NCBI RefSeq assembly: GCF_004210375.1
Contig: NW_027467782.1
Span: 29,491,276-29,555,275, forward strand
Reading direction: 5' to 3'
Source of the DNA: Tachypleus tridentatus
Lineage: Eukaryota > Arthropoda > Merostomata > Xiphosura > Limulidae
Length of the DNA stretch: 64,000 bases
Shown here: positions 1 through 64,000 of the stretch, piece by piece
How positions within the stretch are numbered: the stretch's first letter is position 1
How the letters are laid out: each line of letters opens with the position of its first letter
The notes under the pieces: generated by a model
The model's input: only the letters and a program-made list of their open reading frames with translations
Databases searched by the model: none
Told to the model about the DNA's origin: nothing
Made by a program: the position numbers and the translations under genes

Positions 1-1750
1 AATATTTGTCTTGAAATATTTAATATTCTTATTCTGTACTTACCTGCTAAACTTCTTTGGCCTGATGTTGAAATGATGGCCCTCATTTTCTTAATGTTGA
101 ACAGCTAATCTGGATAACCAAATGTGACATTTACAGAAACTTTAAGACACACTACACTTGCTAAAGGTAACCATATATTATTATATTATTCAACCAAATT
201 ACTCAATCTGTGTGAAGTTAGGGGCTTTCTTGAACTGTGCTCTCAGTATAGTCATTCTGTAAAACTGTTGTGATACAACTTGTCATCTACACTATTATTA
301 TTTGAAGCATCAAAGTAGGTGGCTGGAATTTTGTAGTTCGGAGTTCTGTACAGCAAGATGACTCCATAAACTTCAACTGTATAACTTAAATGTTGTGCAC
401 CACTTTAAACAATTATAGAAATACTGACACATTATCCACAAAACCATTTATTTATAAAGAACATGTGCAAGCACTGTGATAAGTGAAATGCATGAGAATG
501 AAGACAACTAGCCCAAGTTACAGCAGAAATAGCCAAAGCTAGAATATTCACAAATGATGATGACCTAACATGGTGCAACACTCAACTTTGAAGATGTTAA
601 GGAAAAAGATACATGTTTGAAACTAATTATTCAGTAGATCAAAAATAGTGTAGAAAAACTCTCAATTCCAACATTTTTTAAGTACAACCTTAAGAAAATG
701 ATGCACTTGGCAGTCCAGGGTCGTAGATGTTTTACACCCGATGGGGGGAATGATTTTTCTAACCACTTATGTGGACTGTTCAATTTGCAAATTGGTAATC
801 TCTGATTACGTGAACCTGAGAGCGATAAACATGCAGTCACAAAGTAATCTTGTTGCCACAATACTTGCATGTATACTTAGGCCTACTGACTGATACTTAC
901 GAATTATCGCTTAGATCGAAAAGCTTAGAAGCACGCCTATATTAAAGATATATTATTTATATAATTAGGCCTATATTAGGCCTAATTATGTAATTCGATT
1001 GGTAAGAATCACAAGAAAAACACAACTTGTAGGCTTGTGATGCAATAAAACAATTCAAAAGACTAAACTAAAATAAATCTAATTAACTTAAGATACGATT
1101 TAATGCGAAAAATACCTTTAAAATACTCTTTATAAAAAATTTGTTTTCTACAACTAGAACGTTCGATTATCTTTCAAATCGTAACGATGAAGCTTAAGGA
1201 ACAAACGAAGGCAACTGCGCAGGTTCGAAAAGAAGACATGCGCATTGCATACGACAGAAAATATGACGTTCGCCTTTGTCATTATTTTACAGCAGTAATA
1301 TTGTTGTTTATCTGTTAAATAGCCATTAAAATTAAAATTTGCAAATAACAATTGCGTCAAACTCTATTTTTAGATAAAGATTGAAATTTTCTCGCGACAA
1401 CTAATAATCTGTAATTGAGTTACCACATAAAATCCTCTACAAAAATTAAACTTCGATAATTATGCACTGTACTTTTATATGTATGTAAAAACAGTTCGTT
1501 TGGGTTGAGAACTTTTTTTTTATGTAAAGAAACAAACAACGTTTTGACCTTCCTTGGTTATCGTCAGAGTTACAAAGAAAAAAAGAAGTAACGTTTTCGT
1601 AAATTTGGTTTTTAGATTTCCCACCGTAAACAGAGTTTGGATAATTCATTATACAACTTTGCAACGAGAATATAATAATAACACCTAAAATGATTTCAAG
1701 ACAACAAGCACTGTCATCGGAAATTTGAAATTGTTTCTTTTTTTTTTTTG
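1..1750. other. Intergenic/intronic AT-rich DNA
   Basis: No coding region or recognisable repeat was found. Two GCGCA-containing sites (about 1,215 and 1,240) lie in a locally less AT-rich patch at 1,150-1,270 that could belong to a promoter, but nothing else supports one. A poly-T run at 1,738-1,749 precedes the SINE that follows. Confidence 0.5.
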
Positions 1751-1882
1751 CACCCTAGTGGCACTGAAGTATATCTGACGAATCGCACCGGTAGAAACCG
1801 GGTTTTGAATCATGTAGTGGGCAAAGCATAGATAGCCCGTTGTATAGCTTTGTGCTTACTTCTAAACAAACCAAACCAAAAT
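1751..1882 (+). repeat. Short tRNA-derived SINE (family 2), diverged
   Basis: This roughly 130-bp element carries the family-2 layout: a head around 'cctagtggca', a B-box-like stretch near 1,795-1,810, the tail phrase 'tagcccgttg' and 'agctttgtgctta', then an A/C-rich end. The same layout recurs at 23,512, 56,381 and elsewhere. It is diverged from those copies. Confidence 0.7.
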
Positions 1883-1929
1883 ATTTTGCCTTTAATAAAC
1901 AGTAACACGTTACCTGTTTTGTTTTGTAT

Positions 1930-2016
1930 TTAAACAGGAATGCATGACTTGCTTCGTTTTTCAACAAAAATGCATGACTGTTGTTTTCTCTTCAACAAGA
2001 ATGCATGACTTGTTTG
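1930..2016 (+). repeat. Three tandem copies of a ~34-bp unit
   Basis: The phrase 'aatgcatgact' occurs three times at a spacing of about 30-38 bp, each time preceded by a 'caaca' or 'aacag' variant. It is a short local tandem duplication without coding potential. Confidence 0.6.
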
Positions 2017-2059
2017 GCAAAAACAAACAAACAACGTTTTACCCATAATTCACAACTAC

Positions 2060-3545
2060 TGACTAAGACGTAGTAAAAACAAACACTCCAACATATCCTG
2101 AAAGGTGACATCTACTCTGCCAATGTTTATACTTGGGTTCCTTTGTCTTACAATTCTCACTGTTAAGTATGAATAAAGATGATGCATCAACTTTATCAAT
2201 TCTTTTTACAATCTTAAACACCTCTATCATATCACATCCCTCCTTCAATTCTTTTTTTTTTAAGAGAAGGCAGAATGAGAGATTTCAGCCACTCCTCATA
2301 TGACTACTCCATCCTAGACATCTTTCTAGTAACTCAACTTTGAACCCCTTCAAAATTTAAAGCCCTTCCAAAGATAAGGATACCAAGACTGAACACAGTA
2401 CTTCAAATATGATATAACTAATGAATCATACAATGAAATAATAACTGCTTTAGACTGATATTGAAAATCTCTGTTGATATAACCTAAAATTTTATTTGCT
2501 CTACCACCAGCAATAACACAATGCTTGGATAGCTTCTGAGACTGATCAGCTATTATATTAAGATCCCTTTTTCTCTATTGTTTAGATTATTCCCATCCAA
2601 ATTATTATTCATATAATGATAATCCAGTGGCATTATTTTACATTTATTATAATAAAATCCCATCTGCCATTCATTTTCCCAATTCACTGAATGATACAAA
2701 TATTTCTGTAAATCAGCAGCATTCTCTTCACAGGCAGTAACACCCTATGCCTTAATGTAATCTGCACATTTAATTATTTATTGACCATTCTTTCATCTGT
2801 GTCATGGATGCATATCAAAAGGAGCAAAGGTCCTAAGACTTGAACCCTGAGGTACCTCATTTGTGACATTAATCTAGTTTGGTTGAACTACATTTGTGAC
2901 AATCCTTTCTTCCTGATCTACTCTTACTCTCATCAACACAAATAGTAACCTTTTGAAAGAATGCCAGAAGATTTTGTAAGGCAAGGTTTTCCATCAGTGA
3001 AACCACGTTAGCTGTCTGATAAAATTCTAAACTTGGTTAAATAACTTTTTGAAGTGTTTTCTTTTATCAGACTCTCCAAAATGTGATCTACAACTGATGT
3101 AAGACAAATGGGTCTGTAAGTACTGGAACAATTTTCATCACCCTATTGATAAGAGAAGTTACATTAGTTAATTTTCAATTTGTTTTGTTTCTCATTAATT
3201 TTACTTCCAATACTCTTCATGAGTCAACATTGTTTTACTTGCTGCTACCCTGTTCTTTATGTAAGGAAAATATTTACCTTGAATATTGAAAAATTTTTCT
3301 TTAAAGATTTTCCATATTTGCTTTGTGTCTCAGCATAACACAGCTGCCCAATTCACAATGGATAATTCTTGTTGCTTTCCTTCAAAATTTGATTTTTAAA
3401 ATTTGGAATCAAAATATTCTGAATTCAATATCCAGGAAAAATATCAAACTTAATACAACAGTGATCACTTGTACCCATGTGTTCTCCAATTTCCTACATA
3501 TATTTTTGAAGCTACAACAAATCTCAAATAGTAGTTTGTAGTAAG
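2060..3545 (-). mobile_element. CR1-like LINE, decayed, minus strand
   Basis: Reading the minus strand, the order matches a CR1-superfamily non-LTR element. It begins with an endonuclease C-terminus ('TSDHCCIKFDI', near 3,440), then a pre-RT linker, then RT block 'RPICLTSVVDHILES' (about 3,080). A 'VPQGSSLRTFAPF'-like block lies near 2,830. The end is the conserved tail 'IEVFKIVKRIDKVDA' (about 2,190-2,235). The tail is open for about 60 codons, while the rest is interrupted by stops and shifts. The family is a LINE that copies itself by target-primed reverse transcription. No poly(A) tail or target duplication could be fixed, so both ends are approximate. Confidence 0.8.
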
Positions 3546-3582
3546 ACTAAGGGAAGGGAAATTTAAAAAAAAGTTATTGATG

Positions 3583-3688
3583 CATATATATAAATACAGG
3601 GAGCAGTGTGTGTGTTTACATATATATAAATACAGGGAGCAGTGAATGTGTTCACATGTGTGTACATACAGGGAGTGCTGTGTGTGTT

Positions 3689-3724
<36 letters not shown>

Positions 3725-3780
3725 AATACAGGGAATGGTGTGTGTCTGTTTACATACATATATATATACACACAACTTCC
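3583..3780 (+). repeat. Compound TA/TG microsatellite with a repeated 'acaggga' unit
   Basis: Four irregular units of about 36-60 bp each combine a TATATA/TGTGTG tract with the phrase 'tacagggagc' or a variant. The open frames that cross it on both strands are Y-I-C/H-T-rich translations of the repeat and are not genes. Confidence 0.8.
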
Positions 3781-3789
3781 TATTGTTAC

Positions 3790-5040
3790 AAATGTTAGTA
3801 AGCTTTGTTGTGCACATTTATTCATTGTATTGACAAACAGCATTTGATTTTGTGTTTTCATCTAACAATTTATTATTTAGGAAGAGATAAATGAAAAAGG
3901 GCATTACCTGAAACACTAACAACAAACGTACATATATTAAAGTGTGTGCATACTGTAGTTAACTTTGTGGTGGTTCTATCTTCAACATTTCCTTTTCTTC
4001 CATTAACAACCACCACACATAATTTTCTACAGTTTTAAACCAACTATAATATTAATACAATAAGGAAACATAAATAATAAGTTATACATTGTTAGACACA
4101 TGTTATGGCAGACTCGAGAAATAGAACATTACAAGCAGTTTTGTAATTTAACAAATATTCTAACATCAAATAATTGAACATATTAACTCTGGTAAATCTG
4201 TGAAAGTGAAACATTGATTAAAATAAAATTATATTCCTTGTTATTTATCTGAATTGTAAAGGTCAGTTTTTATAAACTTTCATCAAAACTATTGTCTTCC
4301 CCACCACAGCAATTGATTACCTCATATTGTCAAAATGTTACGTAGTTTTTGTCAAGTGTAAAGCTTTAGAAACTAGAACAGTTAATTCTAATCATCATTA
4401 AATGCTGAAACAAATGTAGTACAAAGTGATATTTGATGAAAATGTTTTCATTTTTCAAAAGGGTTCCTCTTGAATTTTTTATTAAGAACAGAATCTACTT
4501 GTTAGTGGTGATTCAGGTTGTTGCTGCACTTTGTTATAACATGTATGGTATAAGCCAGATTATTTTTATTCATTCTCGGTGGATAGGAAATATCTGTAAT
4601 ATCACTTTACACGTGATGTGGAATAAGTGATTAATGAAGATCGTTTGTGTTAATTTTTACAGTAACTGGATATTTACATTGATTCAATTCAGTTGTTTGT
4701 TCCACGTATTTTGCCAAGTGTATCTATATTATTGGTATCTGTATGAGGCATGATTTATTCACCATTTTACGAAAATTACAGATCTGATTACTTAACATCT
4801 TTCAATGTGCTTTCTGTTGTCAGATGTTCTGACTATAAAAGATGCAACCAAGGTTTCCCTGAAGGAGAGAGATATTTATGTAGCTTATCTTCTACAATGC
4901 AGAATTTTTTCGTATTGATAGTTCTTGTGTTATGTCAGTTACTCTTTCAGGAATTATTAGCGATATTTTAACTTAAACCATAAAATGTACTATTTCTATT
5001 GAGAATACCTTCGTCAATTAAATAACACAACATAAAGAAA
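3790..5040. other. AT-rich DNA, nothing recognised
   Basis: Short open frames at 4,433-4,630 and 4,750-4,971 have no recognisable motif, no splice context and no repeat homology inside the window. Confidence 0.5.
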
Positions 5041-7497
5041 CCAAAACACTTTCATTTGAACCAAAGTCTTATCAGTCACAGAAGTGAAAAATTGTGATGG
5101 CATAAAACAGGAAAAATAATTTATCCCCAATCCTGATTGTGTCTTGGGTAAAAAGGACCAGTCCAGGAATGAAAGTTAAATGATACAACATCCTGTGGAC
5201 AGTCAGCACAAACTATTCTAACTGGCAATGTCCATAGGTCAGCAGCAACAAAAAATAAACTTTCAGGTAAAGGCGAGACATCACATACGAGACTCAGATC
5301 ACAAACAAGTGTTGAAAAATGGCATGTTATGCAACCTTAACATACCAGTACCCAAAGACCCCAAATTAACTTGAGGAATTTGGAAAGTAAAGGAACTGAA
5401 AAAATATTTTGTTGTATCAGATGGTAGTCAATATGGCCATCTTTTACAAGGAAGATGCAAAAATATTTCCCAAATAGCCAGATCGAAATACATGTTATGG
5501 TTGGCACTTAAGATTGAAGTGGATTCAACCTCTTCTCAATCCACCATTGTCAATGTGTGTCATTTTTGTAGCTAAATATCCATCACAGAACAAAGCAAAA
5601 ACCGAGAAAGACACATAGTAACCTTAAAAATTAAATGCTTGTACTATGCAAAGAACTGCATAACCTCCATACCTGTAGCTTAACTTCTGGATAGCTGGGT
5701 GTGCCACGTCAAATCATGCTGCCTCCACAGAGGTGACTAAAGATGAAATAGAAGAAGTAGCCACTTATGAATGTACTGCAGAAACAGGAACAGGATGCAA
5801 ATCTAGTGCTATCAACAGGACCCAATAATGGAATGGAACAAATCATTGCTAATACCTTGAGTAACATGACAATTGAAGAGAATGCCAAGAATTGTAAATC
5901 TGTTATATCCTAATGGAATGCATCCCTTGCCAAAACCAGGCATAACCAATCAACTATTTTGTTAGAACAATCTGTCTTGGTTTAACCTGTTCAGTGCCAC
6001 AGATGAGATAACTCGTTCAAGAAGATCAATAGCACAGTGCCATGGACAAGTTAATTTGTTCAATAATACTGAGCTTCAACGCTACATCTCAGCATCATAC
6101 ATGCATTTGACCTACTTACAAATTGTTTCACTTTTGATCCAATGGTGCACAGTGCTAGGCAATGAAGGTGATGAAAAAAGCTTATATGATTCAATAGAAC
6201 CAATGTGACACTGATGCTAGTCTGATGGTAAAAACCTCGAACTGCAGCACCTGACCCTTGTGCACAAAAAATGCTGATAGTGTTGGTGTACCACCACTGT
6301 GGTAATGTGCAAAATGGAACCAACTACAAAAAACTTGGACATCCACAATCCCAGCAAAATAAATGGAAACTCAGAATGAGGAATGAGCAACTTGTGTACC
6401 TTAGAAAATCTAAGTATTGATACAGATGAGAAAGATTAACAACTAGACACCAATTCCTTGTCTTCTTAGGACCAATAATTGATGGAAATAAAGCCCTGAA
6501 AGAACTAGTACTCTTCTTACCCCAACACCAACCAAACTCTGATAGCCACAAGTTCTAAAGTCTGAAGATCTGCAGGTAATGGATATGCTACAGGTTTGAT
6601 TGATAATGACAAGGAAGGTGTAAAGTAAGTGACTAACCCTTATTTAAGGATATGGAGTTCCCACAGATCCTTGGTTAAGGTTACTACACGTCCAAAAATT
6701 CTTAGGGCTAAGTTGCCACAGAACCTGAAGGTAGAAAATGATCACTGATGCTGCTGGCAGCATTCAGACCAAGCAGCAGAAGCCTTGGATATGAAAAGAA
6801 TCTATTTTGGTACCAATGTAAGAAGAGGCTAATGCCAGGTGGTCAGGACCCTTGAAGAGGCACAGATGTATAATCTTTTGTAAGTGCAATGAAACATGAC
6901 ACATCAACAATGACAAAGATGAATGTAACAGCATGTGTGCATGCTTACAATGAGTTCAACTTGTCTTCAGTGAAATTGCTGATCCTGAGAACCTTCCAAC
7001 AGTTTGTTGTCAGGAAAAACACATTGGATTTTAAAAGTTGTAAGTCCATAAACTTTCCACTATCCCACCAGAGGCCATTGACCTATTCAGGTTAACTACA
7101 AACTCCACCTTAGAACCCTTACGTTTGAGAAACAGATGCATTATTTAAGAGTTGGGATGAGTTTTCATGTAGCAGTGGTTGGCTAAATCACATAGTTCCA
7201 ACAACCTTGATGGATAAGTCATAACTGTTCCTTCATGTTACTGAGTAGCAAAGCTCTTTGCATAAAACACAATGTTATAGATGGAGAAAAAAACTAAATA
7301 TTTGCTTCCAGGCCTTTCAGCCATCAAGTAAGGTGTGCAGGCTCAAAAGTAATCAGGGAAAAGACCCAAAACATCATACCCTTAATGAACCAAATGAAGA
7401 AAACACTTTTGAAGCAGCTTATCCGAAAGTGGCCTGCTTGTGTATTTCTTTTAAAGACTGTATTTATTACCATTGTTTGGGACAACATTTAATTAGG
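5040..7497. other. Old, less AT-rich non-coding DNA
   Basis: This stretch is more GC-rich than its surroundings and full of stops on both strands. It resembles old transposon or intron sequence, but I cannot assign it. A possible family-2 SINE remnant lies at about 7,019-7,078 ('agtccataaactttccacta'). Confidence 0.35.
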
Positions 7498-7600
7498 TAA
7501 GTTTGTTTCGTTTGAGCAAACCAGCATTGAGCTATCTGGAAAACTGAACCTGAAATTCCAGTGTTTTAAATCAGTAAACTTACCACTGTCCCACGAAGAG
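7498..7600 (-). repeat. Family-2 SINE, minus strand, old
   Basis: The 3' phrase ('gagcaaaccagcat', 'gagctatctg') followed by 'ttttaaatcagtaaacttac' and 'ccactgtccca' matches, in order, the minus-strand family-2 copies at 28,289 and 60,459. It is strongly diverged. Confidence 0.55.
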
Positions 7601-7609
7601 ACTGAAAAG

Positions 7610-8640
7610 CTAACAGGCCAAAGGAAGTTGCAGCAAAAAACTATTCTAAATTCTTTCCGGAACATCAAGAAGCACCCATAATTGCAGCCTCAGAGCCTCA
7701 CCTTCCAAAAAACACCAAATTAAATATATTTTTCAATATCACAATAAACAAAATCACTGAAAATTAGTTTGATTAGAAATTTTTCTTTTAAAAAAATAAA
7801 CCAAGTGACATGAAGAATGCTAAAAGTATCTCTGAAAAATTACAGCACTGGAAAACCCATTAGTGATACTGTCAAGCAAAAGTGGTAACTTTATCTGATT
7901 AAGATGTTTACATGAAGAACCAGGATACCAACTGATGTAGATGGAGAGTGTAACGAGACAAATATCACTTAGGGCAATTAAGTGTGATATAAAAGAATGG
8001 AGCAAGCAAGAAAATAATCAGACCAATGCTTTGATAGACAAATGAAGAAATGCTGGCAGTCAAGAATAGCTGTAGTGTGAGAGGAGGTATGTTTTGGAAA
8101 CAATACATGTAATTTAAACTTTAACTTTTTATTGGTTATATATAATGTAGTATTAAATGTTACAAAGGACTAACAGCAATTTGTGAAATAGAGGATGTGG
8201 CAGATTGGCATGTCAAGTGAGTGATTTTCTAGTTTATGGCCTTGCACACAAAGAATGAAGGCTATAAACATTTCACTCTGTTCAAAATAATAATTATATT
8301 ATAATAAGCAGCTTATATTAAATTGTGTACTTCTGAAAGGAAAGGTCAATAAATTAAATACAAAGAGAGACTTAGAAAGTAAATTATTGATTCTATAACT
8401 AAGGAAGATTGAGAATTTTTTAAAGATACTTCCACATAAAATTAGAAACTTAAATATGGTATAATATTAACATTTTTATTTATTAATTATGTTTTGACAT
8501 TAGGTTTAATGCAATACATTAATATCAAAGTAGATAAATTGGATTTTGAATGTAATTATGTAGAGAGGTTGCAACATATGCAAAATAGGTTAATGTATGG
8601 TTAACACCATCAGCAATTTTAAGCATCATTTAATCATTAC
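7610..8640. other. Non-coding DNA, nothing recognised
   Basis: No motif-bearing frame was found. The minus-strand frame at 7,820-8,005 is short and anonymous. Confidence 0.45.
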
Positions 8641-10215
8641 TTTATCCATATTATTGTGTAAATCAATAACAGCATACATCCAAACTCTGAGGTATGCCTA
8701 CTTGTGACATCAATCAAATTTGATTGAACTCCATTTAAAAAAAAAAAAACCCTCTACCTTCTTCCATCCAGCCATCTTTCTATCCAAGAGCAAATTTGAT
8801 CTCAGAATGGCTGGTATGGGTATTAACACTTTATTGATAAGGAGAGAACAATATTTCAACTTTCCTAGGTCATCTTCAGATTAAAAAAAGAGAGAGTTTT
8901 AGTGTGACTTTTCTTATGGACAAGAGTATAAATTAATTAGTATACGTAGAAAGGTGTTCCTTTATATTCGTTTAATTTTGGTTTTCGTTGTTGTATAAGT
9001 AGGGTTTATTTGAATTTGTGTTTGTTTATATTTGTTTCCCTACTTGATATCTGGGTGTTTTCTATGGTTGTGTTGTGTTTATTTGATTTGCAGTGTTCAA
9101 AAACATGTGAAAGTGTGTTTTTGTGTTCTATGAATCTAGTTTCCATTGTTTCTGCTTATTTCCCCAGTATAGAAGTCATGGCAGTTGTTGTATTGTATTT
9201 TATAAATTATGTTGGTGTTGTATTTGTCAGTGTCGTTTTTACGTAGAATGGACTTTAGTTTTTACCTGGTTTTTGAATAAATTTGATATTTACTGGAATG
9301 TTGCATTTTAAGTTTTTTTGAAATGTTTATTATTTTTTCGCTGATGTCGGGGTCATATGGTATGCAACAGTATAAGGTTTTGTAGTTTGTTGTATCTTGG
9401 GATTTATTGTTGTTTGTTTGTTGTTGGTCTAGGTGTGCGCGTGTATAATTTGTTCCATGGTTTTTGAGGAAAAGTGTCATTTTATTTTGTCTAATGCATA
9501 GTTAATTTCATCTGGTGAACATAGTTTTGTGGCTGTGTTTATATGGTTTCTTAATATGTTGAGTTCTTGTAGATGCAAATCTAGCAATTGTATTATCAAC
9601 ATACCTGTACCAGTATAGTGGTGGATAGAAGGCTGAATTGATCGCTTGTGATTCAATCTGTGTCATAAAAATGTTGACATGGGATTCTCCATACTCATGC
9701 CATTTATTTGTAGATAGTTTTGGTAGTAGTGAATTCTATAAGGGTTACTAATTGGTTGCTGGGGGTGTGTGTCAATGGGTTGGGATCTTGGATACTGAAA
9801 CAATGTTGGCTACCTGATTCTAAAATTTTGTTCATTGAACTTAGAAAACACATTTTATCATACTTTCAAAAAGATGTTTATGCAACTGATATAAGGCTAA
9901 TAGGCTTGTAATCACCTGGACAATTTTTTATCTCTTCCCTTCAAAAGTGTGGTATCATTATCCAACTTCCAACCTGCTGATACCTGCCCACTATTCAAGA
10001 ACTAACAAAAAATATTATCAAGTGGCTCACGTATTCCCATTTTAACATCCTTCAAACTCCTTATGGAAATATTATCTAGTCGAGGAACTTTATTACTCTT
10101 TAATTTTCCAGTTATTTCTTAACAATTTCAGAACTGATGTGATAACATTGTTCAATATTGTCTCCATCTTGCAAATGACTAACATCAGGGATATTTGTTT
10201 TAATCAGACAAAAAA
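8640..10215 (-). mobile_element. CR1-like LINE interrupted by a Penelope-like element
   Basis: Minus-strand LINE pieces flank a younger element. The right piece (about 9,800-10,215) reads as a CR1-type ORF2 start: 'SNKVPRLDNISIRSLKDV', then 'VSAGWKLDN', then a 'LISVA'-type block before the RT core. The left piece (about 8,640-8,800) reads as later RT sequence ('ERWLDGR', 'NGVQSNLIDVTS'). About 60-80 codons of RT between the two pieces are missing where the Penelope-like element sits. Several stops interrupt both pieces. I infer the LINE was already present when the Penelope-like element arrived. Confidence 0.7.
8806..9790 (-). mobile_element. Penelope-like retroelement, 3' part, decayed
   Basis: On the minus strand the order is that of a Penelope-like element. 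First comes an RT segment with 'NIFMTQIESQAINSAF' and a 'YWYRYVDNTIA' catalytic block (about 9,570-9,690). Next is an RT thumb segment around 'PYDPDISEKIINISKKL' (about 9,310-9,370). Then comes a GIY-YIG-type endonuclease region around 'NNCHDFYTGE' (about 9,160-9,200), and finally a 3' tail ending with the inverse of 'ggctggtatgggtattaa'. This tail phrase recurs at 22,025 and 30,345. The 5' half of the RT is absent. The copy is not functional because the frame is interrupted several times. Confidence 0.75.
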
Positions 10216-12900
10216 TGTACACCTCACCAATCAAACTGTAAGAGAGTCCAGCAATAAATGATCACACAGAGTCTAAGATCAGGCTTAAATTGCATATGTA
10301 TAAAATGACCAGGCTTCAAAGAATTTGAGTACTAACTATAAAATTTTTCCTCATGATGTTACTACCACTCACAAAAGAGATCCAAATGAAACAAAGGAAA
10401 TTTGATGGGTGGAATTTTAACATCACAAACTAAGCAAACACACATGAGATGACAGTGAAGGATGAAGTTTGATTAGAGCATGATCAGAATTTAAAATGCA
10501 TGTGTCTCTCTCACTTAACTCAACTGAATAAACATAGACAAGGAATACGAATCCATCCCTCGTACAATACACTAGCTGTATTGGGGGTGACTCACACTAC
10601 ACAGTGCCACCATTGCTCTACTTTTCACCATATTGTATTGTGCTGTACATAATCACTGAAGAACTCTACAAGATACACCATCCAAGCAGTCAGGAACTGG
10701 TAAGTGGCAAGGACATCCTTATTCTACTTGAATGCAAATAAATGCCCAGATCCCCATTAAACATCTGCCGGAAAGAATTTTTCCTATAGACAGTGCAAGA
10801 GATGACTGTGAAACACGATTTTGAAAAGCTAACAAATGCAAGCCAAAGAAGTGGTCAGTTACTTCTTTGGTGCTGACGTTTTCCGTGATAGTCCATGGAA
10901 TGGTACGGGCATGGTCGGGCAAATGAGTAAGTTTAATACCATGAAGATAATTAAGGTGGTCTTCCATAACTCCCTTCCTCAAGAGTAGGCACTGTTCGAA
11001 CCAGGACAAATGGGGTGTGGGCATTTTCCTTAACCTACAGCCTAGTGTGAATCTTAGGAAATAATCATACCATGGGAGGCAAAATCAATAGCTGGTGAAA
11101 GAATATAATGAAAAAACAGTGTACTTTTCTTTCTCAAAAACTGTGTGTAGATTGAAGAATATCAAGAACAAGGAGATGAAACTATCAAATCATGAAGACT
11201 GTTCATGAAGATGAATGTGTTTAGATTAATTCATAAGTCAACCTGAAGGTGCAAAAGAGACACAAGAAAGTAAGATAGATGACAAATGTGAGATAAAGTC
11301 TGCAAGCATCAATATCCAGGTAAGAATACATCAACATAAGGAGCTGGCAGACCTATCTAGTAAGTGTAGGAAGCAATAGGTCTCCAGATAAAGAATAAAA
11401 ACAGTGATGGAAACCACAAAAAAAAGACATTCGTGCCATCTGATAATACATAAACCAGAAACAGCAGATTGTCCACATCCAAATAAGAATAGAGGTAAAA
11501 GATAGAAGGAGATAGGAGATAAAGAATGATCACTTTCCTGATAAGCTGAAGTATTGAAAAGAAAACTTTGATCTGGGAGGAGAAATAAATAAGCATGGTG
11601 AAAAGGAGTGTGGAAAGAATTGACAACATATACATCCAAATGAAAGATACCACAGTTGAAAAGGAGAAAAAAAAAATGTCTTTAGAGAAAGATGGTACAG
11701 ATATCAAGAAGCCAATGTTTCAAATAGGACATGTGTGAGAGCATGTAAAACTACATGAAAGTCTCAGTCAGGCAAAGAGATTAGTGAAGAAGGAATGACC
11801 AAACAAAGTGGAAAAAAACAGAGGAAAGAAACACCTGATGGTAACAAAAAAGGATATGTGTAATTGACAAATTTGTCCACTAATCAGTTATGGCAGAGAC
11901 TGAAAATCCGTAATTGAACAATTATGTGAAAAAGGCCAAAATATGGACAATGTCAAGAAAACCTGGGAGTTGCAAATGGCAGATGGAACAACTATAAAGA
12001 ACTTGCAACTTCCAGTGACAAAGTTCAAAGATGACAGGAACGGGATAAGAAGGCAAAACAATTCAAAAGTCCAGCCCACCAGGAAGTGGAGTAAACAAAT
12101 TCGACACAAGAAGAAAGGGTGACACCACGTAAGGTTGGAGCAAGAAAGGGGGAAAGGGCAGAGGATAAGGGGATTTCAAAGCCAAATGAAGAGAAGAGGA
12201 ACCAGCAACAGGACCCAATGAGGAGTGTTATATATAAAGGCCTTGACAAAAGGAACAAGATGAAGAATGAAATAGACATTCAGAAAAAGGTGAGAAAAGT
12301 CTTGGCTGAAAGCATCAACCATCAGAGATTAAGAAGGAACTGAAAATCAGATAAATGGAAGTTTGGTGTTGATAGCAGTGGCAAAGGTATTAGGAGCATG
12401 CCCAATGAGAAAATGAGAGTGGAGTGACCACTCTGTAGGTAGAATCCAGTCTGGTCAAAAAAGGTGATCTGTTTTAAGGTTTAGAGCCATAGCAATTCAA
12501 TTCAAGCTGTAAAGGAGATAAAGATATGATAAATCTGGTGAAGCATGACTTACAGAAGTTTCCTCAACTCTAAAGAGAGCCCAGAATAAGTGATATGAAT
12601 CAATTTTTGTACTCACCTCAACAAAGTAGCCATGGATTAATCATAGGAACTGAAGGATCACAAAGAATAAAAAATCATAGCACATCTAAAAGCATTCTGA
12701 GAGGCAACATGACACTTCAAAGGCCCCACTGGATATAACAAATTATCAGAATACAATCAATTATAGAGGTGAGGAATGGCAGTTCATTCAGGAATATGAG
12801 CCATGAAAAATTGATGACCTGAGGGCAGTACAGATGGGGGAAAAGTAAATAGCATGTTTATGAAATAATTGCTGAAATGGCTTTAAGGTTAGTGTAATGA
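10216..12900. other. Purine-skewed non-coding DNA
   Basis: From about 11,100 to 12,450 the plus strand is strongly purine-rich. Stop codons are therefore scarce on the pyrimidine-rich minus strand, producing overlapping open frames at 11,331-11,707 and 11,888-12,279. Their F/S/L-rich translations carry no family motif, so I do not call them genes. The origin of the block is unknown. Confidence 0.45.
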
Positions 12901-15900
12901 GGTAAGAACATACACATATATATTCTTCTAAAACTTTTAGTGAGACAACAGATTTTAACTCAATTTACATCATTAACATTGTTCAATTATCAAGACATCT
13001 CAAATGTATTCAAAATACTAGTTCTATTATGTGCTGCATTATCCAGTTGTGCAGCTCATATTGATCCAAAAGCATTTACACTGTCCTCTGTACGTTATTG
13101 TGCATACATATTGTTGACTTACTGACAAAAATTGTAGGATTTAGGAAAGAGTATCCACTTTGGGCCTTCATCTATGTTCAGTTTGTTTCCAACTCCAGTC
13201 ACCAAAAAAATGAAAGTCTGGCTGTAGACACAAAATTTGGCTCAAGACATAGCAAGCCTGGATAGTGGCTCACCTAACATGCTGCACATGGAAGACATAT
13301 TGAGAAAAATTCAAATGCAGATATGTCAAAAAACACTGTTCAAACGTCTTGTTCTCTTCTCCTTTTCCAACAGAAGCTGAGGTAATATCACAACCTTTTA
13401 TGGGTACACATTTGAGGCAATGATGCAAGCAGTAATAAAATAGTAGTGTCAACCAACACTAAATGTTAGCCAGAGTTCCAAAACGTGTAGGTTGTGCAAC
13501 TTGGACCTCGCAAATGCAACAACATTCACATTAGCATCTTCATGCCTGCATGGATCATCAATGTCTTGTAAACACATGATCAAACTGAGTGATGTACAAC
13601 TCCATCTTACCAATAACATGACCAAGTTAAGTGTTGTACAACCCCATCCTCTTAATGCAAATCACAAAAAGTTTGTGGGTGAGATAACAAAAGACCTCCT
13701 GTTCCACTGTTGCAGAGATAAGCAGCCCAATCTTTCGGAACGGTTGTTTTGTACGAGACCTACCTCTGGAGCTTATCCCATGAACATTCCATTGTCTATT
13801 AAACTGAACTATTGGCTATATATTTGTCCCAAACATACAGACTATGAATATTTTAAAGTTTTAACCTGATGAGAGTACAAAGTTAGTATCTATATATACT
13901 TCAAAAATTCTAGCACTACTTGATTTACCATGTTTATAATACTTCTTTCACCAAAAAATGTTCATACTAACTTTTGGAGATAATCCAATGGAAATACTGT
14001 TGCAAATTACTTCAAAAATAGTGCAAAGTTTTACAAGTAGTAAGTGTCATTATTGTGCTGCAACAGAAATTTTTGCTACTGTAGAATAATGATCCAAGTT
14101 ACCTACAACTGTTTTTCAGACAAAACCTTCCCCCTTTGTATCAGGCACATTTGATGTCAGTTACCAATCTTTAATCTCTATTATTTTATTTACGGAGTTA
14201 TGATAGCAGAATTTGTGATAAACATGACCATGGGTCCTACAAAATAAATCCACTTTTTTATCCTCATTCAGATAAGAAATGAAGTCACCAGCTAAAAAAT
14301 ATTAAAAACAAGCAAAACAATTCTGGTAAGTTTTGCTTTGTTAGAAAGAAATATGGCAGTAACTATCATAAGAAATATTTTACAAAATGGTATGTGGCAT
14401 TTCTTTAACTTCTCTAGCAGGACAAGCACCATAACATAAGTTCAGAAATTCTTCTGTAATAAAGGTATGATTGATGTACATAATTTCAAGTTTTGCCAGA
14501 GAGAGTAACAAGTTGCTAGATGAAAAAAGAATTGTCATGACAATCATTTTTTGGTTTTCTAAATCACATTTAACTTAATTAATATTATATGCAGCTCCTT
14601 ACAAAAGCTTTCTGAAAAGTCAACTTAAATCTACTTTTCATCATTATTCAGATAAGAAATAAAGTCTTCAACAAAACTTGACAGGCAAAATTTTTCCTTT
14701 GTAAAACAATTTTGTCAGGTTTTACTTTTATTATTAAGTCAAAATATGGCAGTATAAATTAAAATGAATGATTAAAACAATGGTTAATGATGTTTTACTG
14801 AAGTCCATTATCAAGAACAGCACAACAATAAGCTTCGCAATTCTGAAAAGGAGTTAGTGTGTAGTTGTCTATAAATTTTACAAGCTTACACCTTATTTTG
14901 AAACCTAAACTCTTGACCTATCATAGCTACCCTAACCAGTCTTTACCCAACTGAGAGTCGTACAATAACCATGCTTTACATTTAACTATTTCTGCCTCTC
15001 TTTCAAAGAACTTGAGATTGTGGGAATACTGGTAATGTCTCATCAGGTTTTGAAAATAAAGGACAATGTCTCACCCAAATATTTTTATATGATCTGTGTT
15101 TTTATCTGTTTTTTATTACTTTTTTGAAGCATTTTGAAAGTTTGTTTGCCTGTTTTAAAGCAAGAATTTGACTATGTGAGGAAAATTAGTTCAAAAGAAT
15201 GTTTCCAAATGAAAATTTAGGTAGGTAATTTGGTAATTATAATTTGTATTTTTCAGGATAAGAAATTAAACATTGTTGCATAAAATTAGAATCTCATCAG
15301 AAAGAAATGGTTCTATTGCAATAAAGCATTTGTCAAACACATTTTTTCAGTTGAATACAAGAGACTAAAAAGTTTATTTTTTGGAAAATGCAAGACATTT
15401 ATATGAAAAAATTTGTCTGAACATAAAACAAAAAATGATGGTTTACTTCATGTAAAGAAAAACATAGAGCAACCACCCACAACTGAAACATTGTTCAAAC
15501 ACATTTCTTAAATATTTAGAAAAACTGAAGAAATTTTGGTGGTCGACTTCATTTGATTACTGCATTCAAGTCTTGTTCTAATTTTTCATAAAGTATGCAT
15601 CTTATATTTTATTAAAGTAATCCCAAATTTTTGCAATACTGTACTTATGAACAGGAATGTAACATCATAAGTTTTGTTTTAGAGCACAAGTCAGTGATCA
15701 TGAAAATAAGAAATTGTCCTGGATCCTAAGATTATTGGCATCTATCATATTCATTACAGAAGATTTTAAACTTAAGATGTAAATGCTTTTAATATGCTAT
15801 CCCTGCCTTAGAACTTCAAGAACACACTACTGACCATCATTTTAATTATTCCTTTTAATCAAGACAACCATATTCCTTCTTATTAAATAAAGTAAAATCA

Positions 15901-16000
15901 AAACAGGACAAAACAGGTTGAAAAGAAAGAGCCCCTACCTTATTAATCTGTTGATTGACAATTTATTATCTAAGTGAGGATGAAAGAAATGATTTAGTTT
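12900..16000. other. AT-rich non-coding DNA
   Basis: One 125-codon open frame lies within (listed separately). An old duplication is visible: the phrase 'attcagataagaaat' followed about 100 bp later by 'aatatggcagta' occurs at 14,268-14,360 and again at 14,648-14,750. No known element was recognised. Confidence 0.45.
13492..13869 (+). CDS. Anonymous 125-codon open frame
   Basis: It runs from an ATG to a stop without a recognised domain or signal peptide. It contains a degenerate internal duplication in which 'KLSDVQLHL' is echoed by 'KLSVVQPHP' about 15 residues later, visible also in the DNA (about 45-bp repeat, 13,578-13,660). It may be an old exon or a chance frame. No splice sites, promoter or neighbours argue for expression. 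Confidence 0.15.
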   Translation: MCNLDLANATTFTLASSCLHGSSMSCKHMIKLSDVQLHLTNNMTKLSVVQPHPLNANHKKFVGEITKDLLFHCCRDKQPNLSERLFCTRPTSGAYPMNIPLSIKLNYWLYICPKHTDYEYFKVLT

Positions 16001-16007
16001 TAACATA

Positions 16008-17034
16008 ATAATCAAAAGCTTTTTTAAGGTGTCACATAGAGTACCAGTGCAGAAAAATTACCTCAGTCATGCAGCTGGATAAGTTATTTAAATGGATTTA
16101 AGACAGGCTATGTGGAAGGATGGGAAAAGTTAACAGAGTTCAGACAAACTAATGTTACAAATAGTGTGACCTGTGATAGGATCACTGCTTTCCTCATTTA
16201 CATTACTGAAACACTGTTAATTAAGTTTACAGAAGATACAAACATCTTCAGTCAGAAATGATTTGATTTTGCACAAACTTAGATTAGTTGATTGTTAGGT
16301 AAATACATGACAAATGGTATATAATTATAACATATAATTATAATGTTATGCACTGGGATTACCACTACAAGTTAATGATAAACTTTAGATTGGAATGCTT
16401 TTAATTATGTTCATGAAATTAATGACTCAGGGCACTGGCTGAATTCTTAAGCCTTCGTGACAGTGTTCTATTACATATGGTAAATTTTGGGTTGAATATA
16501 CTGATTATCAGTCTCAGATGGCTACAGTATCATTAATCACTATTCAGGCATCATCTGGAGCACTGCATGCAGTTTTGGTCTCCATATTGTAATAAGTACA
16601 TTGAGTTGATAGATATAATTCAGAGAAAGGTCACAAGGATATTATTTCTTGGATAGATAGGTTGAACTATGATGACAGATTCTTATTTCTTAATTACTTT
16701 TCTCATGTAAAGAGAAGGCCCAAAAATGATTTGAAAAATTCAAAACTATCAAGTAAATAGATCAACCTTTTTTGTTTGTTAAATTCTAAGGATGGTAGGT
16801 CAAACAAGAGTTCACAAATTTAAGATCTGGAAAGGTCAAACTCATCTCCAGTTGAGGATTTTTTCTTTCAATAGGGTGGTGAATGTGGGGAAGAATCTGT
16901 CATCTATAATGCAATTCTACAAAAGTTTAAGAAAAAGAGCTGTTGAACATTTGGAGGTGGATTTAATAATTAAGTTTTATAAGGAAGGTTGGGAGTTAAG
17001 AGATAATAGTACTAAAATAAGCAAAATTACCTAG
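16008..17034 (+). mobile_element. CR1-like LINE, 5'-truncated, plus strand
   Basis: The plus strand reads from the middle of the RT domain ('KAFLRCH', corresponding to the usual KAFDKVPH) through a 'KFTEDTNIF' block, which stands where family members carry KFADDTK. It ends with a conserved C-terminal region, open for 80 codons (16,792-17,034), that includes 'RVVNVGKNLSS'. Several stops break the upstream part. The hAT element that follows is inserted at or very near the 3' end of this LINE. Confidence 0.75.
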
Positions 17035-17439
17035 TGAGGGGGTTTCCAACGTAAGAGTGCCCGAGGGCCACAACTACAGTCACAAGTCTAGTGGTGGGCG
17101 GCATTATATTTTTGTCAAATTAGGGCTTGTTAGTGTATTACATAATGCAAAATAAAGAGTAATAGATCCATGGTAGGGTTAATTTATGTCCTTTCAACAT
17201 AGTAAAATGAGTTATGATTGGGGAAGGAGTTAATCTGAATGGGACTTACTTTATGTTACATGATATTTGGATGGACATATTTTCAAAAAAAGATGTATTT
17301 CATTGTGAAAATAAAAGGAAAATATAACTTAAACATGTTCAATTATGTAATGAATAATTTTATTGAAAAAATGCTGCATATAAAAGAAATTAGAATAGCA
17401 AACATATCTATGATATTTAATAAACTAAGTACATAAAAG

Positions 17440-19247
17440 TTTCAATGTGAACTATGAGGTCGTTCAGCAACACTGACCAAAGCAGGTTTGTTGACATGGA
17501 GTTCTGTCATTGCTAGTCTTAAGAGGTGAAGTAGAGAAGAATCTGTGAGGCGACATCTGTTGTGGTTCTTAATGAATTTCATAGTGGAGAACACACTTTC
17601 ACATATATATATGTGCTACCAAACATTGATGGAATTTTCTGTCCAAAGTACACAGATTTGAAAATAGATTTTTTGAAAGTAGTTTAAAGAAATCTGGTCC
17701 TTCTTCTTGTCTGGTTTGCAGAAAGGGATCAGCTTGCAAATCACATAATTCAAGTTGAACATCAGCTTGTTGATTTTCTGTTAACACAAAGAGGATTATT
17801 GAACAGCTCTATCCTGCTTTTTATAATTTCAAATTCTTCGAATCTTGCATTAAACACATCAATAATATCTTCAAAATTTACACAAAATTCTAAAAAATCA
17901 AGTGACTCATCATCTTTGAACTGTTCTATTAATTACTGACAACTCAGAAAGTGGCCCAAGTCATTGTTTTCTAAGTAAACTTTGAAAATTCTTAACTTCT
18001 TTTGAAACCCATTTATGTTTCCCATTAAATCTGATATCATCTAGTTCTGCCCCTCGAGCTTTAGGTTGAGATCGTTAAGGTGAGTGGTGATGTCTACGAG
18101 AAAAGCCAGTTGTATCAGAAAATCCTTACTTTTGAGCTCTTCTTCCAATTGTGTTGTATCTGATGAAACAAATTGATTGAGGAATACAGGGATTTCTTTC
18201 CTTATTCCAAAATATTGTTCACAACACTTTCGGGCACTGAGCCACCTTACTTGGTTTTAAAGTCAATATATGCTGCTTCCATATCCTCCAAGAATTGCTT
18301 TAGCTGCCAATGTAAAAAAGCTTTGTTTCCTCCTCTTATCAGGTAAATAACTTTAACAAATTTAAAACTTTGTTTTGATTCACTGATTTCCACCACAAAG
18401 CTCCTTGATGAATAACACAATGAAATGTTGGGCAAGTTACTTAATTTTCCTTAAAAAAACCAACAAAGCCTAATTTTTTCCAATCTTTGCAGGTGTGCCA
18501 TCTGTCACTATTGCTGAACACTTATTGAAACCTCCGATTTTATCAACTGAATTTTTCACTGCCTTGAAGATATCCTTTCCTTTTGCGGCCCCATGAAGAG
18601 CTCATACATTCAATAATACCTCTTTCTTTGAAATATCTTCAACAACACATACAAATATTAACAGCTGACTAACATCTGCTTCATCAGTACTTTCGTCAAG
18701 ACAGAGAGAAATAAGTACTTTTTTTCCCAGTCCAACAAGCGAGTTTTCTAATTGTTCTCCCATATCAGTGACCCTTCTTTGTATGGTTTGGTTGGAAAGT
18801 GGCACTGATTAAAATTTCTCAGCAGTTTTGGCATCCCAAAACACCTTTGCCATTTCAACAGCACATTTCTTTATTAAACTGCTATCAATAAAAGGTTTCT
18901 TTGCCCTTGCAAGGTCAAGAGAAATGATGTATGAAGCATATGAAGTAGATGTCTGGCTTTCTGACAACTTGCTAAACATATTCGTTTGTTGTTTTAATTT
19001 CTTGCTGAAATCCACAATCTGAACTTTGAGTTTTTCCTTCATACTTTTTATACTTTTATTCGTGCATAGTTGAATAATGTTTTTTCACATTGAATTCTTT
19101 GGGCATTGATATAATTTGCATACAAATCAAACACTACAACTTGCCAATATTGTTTGTAATTAAATAATCAAGTTCCCAACATTCCTGGTACACTATTTTC
19201 ACTGTTAATCTTGCGTTTCTTAAAAAGTTTGTTCATTTTTATATTTA
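17440..19247 (-). pseudogene. hAT transposase (ZBED/GTF2IRD2-like), degenerate
   Basis: Reading right to left, the family order is preserved. A BED-type zinc-finger remnant contains 'CLICMQII' and 'KKHYSTMHE'. Next is 'TSYASYIISLDLARAKKPF' (18,809-19,042 is open), followed by 'LCLDESTDEADVSQLLIFV' (18,602-18,805), which bears the first catalytic Asp region. Then come 'AIVTDG' near 18,505 and 'VRWLS' near 18,240. The C-terminal dimerisation block 'CESVFSTMKFIKNHNRC' lies at about 17,555-17,605. Stops and shifts separate these blocks, for example the stop that ends the 18,602 segment and the one at 18,806-18,808, so it cannot make a full transposase. The family relationship is recognised from these motifs. 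Confidence 0.85.
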
Positions 19248-19334
19248 ACATGGAATTAAACAGTGATAATTTACAACATATCGACCACCACAACAGCAAA
19301 CAGACAGACTGGCAACAGCCACCAGCTGGGCAAG

Positions 19335-19580
19335 TTCACTTTGTCTAGCAGAAAGGAGGGAATATATAACTCAGTGAATCCACTTTGTCTAGCAGGGGGA
19401 ATGATGGTATACTATGTTCACTTTGTCTAGTAGAAGGGAGGGAGTATACAACTCAGTGAATCCACTTTGTCTAGCAGGGGGAATGATGGTATACTATGTT
19501 CACTTTGTCTAGCAGAAGGGAGGGAGTATATAACTCAGTGAATCCACTTTATCTAGCAGGGGGAATGATGGTATACTATG
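19335..19580 (+). repeat. 82-bp minisatellite, exactly 3 units
   Basis: Units begin at 19,335, 19,417 and 19,499. Each unit carries two copies of 'cactttgtctagcag' about 40 bp apart, so the 82-bp unit is itself an old duplication. The units differ at only a few bases. It lies between the transposase start and the right TIR of the hAT element. Confidence 0.95.
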
Positions 19581-19869
19581 TTGAGGTGTATGTGACATAA
19601 TTTAAAAGCTCTTACTATCAAGTTATTACTGTAAAATTATAGAGGCATAATTAATAAACATATAGGTGCTGACAAAATAAATTTTAAAATTCATTAGTGA
19701 ATACTAGTTGGAGCTTTCATGCATTTTTACCTCACAAGTAAGAATTTTTCATTTCTTCATTACAAAAAAAAATATTATAAAAGTAGGTTATGTTTCAATT
19801 GACTTTCGCAGGCCACATAAAACCATGCAGCCTGCGTGCCACCTGTTGCAAATCTCTGATCTGGTGGAT

Positions 19870-22020
19870 CGATGGGATAACAGCATCTGAAGACAATACA
19901 AATAGAGGACACAAGTTTAGGATTTGGAAAAACAGACTTGGCTTCAGTTAATACATTTTATTTACATAACAGGATGACTGACTCAAGGAGTGTGTTACTA
20001 CTGGCAATAGTGAAGGTTGGCACTTTACAAGAGTTTATTGATGGGTTTACAGTCTTACTTTCTCACAAGTGGATATGTAAGGAGAGCTTTGTAAAACCAA
20101 CCAAATAGTCCTCTGTTGTCATACTATTGTTATATATTACAAGTACATAAAGTAATATCTTAAGAATGGAATCCTATTAAGTCAAGAATTATGAAGAAAA
20201 AATGCACAATATTAGAAAGCTGTAACTCATTAAGTGTTTGAAGTCAACATATTTCATTGAGGATTTTTTTAGTTAAATGCTTATGAAATACACTCTGAAA
20301 ACAACTTAAACTGAGATCCTTTTTGAGCAAGAAATATAAAACATGTAACTTGTTTAATAAAATATTTTATTCATCAAAAAAGCTGTATTTTGTAAACTAT
20401 TCAAAGCAAATAATGAAATTGTTGTTAAAGCACAACTGATAAATTTAAAATAATTTTGAAACCAAGTTATAATTCATTTTGCAAAAGACAAGCAATAGAC
20501 ATTAATCATTATGTTTTTCACACATAATAAACATAACACCAAGAAATGTGTAAACTGTAATCACTGTAAAGAGACTGTTGTGTGAATCAACCTATTTTCT
20601 GCTGATTCCAACTGTGCTGTAGAAAATAAATTTTTTATTTCAATAACAAATTCATTTATTTTTCTGGTTATTTCTCAAAGAAACATTCTCAACAGTGTTT
20701 GTTTTGATTTGATTATTTGTTTATAATGTTATGTCTATTATCACCTTATAAAGTATTCACAATTATGAGGATAATTTGTAATTGGTTGATTTACAACCCT
20801 GTGATGCTAAGTCATTGGTCAAAGATTAGCACATTTTATCAATCAACTGTCAGTGTAAAGATGGCTATGAAGAATGTTTATAAAGAATGCACCATCTGAT
20901 GGTACACCATGATTTTATTACTTACACTTAGTGTTTGGTAGCTTGAATATCTTGTCAAAATCTGGGTATCACAGTTAATCTGAAAATGTCTGAAGGTTAT
21001 TGATGGTGCTATTATTTTTATAGTCTGTTACTATTTGTTAAAAGTAGTGCTCATCAACAATGCTAAAATTTAGAGGAGGAAAAATTTAAATCAAATTATA
21101 TGCTATAAAAATATTTACCCAAAACAATACTATTTCTTCATTAAAATACATAAATAAAATAACACACATATAATAGAAACTTGCAAATTGATTATATATT
21201 TACTATAGTGTAATTTTAAAGACTTTGTTGTTGTTTTTTTCCAATTATGAACTAATAAATGCTCCATGGTATGAACTTCACCTTAGCAAATGGGAGCTAC
21301 TGCTACACCTGTATTACAGTGTTGTCATTTCTACAATAATTGGTCCAGTAATTAGGTCACTCAGTTTGCAACTGAGAGTTGAGGTGCCATTTCTCATCCT
21401 TCAACATGCTCACTCTTACAACCATGGAACATTATATGCAACACTTAATCCCACTACTCATTTGTAAACAGTAGCTAAAGAGTTGGTAGTGTCGACAAAC
21501 TACATTCTCTCTAGTCTATTACTTAAAATTATGGACGATTATTACAAGTGGCCTTGTGTGGCTTTGTATGAAATTTCAAACTAAACTAACTAAAAGAACA
21601 CAATGTATCATCTTAAACAGAAAACATGCAGACAATAGTAATAACACAGTATGCAATATGAACCATTTAACCTTTACAGGTAGTTACATATTTCTAGAAT
21701 ATTTCACTACCAAAGTTAATTTCTACAGCAACAATAAATGAATAACATTAGTAATGCTATTACTAGTACAAACAGCAGTGCTGTCAGAAGGGGTATTAAG
21801 GCCGTGTTTTCTATTTGCAGAACCATGTCGGCTGTAATGCGCTATTATAATTAAATACACCTTATAATTAGTATGCTTGCTGCTGACACTGTCAATGACA
21901 GTTCTAATACTAAATACTAGAAATATAACCTTGGTATATTGAAAACATTACGTTAGGCTAATCGCTGTTTAACTTGTACTTCGAGTTTAATGAACTTATT
22001 TTCTTATAGGAATTATCTTT
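19870..22020. other. AT-rich DNA, nothing recognised
   Basis: Only short anonymous frames (20,717-20,899; 21,225-21,467) are present, without motifs or splice context. Confidence 0.5.
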
Positions 22021-22024
22021 CTCA

Positions 22025-22112
22025 GCTTTTCATGATGACGAGAAATCCACCTGAAGTGAAAATGTATTCTTAAGATGGCTGGTATGGATAGTAAAACTTT
22101 AATTAAAATACA
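22025..22112 (-). repeat. Penelope-like tail fragment, minus strand
   Basis: The sequence 'cttttcatgatgacgagaaa' followed by 'aagatggctggtatggatag' matches, as reverse complement, the plus-strand tail at 30,345-30,465, and partly the tail at 8,806-8,900. It is probably the 3' end of a Penelope-like element with its short terminal extension. Confidence 0.5.
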
Positions 22113-22645
22113 GTTCTGTACTTTTAAGTTTCAGCTTTTTCCTCTTACGTCTTTGAATCTATTTAATTCATCTCACATAATTAAATAATAAGATAAATAA
22201 CTTTTACTTTCTTACCTTTACACAGTATCAAAATATGTGTATCCATTGTAGCATTTGTAGTTGTACAGAACGTTAGGTTTGCTTCCAGGAAATTTATATT
22301 AGATTTAATCAGTTCTGCTACGAGTAGATATATCTTAGAGCTTCATAACAAACAAGAGCAAAAGTATCGTTATTTGCAACACAGCACACTTTTGTTTTGA
22401 AATGTAATTTTTCTAAAATTTATAATAAATCAAGTCCTACTAACTCACTGCATGTATATTAACATTCTAATACCAACTTCTAACAGTAACACTGTAATTC
22501 GCGCCATTTGTATACTTCGCCATCTGTCCTTTAAAAACCGACACACTCGAAAAGAAAAAAATTGACAAAACAATGCTTCAGCTGAAACACTCGCTTGATT
22601 GTTTTGTTTGGGACTGTATTTTGCTGACATTTTGAAGTAAAAATA
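22113..22645. other. AT-rich DNA, nothing recognised
   Basis: No gene or repeat could be supported. Confidence 0.4.
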
Positions 22646-22648
22646 ACC

Positions 22649-22755
22649 TTGTTTGTTTTGTTGTTAAATACAAAGATACACAATGCATCATCTGCCCACC
22701 TTGGGTATCGAAACCTGATTTTTAACAGAAAAAGCACTCAGACACTCACCGCTTA
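22649..22755 (-). repeat. Family-2 SINE, minus strand
   Basis: It starts with 'tgtttgttttgttg', continues through 'tgcccacc' and 'gggtatcgaaacctg' (the B-box side), and ends near 'ctcaccgctta'. This order matches the reverse complement of the family-2 copies at 23,512 and 56,381. Confidence 0.65.
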
Positions 22756-23510
22756 GCTTGTGGGTGAAAATAGCTCTCGTGTTCCTTCCATAATTCGACT
22801 TTTATTTCAGACGAATCAGCAAGAGAGCAGAGAGAGAACAGACACGTACTTCACAACTTCGTATCTATCTTACTCCAGTAAGTGGACCCATACTGTTTGC
22901 TTTAAGTGAAATCTGTGAGTCAGAAAATGCAACAGAGAAGTAAGTAAAGTGAAATTTTGATGCTGTTGCTAGATTATTAGCGTTTTAACATTATCAGTCA
23001 TATGTCACCCATAACCCGTTGTGGGTTCTCTAATTTTATATTAACTAAGTCCTCCGCTTTTCTATACCTTTGCAAAACTTCCGGTTTATCTGCCAATTAG
23101 AATTTCTTAAGCTTTCGCATTTACCCTTGATTTTTTATTTATGGCTAAACATGAATAGTCTATTTACGTTTTAGAAAACCTTGATTCAAAAAATCACGTT
23201 TGAGGTCAATAAATCCAGATAATGTTTCAAAAAGTTATAACGAATATAACACAGTGTAAAGGTCTTAAATGCTCGCTGTGTAATCTCCTAATGTTGATAT
23301 TAAATTAGAATGCATTTCACTTCACATTCAAAAGACTGTTTTCATATATTAATATATCCATCATTTTATGAAAAACAATTCTGTCAAATGGAAAATTCCT
23401 AGATTAAAAATGACTTTGGGTAAGTTTTATGTTAAAATTTCTTAATTGTAATTGATTTTCTTTACAAAATGTTTTCCAGGTATTCTGTATAAGAAATTCT
23501 CACTTACTTA
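22756..23510. other. Unassigned DNA with possible non-coding exon
   Basis: A pyrimidine tract plus AG at 22,801-22,810 and a 'GTAAGT' near 22,880 could bound a 70-bp non-coding exon. This rests on splice-like words only and is not claimed as a feature. Nothing else was recognised. Confidence 0.25.
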
Positions 23511-23511
23511 C

Positions 23512-23640
23512 AAGCCTCCCCCCGTGGCACAGAGGCATGTCTGCGGACTTATAACGTTACAATCCGGATTTCAATACCTGTGGTGGGTAGAGTATAAGTA
23601 GCCCGTTGTGTAGCTTTGTGTTTAATTACAATCAAACAAA
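23512..23640 (+). repeat. Family-2 SINE, plus strand
   Basis: It reads 'gtggcacagaggcatgtctg', then 'gcggacttataacgtt', then 'ggtgggtaga', then 'tagcccgttgtgtagctttg', and ends in an A/C-rich tail. It is one of the better preserved family-2 copies. Confidence 0.85.
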
Positions 23641-24004
23641 ATCACTTACACTTTATTGTTTAATATTTTTATAGGTTTGAAGTCCATATGTCCTGATGGT
23701 TTTTCAAAACAATTACACTGTGTAACATAAATTTTGTTCCTGGATAATGAGTGTTATTTTTTAATTGCTTATGTTGTAAAAGTATAGAAAATGGTCATTA
23801 TTCCATTCAAACTTTGCTTTTGTGACCTGGATAATGAAATTTAGAAATTAACCTATTTCCTATGAAAAACAGGCAAATTTGCACGTGTTCATTTACACAA
23901 TGCCTGAATAAAATAACATATGAATCAAGATTTCCATGTATTTATACTAAAGTTATACAAAAATGTTTAGAAGTGAGTAGTTTTTCGAGATTTGCAACTG
24001 TAAT

Positions 24005-24580
24005 GTAAATCACTTTCACGTAACAGCCTCCAAATATAGTCTTCCATCATGTTTTCGTTATACGCTTCTTAGTAGTGGCGTTCAAAGTCCAGTATATCTT
24101 GGTGGAAGCGCTCGCCTTCCTCCTCTAAAGATGCTCCCATGTTCTTCTTAAATTTATCACGGTGAGCGTTAAGGATATGGACTTTCAGGGGCATCCTGCA
24201 GCCCATTTTACCGTAGTTCTTCACCAGAGTCTCAACCAGTTCTACATGAGTTTGAACCTTGTGATTGCCCAAGAAACCTTGAATCACTGCGACAAATCTG
24301 CTCCAAGCTTTATTTTCTTCCTACTGGGCTTCTTGAGGAATTCTGCGCACTCGAGGATCTTTATTTGTGGTCCAACGAAAACACCAGCTTTGACCTTTGC
24401 CTAAAACAGCTTAGGGAAGAAGTCTCGAAGGTACTTGAAGGCTGCAGATTCCTTATCAGGAGCTATGACAATTTGTTTCATCAGATCCAATTTTATGTGC
24501 AATGGTGGAAAGAGATCGATTATTATTCCCGTTATGGAGCAGCACAGCTTTTAGGCTTCTACAACATTCTAGAAAGTTCT
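24005..24580 (-). pseudogene. C-terminal piece of a multicopy uncharacterised arthropod protein
   Basis: On the minus strand the reading order is 'LPPLHIKLDLMKQ', 'SAAFKYLRDFFPKL', 'VFVGPQIKILECAEFLKK', 'MIQGFLGNHKVQTHVELV', 'MGCRMPLKVHILNAH', 'GERFHQDILDFERHY' and 'EAYNENMMEDYIW'. I recognise this succession from an uncharacterised protein family repeated many times in arthropod genomes. Its function is unknown and its copies look transposon-associated. The first half reads in shifted frames, the 24,069-24,287 segment is open, and a stop separates 'ERHY' from 'EAYNENMM'. It is therefore a decayed copy. The N-terminal half of the same family lies at 39,940-40,690 on the opposite strand. Confidence 0.7.
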
Positions 24581-24642
24581 TGAATATTCTTGTAAGTTCG
24601 TGAAAATTCTCTATCAGTTACTCAGCGCTGAATCTACCTGGA

Positions 24643-24957
24643 ATGTTCTGGAAAATGGATAAATTGGAAAATTTCATTACCCAAGCCATAAAAACAAAGT
24701 TTGAAGAGAAAAATAGGTCTTTTTCATCTACTTTAGGCATAAGCGATTGGGAAATAACGCTTTCTTCTCAGAAACAAGAAAAAGTAAAAGTTACAGGCAA
24801 TGAGAATAATGAACAAATTTTTCTTGGTGATTTTCAATCGCAAAGAATTCGTCCAACCACATTTCAGTTTAATAGTTATATTAAATTAGATGAGGCTGTG
24901 TGTTTTCTCGCAGCTAATTTTTTACGTAACTGGACGCAGATTGTGAGCAATACATGA
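24643..24957 (+). CDS. Anonymous 104-codon open frame
   Basis: It runs from ATG to stop and is rich in Lys, Glu, Gln and Asn, with no signal peptide and no domain I can name. The composition resembles real coding sequence more than the repeat-derived frames do. It starts 60 bp beyond, and on the opposite strand from, the pseudogene at 24,005-24,580. It could be an exon, part of an unrecognised element, or chance. Confidence 0.2.
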   Translation: MFWKMDKLENFITQAIKTKFEEKNRSFSSTLGISDWEITLSSQKQEKVKVTGNENNEQIFLGDFQSQRIRPTTFQFNSYIKLDEAVCFLAANFLRNWTQIVSNT

Positions 24958-24959
24958 AA

Positions 24960-26500
24960 AGTGTAGCTTGCTTGCGCACAGAATGAACAATGAGCCTTGG
25001 TTATATGTTAAACTCACGCATAAAGAAATAAGAATAATGAAGAAAAATCGAGAAAAAAAATTCTTGTAATTCTAAAATAGAGATCCATTACGAGCAAGTA
25101 TTTTTATTTTTATATTCGTCCCGGCGGCAGTTTCTGTGCAGTACAGAAAATTTATATACTTATACAAAATCGTCTGGTATTTGTAACCAATTTCTGTGGT
25201 AAGTTCCACTTTATCACTGCTTTACACACGTTTTGACAGAGAAAGTGTCCATCATGATAATATTAATTGTTTCTTCTTGAGTGTGAAAATCAAAATACAA
25301 AAAACTCAAATACATTACCAATTGCACGATATTAGGAAAACAAAAACGTGCTGAAGTACATTCAGTGGTCTAGTGTATTTTTTACAGAAAACATTATTGC
25401 AATAAATATGTTCTTCTACTTTTTTACGTTGGGAAGAATACTTCAGAAGAAGGGAATGCGCTTACAAACACTTTCAGGAGGTCAGTGAAATCTCTAAAGG
25501 AAAACATTTCAGAAACATGATGAGCTGTTATTTTTATTACCACACGAAAGTAGGCGCTATTTGAATATTTATAATGTTTCTGTCAAACAAGCAACAACAA
25601 CAAAAGAATCGTTGATTATCTTCAAAGTTCTCTCCTCTCTTCAAAACATAACACAATAGTTACACTGTCACAATCAATGATTTACCCTATTCTGGGATAT
25701 CGAGTTACGTGGCAGTTGTGGGTTATGACAAAGCAAACAACCCGGACACTGGTGAAACACGTCTGTGAGGAAAGTCTTAGCGGCAAGCAACTTTAAAAGA
25801 AAAAGAAACTGAGAAGGACACATTAAATATCTTTCTGTACAAATCTGAGAAACAGGTGCTGGGTATTTTCGTAAAATGAAAAAATTATACATCTGACGAT
25901 GATAGAGTTGAGGATATTCTGCTCCATCCATTCACAAACCTTTCAGAAGAATGTAAGTTTGCAGTCAGAACCGAAACGATACAAGTAATAGAGGGAGTTG
26001 TTAAGCAAAGCAAAAACAACCATACACACAAAATAGATTCCATTCTACATGACACAGTCACTTCCACAACAGAAACACTGCTTCATTCATGCAGGTAGAA
26101 TACTACGACTATTTATCACAATAATTTATATAAACTTCATCTCTTCATTCTCCTGTTTCTGGACCTGCAACACTACTCATTCCAGTATTGGGTTTATATT
26201 AGATGTGGAATAGAACTTTTGAAAGTTAAGCCCTTCCTGGAGGCTCAGCAGTAAGTCTGAGCGTTTATAACACTAAAATTGTGTTTTGAAACAGTTCATT
26301 ATGTAATTATCTGCATAATAGCAAACAAAACTGCGATAAAGAAAGAGAAGTTATTAAATTAATCTAAAAACAATAAAGTAAACTCGACAGTATCTGAGTA
26401 ACACAAATATTTCATAAAATGTAATTCCAGTAATAATTATTATTCAGCCTCCAGTACTTTCGATATAGTAAATTCTGCACTACAGCATTTAATATTACGG
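24960..26500. other. Unassigned DNA with a possible signal-peptide exon
   Basis: Apart from the minus-strand frame listed at 25,885-26,067, nothing was recognised. Sequence complexity is normal and repeats are absent until the SINE at 26,501. Confidence 0.4.
25885..26067 (-). CDS. Possible first exon of a secreted or membrane protein
   Basis: A 60-codon minus-strand frame contains an internal Met followed by a strong hydrophobic run ('ILCVWLFLLCL') and a plausible cleavage region ('PSITC'), as in a signal peptide. It overlaps another open frame (25,674-25,931) that is cysteine-containing but in a different phase. A weak GT at about 25,890 could be a donor. No promoter or downstream exon could be tied to it, so this is a weak candidate. 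Confidence 0.2.
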   Translation of the reverse strand: MEVTVSCRMESILCVWLFLLCLTTPSITCIVSVLTANLHSSERFVNGWSRISSTLSSSDV

Positions 26501-26743
26501 CGCCCGGCCTGGCCAAGCGTGTTAAGGCGTGCGACTCGTAATCTGAGGGTCGCGTGTTCGTATCCCCGTCGTGAAAAACAACGGCCCTTTCGGCCGTGGG
26601 GCTATTCGTTGGTAAAAGAGTAGCCCAAGAGTTGGTGGTGGGTGGTGATGACTAGCTGCCTTCCCTGTAGTCTTACACTGCTAAAGTGGGGACGGCTAGC
26701 GCAGATAGCCCTCGAGTAGCTTTGTGCGAAATTCAAAACAAAC
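26501..26743 (+). repeat. Family-1 tRNA-derived SINE with 11-bp target duplication
   Basis: It has the full head ('ggcctggccaagcg', 'gcgactcgtaatc') and tail ('agctttgtgcgaaattcaaa'). The internal segment between the tRNA part and 'ctattcgttggtaaaagagt' is shortened. The target duplication 'ttaatattacg' lies at 26,489-26,499 and 26,744-26,754 and matches perfectly, so this copy is a clean, fairly young insertion. Confidence 0.95.
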
Positions 26744-26754
26744 TTAATATTACG

Positions 26755-27338
26755 AGAAATTTTTTAAATTATATTAATTTGGGAAACAATTAGTTTACTC
26801 ATTTATTTAATTAGTTTTTAGGAAAAGTTTGCTTCCTTATTATAAGATGTTTAATTTTTCTTTTAGAAAATTTGATAAAATATAAATTATCTTGCTTTCG
26901 AAAGTTATAATGAAATATGTAATTATATTTCGAAATAACTGTTCGTATAGTAATAATATTTTCTAATTGTATCCATAGAGAAAACTTACTTCAGAAGTTT
27001 ATTTATTCAAAATGACTTATCTTAACGTCAAGACCAATCGTTTTTCTGCCCAACTTGAACAGCACAAGTTTATGTTCCAAACAGTTAACCTTCCTTAAGA
27101 AAAATGGTGTATCCCTTCGAAGCTTAGTGACGTCATTCGTAAGTAACCGTACAATGAAGTTTTCCTTCATTTTGTCGAATACTATTGTGTAGCATATTAT
27201 AATAACCTATATTTTTAATGATGTAATATTTTGTTAGCTGAAGGGCAAATTTAATTCTAATTTGATATCAAATTTATGTTCTAGCATATTAAAAAGGTAA
27301 TTATAAATATGAGGTAATGTTGAAGAGTTGAGAAAGTT
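26755..27338. other. AT-rich DNA, nothing recognised
   Basis: No gene, repeat or regulatory feature could be supported. Confidence 0.45.
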
Positions 27339-27347
27339 AAAAGATAG

Positions 27348-27615
27348 TGTTTGTTTGTTTTGAAGTTCGCGCAAAGCTACACGAGGACTATCTGCGATTG
27401 CCGTCCCTAATTTAGCAGTATAAGATTAGAGGAAAGGCAGCTAGTTGTCATCACTACCAACCGTCAACTCTTGTTTTACTCTTACCAACGAATAGTGTGA
27501 TTGGTCGTCACATTATAACGTCCCCACGACTGAAAGGGCGAGCATGTTTGGTATGACGGGAATTCGAACCCGCGACCTTCAGACTACGAGTCAAGTACCT
27601 TAACCGCCGGGCATG
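27348..27615 (-). repeat. Family-1 SINE, minus strand, with target duplication
   Basis: It is a full-length element read right to left. The target duplication 'aaaagatag' lies at 27,339-27,347 and 27,616-27,624. From 27,491 its 5' half, plus about 64 bp of flank, is duplicated at 28,593-28,780 (see findings). Confidence 0.95.
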
Positions 27616-27689
27616 AAAAGATAGATATGATGATAGAAGTTTATTTCTAGTTAGAAACTGAATGAATGGGTTAACTATTTAACTATTTA

Positions 27690-27890
27690 GTTAACTCTTC
27701 CTTTCCTATTATCTAATTTACCTGTCTCAGTCTCATGATCTAGGGTGTACTTGACAGTTCTAGGAGAACATTTCAATTCTGAAGCAATTTGCTATAGAGT
27801 CCAATCAGCACAACGTAAAGTTTTTGTACGAACTCTCTGCTCTAGTGACAATTCTCTAAGCTTTTTGGGCAATGAAAATAAAACTTAATA
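27690..27890 (-). pseudogene. Tc1-like transposase N-terminus, fragment
   Basis: The minus strand reads 'RELSLEQRVRTKTLR', then 'QIASELKCSPRTVKYTLD', then 'HETETGKLDNRKG'. This is the DNA-binding helix-turn-helix start of a Tc1/mariner-superfamily transposase. There is one in-frame stop between 'WTL' and 'QIAS', and the catalytic domain is absent. TIRs could not be located. Confidence 0.6.
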
Positions 27891-28288
27891 TAATGTGTTA
27901 AACACTCTCTGTATGAAGGTTTATTTGTGAAGTTTTATGAAATTTATTTCTAACATACACCGGTACCATATGTTAGTTCCTTACTAACTTCTTTCTATAC
28001 AGTTAACACACTGCATTGGGCACCATGACAGTTATTTCAGATCTTAAATTTAATCACTATGTTCATTCAAGCAAAACCCTTATGATATGTCCTTGGTACA
28101 AGTTTATGGAAATTCAAAAGAATGACAAGTATTCTCATACTGATTCATCGGTTGTCAACAGTAAAGTATTACCATGTTGTTTTAGGTATAAAATATTTGA
28201 GTTTTCTTACGTGGTGACATGGAAGAATTAGCCCCACAAAATGGAAAGAATGACAAAATATTTTCTTGTCTTAATACTTTTGTGTTTG

Positions 28289-28404
28289 TGTTTTCTTATA
28301 GCAAAGCTACATCGGACTATCTGTTGAGTCCATCGAGGGGAATGGAACCCCTGATTTTAGCATTGTAAATTCGTAGACTTTCCACTGTAACAGCGGGAGA
28401 CAAC
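28289..28404 (-). repeat. Family-2 SINE variant, minus strand
   Basis: It begins 'ttcttatagcaaagctacat', continues 'gagtccatcgagggg' and ends 'actttccactgtaacagcg'. It matches the interrupted copy at 60,150-60,567 and forms a sub-variant of family 2. Confidence 0.75.
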
Positions 28405-28449
28405 ACTTTTGTTCAGTACTGTAATTGAATACTTGTTACATATGATTTT

Positions 28450-28716
28450 GGTTTGGTTTGTTTTAAATTTCACGCAAAGCTACTCGAGGGCTATCTGCAC
28501 TAGCCATCCCTAATTTAGCAGTGCAAAAATAGAGGAAAAGCAGCTAGTCACCACCAACCACCGCCAACTGTTGGGCTACTCTTTTATTAACGAATAGTGT
28601 GATTGGTCGTCACATTATAACGTCCCCGCGACTGAAAGGGCGAGATGTTTGGTGTGATGGGAATTCGAACCCGCGACCTTCAGACTACGAGTCAAGTACC
28701 TTAACCGCCGGGCATG
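28450..28716 (-). repeat. Family-1 SINE, mosaic copy, minus strand
   Basis: The left half (28,450-28,592) differs from the copy at 27,348 at about a fifth of positions. The right half (28,593-28,716) and a further 64 bp of non-SINE flank are almost identical to it. No convincing target duplication surrounds it. See the findings for the conversion interpretation. Confidence 0.9.
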
Positions 28717-28930
28717 AAAAGATAGTTATGATGATAGAAGTTTATTTCTAGTTAGAAAGTGAATGAATGGGTTAACTATTACAAGTATATTGATTTAATT
28801 TTACATAATTTTTAGAAATATTAATTGCTGGAAGATGAACGTAGGTCTACCACACTTTGTTATAGTAATAGTATATAGTCTAACTTAGAAGTATTTCAAA
28901 ATTAGAGTTGAAAGGTATGACTTCTTGTGA

Positions 28931-29040
28931 AGCCCAAGAGTTGGCAGCGGGTGGTGATGACTAGCTGCCTTCCCTCTAGTCTTACTCTGCTAAGTTAAGG
29001 ACGGCTAACGCAGATATCCCTCGTGAAATTCAAAACAAAT
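28931..29040 (+). repeat. Family-1 SINE, 5'-truncated
   Basis: Only the 3' half is present, from 'agcccaagagttggc' to 'gtgaaattcaaaacaaa'. Confidence 0.85.
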
Positions 29041-29369
29041 AATGCTTGTGAAGTATAATGAAAATAAAACTTATAATTTCTATATTTAACACGTTTTATA
29101 GTTTAGTAACAATTATTTACAAACGTTGACGTCTTGCTGAGCTGGCTTTTTTTAATCATGTTGATAAAGTGTACAGAGCAGATAACACTAAGTATAGGAA
29201 ATATACAAAAAGCACAAGTAGTCGTTCAAGAATATCAAACTTCGTAGATGATGAGAATTTCGTAACATGTCAGAAATTCGAGGGGGGCGTTAGGATTATT
29301 TTAAATTGTTTGCTCGATAAAACTGTACCCAGTTTAAAATCGTTATCTAGGTTTGGAGAAATTGTTTAA

Positions 29370-29470
29370 TATAATCGCTCTTCTGGTCTTTGAGCCTGAA
29401 ATGTGAATAATCGGGTTTCGATACCCTTGGCTAACAAATAACCTACTGTGCAGTTTTGTGTTTAAAAATA
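29370..29470 (+). repeat. Family-2 SINE, degenerate
   Basis: The B-box-like 'gggtttcgatacccttgg' and tail 'tgtgcagttttgtgttta' follow the family-2 order. The head is almost unrecognisable. Confidence 0.5.
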
Positions 29471-30340
29471 AGAAGGAAACAAATTAAGATAATCTGAAAT
29501 TAACTGTCAACTTAGTCTTCGAAATCTGCACTAAATTGTTGTTGTATAAGTTGCCAACATAATTACGAATATTTAGAATTACGTTGTTTTCATTTAGCAT
29601 AAATTATAATTTTAACCAGGAGCCTTTGTAATCATATTTTTAGGAAATAAATTTTCAGTTACTTCTAAAATTGCATTAAACAAATAACAACAACCAGTGT
29701 AAATAAACAAATAATAATGAGTTGTAATCAACATATGACACAAGAAGTTCATTTGACTGTTTTGAGAAAAAAATCAAAGAGAAAAACAACATTGTGTGGT
29801 AGCTCGCTTTTTTGTAAGAAAATTTAAATAAAGATTATGCTGTTGCTGGAACATTGTGAAGGTAACAGGAAGAAACACTGCTTTTTAAGATTATATTTCC
29901 AGAAGTTTGTCTGTCTAGAGAACAGTTAAAGCTGTTTTTTCTTTGATTGTAACTTTTATTTTCATACAGCTATTATCAGTGCAGGAAATCCCTATTTTTC
30001 AATATGTTCCATTTAAAGGGCACAAAAATTCAGAAAACTGTCAGGAAAAGTGGGAGAACGAATAAAGAGCTTCTTGGGCTCTTAAGCGTGCCCTAAACTC
30101 TGGCCTCAGTATGCACGACTTTGATGTGTATTCCCTCACTTTACTTGGTCAAATGAACCTTGCCCCCACTTTTAATTTGCCTTTACTCCTCTGAGAATGT
30201 TATTTATCAAAACCTATCAGCGTAGAAATAAAAAATTTTAAACATTTAACAAATTCCTCACTTAAAATTCGGCCAATTTATAAAATGAAGTTTACATTGA
30301 CAAATTATTTACGAAAGAGCTGTAAAATTATATTTCATGA
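29471..30340. other. AT-rich DNA, nothing recognised
   Basis: No gene or repeat could be supported. Confidence 0.45.
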
Positions 30341-30344
30341 CGGG

Positions 30345-30466
30345 TATTAGTTTGAAGATGGCCTGAGAAAGTCGAAACGTTGTTCTCTGCTTTACTTGTG
30401 TTAATACTAATACCAGCCATCTTGACATATATTTTTTACTTCAAGTGGGTTTGTCGTCATCACGAA
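30345..30466 (+). repeat. Penelope-like element tail, plus strand
   Basis: The phrases 'gaagatggcctgagaaagtc', 'gttaatactaataccagcc' and 'gtttgtcgtcatcacgaaa' appear in order. The first two match, as reverse complement, the tail of the Penelope-like element at 8,806-8,900. The last matches 22,025-22,040. Confidence 0.6.
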
Positions 30467-30546
30467 AAGGTGTAAATATTTTACATTGTGTAAAATTCCA
30501 AAATGAAAAAAAAATGTATTTAAATATGTATTGAATATGTTTTAAC

Positions 30547-30963
30547 GTGTATATAAAAGTTCATCTCTTATGTTTATCGGTTTTAAGTGCTATCATATTC
30601 CTTAAAACATTCAACAAGATGAATAAACCTCTTAGGATAGCGTTTTCCAGACAGTGGCGAGGGCGGGCCGGCCTTTTGGCGGAAAATAAAAAAATAACGG
30701 AGGAAGAAAAATACTTCATTACAGAATATTTAAAATCAAGAAATACCAAAGACTGTATGGAATTGATGGTAAACAATTATAAAAAACACAGCACACTATA
30801 CTTATCACAGTTTATTAACTGTACAATTGATCAATGGATGTATAATGTCTTAAATTCACAGTCTTATATATCAATATCAAAGGTGCACTTGCTTCCAAGA
30901 AACATGAAATTGAAGAAATTAGTCATAGTCAAACCAATTACATGTCATGTTGACCTGAAATAG
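30547..30963 (+). CDS. Anonymous 138-codon open frame
   Basis: It is one of the longest open frames in the window. The part after the second Met is Lys/Arg-rich at first ('RQWRGRAG'), then mixed helical sequence with 'EEEKYFITEYLKSRN'. A pyrimidine-rich stretch ending 'ttttccag' at about 30,651 could be a splice acceptor opening an exon there. No family was recognised. Its 3' end runs into the 80-bp tandem repeat at 30,948. Confidence 0.25.
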   Translation: MYIKVHLLCLSVLSAIIFLKTFNKMNKPLRIAFSRQWRGRAGLLAENKKITEEEKYFITEYLKSRNTKDCMELMVNNYKKHSTLYLSQFINCTIDQWMYNVLNSQSYISISKVHLLPRNMKLKKLVIVKPITCHVDLK

Positions 30964-31190
30964 TTTTATCTTTGACCCAATCTCTAAGAAAAAATATTTA
31001 TTGCGGCGCCACCTTCCTCGAATGTAGTGTTGACCCGAAATATTTTATCTTTGACCCAATCTCTAACAGGTAATCTGTATTACCGCACCACCTTTTTTGG
31101 AATGTAGTGTTGACCTGAGACAGGTTTATCTTTGACCCAATTTCTGATAGAAAATCTTTATTGTGGCGCCACTTTCTTGAATGTAATGTT
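30948..31190 (+). repeat. 80-bp tandem repeat, 3 units
   Basis: Units start at 30,948, 31,028 and 31,108, with a partial fourth at 31,187. Each carries 'tgttgacc', 'tttatctttgacccaat' and 'gcgccacct' or a close variant. Divergence between units is moderate. Confidence 0.9.
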
Positions 31191-32020
31191 GTCCACATTA
31201 ACTCCCTCATAAAATACTCTGATTCTTATATTAGATTTCGCGATCGTGCCAAATGGTCAAGATGCGGTTAGATTTTTGAGATAGAAATGTTTCTGAAGTT
31301 TGTCAAAAAAACAAACCAAAAACGAATTATAGAAATAGCCGACTTTTCCCAGTGTTGTAAAAAAAACATACACCTAAATTTCTTTAAGCTTTCGTAAGTA
31401 AACAGAAGATAAACATATTCTGTGAAATAAAATGCGCATGTCCGAGGTTGTGTCGTGCGTGTGCAACCACTGTTATTGATATTAAAACTCTCTTCTGAGC
31501 TATCGTGGTTTCTCGGTAGACAATCAATTCACTTTTTCGGTTTCGATCATTTTCTTCTTGACGAATAACTTTCTCCTGTACGTAACTAAACATCCTTTCT
31601 TGTCCTTTAGGAGCAGGAACTGTGAATAACGTCATCCGTGACCGAAGCAATTTTCAATATAATTTCACATTCTAAATATTGCTATTTTAAACAGTAGCGT
31701 GAGACGTGTGAAACACACATGTTGCACATAAACCATTAAAGATATTTATCGGATTTCCGGTGTCAAAACGTACTCTACCGTCTTGTATAAGAATAAAGAA
31801 AACTGTGCCAGTGTATGAGATTGATGATTTAAGTTTTATCGTATAAATAACACAAATGACATCAGAAAACAAAGTTTTGATATACATGCAATTTATTTAC
31901 AATTTAATGCAATATAAATGTAAACAAAACACACCGTATCTAAAGAAGAATTCTCTTCCAACATTTGTCTTTACTTAAGTACATTTTTACTCTTATATGG
32001 CTCGCTCGTTCTCTCTGGGC
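31191..32020. other. Unassigned DNA
   Basis: An 88-codon minus-strand frame (31,384-31,650) with charged sequence ('KVIRQEENDRNRKSE') lies in a less AT-rich patch containing 'tgcgcatgtcc'. No family, splice pair or promoter could be confirmed, so it is not called. Confidence 0.3.
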
Positions 32021-32402
32021 AGGACGTGATTTAGCACTTAGCGTGTTGGATTGTGGATTCGTGGTTCGCATCCCATTGCAGAAACAAATCGCGCAAGCAC
32101 TTTGTGGTTTTCAGTATACCGTAAGAGTGATGGTCAAATGATGTAATCATAATAGTCCAAGAGTTGGTAGTCAAGTGATTTGATTATAATAGTCTGAAAG
32201 CAGATGGTCAAATGATGTAATCATAATAGTCTAAAAGCTGGCGCCCTTGTGATTTGATTATAATAGTCTAAAAGCTGACGGTCAAGTGACGTAATTATAA
32301 TAGTCCGAGAGTTGACGGTGGGTGTTATTGAGCAGCTTCCTTCCCTCTAGTGTATCAGTTGAAATCTAGGGGCGGTTGCTGTTACGTAAATATTCGAAAC
32401 AA
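32021..32402 (+). repeat. SINE variant with an internal 36-37-bp tandem expansion
   Basis: A tRNA-like head ('ttagcacttagcg' and B-box-like 'ggttcgcatccc') and a tail homologous to family 1 ('ccttccctctagtgt') flank five tandem units of 36-37 bp at about 32,132-32,316. Each unit contains 'tataatagtc' or 'cataatagtc' and a 'ggtcaagtga' variant. The unit is an amplified version of the family-1 segment around 'agtagcccaagagttggcgg'. Confidence 0.75.
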
Positions 32403-33004
32403 ATAAACTAGTGTTTATTTACTTTAAAATTTTCATTCACCCTAACTAGTGATTCAAATTATTATTAAAGGATTATGACAAGTACATACTTAAACACAAA
32501 TCTGTTAAAAAACTGAAGTTGTATCCAATACATCTAGGTGAATATTCACTATTTTTCAATGATGCACACATTTATAACAGTAAGTACTAATTCATAAACT
32601 GAAGTTTTCATTAACTTTAAAGAATTTTCCTTTGAGTTAATCAAATAACTTTAGTGTACTCTTTGTTACAATCATTTCAAGAATTTTTTTCTGTTGATAA
32701 TTTGACAGCACACTTAAAAAAAACAACTGACAACCAACGTATATTGACACTGATAAAAACAATATAGATGACAAATTTTGAACTAAAGAAAGGAAGGTTA
32801 AGATAAATTTCCTCTGAACAAAATTTAGTTCAAGATCTTTATTAAAAACATAGCTTCTTTTTCACTAAATCTACTTAACAATGATTTAAAAAGTGATGAC
32901 CAGTGTAAAAATTAAAAACTTTAATTCCTGATTTATCATTATTTTAAAACACTGGAACTTAATATTGTGGAGACACTAAAACAGTTCAAAGAGTAAACAT
33001 TATC
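32403..33004. other. AT-rich DNA, nothing recognised
   Basis: No gene or repeat could be supported. Confidence 0.45.
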
Positions 33005-33108
33005 TTGTTTGTTTGTTTAGTTATTTTGTAAAAAGCTACACCATGGGTGTCAAAACCTGATTTTTACCAGCATAAGTCCAGAGACATACCATTATATCAC
33101 TGGGGGGC
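33005..33108 (-). repeat. Family-2 SINE, minus strand
   Basis: It begins 'gtttgtttgtttagttattt', has 'gggtgtcaaaacctgattt' in the middle and ends 'ccattatatcactgggggg'. This is the reverse complement of the family-2 head 'cccagtggca'. Confidence 0.65.
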
Positions 33109-34140
33109 TAACATTTCTTATGTAAATGTATGCTGAAATTTGATATTAATGCTAATCATAGAACAGTTGAGATACTTAATTTTATTATTGCTAACAGGTA
33201 AAAAATCACTCGAAATATTCACCTCGACAGGAAAAGAATGCTTTAGGTATGTGATCTTAATACTGTCAACAGGTAAAGAACACTTCAGATACTCAGTTAT
33301 AGGCTGGTGCTACACAGAACATTTGTTATTATAAAAAACAATGTATTCAAATTAACAACTAAAATAAAAGGAAATACTGGAGCCAGTTATAAAAAGTTCA
33401 TAAGGCATACTTCTGATACAATCTTACTTCTTCTTACATAATAGCTTTCCTCTATTTGTGCTGCTTTATATATACAAATATTTTCACTCACCACTAGTAT
33501 TGAGGGTCCAAATTCACTTGTTTCCCAAGGGTATTACTGTGTTGTAGCATGCAAATGAGCACGTGACAACTCTCCACCAATAGGAGTGTGACACACCCTA
33601 CTAGTGTAGCTGACTTTCTCTTTACTGAAATTAACATGATTCAGCACTCACTTATGCACATGTATAAAGTTTTTGCTTCTTCCTGTGATTCATACTTCAC
33701 TTTTTATCATAACATTTTCTGTTAACTTTACTTAGTTTGTGGAGGGCTTTTGATAATTTTTCCTTTCCTTATTATGAGTTTGCAAGTTCATGTGATTGTT
33801 ACTTCACCTAGTATAGATTCAAAGGATTTTATTCCTATTAATGCTATGTTGGCATTAAAACTAAAGGTTCTTTCTCTAAAGTGCTGCTGTTATAAATATT
33901 TTATTTAGTGTCAGCAATTGTCCAGAGGGGATGTTTTAGCATGAATAACTGGATTATCTCTGACTTTTTTACTTAAAAATTATTCTCATCTACTCACTTC
34001 TGAGATATTAATTTTGAGGAAATATTTTTTTGTCTTGTGTATGATATGTCATTTTCAAATTGTTGCCACGGAAGTTTCCATTTCAGCTGTATTGTGAGAT
34101 AGGAGTATACTAATTAAACAACTTTAGAAGCCTCTTCAAT
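33109..34140. other. AT-rich DNA with a small local repeat
   Basis: The phrase 'acaggtaaa' followed by a '(c/t)actcgaaat' or 'cacttcagat' variant recurs at about 33,197, 33,225 and 33,270. This is a short degenerate tandem repeat of roughly 35-75 bp. Nothing else was recognised. Confidence 0.4.
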
Positions 34141-34149
34141 GTGGTATTG

Positions 34150-34611
34150 TTATACAGTTAGCTTTGTTGATAGAATTTCAGTTAGAAAAATAACAATTTT
34201 GTATAAACCATTACTGATGTTCCTGTGATGCCCGTCTTTCATAATGCATATCTTCATCTGACAGTGATTACTATTGGTATGTATTTGACTCAAAAGGTAG
34301 TACAGTAGTGAAATGATATCAATCCTGTGCTGAGACAGCTCTTGGAAACCAGCAATAAACTCCAGTTTTACTAGCACAAGCAAATAAAAGTAGTGATACA
34401 TTCCACCTGAAAATGATGCCAGTTTGGCACAGTTTAACCTTTTAGCTAATAATTTGTACCCATTGTGCAGTTTGATATGCTTGATAGACTGAAACAATAA
34501 AAATAATGTGTCTTTATCAAGGACTTGACAACCATGAGATGAAAGCAAAATGTCACTGAGCCTACAGCTCCTTTGTATTGAATCTTTTGAATCTACCACA
34601 CATTGAATCAT
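34150..34611 (-). CDS. Anonymous 153-codon open frame, longest in the window
   Basis: It is a minus-strand frame from ATG to stop in otherwise stop-rich AT-rich DNA, where I would not expect a frame this long by chance. The translation is mixed and helix-prone ('DKDTLFLLFQSIKHIKL', 'HRIDIISLLYYLLSQ'), with no signal peptide and no family I can name. It lies about 500 bp left of the dynein pseudogene on the opposite strand. It could be an exon of an unrecognised gene or a domesticated or decayed element. Confidence 0.3.
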   Translation of the reverse strand: MIQCVVDSKDSIQRSCRLSDILLSSHGCQVLDKDTLFLLFQSIKHIKLHNGYKLLAKRLNCAKLASFSGGMYHYFYLLVLVKLEFIAGFQELSQHRIDIISLLYYLLSQIHTNSNHCQMKICIMKDGHHRNISNGLYKIVIFLTEILSTKLTV

Positions 34612-35126
34612 ATTGTATTATCTACAACTATATATGAGTGAGGTTAATAAGGTTTAATAAATGAAATAATGTGTTGCCATAAGTTAGCAACCATTATATC
34701 AGTTTTCAGTCATGTTTTCTAACTGTCTTATGTAAAGTAACCTTCATCCCTCTTATTCTTGAAGGACAAATTTGAAAATGGTTTTCTCAGTTTAAAATGT
34801 TTAGTTATAGAGTAAAATGTAGAGGTGTATATGCATATACGAACATGACATGCAGAAGTTAGGTAAAGCACATTTCTTGACAGCTCATTTATTAAGTGGT
34901 TGAAATACTACTTTATTTCTTTAATATTACCATCTGTAAAAAATGATATCAGAACATATTCTAAGTCAAACTGAAAAATGTATATATATATATAGACATG
35001 CATACTAAAATGTATATTATAAATGATAGTTTAATTTGAAATTTGGTCTTAAAATGACTTAAAATAAGGAAAACATTTTGTTACTTTAAGAAGTGAGACA
35101 GCAATTATGCCACCTTTTAATTTTAG
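34612..35126. other. AT-rich DNA left of the dynein exons
   Basis: A (TA)n tract occurs at 34,981-34,995. No earlier dynein exon was recognised here. Confidence 0.4.
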
Positions 35127-36046
<920 letters not shown>

Positions 36047-37880
36047 GAATGAATGTATGACTAACAACTCATGTTCTCGTTTAATAACTTTCTTTATCCA
36101 TATAACAGTTTCACTTAACTGCTGTTTAAGAATGTCTAAACAGATTTGAAACCAATAAAATATTTAATATACTTTACAATCATGTTTCCAAGTCATTGGT
36201 ATGTGCTTCGTATAGTATGTTCCATTCTTTTTTCAGTTTAGTTTTACTAACTTTTTTATTATAATGTCTGTAATATATTTAATGTATAATGTATATAAGT
36301 TATGTTGTATAAAATTGTTAACTTAAATAGTATTCCGCAAACTATATTTGCCGTATATAAGCCGGTCTGAAAAGTAACACGCATTCAGCAATAGACATTA
36401 CATACATATAGTGTGGTTGTAATACTATTATGATAAACACTTCTACTTGTTGAGAATCTCTGTGGAACTATACAGAAAATGTAACGGTTAACAATGTAAT
36501 AGGTCTAACACTAATGTCTCATGTTAAGTGTAAATGTATGTTCTAAGGTTTGTCGGGTTTCATTTTATTCACTTTTTATGATTATACTACATTATTAGCT
36601 TGATATCTTGTGTAGAAATAACCTAGATCTTATGGCATATTGTCGACATTAGGGCTGTTAATAAGTAAAAATCCTATTCTGAATTAGCTGTACTAATCCC
36701 GAGATTTATTATCTAATTCTGATCACCATTGGTTTATTAGATCAGAAGTTAATGAATATAATGAACTGTTTGTCTTTTAACAGTTTTGATGAATCAGTTT
36801 AGTTTCAAAAACAAATATTCTGTAATTCATATAAAATCACATCTAATAATGATTTCTGACTATAGATGGTGGTAAAGATTTAATAGCGAACTTTTATTTA
36901 TCAGACGGTCACTGCTTTCATTTGTTGAAATGAAAATAGGTCGTTAGATGTCACAGTATCTCGTAAAAAATTGTATCATGAAAGAAAGCTTCTTCAGTCG
37001 CCAGTCACACATCATATCCCATAAACGTATTTTGAGGATTGGCAAACTAAGTTTTAAAACTGATCTGTTAATGTCACGTGAGTGTGTGTCCCATTAACAT
37101 CACTGCATATGGGGTTTTGAATACTGTTCCTAATATGTTTTCCAATGGCACATAGATCTCATAATTTAAATTACATACAAGTTATTTGAATTTTAAATAC
37201 AAATTTTCTATAATTCACACACGTAGATATCGAAATTGATATTGTTTTTTTATTCTATCGTGTAGAAATTGTTTACAAATTTTGTAGATAACAAACTCTT
37301 AGTTAGATTTATTTATTATTTCCCTCATCATAATGACATTTTTTATTATTATGTTCCTGAAGAAAAATATAAACAAATTGAAAAAAAGAGAAGAACATTG
37401 ATAACAAGTGAATATATATCATCACTCATCTAGAATTTTTGGGGAAAAACTCGACTTTTATTTTCAAAACACATGTTGGAGTTGGACTTTTGTGTGTGAA
37501 CTTGGTATCAGGCTAACTGTTTGTAGCCCTTGTTTCTTTATCCAATGCTCATTACAAGCTTTTCCAGCCTGTTCACACGAAAACTCTGTATAACTTGAAT
37601 GTCAACTGTACGAGAATTTCGAAAGTACCGAAACACCAGTGGTATCAGATACATATGTTATAAGGGTGCAGAACATCATTCATACTTCTTTTGGAATAAT
37701 TACACTCATACTGTTCACAGATTGTAGCTACAAGCATTAGTATTAATTAATATAGCAGTATTGTTGTAATAACTAATGAATGTTTCATAAAAGAAAATGT
37801 GAAAGGTAAAGTAATATTTCCTAACCACGCAGTAGTAGACAAGGCTACTAATTGTGAAACATTAGATGCAGTAGCACAGC
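36047..37880 (+). repeat. Dispersed long repeat, copy 1
   Basis: From 'gaatgtatgactaac' onward it matches copies 2 and 3 in the same orientation. Shared landmarks are 'ttccgcaaactat' and 'tttgccgtatataag' (36,335), 'catttgttgaaatgaaaat' (36,918), 'tttattttcaaaac' (37,455) and 'accagtggtatcagatac' (37,635). Past 37,118 only copy 2 continues at length. The left edge abuts dynein exon 2, and the right edge runs into the Gypsy-type fossil. The type of element is unknown. Confidence 0.85.
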
Positions 37881-39578
37881 ATCATGTGAGAAATAGTAAA
37901 CACCAGACACGACAGAGTAAAATAAATTATGATTTATTTCTTAGGAAATGTGAAAGAAAACATAAAGAAAGCGTAATAACATTACCAGAAGAATATTTGT
38001 AGGAGATGTGACCCTGGTCGTGAAAATCAAGTTTGTCACATAATAGTGTTAAATTAAAATAAACCTATAGCAGAAAACCTCATAAAATGCCAGAGATAGA
38101 CAAGTGTGAAACATATGTTTGAACAAGCAGAACAGAGGGCAGTATCAGTTATTATGTATCCCCGGTTGCATAAGGTCCTTAGAAGAACGGAAAATTAAAT
38201 TTTGGGGAAGAATTTAAAAAGTGATTGATTGTTGTAACAGTTGAAGACATTTATCTGTTACGTAATATACAGGAAACTAAAGAAATGTCAGTTATTGATA
38301 AAAGAAATAGAATATCTAAGACATATGATAATGAAAACAGTATTAAACCTGAACTAAAAGTTAGATATTCCTGCTTTCCTGGGATATATATGATTTTGTA
38401 GTAGGTTTACACCACATTTTGAGTTGTTGGCAAACCTCTAACTGAGCTAACTAAGAAAGAAAGAGAAGTTATTTGGGCAGATAAAAGACAAAAGCTTTCG
38501 TGAAATTAGGACACGCTGCATTAAAATCACTCATTTTAAGTTATTCATTTTTAGTTACTCAGGCGTTAGTAAATAAATTATCTTAAACATATATATTTCA
38601 GGTTATGCTATAAATGCAGTGTTGCCATAATTAAATGAAAACAAAAAAGAACATCCTTTAGCTTATTACAGTAGACATTTACGAAAAGCTGAAGTAAATT
38701 ACTCGGTCTCAGAACAAGAATGTTTAGCCGTAGTATATTGAATGAAAAACTTTTGTTGTTATCTGTATGGTAGGAAATTTACTATCATCACATGTCATGT
38801 ACCATTAAGATGACTAATAACATTAATGAACTTTTCCTCTATGTTAGCCATGTTGATCATTAGTACTCCAAGATTATGATTTTGAAATAATTCATATAAC
38901 AGGCAGAGAACATTCTAATGTGAATGCTCCATGTAACATAAGTGTAGAGTCGCTGAAACTGATGAGAATAGTCTATCAACAAAATTAGAACCGAAAATGA
39001 GGATGAATTAGAAGTAATTAAAATCATGTGATTAGTGAACAAAATAAAGATGAGTAAATAAATAACTTGTGTGTCTGATAAAAAAGCGAATACGATTGTT
39101 AAAGTATTTTAAAATAACATTGCAGCTAGATACGTTGTACTCCAGTATTTAATGCCGGATATAGAAAGTAACTTTGTTTCCAAGTTAATAAAAGATATTT
39201 CTCATTTGTTAATTGCCAAAAAAACAAAAAAATAACTAAAACAACTGCTTTTCATCCAACTCCAACCGTATTAGTAGAAAGATTCAACAGAACTTTGTTG
39301 GATACGATGTCTCAATACTGTGAGAAAGATCAGAATACTTGGACAGAGCTTTTTCATTTATTACGTATGTGCTGAAAATGAGTCTACTTTCGAAAGTCCG
39401 TTCTTTCAACTACATGGTAGAGATGTACTGCTGCCTAAGAAAGATATAATGACTTCTAAAGTATTTACTATGCAGTGATTACAAGACTGAGTTTTAACAG
39501 AGAATGCAGTTCGCTTTTCAGTTAACTGTTAAACATTTAACAAAATCTGCTGAACTTAGAGAGAAACAAGGAAACAGG
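37790..39578 (+). mobile_element. Ty3/Gypsy-type LTR retroelement fossil (pol part)
   Basis: Remnants of a pol region are recognisable in the expected order: the end of the reverse transcriptase, an RNase H-like part (about 38,600-38,830) and an integrase-like part (about 39,240-39,480). No LTR could be identified on the right side. The element is broken, with many interruptions, and looks old. Copy 1 of the dispersed repeat overlaps its left end and may be part of the same element. A family-1 SINE sits at its right edge. Confidence 0.7.
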
Positions 39579-39852
39579 TTTGTTTGTTTTGATTTTCGCG
39601 TAAAGCTTCTCGAAAGCTATCTGCGCTATTCGTCCCTAATTTAACAGTGTAGGACTAAAGGGAATGCAACTAGTCATCATCCCCCCACCGCCAAGTCTTG
39701 GACTACTCTTTCATCAATGACTAGTGAGATTGACGGTCACATTATAACGCTCCCACGGCCGAAAAAAGAGAGCATCTTTAGTGCGACAGGGATTAGAACC
39801 ATCGACCCTTACGTTACGAGTCGAATTCTTAACCCACCTGGCCATGCTGGGC
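39579..39852 (-). repeat. Family-1 SINE, minus strand, diverged
   Basis: It is a full-length copy ending at 'ggccatgctgggct'. Many differences from consensus and no visible target duplication mark it as old. Confidence 0.9.
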
Positions 39853-39939
39853 TCTTTCTGGATATTATCTGATTGTGCGTGCACTTTGATACTTTTTTCT
39901 TTTTAGTATTATTTGTTGGTCGTTATTGCAGCAAAAGGT

Positions 39940-40690
39940 CATGTAAATGATCCAAATATATTCTGTTACATTTGTCGTAAGTTTGTTGTGAGGAATCAAT
40001 GACAAAATATCACAAGATTTCTCAAAAAACATGCAAGGCTGCAATACTCGGAATAAAAAAAGAAATTTCTTATCCAATCTTCATTTTGTAATAAGATCTG
40101 ATGTAGCTGTATCTACTTCACCAGAGACTCTTGATACAGTGTTATCTGATTCTGAATCTGATGTCAATAGAAATAATAATAATGAGTGTTTTCAACTTGA
40201 AGCATCTGATGAACCACAGCTTTTCATACAAGATGAATTTATTAATTTCGTGATAGATTTGAGCCTTTTAAAAGATTCTCCAGGAATTATGGGTTATAGG
40301 GTTCTGGCTTAGAGCTTAATTTCTGTAGGGACATCACATTACTGGTACAGAAATAATGAGAAACAGTTATACTGTTTTCGCATGAAGGTTTCCTGGTTTA
40401 TTGCACTAATATTGCAAAATTAATACCAACACTAGAAGCTGCAGTATATGAGCAGAGTGAATTGTGATTGTTTACTGATTGCTCCAAAAGAAGTCTGAAA
40501 GGTGTTCTACACAATAGTAACTTATATGTATCTGTTCCTATTGCTCATTTGGCTCATACGAAAATCTTGAAATTCTTCTTAATAAGGTCAACTACACATA
40601 CCATCACTGACTATTTTGTGGATACTTAAAAGTTCTTTCTATTTTGTAAGATTGGCAATCAAGTTATACAGAGTTTTTATATTTTATGAA
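39940..40690 (+). pseudogene. N-terminal piece of the multicopy uncharacterised arthropod protein
   Basis: The plus strand reads 'NDPNIFCYICRKFVVRNQ', 'TSPETLDTVLSDSESDVN', 'SDEPQLFIQDEFINFVIDL', 'LLKDSPGIMGYR', 'SHYWYRNNEKQL', 'LFTDCSKRSLKGVLHNSN' and 'VPIAHLAHTK'. This is the N-terminal half of the family whose C-terminal half is at 24,005-24,580. The CYIC start suggests a zinc-binding motif. An open 93-codon block covers 40,031-40,312. Stops follow 'VVRNQ' and 'YRVLA', and frames shift further on, so the copy is decayed. The function of the family is unknown. Confidence 0.7.
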
Positions 40691-41398
40691 AGCTTTCAGG
40701 AAAGTTTAAGCTAACATAACGTAATCCAAACTAATCTGAATTCATGTTTTTTGTTGAATGGGACAGGAACATAGTCTTCAACATTGAAAAAGAAACAATG
40801 GACATGCATTGTCCTGGTTGATAAATAAAAGATAGACCAGAATACGTAGTTTTAATTATAAAATACGAGTATTTCACAAATCAAGATGAATGAGTATTCA
40901 TATTTGTTTCTCAATGTTTTTATCTTTACTTCAGTTTATTTATATTTCTCTTGAAAAACATAATAATAAAAAGTTATAAACGCAATAATAATTGGATCTA
41001 AGTAAGAGTTTGTTTTTTCCTTTTTTCAGACAATATCGACGTCATAGAAAGAAATGAATATTTATTTTAAAGTCTGCGTATCTGAATTATTAAAAATCAA
41101 AATAACTTGTATCTAATTTAAATTATCAGGTGTATGTTATGTTGCATAAACTCTTTGGAACAGTATTAAAAACTCCATATGTTGTGATATTATTGAGCCA
41201 CACACTCACGTGATATCAACAGATCAATTTTAATTATTAATTAGCCAATTTCCAAAGTAAATTTATGGATCATGAAGTATGGTTGGCTACAGTCGAATCT
41301 TTATTTCACATTACAGTTTTATTAGACACGAAGACATCCATCTTACTATTTTTATTTTAACAAATCAAATCAGTGGCCGTATGATTAATGAAAAGTCG
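40691..41398. other. AT-rich DNA, nothing recognised
   Basis: No gene or repeat could be supported. Confidence 0.45.
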
Positions 41399-41867
41399 CT
41401 ATTAATCTCCCTGAGGGACACCAGCTTGTGGAGTAAAGTATTCAGAAAAAGTTACTTTAACATTTACTCTACATTTTCTATTTTTCAAAAAGTTAGATAA
41501 CCAGCGAATAATTCCTCGCGGTAGTTCCATTTCATTCTTTCGGAACCTTAGACCATCGTGCCAAACAGTGTCGAATGCTTCCTCGATATCAAGGAAGCAA
41601 GCGACTGTACATTCTTTTTTATTGAAGCTATCTATTATTGTTTCGGTTAATCGGATAAGGTGGTCTGTCGTTTGTTTAAATTTCCTGAATCCATTTTGTT
41701 CTTTTGGTAATTTTGATGTTATCTCCAAGAATGTGGAGAGTCTATTACTGATTATTCTTTCAAGAATGACCAGCCTACACAGCTGGTCAGGCTGATTGGT
41801 CGGTTGCTATCAGGTTTATTCGCTGGCTTTTCTTCCTTATAGAACATTAATATATTTGCAAGTTTTA

Positions 41868-42143
41868 GGCCTGGCATGGCCAAGCGCGTAAGGCGTGCGA
41901 CTCGTAATCCGAGGGTCGCGGGTTCGCGCCCGCGTCGCGCTAAACATACTCGCCCTCCCAGCCGTGGGGGTGTATAATGTTACGGTCAATCCCACTATTC
42001 GTTGGTAAAAGAGTAGCCCAAGAGTTGGCGGTGGGTGGTGATGACTAGCTGCCTTCCCTCTAGTCTTACACTGCTAAATTAGGGACGGCTAGCACAGATA
42101 GCCCTCGAGTAGCTTTGTGCGAAATTCCAAAAACAAACAAAAC
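41868..42143 (+). repeat. Family-1 SINE, full length, target duplication
   Basis: It is close to the consensus from 'ggcctggcatggccaagcg' to 'gcgaaattccaaaaacaaac'. The target duplication 'atttgcaag' lies at 41,854-41,862 and 42,144-42,152. It is inserted in the minus-strand LINE and is younger than it. Confidence 0.97.
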
Positions 42144-42382
42144 ATTTGCAAGCTTCCAAGAAACTGGGATGTATCCTGAGGATAGAGATAAGTTAAAAGT
42201 GAATTTAGGTGGTCAAACAATTTCCCTTTTAGAAGTGCCCTTTTTTGTTTTTGTGTTTTTTAGAAGGACAGCTTGCATTTAATCTTCATCTGGTGCTTTG
42301 TTTTTTCGTGGTTTTGGCGGTGGGTGGTGATTGCTTCAAGTAATTCTTGAAGGGATATTTCATTTGTTAGTAACGTGCTTGC

Positions 42383-42650
42383 CTAGCGCGTTAAGGCGTG
42401 CACTTCGTAATCTGAGGGTCGCGGGTTCGCGCCCGAGTCGCGCCAAACAAGCTCGCCCTCCCAGCCGTGGGGCGTTATAATGTGACGGTCAATCCCACTA
42501 TTCGTTGGTAAAAGAGTAGCCCAAGAGTTGGCGGTGGGTGGTGATGACTAGCTGCCTTCCCTCTGGTCTTACACTGCTAAATTAGGGACGGCTAGCACAG
42601 ATAGCCCTCGAATAGCTTTGTGCGAAATTCCAAAAACAAACAAACAAACA
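42383..42650 (+). repeat. Family-1 SINE, target duplication of 14 bp
   Basis: It lacks a few bases of the extreme 5' end. The target duplication 'agtaacgtgcttgc' (42,369-42,382) versus 'agtagcatgcttgc' (42,651-42,664) has two mismatches. This is the second SINE in the same LINE. Confidence 0.95.
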
Positions 42651-42904
42651 AGTAGCATGCTTGCATAATCTGTGTCGGAACTTATATTTGTATCAGTTAT
42701 GTTTATTGGAAAAATTAGTACAAATTGATGTTTATTGTTTAATATGTAATTGGTGACTTTATTGTAGAAATATGTATTCATATCTGGATCAGTGTGGTTT
42801 TAAAAACATTTTGGAGTTGATCTTTGAAAGCTTCGGCTATTTCTTTATTTGTGTGTGCTATAGTATTATTATGTTCAAGTGGAGGTTATTTCTTTGTGTC
42901 TGAT

Positions 42905-43497
42905 TCAAAATTACCCGAAATTCAAAACGGAGTTCGAAAGTACCATCATACTTCAGACCACCTGATTCGACTTACAGAATCAATTACTGACACTTTTAAT
43001 AAAAATGAATGCACTGTAGTTTGCTTTCTCGATATTGAGAAAGCTTTTGACACAGTGTGGCATAATGGTTTATGACATAGGTTACAGGAAATGGCTTTAC
43101 CCCAGCTGGCTGTCCAACTTTCTGAACAACCCAAAGTGCAAAGTAAATGTGAATAGAGCTCACTCAGGGTCCTTTTCACCCGAAGCAGGAGTTCCGCAGG
43201 GAGGGGTTGTTAGCCCTATATTATTTATCATGTATGTGAGTAATATGCCTCTGTCGGACCTAAATTTAGGTTTTGCATCACAGTTTGCTGACGATGTAGC
43301 AGTCTGGAAAAGTGCCCCCACTCTTTCAATTGCAGCAACGAACCTACAACCAGTTCTAAATAACATCGAAGAATACTGCCAGAAATACAGAATTTAAATC
43401 AATATTCCGAAAACGCAAGTGATATTATTCAGTAGACTCAATAAACTGAAAAAAATTCACCAAAGCTCTGCTTAAATGAGTCACTTTTACTGACCGC
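42905..43497 (+). mobile_element. Jockey-like LINE, plus strand, RT fragment
   Basis: It reads 'SKLPEIQNGVRKYHHTSD', 'FLDIEKAFDTVWHNGL', 'AGVPQGGVVSPILFIMYV' and 'FASQFADDVAVW'. It therefore contains the RT palm from motif A to the FADD catalytic box, followed by 'INIPKTQVILFSR'. It belongs to the same family as the neighbouring minus-strand copy but is a different copy. One stop follows 'HNGL' and a shift follows it. The segment 43,035-43,397 is open. Confidence 0.85.
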
Positions 43498-43499
43498 TA

Positions 43500-44319
43500 C
43501 TTCTGCTAATTTTTTTATTTTATTGTTATTACTAGTAGTAGTAGCATTTTCCATATGGAAAAAAGTAACATAAAAAATAAAGAAAAGAAATAATACAAAA
43601 ATGTATATTAAAATGAAAATAAAAAAATAAACTTTCTTGTGTGTCCAAGCATGGACTGTGCCCTGAAACGGGCCAGATGCTATCAACATTCGGAAGAGAG
43701 TAAGAGGACTACTGTACCTGACCCTCCTGGGTATTTAACATCAATACCCAAATACCCACTCAGAGAGATCGAACTCTCTTCAGCAAAGATGGCTGCTTCG
43801 AGCAACAACTGGCGCAATGCTTCATCATTTCTGCCAAGTTTCTCGTTTAAATTGCTGCATCTCCTCACTTCTGATCGACTTCCCGCCTCTTACAATAGTT
43901 TTCTTAAGAATGAATACTAATGAAGCAGAACTTAGAATCTAATTTGACGTTCAAAAAATGCGTAAATTTGGACATCTACTTTGAATATATCTGTAAAAGT
44001 TATTTATTTTCTGTGTATGCACGAAAACAATAATATTTCTATTAACACGAAAGTGTGCCGTTTAAGCAAACCACAGTAATAATAAGTTAGCAAAGAACGA
44101 TTTTAAACAAAATGAAGTCATTTGTTCTAAGGTAACATACTACATGTTTCGACAGAACATTAATGTGTCTGAACAAGTCAAACCAATGTGATGTCGAAAA
44201 TCTAGTATGTTCTCTCAGAATAAATCGCGTCTTTATGCTTAGAAATACTTGTTTTCTTAATCGTTATTTATATAAGAATAATGTGATGCTTCCTCACCCA
44301 CGTAAAAGACATAGCCGTA
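43500..44319. other. Unassigned DNA with a GC-richer island
   Basis: 43,630-43,920 is less AT-rich than its surroundings and open in two opposite frames. The minus-strand frame (43,683-43,868, 'NLNEKLGRNDEALRQLLLE') looks more protein-like. No splice pair or family was identified, so it is left as a note. Confidence 0.3.
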
Positions 44320-45437
44320 AATATAATTTCTTCCACGTTCAACTTAATTTGTCCTTTCAGCACTTAACACGTAACTTTTAAAGTATTACACTTCAAATGT
44401 AAAGAGGTTTTCACAGAATCATTTGTCTCTCATCACATAGCTCAATTCATGAGACTGGTATTCAACGAAAAACGTATTGGGTGATGACAAATATAAGACT
44501 GGAAAGTTACTTTTTATACACCTTTCTTTTCTAGCCGTAACAGAATGAAATCAAAATTGGTGGTCAAACTTCTAGCTACACTTGTAACATTGACAATAAA
44601 TAATTCTAAAGAAAATATTCATTCATCAATTAGCCTGGCTACGTTGTTTGTTCAGTTTAAGACATAAAGGTATAGCTACCAGTTTGGTCTGCAATTTTAT
44701 TTCATTCCTTTAAGTCACACATTTAATTCTTCTTTTCGCCGCACATCACTTTCACATTTAATTTGATTAGACTTTTATCAATACACGTTAACAAATCCCA
44801 TCAAATAAGAAATGAATAAGATCACAACCATATTATTCAAAACGGAACTTTACGTATCTTTGTTTCTTCTCAAAACATGGTCAATAGCTTATTTATAGTA
44901 ACAACATGGAATATAGACTAACAGATACTTGTCATTAACCCTCTGAAATCGGCAGAGCTCTTTGAAACATCATCATCTGTGCTAAATACTTAATATAACA
45001 TCTCCTGATGCAAAATTTAATCAAAGTTTTTCACGTTATATCTCATTAATTTCTTAACACATTGCCTTATAATTTGGTGTTGGAAGTAAAATTCCAATAA
45101 ATATAATCACATGATAGTTTGGGTTACCAGGGTCTGAAGACAGAAAATAGAAAAACGTTAAACTATTACTTCTGTTAACTCTCCAGTCGGATCGTCACCT
45201 TGTCGTGGTGAGAGAGCATGCGCGTGCAAGTAATCCTGAGAGCGATGTCGTCGGGAGGCTTGCGTTTCTGGTAGGGTCATCCATGATGGCAAGATCGAGG
45301 GTGAGGTTCTTGACAAAAACGACCCAACCCCAAGACCTCAACCTGGACTCCTTAACGGCAGGAAGGACGGACAAGGGCTGCAGCAGTTCTACAAGTTCTA
45401 ATCGTCTTGGTGTCCATGCCATTGGACTCGACTTGTT
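44320..45437 (+). repeat. 1.1-kb direct duplication, left copy
   Basis: It is nearly identical (I count roughly 25 differences and 1-bp indels) to 62,211-63,333, in the same orientation about 17.9 kb away. The last 255 bp are a LINE-like 5' segment (listed separately). It ends at 'gacttgttggg', where a SINE fragment begins. Confidence 0.95.
45183..45437 (+). mobile_element. Probable RTE-like LINE 5' segment, left copy
   Basis: The phrase 'ggatcgtcaccttgtcgtgg' and the following GC-rich text resemble, from memory, the conserved 5' leader of RTE-type non-LTR elements. It ends just after 'SSSTSSNRLG', where such elements start their endonuclease domain. Everything beyond is missing. The overlapping open frames on both strands are properties of this GC-rich leader and are not separate genes. 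Confidence 0.5.
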
Positions 45438-45618
45438 GGGGGCGTTATAAGGTGACGGTCAATCCCACTTTTTGTTGGTGAAAGAGTCGCCCAAGAGTTG
45501 GCGGTGGGTGGTGATGACTAGCTGCCTTCCCTCTAGTCTTACACTGCTAAATTAGGGACGGCTAGCACAAATAGCCCTCGAGTAGCTTTGTGCGAAATGC
45601 CAAATAAACCAAACAAAT
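45438..45618 (+). repeat. Family-1 SINE, 5'-truncated
   Basis: It starts at 'ggcgttataaggtgacggtc' and runs to the A/C-rich tail. It is joined directly to the end of the LINE-like leader. Confidence 0.9.
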
Positions 45619-46251
45619 CCTTGACCTCGGACAAGGACACCGCCTGAAGGTAAAACGCTTGACGCTAGCGGTTTCAACAGTTGGTTCACATCTGCTAATT
45701 TCCGCTGCAAGTTACTGTTGATTATATGTGCCAGGCACGCCTTCAATAATAATGAAAAGGTTGGGTGTTTTGTTTTAAGTGGTGTATTTTTTGGTTGTGT
45801 AGTTTCATTCTGTAATGAATTTCTACTTTTCTTTTCGACACTACCAGAGTAAACTCTTGGTTTTCATTTGTTTGTTCTAGATTTTTTCTTCTTCATTAGT
45901 TTCTGCGTTATCAACATCCAAGGCTTTGTTTAAGTTAGTAGCATCATTCGTAGTATTTTTAGTGTAGGAAGGAACTATCTCCACCTCTGTATGAGAAGTT
46001 TCTTCACCTTCATCTTCAGAATTTTCACTTGAATTACGTAACTCTTTTTTCTTCTCATTCAACTGGTGCTGTTTCTTACAGTATGGGTAATTAGTTTTAT
46101 CCAAGTGAGTATAGTAATTTATCTTTGTTCAGATAAGTGAAGGTGGTTGTCGCAGGGAAAGGGTTATAAGTTTTTCCTACACTATTCTTATATACGCTCA
46201 AAAGTTTGCAGAAAACTCTCCTATATCTCAGCTCACACTCGCTAAAAGTCC
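45619..46251. other. Unassigned DNA with an acidic open frame
   Basis: Apart from the minus-strand frame at 45,877-46,104, nothing was recognised. Confidence 0.35.
45877..46104 (-). CDS. Anonymous acidic 75-codon open frame
   Basis: The minus-strand translation is Lys-rich at first ('YCKKQHQLNEKKKELRN') and then strongly acidic ('SSENSEDEGEE'), ending 'AETNEEEKI'. The charge-segregated composition is typical of real disordered protein and unlike the repeat frames. A second minus-strand frame, 45,552-45,746, partly SINE, continues leftward. No domain or splice sites can be fixed. It could be an exon or a transposon remnant. Confidence 0.25.
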   Translation of the reverse strand: MDKTNYPYCKKQHQLNEKKKELRNSSENSEDEGEETSHTEVEIVPSYTKNTTNDATNLNKALDVDNAETNEEEKI

Positions 46252-46510
46252 CCGGCGTTCGACTCGTAAACTTAGTGCCGCGGGTTCGAATCCTGGTCGC
46301 ACCAAACATACTCGCCCTTTCAGTCGTTGGAGCGTTATAATGTAACGGTCAATCCCACAGTCAATCCACTATTCGTTGGTAAAAGAGTAACCAAAGAGTT
46401 GGCGGAGCGTGGTGATGACTAGCTGCCTTCCCTCTTGTCTTACACTGCTAAATTAGGAACGGGTAGGCGCAGATAGCCCTCGATTGGCTATGCGCGAAAT
46501 TCAAAAACAA
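46252..46510 (+). repeat. Family-1 SINE, plus strand
   Basis: It lacks the first bases of the tRNA head. It carries a small internal duplication, where 'caatccca' is followed by 'cagtcaatcca' at about 46,351-46,370. Confidence 0.9.
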
Positions 46511-47419
46511 GCAGTTGAGATGTTAACTCTGATAGTTCCAGTAAGACATAACTAAAAACACATCTTTGCTATCAAAAGCATTATTTGATAAAACAAGACA
46601 GAAACCTAAATAACCAAGGGCACTTCAAAATCTGTTAAGCAGAATTTGAGTAAATTAATCTACGAGACAATTTTTGTGTCCTTTTTCAACCTATATTTAC
46701 TTACACTACTAATACCAGCGGTAGGGAGTGGGTATATTTTATTCAATTTTATTATTATTCAGGATTCCTATCAACCTACCTTCAATTAAAATTATTCTAG
46801 GCAGGATTACACTGAATTAATCTATGATACTTTTGGTACGATCGAGAACATCAATCGATATTAGCTCTCAACTCGATCAAGAGGTGATGAAGATATGAGT
46901 TAGAAGATCGTACTTAAAATATTAATAAAATAATAATAACTTTGAGCCGTTTAATAAGCCGCTGTGCTGCAGCTGAGAAAAAACATATCATATACATATT
47001 ATAAAATAAACTTGCCACTTTGTTTTTCATGTTGTTTTGTTAAAGGTACACATTAAAGAATAGTATTAGAACAAATAAACTACGTTGTATGTATATTTCA
47101 ACTGGAGATTCGTAATACTTCTCTAAACAACTGGAATATCAAATCACGTCAATAATACATCGAACTCTAGCTGTCTTCAATAAATTGTATAGAATACACG
47201 TGCAGTGAGGTCTATTCGAGATGTTTATCTACATTTAGAACAGGTTTTCTGGTTCAGTTGTGACATTTTTGACTGGAAACGTATTGACCTTTTTTTTTTT
47301 TTTACTTAAGGGCTACATAGTGTGTAACTTGTTGTTGTTAATCTATCCACATTCACTTGTTAAAACGCGCTGTGCAGAAATCTGTACAAATTGGCTTGTG
47401 ATAATATACGTTCTTAGAA
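46511..47419. other. AT-rich DNA, nothing recognised
   Basis: A poly-T run at 47,290-47,303 is the only simple feature. Confidence 0.45.
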
Positions 47420-47693
47420 GGCTCGGCATGGCCAGGTGGGTTGAAGCGTTCGACTCGTAATCTAAGGGTCGCAGGTTGAATTATGGTCGCACCAAACATG
47501 CTCGCACTTTCGGCCGTGATGGCGTTATAATTTTCGGTCAACTCCATTATTCGCTGGTAAAAGAATCGCCCAAGAGTTGGCGGTGGGTGGTGATGACTGC
47601 CTGCCGTCTCTCCAGTCTTAAACTGCAAAATTAGGGACGGCTAGCGCAGATAGTCCTTATGTAGCTTTGCGCGAAATTCAAAAACAAACAAAC
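47420..47693 (+). repeat. Family-1 SINE, full length, diverged
   Basis: It runs from 'ggctcggcatggccaggtgg' to 'cgaaattcaaaaacaaac'. No target duplication was seen. Confidence 0.92.
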
Positions 47694-48401
47694 TTGCTTT
47701 GAACCTGAACTGAGGAATATGTTATGAAAATACAGCCGAAGTAAACAATTAGCACTTACATGCGGTATTAGCAAAATACCTGAAATTCAAACGTAAGGCA
47801 ACAAGGAAGTGCAGTAAAAATAAGACAGAAAATCAAAATTGCGGAAATTTTTTACAAAAATCAAGACAAGTATTTAATAACAATGATAAACATTATTTTG
47901 TTTCATCACATATAAAAGCAAAACACGTTTATTTCAAAAGTGTTTTAGTAAATAACTATACGTTAATTGCAAATGCTTTGTTACATCACAAGTGTTCTAG
48001 AAAATTACCTTACGTTTTTTACAAGTACGGTTTTATGTCATAAATGTTTCAATTAAATATTGTTGCTCTTTGCTTGCCCTTCAAGAAGAGAAACTATCTT
48101 AGAATTATAGCGTTTTGTGTTACAGTATAGAAAAAGGTTCAGAGAGACTGTATCATTGATTAAATCTCTGATAGATTTTATCCCAGTATGGAAATTGAAG
48201 TCCAGTCAGGTTATGTGCTGTTACAGTACGTATAGATACCGTACACCGCAGTTCAGAAACAGTTGAATTTTGTACCAGTAAAGAATATTCAGATACATTT
48301 TATCCCAGTACAGAAAGTTCAGAGATATTGTACGACTATATAAGAAACGTGAATTAAGACACACGTTAGTTAGTCTTGCAAACAAAACAAACTCTATGGT
48401 G
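47694..48401. other. AT-rich DNA with a short degenerate repeat
   Basis: The phrase 'cagta(c/t)agaaa' or a variant followed by 'ttcagag' or 'ttcagat' recurs at about 48,124, 48,187, 48,245, 48,278 and 48,308. This suggests an old tandem repeat of 30-60 bp. No gene was found. Confidence 0.35.
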
Positions 48402-50920
48402 CGTCCAATAATTATTTCTTATTTACTTAATGTTTTATGTTTCACAATTAAGACAACTGATCCAGTGGTGGACTCAGCAGATAGCTCGATGTGACTTTGC
48501 CATCGTGAAAACTCACATGCAACTGAATATAAATAAACTTACCGAACGCTATTTTCTACAGACACATACTTGTATCGTAACAATGTTTTCTCAGTTGGCA
48601 CTTCATGTATGCCTAACAACTCATGTTCTCATGAAATAAGTTCCTTTACCCACTTTATTTTTTCAATTAACAGCTCTTGAAGAATGTATAAATAAATCTC
48701 AAATCAATTCAAGTGTTTTATATACTTTACTATCATGTTACTGAGCATAGGTGTGTTCTTCTAATACATGTTTCAATTTTTTTAAGGTTACTTTCAGTAA
48801 CTTTATTGAGTATAATGTCTGTAATATATTTAATTTATAATATGTATAATGTATGTTGTATTAAATAGCTAACTTAAATAGCATTCCGCAAACTATGTTT
48901 GCCGTATATAAGACTGTATATATAGAAACTTGCTTAGAGTGTGGTTGTAATAATATTATGATGAACACTTCTACTTGTTCAAAATCTTTAAAGAACTATT
49001 TGGAATATGTAACGGTTTACAATGTAATAGGTCAAACATTAATGTCTCATGTGAAGTGTAAATCTATGTTATTATGTTTATCAGTTTTTCGTTTTATTCA
49101 CTTTTTCATCATGATTATTCAACATTATAAGTTTGATATCTTGTTTGGAAACAACCTAAACTTTATGGGAAATTGTCGACATTATGACTGATAACAAGTA
49201 TAAAAGTTATTTTCAATTACCTATATTAGTCACTCAATTAATTATCAAATTCTGATCCCCATTGGTTGATAAGATCAGAAGCTACTGAATATAACAAACT
49301 GCTATACTTTTAACAGTTTTGATGAATCTTATTAAACTCGACAATAAAATGTCATATTGTTTTCCTATATCACAATAAAACATTAAAAATGCAGAAAACC
49401 TGGAAATGTTACGTAAAGTAAAGCCAGTGATTTCGTTCCTCCATACTGTTTCAAATAACTAATAAAAAGGAAACGATGAAAATAGATCAATGAATCAATA
49501 GATAAATAATCTGAAACCATGATTTAATTTGATAAATGTAAGTTTCCTATCAAAAATTTTCTGGAATATAGCGTCATATAGTTTTACTCAAACAGTATGT
49601 GCCTGTCGATTAATGAGATTTTAAATTAAAATTATGATAAAATCACATCTAATAATGGTTTCTGACTGTAGATGTAGTAAAGCATCTATTGTGAACTTTA
49701 TTAGACTGACAACCGCTGCTTTCATTTGTTGAAATAAAAATAGGTTGTTAGATGTTATAGTATCCAATAAAAAAGCTGTATTATGAAAGAGAGCTTTTAC
49801 TCTAATTAATCTTACTTCATATCCCGTAAAAGAACTTGGGGAATTGGTTAATTACCTAACAAAATTCATCTGTTAGTGTCACGTGATAATGTGACCCAAT
49901 AATATCATTGCATAAGGAGTTTTGAATACTGTTCCTGAGATCTTTTGCAATATTACTTTGACCTAATAACTTAAATTCCATACAAGTTATTTTGCTTTTA
50001 CAAATAGATTTTCCATAAGATACGCAGACTTCGAAATTAATATTCATTTTTTTCTATCACAAAGAAATTGTTTACAAATTGGTAACAAACTCTAACTTAG
50101 TTTAATTTATTATTTCCTTTATCACAATGAATACTTTTATTATAATGTTTCTGAAGAAAAATATAAACTGATGAAAGAAAATAACATTGATAACAAATGA
50201 ATTTATATCTTTATTCATCAAGAATTTTTTGGAAATACTCGTCTTTTATTTTCAAAACTATATGTTGTAGTCTTTCTTTTTTTTAAATGTATTAGCTTGG
50301 TATCAGTTGACTCTATGAAGCCATTGTTTCTTTATCCAGTGTTTATTACTTTGTATGATACAAGAATTTCGAACGTACCGCATAACCAGTAGTACCAGAT
50401 ACATATGTTAAAATTGTGTAGAACACCTTTCACGCTTCTTTTGGAACAATTAATGTATAGTTGTACCGTTCATAGACTTTGTTCCTAGCAGTGTTTTTAG
50501 TTCATTTTATATTATTGCAATAAACTAATGAACGTTTATTTTTTTTCTTTGGAATTTCGCACAAAGCTACTCGAGGGCTATCTGTGCTAGCCGTCCCTAA
50601 TTTAGTAGTGTAAGACTAGAGGGAAGGCAGCTAGTCATCACCACCCACCGCCAACTCTTGGGCTACTCTTTTACCAACGAATAGTGGGATTGACCGTCAC
50701 ATTATAACGCCCCACGGCTGGGAGGGTGAGCATGTTTGGCGCGACTCGGGCGCGAACCCGCGACCCTCAGATTACGAAGCGCACGCCTTAACGCACTAGG
50801 CCATGCCAGGCCCTAATGAACGTTTATATGAAAGAAAACGTGTAACAAAAATAATACTTCCTTACAACCTGGTAGAAGACAAGGTCACTAATAGAGAAAC
50901 ATTAATTTTTTAAACAAATA
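48402..50920 (+). repeat. Dispersed long repeat, copy 2
   Basis: It is homologous over its length to copy 1 (from 48,605) and copy 3 (to about 50,100). The left 200 bp, shared only with copy 3, contain a family-2 SINE remnant ('gactcagcagatagc', 48,473). It is interrupted by a family-1 SINE at 50,540-50,812. It is the most diverged of the three copies. Confidence 0.85.
50540..50812 (-). repeat. Family-1 SINE, minus strand, perfect 15-bp target duplication
   Basis: It is a full-length, near-consensus copy. 'ctaatgaacgtttat' flanks it at 50,525-50,539 and 50,813-50,827. It is a young insertion inside repeat copy 2. Confidence 0.98.
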
Positions 50921-51330
50921 TTTTAGAAGCCTCGTAATATTTTGCTTAATTATAAGAAGAGTGATACAGGTTACAGTGAAGTTTCAGTACTCACGTGCAT
51001 AAAACAATGATGATTATAGAACAACAATGATTCTATAAAACATGTTGAGAAAGTCTCCGCTGCTCGTTTAGCGTTTGGTTTAGACTGTAATTAGTTGACG
51101 CTATTAGCTGGCTTATAGATTAAATATCGATAACAAAAATGTGAGTACAGATAAAAGATGAATATCAGGGTCAAACATTTCACCACGTGGTAATAGTTCT
51201 TCTAGAACATTTCTTCTTCGAATTGTCAACACTCGAAATATCTTTTACATAAACTAACTTAAGCAAGCATTTCAATATGTTTCGAAAAATGTTCCTGGAA
51301 CAGGAGAAATACACAGAGAGATTAACGAAA
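50921..51330. other. AT-rich DNA, nothing recognised
   Basis: This is a spacer between repeat copy 2 and the paralog-A locus. Confidence 0.4.
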
Positions 51331-53790
51331 GTTTTCTTTTAAGTATAAATTACACTTTATTTCTTACTTGATTCAGTTTATTGTTTTGTGTTTTCTATAA
51401 CCACGAAATAATGAAACTAAATTTCAATACAATTTTTATTTCAATATTCAGTGTACAATAAGTTCAAGAATATATTTTTCTTGTACTATATAACCTTCTG
51501 GTGTTATTTGAATAAAGGTAAGACTTCAGAATATCATTTCTATCAGCGAGAATCCGGATCCTAAAAAGCAGTGAAAAAAGAAAACGTATAAGAACTTTCA
51601 TATCAATTGAATTAAAACCACAGAATTGTCGATGTTGTTAAAAGTAAGTTATTTTATTAACTGTATTATTATTATTTTATTATTAATATATATATATATA
51701 TATACGTAATTTTTCTATTTATTTATGTTCAATTTACATAAAATGTTTATATAATAGACTGACATATAAATCTCTGTGTAAGAAGTAACGTATCACACAG
51801 GCTATTCCACTTATGTATTTCAACCTTTTTCTTCACAGTTACATGTAAAGTAGAAGTTCCAATGTCACCCTTTAATAAAACTGAAAATTTCTTATTCTGT
51901 ACAAATACAACAGTCCTTTCTCATTTTCCAACGAGTTAGCAATGACTTGAGTGAATTTAATCACTAATATCTGGACTCGGTTCTATGCAATTACAAATTT
52001 CTCATACCCCAATGTGTAGCTTTACTTTAAGAAAACAACTTGGCCTGAGGCCCTTATGTTTCTCATTTCAGAACTAATAATTTTTTAATGTGTAGAAATT
52101 TTAAGCTCACAGACATTACACATTAATTAGAAAACAATTTACTTTTTTTAACCTTAATAGAGAAGCATTTTTTTTAATATTCAGAACTTTTAAAAACATT
52201 AAAGTTAACAAAGCAGATTCTTCCAAAAATTAACAAACCACTGACGATATTGTATGACAGTTATTAAAAGAGCATACTATGCATTTTTATATCATGTGAA
52301 ACAATATTCACATTAATAAAAGAAATATTACATAAGTCAAGAATTTTGGTCTACACTCTGACCAGTGAAAGTGCAAGCACGTTTGATTCGATAGGAATTT
52401 GAACAGGCGATCTACAGACTCACAAGTCGAGTTTAATGTTAAATGGTTAAATTGATTAACTTTATTCCAAACGCTTTGGTATTTAAATTTTGATATACTC
52501 ACATATTTTTATGAACTTCAACATCGAAATTAATTGACCTCTTACCAATTATCATCCAGCAGTGTGATTTTATGCATCCAAATAAAAATTTCATTTCTTC
52601 TTAGTTCACTATCCAATCTTCTTCCTCTTCGATTAGTTCCGAATTGCATTTCTGATTGTCTTGCTGTTCGTGTTCTTCTTTCCAACCCATCTCTTAAGTT
52701 AAGGCCACTGTCAAAACCCAAGCCAAAGTATGGGTCTTTTCCAAACACATTCTTTTGTATTTTCCATTTCCACTACCTATTACAAAACCTGGTTTACTGG
52801 TGAAACCACTTTTATTCCTGTCTCTATCGACAGCGCTCCTATTTCACTTTTTATCTCCATGACCACCATAACCATTGTGGATGTTTTCGATTATTTCGTT
52901 TATAGCGTAACTTCCGACAGTGTAGACGATAATAATGAAAAGTAGAAAGAAAACCTGAAAAAATAAAAAATCATTTTCCTCATGAAACTATGACCAATAA
53001 AACACAAACTAGTTACTCTGTGAGAAAGTTGTATAGATCCATAGTTATTTTACAGACACAAACACAAACTAGTAGAATGTAACTTAGCCTATCGTATAAC
53101 AATTTCCCCATAAAGCTTTAAGATTTTATGTTAAAATGTTCTTGTGTAGAAAAGATTACTATAAAATAAATGGCATTATTCTTCTATAGTCTAAATCGTT
53201 TAGCCTAACTTGTATTAATAATTGTATTTGAAATTACAAAAGATTGAATAAGCTAGTGAATCTAGTCAACATAAACGTTATTTTACTGGTGTTGTGACAG
53301 ATACCATTCGAAAAGCATGGTGGGAAATTCAACATAATTCCCCTGTTTGTTGTTTTATATGATGAGAACATTTATCACAGTGCTGTTTTACTGGGAATTC
53401 TTTCATACTCTTTATAAATACCTTTTTAAGAATTACGTTGTCTATTTATATCTCAACTACAATGTCCCGAAATTTGATCAGTAATTAATTTTTGTCTAAT
53501 TCTCTCATATTATTCTGCATAGAGAAGTGCTACTTTTTATATTGAAATGATACCATGCAAAAAATACAACTATTTGTCTCCGGTGAGTTGTGTTACAGTT
53601 TTACCGATAATTAACTTATAGAATAAACTGTAGAACACTTTCCACTGTCCTCATTAGATAGCGATAAGGTAAAAGACGTTGATAGCAGCTGTAAGTTAAA
53701 CTGTTATATTAAAAGCATTCTTCAACTTTTCGTATTTACATAATGTGGGGATATGAACGAAACTCTCGTATCATACCGAAGGCCATAGCT
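51330..53790 (-). repeat. Tandem locus duplicate, unit 1 (paralog A)
   Basis: Both the coding exon and the non-coding parts match unit 2 (58,440-61,870) in the same order. These include the 3' exon region (51,350-51,640 versus 58,450-58,720), intron 1 (53,090-53,420 versus 61,150-61,500) and the promoter/exon 1 (53,630-53,770 versus 61,690-61,850). Unit 2 is longer mainly because of SINE insertions in intron 2. Confidence 0.9.
52547..53654 (-). pseudogene. Secreted-peptide paralog A, decayed
   Basis: Exon 1 (53,654-53,643) encodes 'MRTV'. Exon 2 starts at 52,954 after a 'ttttttcag' acceptor with a hydrophobic run ('VFFLLFIIIVYTVGSYA') like the signal peptide of gene C, then 'ENIHNGYGGHGDKK'. 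Against gene C, the exon-1 donor reads GA where C has GT. The frame closes at 52,846-52,844, about 40 codons in, and both TATA boxes are degraded. Further on, 'NKSGFTSKPGF' and, in another frame, 'FGLGFDSGLNLRDGLERR' still echo the family. A potential donor lies near 52,545, and the 3' exon acceptor at 51,561 is retained. I infer a once-working duplicate now lost. An alternative first exon restoring expression cannot be excluded. Confidence 0.75.
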
Positions 53791-53974
53791 GTGAGTTACG
53801 AAATCTTCACTTCGTCGAAAAGTAAATTACAGAATTATTCGTTTCTCTTTCTTACAATCAATTATTTCAAAGATATTTATGTTATGTTTTTGTGAAACTT
53901 TCACTCTGAGTTTATTTATAACTACATGATGTGTAAAGTTCTCATTTTACTTAGATTATACGTTACACGGTAGT

Positions 53975-55617
53975 TCCAATAATAATTTCATATTTACTTA
54001 ATGTTCTATGTTACACAGTAGAGACAACTGAATATATGGAAGCCTCAAACAGATAGCCCGATGTGGCTTTGCTAAAATAAAAGAACACATACAACTGAAG
54101 ATAAATAAACTTACCGATCGCTATTCTCTATTGACAGGCACTTATGTCATTACAGTTTCTTCCCAGTTGGTATAGAATGTAAGAGTAACCTCTCATGTTC
54201 TCGTTAAATAAGTTCCTTTATCCATATTATATTTTCAATTAAAAGCTATTTAAGAATGTCTAGATAGTTTTGAAATCAATGCAAATGTTTGATATACTTT
54301 ACTATCATGTTTCCGAGTCATTGGTATGTGCTTCGTGTGGTATCTTCCATTCTTTTTTAAGGTTATTTTTTTAATTATAATGTCGGTAGTATATTTAATT
54401 TATAATGTCTATAAGTTATATTGTATGAAATGGAGATCGTAAATAGTATTCCGCAAACTATATTTGCCGTATACAAGCCGATCTGTAAAGAAACACGCAT
54501 TCATCAATAGATATTACACATATATCGTGTAGTTGTAATACTATTATGATAAACTCTTCAACTTCTTGAAAATCTCTGCAAACTAATAAAAAAGTGCAAC
54601 GGTTAACAATGTAATAGGTCTAACAATAACGTCTCATGTTAACTGTAAATGAATGTTATAATGTTTATCAGTTTTTTATTTTATTCTCTTTTTTATAATT
54701 ACACTACATTATTAGCTTGATATCTTGTTTCAACGTAACCTAGATCTTATGGGATATTGTTTATATTTGGCCTGTTAATAAGTAGAAATCTTATTCTGTA
54801 TTAATCCCTAGATTTATTATCTAATTCTGATCATTTTTGGTTCATCAGATCAGAAGTTTGTGAATATAGCAAAACCGTTTGTGCTTTTAAGAGTTTTGAT
54901 AAATGTTACTAACTTTACTTACTGCATCACAGTAAAACTGTAACCATGCAGAAAATATGGAAGTGCTAAGGTAAAGTATGGCCAATGTCCTTTTCTTCCA
55001 TACTGTTTTAGTTACTTATTGAAAAGGAAACGATTAAAATAGGTCAAGAAAAATACTATATGTTGGGACTCGAATTGCCAAACATAGAAAAATCTATAAA
55101 TTTAAGTTTTATTTTTTTAATGTTCTGAAACCATGATTTCATTTGATAAATGGAAGTTTCCTATAAAAAAAAAAAGGTTATTGAATATAGCGCCATCTAG
55201 TTTTACTGAAACAGTATAAAAGGAAAGAAAAAGATTGTTTTGTGTATGTGCCTGTTGACTAAGGAGATTTTAATTTAAGATTATTATAAAATTACGTCTA
55301 ATAATGATTTCTGACTGTAGATGGTTGTAAAGATTAGTAGCAAACTTTAATTAATCAGACGGTCACTGCTTTCATTTGTTAAAATGAAAATAGGTCGTTA
55401 GATGCCACAGTATAAAGTAAAAAATAGTATTATGAAAGAAAGCTTCTTCAGTCGCCAGTCACACATCATATCCCATAACGTATTTTGAGGATTGGTTGTT
55501 TAAGTATTAACATTGATCTGTTAATGTCACGTGAGTGCGTGGCCCAATAATATCATCGCATTAAGGGAGAAAAGAAACCCTTACTTAGATTTATTTATTA
55601 TTTCCCTCATCACAGTG
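53975..55617 (+). repeat. Dispersed long repeat, copy 3
   Basis: It matches copy 2 from its left edge and copy 1 from about 54,180, and is closer to copy 1. Relative to copy 1, about 180 bp is missing around 55,565. The right end ('atttattatttccctcatca') runs directly into the coding exon of paralog B. The left edge carries a family-2 SINE remnant (54,040-54,085). Confidence 0.85.
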
Positions 55618-55840
55618 ACTCTTCCTAACCGTTTCTTATTGTCTCCTTTATTTCTATTACTTTTATGAAAATTTGGATCACCGTTACTCCCATATCTGTC
55701 ATTACCGTTCGCACACCCCCTTTTGTTTCCGAGATCACTGCAACCATCGTGGATGTTCCGGTGTGTATCGTTATTTCCGTTCTTAGCGTAACTTTTTAGA
55801 GTGCAGACCACTATAACCAAAAGCAAAAGTTATTATTTGT
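55581..55840 (-). pseudogene. Secreted-peptide paralog B, truncated and fused to a repeat
   Basis: The minus-strand frame starts with a hydrophobic run ('LLLVIVVCTLKSYA') aligned to the signal peptide of gene C, then 'KNGNNDTHRNIHDGCSD', matching 'KNGNSKNIRNIYDGFGD' of C, and later 'NKGDNKK' against 'NGKGNKK'. No AG acceptor is left at the position where A and C have one, and no exon 1 was found upstream. The last dozen codons ('VTVMREIINKSK') and the stop come from repeat copy 3, because the same DNA occurs in copy 1 at about 37,310-37,335. Unlike C it contains cysteines. It is probably non-functional. Confidence 0.7.
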
Positions 55841-56380
55841 TAACTGTTGTTAGTCAAAAATATTCCTGAGTTAGTGAAAAACAAAAATGGCCTTCTATAA
55901 AATCAGTTAGCACAAAATGTACTTATTTGTGTCTAGAACAAGTATCAGGTTCCGATCGCTGATGTGGTCATTGGCATCTACTCGTGTTTTAACGGTAAAG
56001 AATGTTTTAGCGTTTAAATGAAGATTCTACAACTTATCATTAATTTTAACATTCGGAGTTGTTAATGGCTACTTATGAGTGTGAATATCAAATTGTGTGA
56101 TAGACGGGATGTCTGCGTGTGAAAATCAATCAGTGTGACTAGATACAATATTTACGCATGTATATAAATCCGTATGAACACACAGATTATTTACGTGTGC
56201 ATATCAAATTGTGTGAGTAGATAAATTTTTTACGTGTGATTTTCAATAAACAGATTGTTTGGTTATTGCTAAAGAGAAAAAAACATAAAATAAACAACAA
56301 ATAAGTATTGAATATGATATGCGAAAAATTTGCACAATATTAGAAATGTCTGGAGAAATAATAATTAAAGATATATAAAT
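55841..56380. other. AT-rich DNA with a short tandem repeat
   Basis: 'gtgtgaatatcaaattgtgtga' and its variants recur about four times at 56,078-56,250, with a spacing of 40-60 bp ('tacgtgtg', 'caaattgtgtga'). No gene was found. Confidence 0.5.
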
Positions 56381-56510
56381 GTGGCTCCCCAGTGGCTTAG
56401 CGATATGTCTGCCGACTTACAACGCTTAAAACCGGGTTCCGAGACCTGTGTTGGGGAGAGCTCAGATAGCACATTGTGTAGCTTTGTGCTTAATGTAAAA
56501 CAAAAACTAT
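56381..56510 (+). repeat. Family-2 SINE, plus strand
   Basis: It begins 'ggctccccagtggcttagcg', has 'aaaaccgggttccgagacc' in the middle and ends 'cattgtgtagctttgtgctt' plus an A-rich tail. Confidence 0.88.
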
Positions 56511-57349
56511 ATACAGGTGTGCCTGGTTATTTTCTAATTTTGTTAACTTTATTCTATACTTATGTTGATCATCAAAATTCCAAGACTTATAAAAAATAAT
56601 TTTTTTTTTCCCTTACACAGAAATGTTATTTACGTAATATATTAGTTCGGTAATCAGTTTTAAACATTTGAAATCAGATATTTCTGTGATATAAGAATGC
56701 TATTATCTTCAGTATGTATACCAGAACGTTCTTTATTCAAATAGCTTACAATACAAATTACTGAGCATTTTTGGTTAGTTATTAAAATAACAGCAGGTGA
56801 TGACCAATCATTGTGGTATTATTTACGGTCTCGAGCTGTAATGTTCGTATAATAAAACTATGTAGGCTTTTTGTATTTTATCCCCGTATACTGATGAAAT
56901 ATTTTTGTTCAATATTTAACACGTTGTTATAAATATGGTTTCAAAAAATGCTGTTAAACATAATTGGTAAGCAATGATTTCAAACAACACTGGTTGATTG
57001 AAAACGCATCAAAGAAGTTAGGTAGATCAGTGTTACAAGTTGTTTTTTTCTCAAGTACTCAAAATTATAAATATATCAAATCCCGTTTTGTGAAGAATAG
57101 ATTTAAATAAATTGCGTTAAACAAAACAGAGAACTACATCAAGCAATGCATGACTTCAACCGATGTTTGTTCAGCTCCAAACACAAAAATCGTTGTACAG
57201 CCATGTGGAAAGGTCTTATTATGTCAACATCATACGTTTGTCATGTATTTCAAGATATAGATCCGTAAAGTTTTCTCTTTGCTTAATCACAACTGCATGC
57301 GGAGTTATCACTAAATCCAGTTTATTATAATTCATTATAAATGTATATA
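56511..57349. other. AT-rich DNA, nothing recognised
   Basis: No gene or repeat could be supported. Confidence 0.45.
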
Positions 57350-57566
57350 TGGGTTCGAATTCCGGTCGCACCAAACATGCTCGCCCTTTTAGCCGTACGT
57401 TAATATGTGACGGTGAATCCCACTATTCGTTAGTAAAAGAGTAGCCTAAGAGTTGGCATTGGGTAGTGATGACTAGCTGCCTTCCTTCTTGTCTTATACC
57501 GCTAAATTAGGGACGGCTAGCGCAGATAGCCTTCGTGTAGCTTTGTGCGAAAATTAAACATACAAA
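57350..57566 (+). repeat. Family-1 SINE, 5'-truncated at the B box
   Basis: It starts at 'gggttcgaattccggtcgca' and runs to the 3' end. The tRNA A-box part is absent. Confidence 0.9.
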
Positions 57567-58440
57567 GAACTGTAAGTATATATATCGGCACAGTTTATAT
57601 ATTTAATATTAACCAACATAAGTTTTCTTTATTGACAATTAAAACAAATTGCCATCATAATGTAGAAATTATTCCAAAAATCTACATGCATATAATATAT
57701 CTAAAATATATCATCAGTCTTGTGTAAAACTCTCTGTAAACATACTTCACCTTAAGTAGTTGACCGATTCAAACTCATACTAACTTTTCAGCACAGATGT
57801 GAACTAAATCCATATTAAATTTTCCCAGATGTCAAAAACCATAAACATATTTTATAAATTGTTAGTTTCTATACTGTTACTACAGGAACTGCTGCAAATA
57901 GGTATATTTGAACACAATTTCCACCAAAACAAAACATACAATAATAAAATGTGCAGTTAGAAAATATAAAATAAATATATTTCTTGTGTTTAAATTTCCC
58001 GCTCTTTTCTATCGCACAAAAATATAGTAGATATAAATGAGGGAAAAGGTCTCATAGATTAATTCACTCTAATCTTGTGATAATTTATATTCAGCACACA
58101 TACTCAGTTGTGTAGTTTACAGTATTTAAAGAAACACAATTTTGTAGTTTAACCGTTCAAAGAGACATACTTGTATAGTTTATATTAATTACAGAAATAT
58201 AGTTGTGTAATTTTAAATTACTTACAAATACAAATTTTAATGGTTTATACTATTTACTGTATAAGTATTTACAGCCCATTCGACTGGTAACACGTTTGAC
58301 TTTCTTTTTCCTCTCAATATCTTTATAATATAATATTAACGTTCAAATATTTGTGAGTAAGATCGCAAAAACTAACCGAAGCAAACACTTGATTCGGTAT
58401 CGCAATGTGTTTCTGGTGGAGGAGGAACAGACAGAAAAAA
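57567..58440. other. AT-rich DNA, nothing recognised
   Basis: Loosely repeated 'tgta(g/t)tttac' or 'tgtagtttatatt' phrases occur between 58,110 and 58,260. No gene was found. Confidence 0.4.
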
Positions 58441-58499
58441 ATATTTATTTTAGGTACAAATTACACTTTATTTGCTATTCAATACAAAGTTTTTCATTT

Positions 58500-58625
58500 C
58501 AAAATTCACTTTATTGTAATTAATTTCAAATATATATATTTTTTGTACACTACTTAATTTGCGAATTGTTAATTAAATGAAGGTAAGATTTCAAAACATC
58601 TTTTCTTTCAGTGAGAATCAAGATC
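58500..58625 (-). other. Gene C, 3' untranslated exon (exon 3)
   Basis: An acceptor ('tatcacttcttag', reverse strand) precedes 58,625, and the same acceptor context is conserved at 51,561 in unit 1. Because exon 2 already contains the stop, this exon would be 3' UTR. Its assignment rests on conservation between the two units and on the poly(A) signal. Confidence 0.5.
58511..58516 (-). terminator. Poly(A) signal AATAAA of gene C
   Basis: A canonical AATAAA on the minus strand lies about 110 bp after the exon-3 acceptor. A second AATAAA lies about 45 bp further on. Unit 1 has the same hexamer in the equivalent place (51,435-51,440). Confidence 0.5.
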
Positions 58626-58789
58626 CTAAGAAGTGATAAAGAATAAAAAGTACTTTTAAAGTTTCATACAAATTGAATTAAAACCACAAAATGTGTCAAT
58701 GTTGTCATAAGTAAGATATTTAATTAACTTTAATGATTTTAAGGGATTGGAGAAGTTTATGTATCAAGAAAAATATGAATTATATCATA

Positions 58790-58910
58790 TATGTTTGCTT
58801 GTTTCTAACTAAGCACAAAGCTCCACAATGGGACATCTGGTCTCAGCCCACCACAATCGAAACCCAGATTCTAGAGCTGTGAATTCACAGACATACCGGT
58901 GTATTGAATT
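58790..58910 (-). repeat. Family-2 SINE, minus strand
   Basis: It has 'tgtttgcttgtttctaacta', 'tctcagcccaccacaatcg' and 'cagacataccggtgtattga' in order. It lies in intron 2 of gene C. Confidence 0.7.
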
Positions 58911-58983
58911 ATTTGTGAAATAGTTTTCATTATACTTATATATATATATATATATTGGTGAAAATAATTAACTAAAATATGAA

Positions 58984-59212
58984 GGTTTGGTTTGGATAGT
59001 TTTGAGTTTCGCGCAAAACTACTCGAGGATTATCTGCGCTAGAAGTCCCTAATTTAGCAGTGTAAGACTAGAGGGAAGACAGCTAGTCATCACCACCCAC
59101 CGCCAATTCTTGGGCTACTCTTTTACCAACGATTATTGGGATGACCCTCACAATATAACGCTTCAATGGTTAAAAGGAGAAACATGTTTGATGGGACGGG
59201 GATTCGAACCCA
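58984..59212 (-). repeat. Family-1 SINE, minus strand, lacks the tRNA A-box end
   Basis: It runs from the tail 'gagtttcgcgcaaaactact' to 'gggattcgaaccca', where it stops at the B box. It lies in intron 2 of gene C. Confidence 0.9.
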
Positions 59213-59544
59213 AAAATCATAAGAAAGGATTGCGTTAAAAACAGCAAATCCAAATCACTGACTAATTATATAATTAATTTTAACTTAAGAAAACAAGCCA
59301 AAACAAAAATAAATTAAACGTATTTTGATTAATTTGTTTTTAAGTTAAAATTATTTATTTATTAATTATATATCATAAACCCAATTCCCTTAAGTAATAT
59401 ACTCCTATTTATTTAGAGCTAATTGTGAAGTAGAGGTTACAATATTTCATTTTTACCGTTTTATTAAACGTGAGAATTACTTATGCTGCACAAATACAAT
59501 AGTTCTCTCTCTTCTCTCAACGACTTTTCGATGATTTTAGGGAC

Positions 59545-59786
59545 TTAAAACGCTAATAACCGGTACTAGTTTATATACGGTGGATGAATTGCAATAAACC
59601 ACTGTGTAGCTTTGCACTAAAAGAACACGTGTGCTAACACCTTTATGATTCTCATTGCATACTTAACATATTGTTTAATGTGTATTAATTTTGAGTTCTT
59701 ATACATTACGCATACGCACAACAAGTACCAAATTCCGGTTTCCACTGGTGTAAAACCGCTGACTTACCTCTCTGCCACGTGGGGGT
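59545..59786. repeat. Two degenerate family-2 SINE pieces
   Basis: A plus-strand tail-like piece ('accactgtgtagctttgcac', 59,598-59,620) and a minus-strand head-like piece ('ctgacttacctctctgccac', 59,759-59,778) are recognisable. Both are old. Confidence 0.4.
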
Positions 59787-59882
59787 AAATGTCGGTCAGT
59801 CAATAAGTTTCTGTTCAAATATTGTGAACTGCCTCATCATTTTACCTCTTTTTAATTTTGTATTACTGAATTGGTTTCTTTG

Positions 59883-60138
59883 CTTTTTTTTAATTTCACA
59901 AAAAGCTACACGAGAGCTATCTGCGCTACCCATCCCAAATTTATCAATGTATGGAAGCTAGTCACCACTACCCACTGCCAATTCTTAGGCTACTTTTGAA
60001 CAAACGAATAGTGGGATTGAGAGTAACATTATAACGCCCCATGGTTGAAAAAGCGAGAATAATTTGGCGTGACGGAAATTCGAACCCGTGATTTTCATAT
60101 CACGTGTCGAGCATCTTAACCAGCTGGTCATGCCATGC
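59883..60138 (-). repeat. Family-1 SINE, minus strand, diverged
   Basis: It is nearly full length, ending at 'ctggtcatgccatgc'. It has about 20 percent visible differences from the consensus and a short deletion near 59,950. Confidence 0.9.
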
Positions 60139-60149
60139 AATTAACATTA

Positions 60150-60567
60150 GTGTGTGTGTGTTTTCTTATAGCAAAGCCGGCCCGGCATGGCCAAGCGTGT
60201 TAAGGCGTGCGACTCGTAATCTGAAAGTCGCGGGTTTGCATCCCTGTCGCGCCTAACATGCGCGCCCTTTCAGACGGGGGGACTTTATAATGTGACGGTC
60301 AATCCCACTATTCGTTGGTAAAAGAGTAGCCCAAGAGTTGGCGGTGGGTGGTGATAACTAGCTGCCTTCCCTCTAGTCTTACACTATTAAATTAGGAACG
60401 GCTAGCACAGATAGCCCTCGAGTAGATTTGTGCGAAACTCAAAAATCAAACAAACAAACTTATAGCAAAGCCACATCGATCTGTCTGCTGAGTCCACCGA
60501 GGGGAATTGAAACGCTGATTTCAGCGTTTTAAATCCATAGACTTGCCACTGTACCAACTGGGGGCAT
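60150..60567 (-). repeat. Family-2 SINE variant split by a younger SINE
   Basis: The 3' end (60,150-60,178) and the rest (60,459-60,567) form one minus-strand family-2 element like the copy at 28,289. It is interrupted by a family-1 SINE at 60,179-60,458. Confidence 0.85.
60179..60458 (+). repeat. Family-1 SINE, perfect 14-bp target duplication
   Basis: It is a full-length copy. 'cttatagcaaagcc' flanks it at 60,165-60,178 and 60,459-60,472, both within the older family-2 element. Confidence 0.97.
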
Positions 60568-60745
60568 CAACATAAGTTAAAACAGGTTCAAGTTTGTTTC
60601 TTCAGATTGCTTGTCGAGCAGCATGGCTGGAAGGTTAAATTATTTACACTTCTTACGAGAAAAGTGGAACTTTGCAATATTTTCATATTTAAAGTTTGAA
60701 ATATTCAATAATACTTACCTCGGTTAGCTTCCGTTTCTCAACCCA

Positions 60746-61735
60746 CTATCCACCACTTTTTAAGCCAAACTTGGAATGAAGTTCTAAGCCTAAGTCTCTG
60801 ATGGCGTCTCTTCTCAACTTTTTGTTGCCTTTTCCATTTCCATTACGTCTTCCAAAACCTGGATCGACGTCAAAGCCAGGTAGGTCAATAACTCCCCTTC
60901 CTCTCGCTGTGTTTCTTGGATCACCGAAACCATCGTAAATGTTTCGGATGTTTTTGCTATTTCCATTTTTAGCGAAACTTCCTGTAGTGAAGACCGTAGT
61001 CATCAAAAGAAGAACGAAAATCTGTAATAAAAATAAATATCAAAATTATATCTTTTATAAAACTATTACCATTAAAAACAAACAACCTACTCGCTTGGTC
61101 CTTGAGGAAATTGTGTGGAACAAAGAAAAACAGACACACAAATTATTACAATATAAATTAGCCTATCGAATAACATTTTCCCCGTAAAGCTTTATGATTT
61201 CATTGTGAAATGTTCTTAGATAGAACAGATTATTGTAAAATAAATGGCATTATTCTTTTTTCGTCGAAATCGTTTGGCCTAATTTATATTAATAATTGTT
61301 ATTGAAATTACAAATGTTGATTAACTTGATGAATATAGTCAACATTAGTGTTATTATACTGGTGTTGTGACAGATATCACTCGAGAAGCTTGGTGGGAAA
61401 TTCAACATAATTCCTCCTGTTTGTTGTTTTACATGATGAGAACATTTATCACAGTGCTGTTTTACTGGGAATTCTTTTATACTAAATTTGAATACCTTTC
61501 AAAAAATATTGTTATCAAACGTATATTTCACTAACAATATCCGATCAGGTCTCGTATCATAAGATTTAATTTTAGTCAAATTATCTCACATTATTCTACG
61601 TAGAGGGCTGTCACTTCTGATATTGAAATTATACCGTGCAACAAATACAGTTTTTTCTTTCTGATGAGTTGTGTTGCAGTTTGGCATATAATTAACTTAT
61701 AGAATAAACTGTAGAACACTTACAACTGTCTTCAT
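60746..61735 (-). CDS. Gene C: secreted basic glycine-rich peptide (95 aa), intact
   Basis: Exon 1 (61,735-61,724) codes for MKTV and ends at a consensus GTAAGT donor. Exon 2 (61,021 down to the stop at 60,748-60,746) follows a 'tttattacag' acceptor in phase. The exon itself continues to a GTAAGT donor at 60,719. The first 21 residues form a classic signal peptide: hydrophobic core 'IFVLLLMTTVF', end 'TTGSFA'. The predicted mature chain has 74 residues, about 22 percent Gly, 16 basic versus 8 acidic residues and no cysteine. It includes 'DGFGDPRN', 'LPGFDVDPGFGRR' and 'NGNGKGNKKLRRD'. The GRR and KK/RR sites would also suit propeptide processing. The start was chosen because it supplies the signal peptide and is conserved in paralog A. 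Function is unknown. A linear antimicrobial or a processed peptide are guesses from composition. Confidence 0.8.
61022..61723 (-). other. Gene C intron 1
   Basis: It has a GTAAGT donor and a TTATTACAG acceptor and is 702 bp long. About 350 bp of it (61,150-61,500) is strongly conserved with the corresponding intron of paralog A, including 'gctgttttactgggaattct'. This is consistent with a shared duplication. Confidence 0.75.
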
Positions 61736-61811
61736 GTTCGTTGAGCTGCGATAGAGTAAAAGACGTTAAAATCAGCTGTAAGTTAGTTGACTGTGTAAAA
61801 GAATTCTTCAA

Positions 61812-61834
61812 GTTTTTATATAGCATTTATATAG
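61812..61834 (-). promoter_or_regulatory. Gene C TATA boxes
   Basis: On the minus strand 'ctatataaatgc' (61,834-61,823) and the overlapping 'gctatataaaaac' (61,824-61,812) lie 77-100 bp upstream of the ATG. That allows a start site about 30 bp downstream and a 5' UTR of roughly 50-60 nt. The equivalent bases in paralog A no longer spell a TATA box. Confidence 0.6.
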
Positions 61835-61870
61835 TGGAGGGATATGACGTAACCACACTGAAGGCTCTAC

Positions 61871-62210
61871 AACTAACTAACAAATAGCTAATACACAAAC
61901 TGCTACTTATTAGTTTTTAATTAATAACAAAAGACGTAGCCAATATTTGGATTTTTCTCATATGCATTTCAAACGAAGATAGATCAAAGCTATAAAATGT
62001 TAGAGAAAATTTGTTAATTTTTATTTCATACTGACGTACACTAAATATTTGACTTCATTCCAACTAATCAAGATGATGTTTCAACTTTTAATAAATTTAT
62101 AATTGCACTAAGAAGAAATTTCAGTTAGCCCTGAAATCTTATCATTTCATGTGAAAGAAGCGTTGATTATATTATGTGAATATATTTGTTGATTGTAAAG
62201 TGATAAATTT
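61871..62210. other. AT-rich DNA between gene C and the 1.1-kb duplication
   Basis: Nothing was recognised. It may contain further upstream control sequence of gene C, but no motif stands out. Confidence 0.4.
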
Positions 62211-63333
62211 AATATAATTTCTTCTACTTTCAACTTAATTTGTCCTTTCAGCACTTAACACGTAACTTTTAAAGTATTACACTTCAAATGTAAAGAGGTT
62301 TTCACAGAATTATTTGTTTCTCATCACATAGCTCAATTCATGAGACTGGTATTCAACGAAAAACGTATTGAGTGATGACAAATATAAGACTGGAAAGTTA
62401 CTTTTTATACACCTTTCTTTTCTAGCCGTAACAGAATGAAATCAAAATTGGTGGTCAAACTTCTAGCTACACTTGTAACATTGACAATAAATAATTCTAA
62501 AGAAAATATTCATTCATCAATTAGCCTGGCTACGTTGTTTGTTCAGTTTAGGACATAAAGGTATAGCTACCAGTTTGGTCTGCAATTTTATTTCATTCCT
62601 TTAAGTCACACATCTAATTCTTCTTTTTCGCCGCACTTCACTTTCACATTTAATTTGATTAGACTTTTTATCAATACACGTTAACAAATCCCATCAAATA
62701 AGAAATGAATAAGATCACAACCATATTATTCAAAACGGAACTTTACGTATCTTTGTTTCTTCTCAAAACATGGTCAATAGCTTATTTATAGTAACAACAT
62801 GGAATATAGACTAACAGATACTTGTCATTAACCCTCTGAAATCGGCAGAGCTCTTTGAAACATCATCATCTGTGCTAAATACTTAATATAACATCTCCTG
62901 ATGCAAAATTTAATCAAAGTTTTTCACGTTATATCTCATTAATTTCTTAACACATTGCCTTATAATTTGGTGTAGAAAGTAAAATTCCAATAAATATAAT
63001 CACATGATAGTTTGGGTTACCAGGGTCTGAAAGACAGAAAATAGGAAAACGTTAAACTATTACTCCTGTTAACTCTCCAGTCGGATCGTCACCTTGCCGT
63101 GGTGAGAGGGCATGCACGTGCAAGTAATACTGAGAGCGATGTCCTCTGGAGGCTTGCGTTTCTGGTAGGGTCATCAATGATGGCAAGATCGAGGGTGAGG
63201 TTCTTGACAAAAACGACCCAACCCCAAGACCCCAACCTGGACTCCTCAACGGCAGGAAGGACAGACAAGGGCTGCAGCAGTTCTACAAGTTCTAATCGTC
63301 TTGGTTTTTTTGCCATTAGACTCAGCTTGTTGT
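62211..63333 (+). repeat. 1.1-kb direct duplication, right copy
   Basis: It matches 44,320-45,437 throughout, including the unique 850 bp upstream of the LINE-like leader. It ends at 'cagcttgttgtg', the same place as the left copy, but is followed by different DNA. Confidence 0.95.
63065..63333 (+). mobile_element. Probable RTE-like LINE 5' segment, right copy
   Basis: It is the same GC-rich leader as at 45,183, stopping after the 'SSSTSSNRLG' codons. Small differences include 'ttgccgtggtg' for 'ttgtcgtggtg'. Confidence 0.5.
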
Positions 63334-63347
63334 GCTTATTAAAGAAC

Positions 63348-63907
63348 AAGACAGTCAATTAAAGATGTGAGCGTCATGGACGTCCTTCCACGTAAACTGA
63401 CGACCCACACGTCGAAAAAATCAACACCCTGGTGCGGGCAAATCGACGTCTGACTGTAAGGGAGCTTACTGAAGAGTGTGGGATATCAGTTGGATCTTGT
63501 TACGAGATTTTGACCGAAAAATTAAAGATGCACCGCGTTGCTGCGAAATTTGTGCCTCAGAACTCGTGAGTTTTTGGCCAAACACTCGATCACTGTTCTT
63601 CCTCACTTCACCCCCCTACTCACCTGACCTTGCTCCTTGCGATTTTTTCTTGTTCTCAAACTCAAAAGACCCTTGAAAGGAAGAAGATTTGAGATGATTC
63701 CCGAGATTAAGGCAAATGCGACGAAGGAGCTGGAGGACATTACAAAAGAAACGTACAAAGACTGTTTCAACAAGTGGAAACACCATTGGGATAAATGTGT
63801 GCGTTGGAGAGGAGAGTACTTTAAAGGGGCCCCAGACCTGTAACTTCTAAATAAAGTACATTTTGTTTTATGACGTCAGTCCGCGTATTTTTTGAACAGC
63901 CCTCGTA
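63348..63907 (+). mobile_element. Mariner transposon, internally deleted
   Basis: Mariner transposase is recognisable at both ends. The N-terminal helix-turn-helix part reads 'DDPHVEKINTLVRANR' then 'RLTVRELTEECGISVGSCYE' and 'KMHRVAAKFVPQ' (63,400-63,560). The C-terminal part reads 'EFLAKHSITVLPHF', 'PPYSPDLAPCDFFLF' (third Asp of the DD34D triad) and 'GRRFEMIPEIKANATKELE' to 'RWRGEYFKG', ending at the stop near 63,841. About 150 central codons with the first two catalytic Asp are missing, and frames shift at the joints. The right terminal repeat ends 'tgaacagccctcgta' at 63,907. The left terminal repeat and first codons are absent, so the element begins abruptly after the LINE-like leader. 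Confidence 0.88.
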
Positions 63908-64000
63908 CTCACTCACTTCTTTTTCTTTATCAGTAATCAACATGAACAAATATTTTTGTACAACTATCAATCAGGTAATTAGACAATTAGCTAAAATAAT

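What the first reader, a model, noticed from the sequence alone, without database searches (positions are those of the whole stretch)
51330..61870. A small family of secreted-peptide genes: one live, two decayed
Three minus-strand exons share a hydrophobic leader ending in SFA or SYA, followed by a KNGN-type start and a DG(F/C/Y) motif. Gene C (60,746-61,735) keeps TATA boxes, ATG, donor, acceptor, stop and poly(A) signal. A has lost the first donor, the TATA boxes and the frame. B has lost its acceptor and 3' part. The predicted mature peptide of C is basic, glycine-rich and cysteine-free. I know of no horseshoe-crab peptide family of this exact kind, so this may be an undescribed lineage-specific secreted family.
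Basis: partly seen in the sequence, partly recalled or inferred. Interest (0 to 1): 0.75.

Follow-up and report, generated by a model that had tools for sequence, protein, structure and literature searches.

The report
Relics of giant secreted-peptide gene family
The three gene fragments in this window look like decayed outlying copies of a very large, apparently undescribed horseshoe-crab family of small secreted proteins, many of which carry a short, fast-changing segment next to a likely cutting site.

Summary
The three shared-leader exons are real, but they are neither a small family nor "one live, two decayed". Searches of the window's own genome give at least 229 loci: 154 in a 3.25-Mb cluster on contig C6, the rest on C3, C8, C9, C11, C19 and a second C6 site. 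The host is a Tachypleus horseshoe crab. Gene C is probably decaying too: three copies 99-100% identical to it are frameshifted, and it lacks the C-terminal end kept by C6 relatives. The genes sit in a mosaic segmental duplication.

In 48 main-type copies, mostly on C6, an RxxR site (45 of 48) is followed by Gln (47), a 15-42-nt hypervariable segment and a conserved tail. Segment length is a multiple of three in 45. Segment divergence is 0.285 against 0.06-0.14 in flanking windows. All 11 main-type genes whose upstream DNA aligned keep an ATG, donor and acceptor. Outside the segment dN/dS is about 1, so neutrality of most of the protein is not excluded. No known domain or fold was found. Best reading: a furin-processed, arms-race-type peptide repertoire; function is inferred, without expression data.

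The parts
61724..61735 (-). gene C exon 1 (codes MKTV), followed by a GTAAGT donor
   Evidence: aligned with exon 1 of paralogs
61817..61838 (-). two TATA-like boxes upstream of gene C
   Evidence: TATA-like element at the same place in paralogs
60719..61021 (-). gene C exon 2: rest of signal peptide, mature part, stop TAG at 60746-60748; C-terminal end deleted relative to C6 relatives
58480..58625 (-). possible 3' untranslated exon of gene C (AG at 58626-58627); 3' limit approximate; not verified in C6 genes
   Evidence: the region's DNA recurs in the genome (40 places scored of 122 candidates)
55581..55829 (-). gene B: exon of the short subfamily, open frame 82 aa, no alignable upstream part
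   Evidence: 66% identical to the short C6 type over 56 aa
53643..53654 (-). gene A exon 1 remnant, donor lost
52590..52954 (-). gene A exon 2 remnant, frame broken; hypervariable plan, but a subtype (like L041, L066, L119, L129) that did not pass the main-type score cut
   Evidence: 49% identical to main-type L077 over residues 2-75
52617..52655 (-). hypervariable segment in gene A (39 nt), between an RTARQ site and an LDSEL tail
   Evidence: same segment in L129 at C19:24.77 Mb
44320..45438 (.). left copy of a 1.1-kb direct repeat on one side of the A-B-C genes
   Evidence: 97% identical to the right copy; the repeat is high-copy in the genome
62211..63332 (.). right copy of the 1.1-kb direct repeat
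   Evidence: in the C3 copy it is followed by the start of a further unit
38050..61100 (.). stretch sampled by probes that recur on other chromosomes (mosaic segmental duplication; true limits not mapped)
   Evidence: probes at 38, 44, 49, 58.5 and 60.9 kb: best copies 95-100%

Best explanation
The window holds relic copies of a giant, locally amplified family of secreted, basic, probably unstructured protein precursors in a Tachypleus horseshoe crab. SHOWN: at least 229 loci, 154 of them in 3.25 Mb on C6; a coding layout in two exons whose intron splits the signal peptide (a third, untranslated exon is only predicted); a main type with an RxxR|Q site, a hypervariable segment and a conserved tail; window genes A and C broken or truncated, B without an alignable upstream part; the genes lie in mosaic inter-chromosomal segmental duplications. 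INFERRED: the protein is secreted and cut after RxxR by a furin-like protease, giving a C-terminal peptide that starts with Gln, carries the variable segment and ends in the tail. Duplication, mutation and in-frame insertion/deletion diversified that segment under selection to keep the frame, as in arms-race families (host defence most likely; reproductive or other interactions possible). Gene C is more likely a decaying copy than a working gene.
For: Family size and cluster. Host: coagulogen exons identical to PDB 1aoc over 46 and 48 residues. Gene layout: an in-frame ATG, a GTAAGT donor and an AG acceptor in 11 of 11 main-type genes that aligned upstream and in L041; TATAAA/TATATA-type core in 10 of these 12 (L041 and L097 differ). 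Of three Gly/Asn-rich C6 genes, all keep donor and acceptor and two keep the ATG (L012 has lost it); L040 and L096 did not align. Open frames: 34 C6 matches cover residues 1 to 124 or 125 of a 125-aa exon-2 query with no stop (counted). Hypervariable segment: 48 copies, 37 distinct sequences, length a multiple of three in 45; in 191 same-length pairs of 1128 the mean difference is 0.285 against 0.062-0.136 in eight 36-nt flanking windows of the same pairs. Frame selection: the three out-of-frame segments (L109, L121, L128) each have a near-identical partner of normal length (flank distance 0.003, 0.010, 0.023), while the other 45 are in frame; at least 7 of at least 10 segment indels are in frame against 3 of 30 in 3' flank and intron 1, Fisher P = 0.0006. 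Cleavage motif: P1 Arg 47, P4 Arg 46, both 45, following Gln 47 of 48, while the two residues between vary. Decay of C.
Against: Outside the segment the coding sequence shows no net purifying selection: tree counts on 29 copies (20 multiply changed codons left out) give dN/dS 1.06 overall (P = 0.76), 1.69 on internal branches (P = 0.13) and 0.90 on terminal ones; pairwise values are 0.99-1.29 for the mature part and 1.20-1.73 for the signal part. 13 of 48 main-type copies are broken before the segment. 14 of 17 pairs with flank distance under 0.03 have segments of the same length that are nearly identical, so no active per-copy editing is seen. There are no expression, proteomic or cross-species data. 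The AlphaFold model is uninformative (mean pLDDT 45). RxxR with Lys/Arg at P2 (strong furin type) occurs in only 7 of 48. The 48 copies are a biased subset: the first fetches favoured hits without stops, and one search lists further loci that were not fetched. Defence function rests on analogy only.
Confidence: 0.6

Rival explanations
1. The C6 array and its outliers are now largely non-functional: a once-coding secreted gene caught in a segmental-duplication array that amplifies and drifts neutrally. The in-frame variable segments are relics of past selection. (This shares the structural facts of the best explanation, so the odds are not exclusive.)
For: dN/dS about 1 outside the segment; 13 of 48 main-type copies broken before the segment; many matches with stops; noncoding sequence duplicated together with the genes.
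Against: 34 C6 matches open over the whole exon-2 query; conserved start and splice sites in the genes examined; the RxxR|Q residues are nearly fixed while their neighbours vary; nonsynonymous changes are unevenly spread among codons (variance/mean 1.88, P = 0.016 with an assumed mutability spread).
Confidence: 0.25
2. The proteins are structural or matrix components (cuticle, egg envelope, mucus): Gly/Asn/Arg-rich, repeat-bearing, encoded by many clustered genes, with an intron splitting the signal peptide as in many cuticle and chorion genes (recalled).
For: Gly 13-29% and Asn 6-14% in five proteins; repeat expansions in L041 and L022; disordered model.
Against: No Pfam match above chance level in any of 26 aligned members (one match, E 0.85), so no chitin-binding (RR) domain detected; a short hypervariable segment behind an RxxR|Q site is not expected of a structural protein.
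Confidence: 0.12
3. The genes are cargo of a mobile element or virus that scattered them.
For: Near-identical dispersed copies (C9 vs C19: 99.975% over 3976 bp) and flanking 1.1-kb direct repeats.
Against: Three pairs of boundary stretches and the C3 stretch leave the shared sequence at different points or reach the window's end within it, and the C3 stretch runs on into the start of a further unit; 330 pattern matches in viral contigs gave no confirmed relative; the genes keep an intron and most loci sit in one cluster.
Confidence: 0.05
4. One reading: a small family in which gene C is the single working member.
For: C is open over 95 codons with the expected signals.
Against: At least 229 loci; three copies 99-100% identical to C are frameshifted; C lacks the C-terminal end kept by C6 relatives; the difference that opens C lies in an A-run, where long-read assemblies often err (recalled).
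Confidence: 0.06

Closest known systems
HYP hyper-variable effectors of plant-parasitic nematodes (PMC11228951; abstract and outline seen)
   Same: a central hypervariable domain whose rearrangements are described as apparently flawless; here too the reading frame is mostly kept
   Different: HYP variation is allelic at single-gene loci and built from motif rearrangements, with a proposed editing mechanism; here it is between paralogs, recent duplicates mostly keep the same segment, and no motif grammar was looked for
Conotoxin and frog-skin peptide precursors (recalled; related papers seen only in a search listing)
   Same: conserved leader, basic cleavage site, variable downstream peptide, gene amplification
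   Different: no cysteine framework in the consensus, and the variable part is followed by a conserved tail
Glycine-rich antimicrobial proteins (attacin/gloverin type, recalled; serrulin, PMC6784228, seen in a search listing only)
   Same: small, secreted, basic, Gly-rich, cysteine-poor
   Different: no Pfam match; activity unknown; not aligned with serrulin
Known horseshoe-crab antimicrobial peptides: tachyplesin, big defensin, anti-LPS factor (PMC7011531, passages seen)
   Same: small secreted cationic proteins in Tachypleus
   Different: those have disulfides (recalled, except the two conserved anti-LPS Cys read); here Cys are absent or few; not aligned with them directly
Carcinolectin-5b cluster of Carcinoscorpius (79 genes, ~850 kb; PMC7210998 section 11)
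   Same: tandem amplification in a horseshoe crab, there linked to immunity
   Different: unrelated by name and description (not aligned here); the present C6 cluster has more loci (154, pseudogenes and fragments included, in 3.25 Mb) and is not among the clusters named in that section; its supplementary list of 230 clusters was not seen

Membership tests
Secreted-peptide precursor genes (general) | N-terminal signal peptide with K, hydrophobic core and small -3/-1 residues | tested here: met
   MKTV then IFVLLLMTTVFTTGSFA in C; equivalent in C6 genes. Judged by eye; SignalP not run
Furin-processed precursors | R-x-x-R cleavage motif conserved in the family | tested here: met
   45 of 48 main-type copies; cleavage itself not tested; gene C has no such site before a hypervariable segment
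HYP effectors | variation is allelic at single-gene loci | tested here: not met
   variation lies between many paralogous loci; allelic variation not testable here
Conotoxin-like peptides | conserved cysteine framework in the mature peptide | tested here: not met
   no cysteine in the majority consensus of A1; 0-3 Cys in five proteins counted
Attacin/gloverin-type antimicrobial proteins | match to a family profile | tested here: not met
   only chance-level Pfam matches
Attacin/gloverin-type antimicrobial proteins | antimicrobial activity | not testable with these tools
   needs bench assay
Arthropod cuticular proteins (RR type) | chitin-binding (RR) domain | tested here: not met
Mobile-element cargo | common termini of the dispersed copies | tested here: not met
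   eight boundary stretches do not share one end point; more copies were not mapped
Viral cargo | relatives in viral contigs | tested here: not met
   one scan of viral contigs, no confirmed relative

The most novel reading that the evidence does not exclude
Horseshoe crabs carry a germline-encoded repertoire of dozens to over a hundred secreted precursors, each releasing a different short peptide from a common scaffold, kept diverse by duplication and frame-preserving change. It would be a peptide-based recognition or defence repertoire in an animal without adaptive immunity.
Probability: 0.2. Interest if true: 0.85.

Novelty: new variant of a known kind. Interest (0 to 1): 0.55.

Why it matters
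Horseshoe-crab blood underlies endotoxin testing, yet the secreted peptides described from it are mainly a few disulfide-bonded ones (recalled; three kinds in the passages of PMC7011531). A cluster of 154 loci, against 79 genes in the largest tandem cluster reported for a related species (PMC7210998), with a hypervariable segment behind a cleavage site, would be a large unstudied secreted repertoire. It also offers a test case for how a short coding segment diversifies while its neighbours do not.

Tried and rejected
Mobile element with terminal repeats: the 1.1-kb direct repeats looked like element ends. Eight boundary stretches did not share one end point, and the C3 stretch ran on into the start of a further unit, so tandem and segmental duplication fits better. 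The 62-kb probe lies inside this high-copy repeat and says nothing about the block as a whole; none of its 40 scored places is on C6.

Active editing or somatic diversification: rejected for now, because near-identical duplicates mostly share the segment.

Clear positive or purifying selection on the mature part: not shown. Nei-Gojobori ratios on 18 full-length copies and tree counts on 29 centre on or slightly above 1. A first tree count without the noncoding mutation spectrum gave 1.9 on internal branches; the corrected 1.69 is not significant. The IQ-TREE codon runs gave no omega in the parts of the output that I read, and were not used. The dN and dS of the variable segment itself are unreliable because it cannot be aligned securely.

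Structure: AlphaFold gave mean pLDDT 45, so no fold search was run. PDB sequence searches found nothing or chance-level matches.

Rows dropped and bias: of 114 loci scanned, 89 matched both flank profiles and 48 passed my score cut (both flanks above 120 bits). The other 41 (Gly/Asn-rich, Glu-rich, gene-A-like and other types, and dispersed copies) were left out of the 48-copy counts, so gene A's own subtype is not in them. The 48 include identical duplicates. Loci came from a list made by similarity to gene C; favoured hits without stops, searches took most of the rest of that type, and further loci listed were not fetched. Pair counts are not independent.
Full report
What was claimed and what is there. 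They are there. Gene C has exon 1 at 61724-61735 (MKTV, then GTAAGT), exon 2 from 61021 with a stop at 60746-60748, a second donor after 60719, and a possible 3' exon from 58625. Direct repeats link the C and A regions (694 bp at 81%). Gene A (52.6-53.7 kb) has lost its first donor and its frame, and gene B (55.6-55.8 kb) has no alignable upstream part.

It is not a small family. Searching the window's own genome (2.17 Gb, 205 contigs) with three family proteins gave 150, 150 and 139 matches, each search scoring only its best 150 of 257, 257 and 222 candidates. Many are broken or fragments. The host is a horseshoe crab: Pfam Coagulin matches here and in none of 14 control genomes, and two exons are identical to the coagulogen of PDB entry 1aoc over 46 and 48 residues (the first few residues of one match differ). 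That entry is from Tachypleus tridentatus (recalled), so this is Tachypleus; T. gigas is not excluded.

Gene C is probably not the live one. Copies at 99-100% DNA identity over the whole 401-bp probe exist twice on C19 and once on C9, and these are frameshifted. A small deletion is shared by C and 11 of 12 dispersed copies aligned (not L010, which also ends early). C alone has a second one that happens to bring the frame back, and with L002-L004 a larger deletion that removes the end kept in C6 relatives, where the protein runs on through a Gly/Asn repeat. The decisive difference lies in a run of A, where assembly error is common (recalled).

The main C6 type. Eleven genes of this type (ten on C6, one on C8) had upstream DNA that aligned; all show an in-frame ATG and a GTAAGT donor after exon 1 and an AG acceptor before exon 2, and so does L041, a relative of gene A. 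Ten of these 12 have a TATAAA/TATATA-type core; L041 and L097 differ. Of three Gly/Asn-rich C6 genes, all keep donor and acceptor and two keep the ATG (not L012). Two more genes, L040 and L096, did not align. The precursor is a signal peptide, about 86 residues rich in Arg and Lys ending in R-x-x-R-Q, a variable segment, and the tail LxSELRMNDSLHLDA or close to it. Gene A has the same plan: RTARQ, a 39-nt segment, LDSEL, and its segment equals that of L129 at C19:24.77 Mb. It belongs to a related subtype (L041, L066, L119, L129) that fell below the main-type cut.

How variable, and is the frame kept? Of 114 loci scanned, 89 matched both flank profiles and 48 passed the score cut as main type. 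They carry 37 distinct segments; the length is a multiple of three in 45 of 48. 35 of 48 are open from the leader to the segment and 13 are broken before it. In the 191 of 1128 pairs with equal length the segment differs at 0.285 of sites, against 0.062-0.136 in eight flanking windows of the same pairs. The segment is purine-rich (0.74 against 0.66 and 0.56 in the flanks), so slippage may feed the variation. The three out-of-frame lengths each have a near-identical partner of normal length (flank distance 0.003, 0.010, 0.023), while the other 45 are in frame. In 3' flank and intron 1, 3 of 30 distinct indels are multiples of three, against at least 7 of at least 10 in the segment (Fisher P = 0.0006; the segment counts are minimum estimates from length classes). 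This points to selection for the reading frame while the segments diverged. Of 17 pairs with flank distance under 0.03, 14 have segments of equal length that are nearly identical, so no ongoing editing is seen. The 48 copies are a biased subset (see Tried and rejected).

Selection elsewhere in the protein. Nei-Gojobori dN/dS for the mature part before the segment is 1.29 (18 genes) or 0.99 (11 core genes), 1.20 or 1.73 for the signal part, and 0.68 or 0.81 for the tail. Tree counts on 29 copies against the noncoding mutation spectrum give 1.06 overall (P = 0.76), 1.69 on internal branches (P = 0.13) and 0.90 on terminal branches (20 multiply changed codons left out). Nonsynonymous changes (counts, multiple changes included) are unevenly spread among codons (variance/mean 1.88, P = 0.016 under an assumed mutability spread), and the RxxR|Q residues stay nearly fixed while their two middle residues vary. 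A mixture of constrained and changing sites fits, but neutrality of most of the protein is not excluded.

How the copies spread. Probes at 38, 44 and 49 kb hit several chromosomes at 95-100% for the best copies and the C6 cluster at 74-93%; the gene C probes at 58.5 and 60.9 kb also have best copies at 95-100% on other chromosomes and matches on C6. The 62-kb probe lies in a high-copy repeat, and its 40 scored places include none on C6. Boundary stretches show a mosaic: C9 and C19 agree at 99.975% over 3976 bp, different copies do not share one end point, and the C3 stretch runs from the 1.1-kb repeat into the start of another unit. This is segmental duplication, not a unit with fixed ends; the limits were not mapped further. 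Some near-identity could be assembly error.

What it might do. No Pfam, NCBIfam or PDB relative was found beyond chance-level matches, no viral relative, and AlphaFold predicts no fold. The layout is that of a secreted precursor cut by a furin-like protease, with the changing part in the released peptide. Families of this layout are often in an arms race (recalled). Host defence is the likeliest in a horseshoe crab, but that step is inference.

Literature. Seen: section 11 and passages of PMC7210998, passages of PMC7011531, abstract and outline of PMC11228951. Seven searches aimed at horseshoe crabs and two at comparable families returned listings of 6-15 papers each; no listed title or abstract start describes this family. 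The other listed papers were not opened, most subscription journals are not in the library, and supplementary tables were not seen, so a cluster listed in a supplement could have been missed.

Noticed in passing
window 35167-36149 (+): Exon-like pieces of a dynein heavy chain motor (Pfam AAA_6, E 1e-14 and 3.2e-18) beside the duplicated block.
   Followed up: no
window 41402-41806 (-) and 43020-43397 (+): Reverse-transcriptase fragments (RVT_1, E 3.5e-15 and 8e-8), probably LINE type.
   Followed up: no
window 63345-63900: Sequence that looks like a decayed mariner-type transposase (by eye, recalled) right after the 1.1-kb repeat; shared with two C19 copies at over 99% but not found at that place in the C3, C8 and C9 stretches.
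   Followed up: partly
window 41865-42146, 42381-42649, 46254-46510, 47404-47692, 50531-50827, 57397-57570, 60179-60459: Many copies of one short interspersed repeat that looks tRNA-derived (by eye), about 75-96% identical.
   Followed up: no
L041:2835-3428: A C6 member whose variable region has expanded to 258 nt by tandem repetition of an Arg/Gly/Glu-rich unit.
   Followed up: partly
L040, L043, L045, L049, L050: A C6 subfamily whose variable part has become a Glu-rich stretch; its segment lengths, measured against the main-type anchors, are not multiples of three.
   Followed up: no
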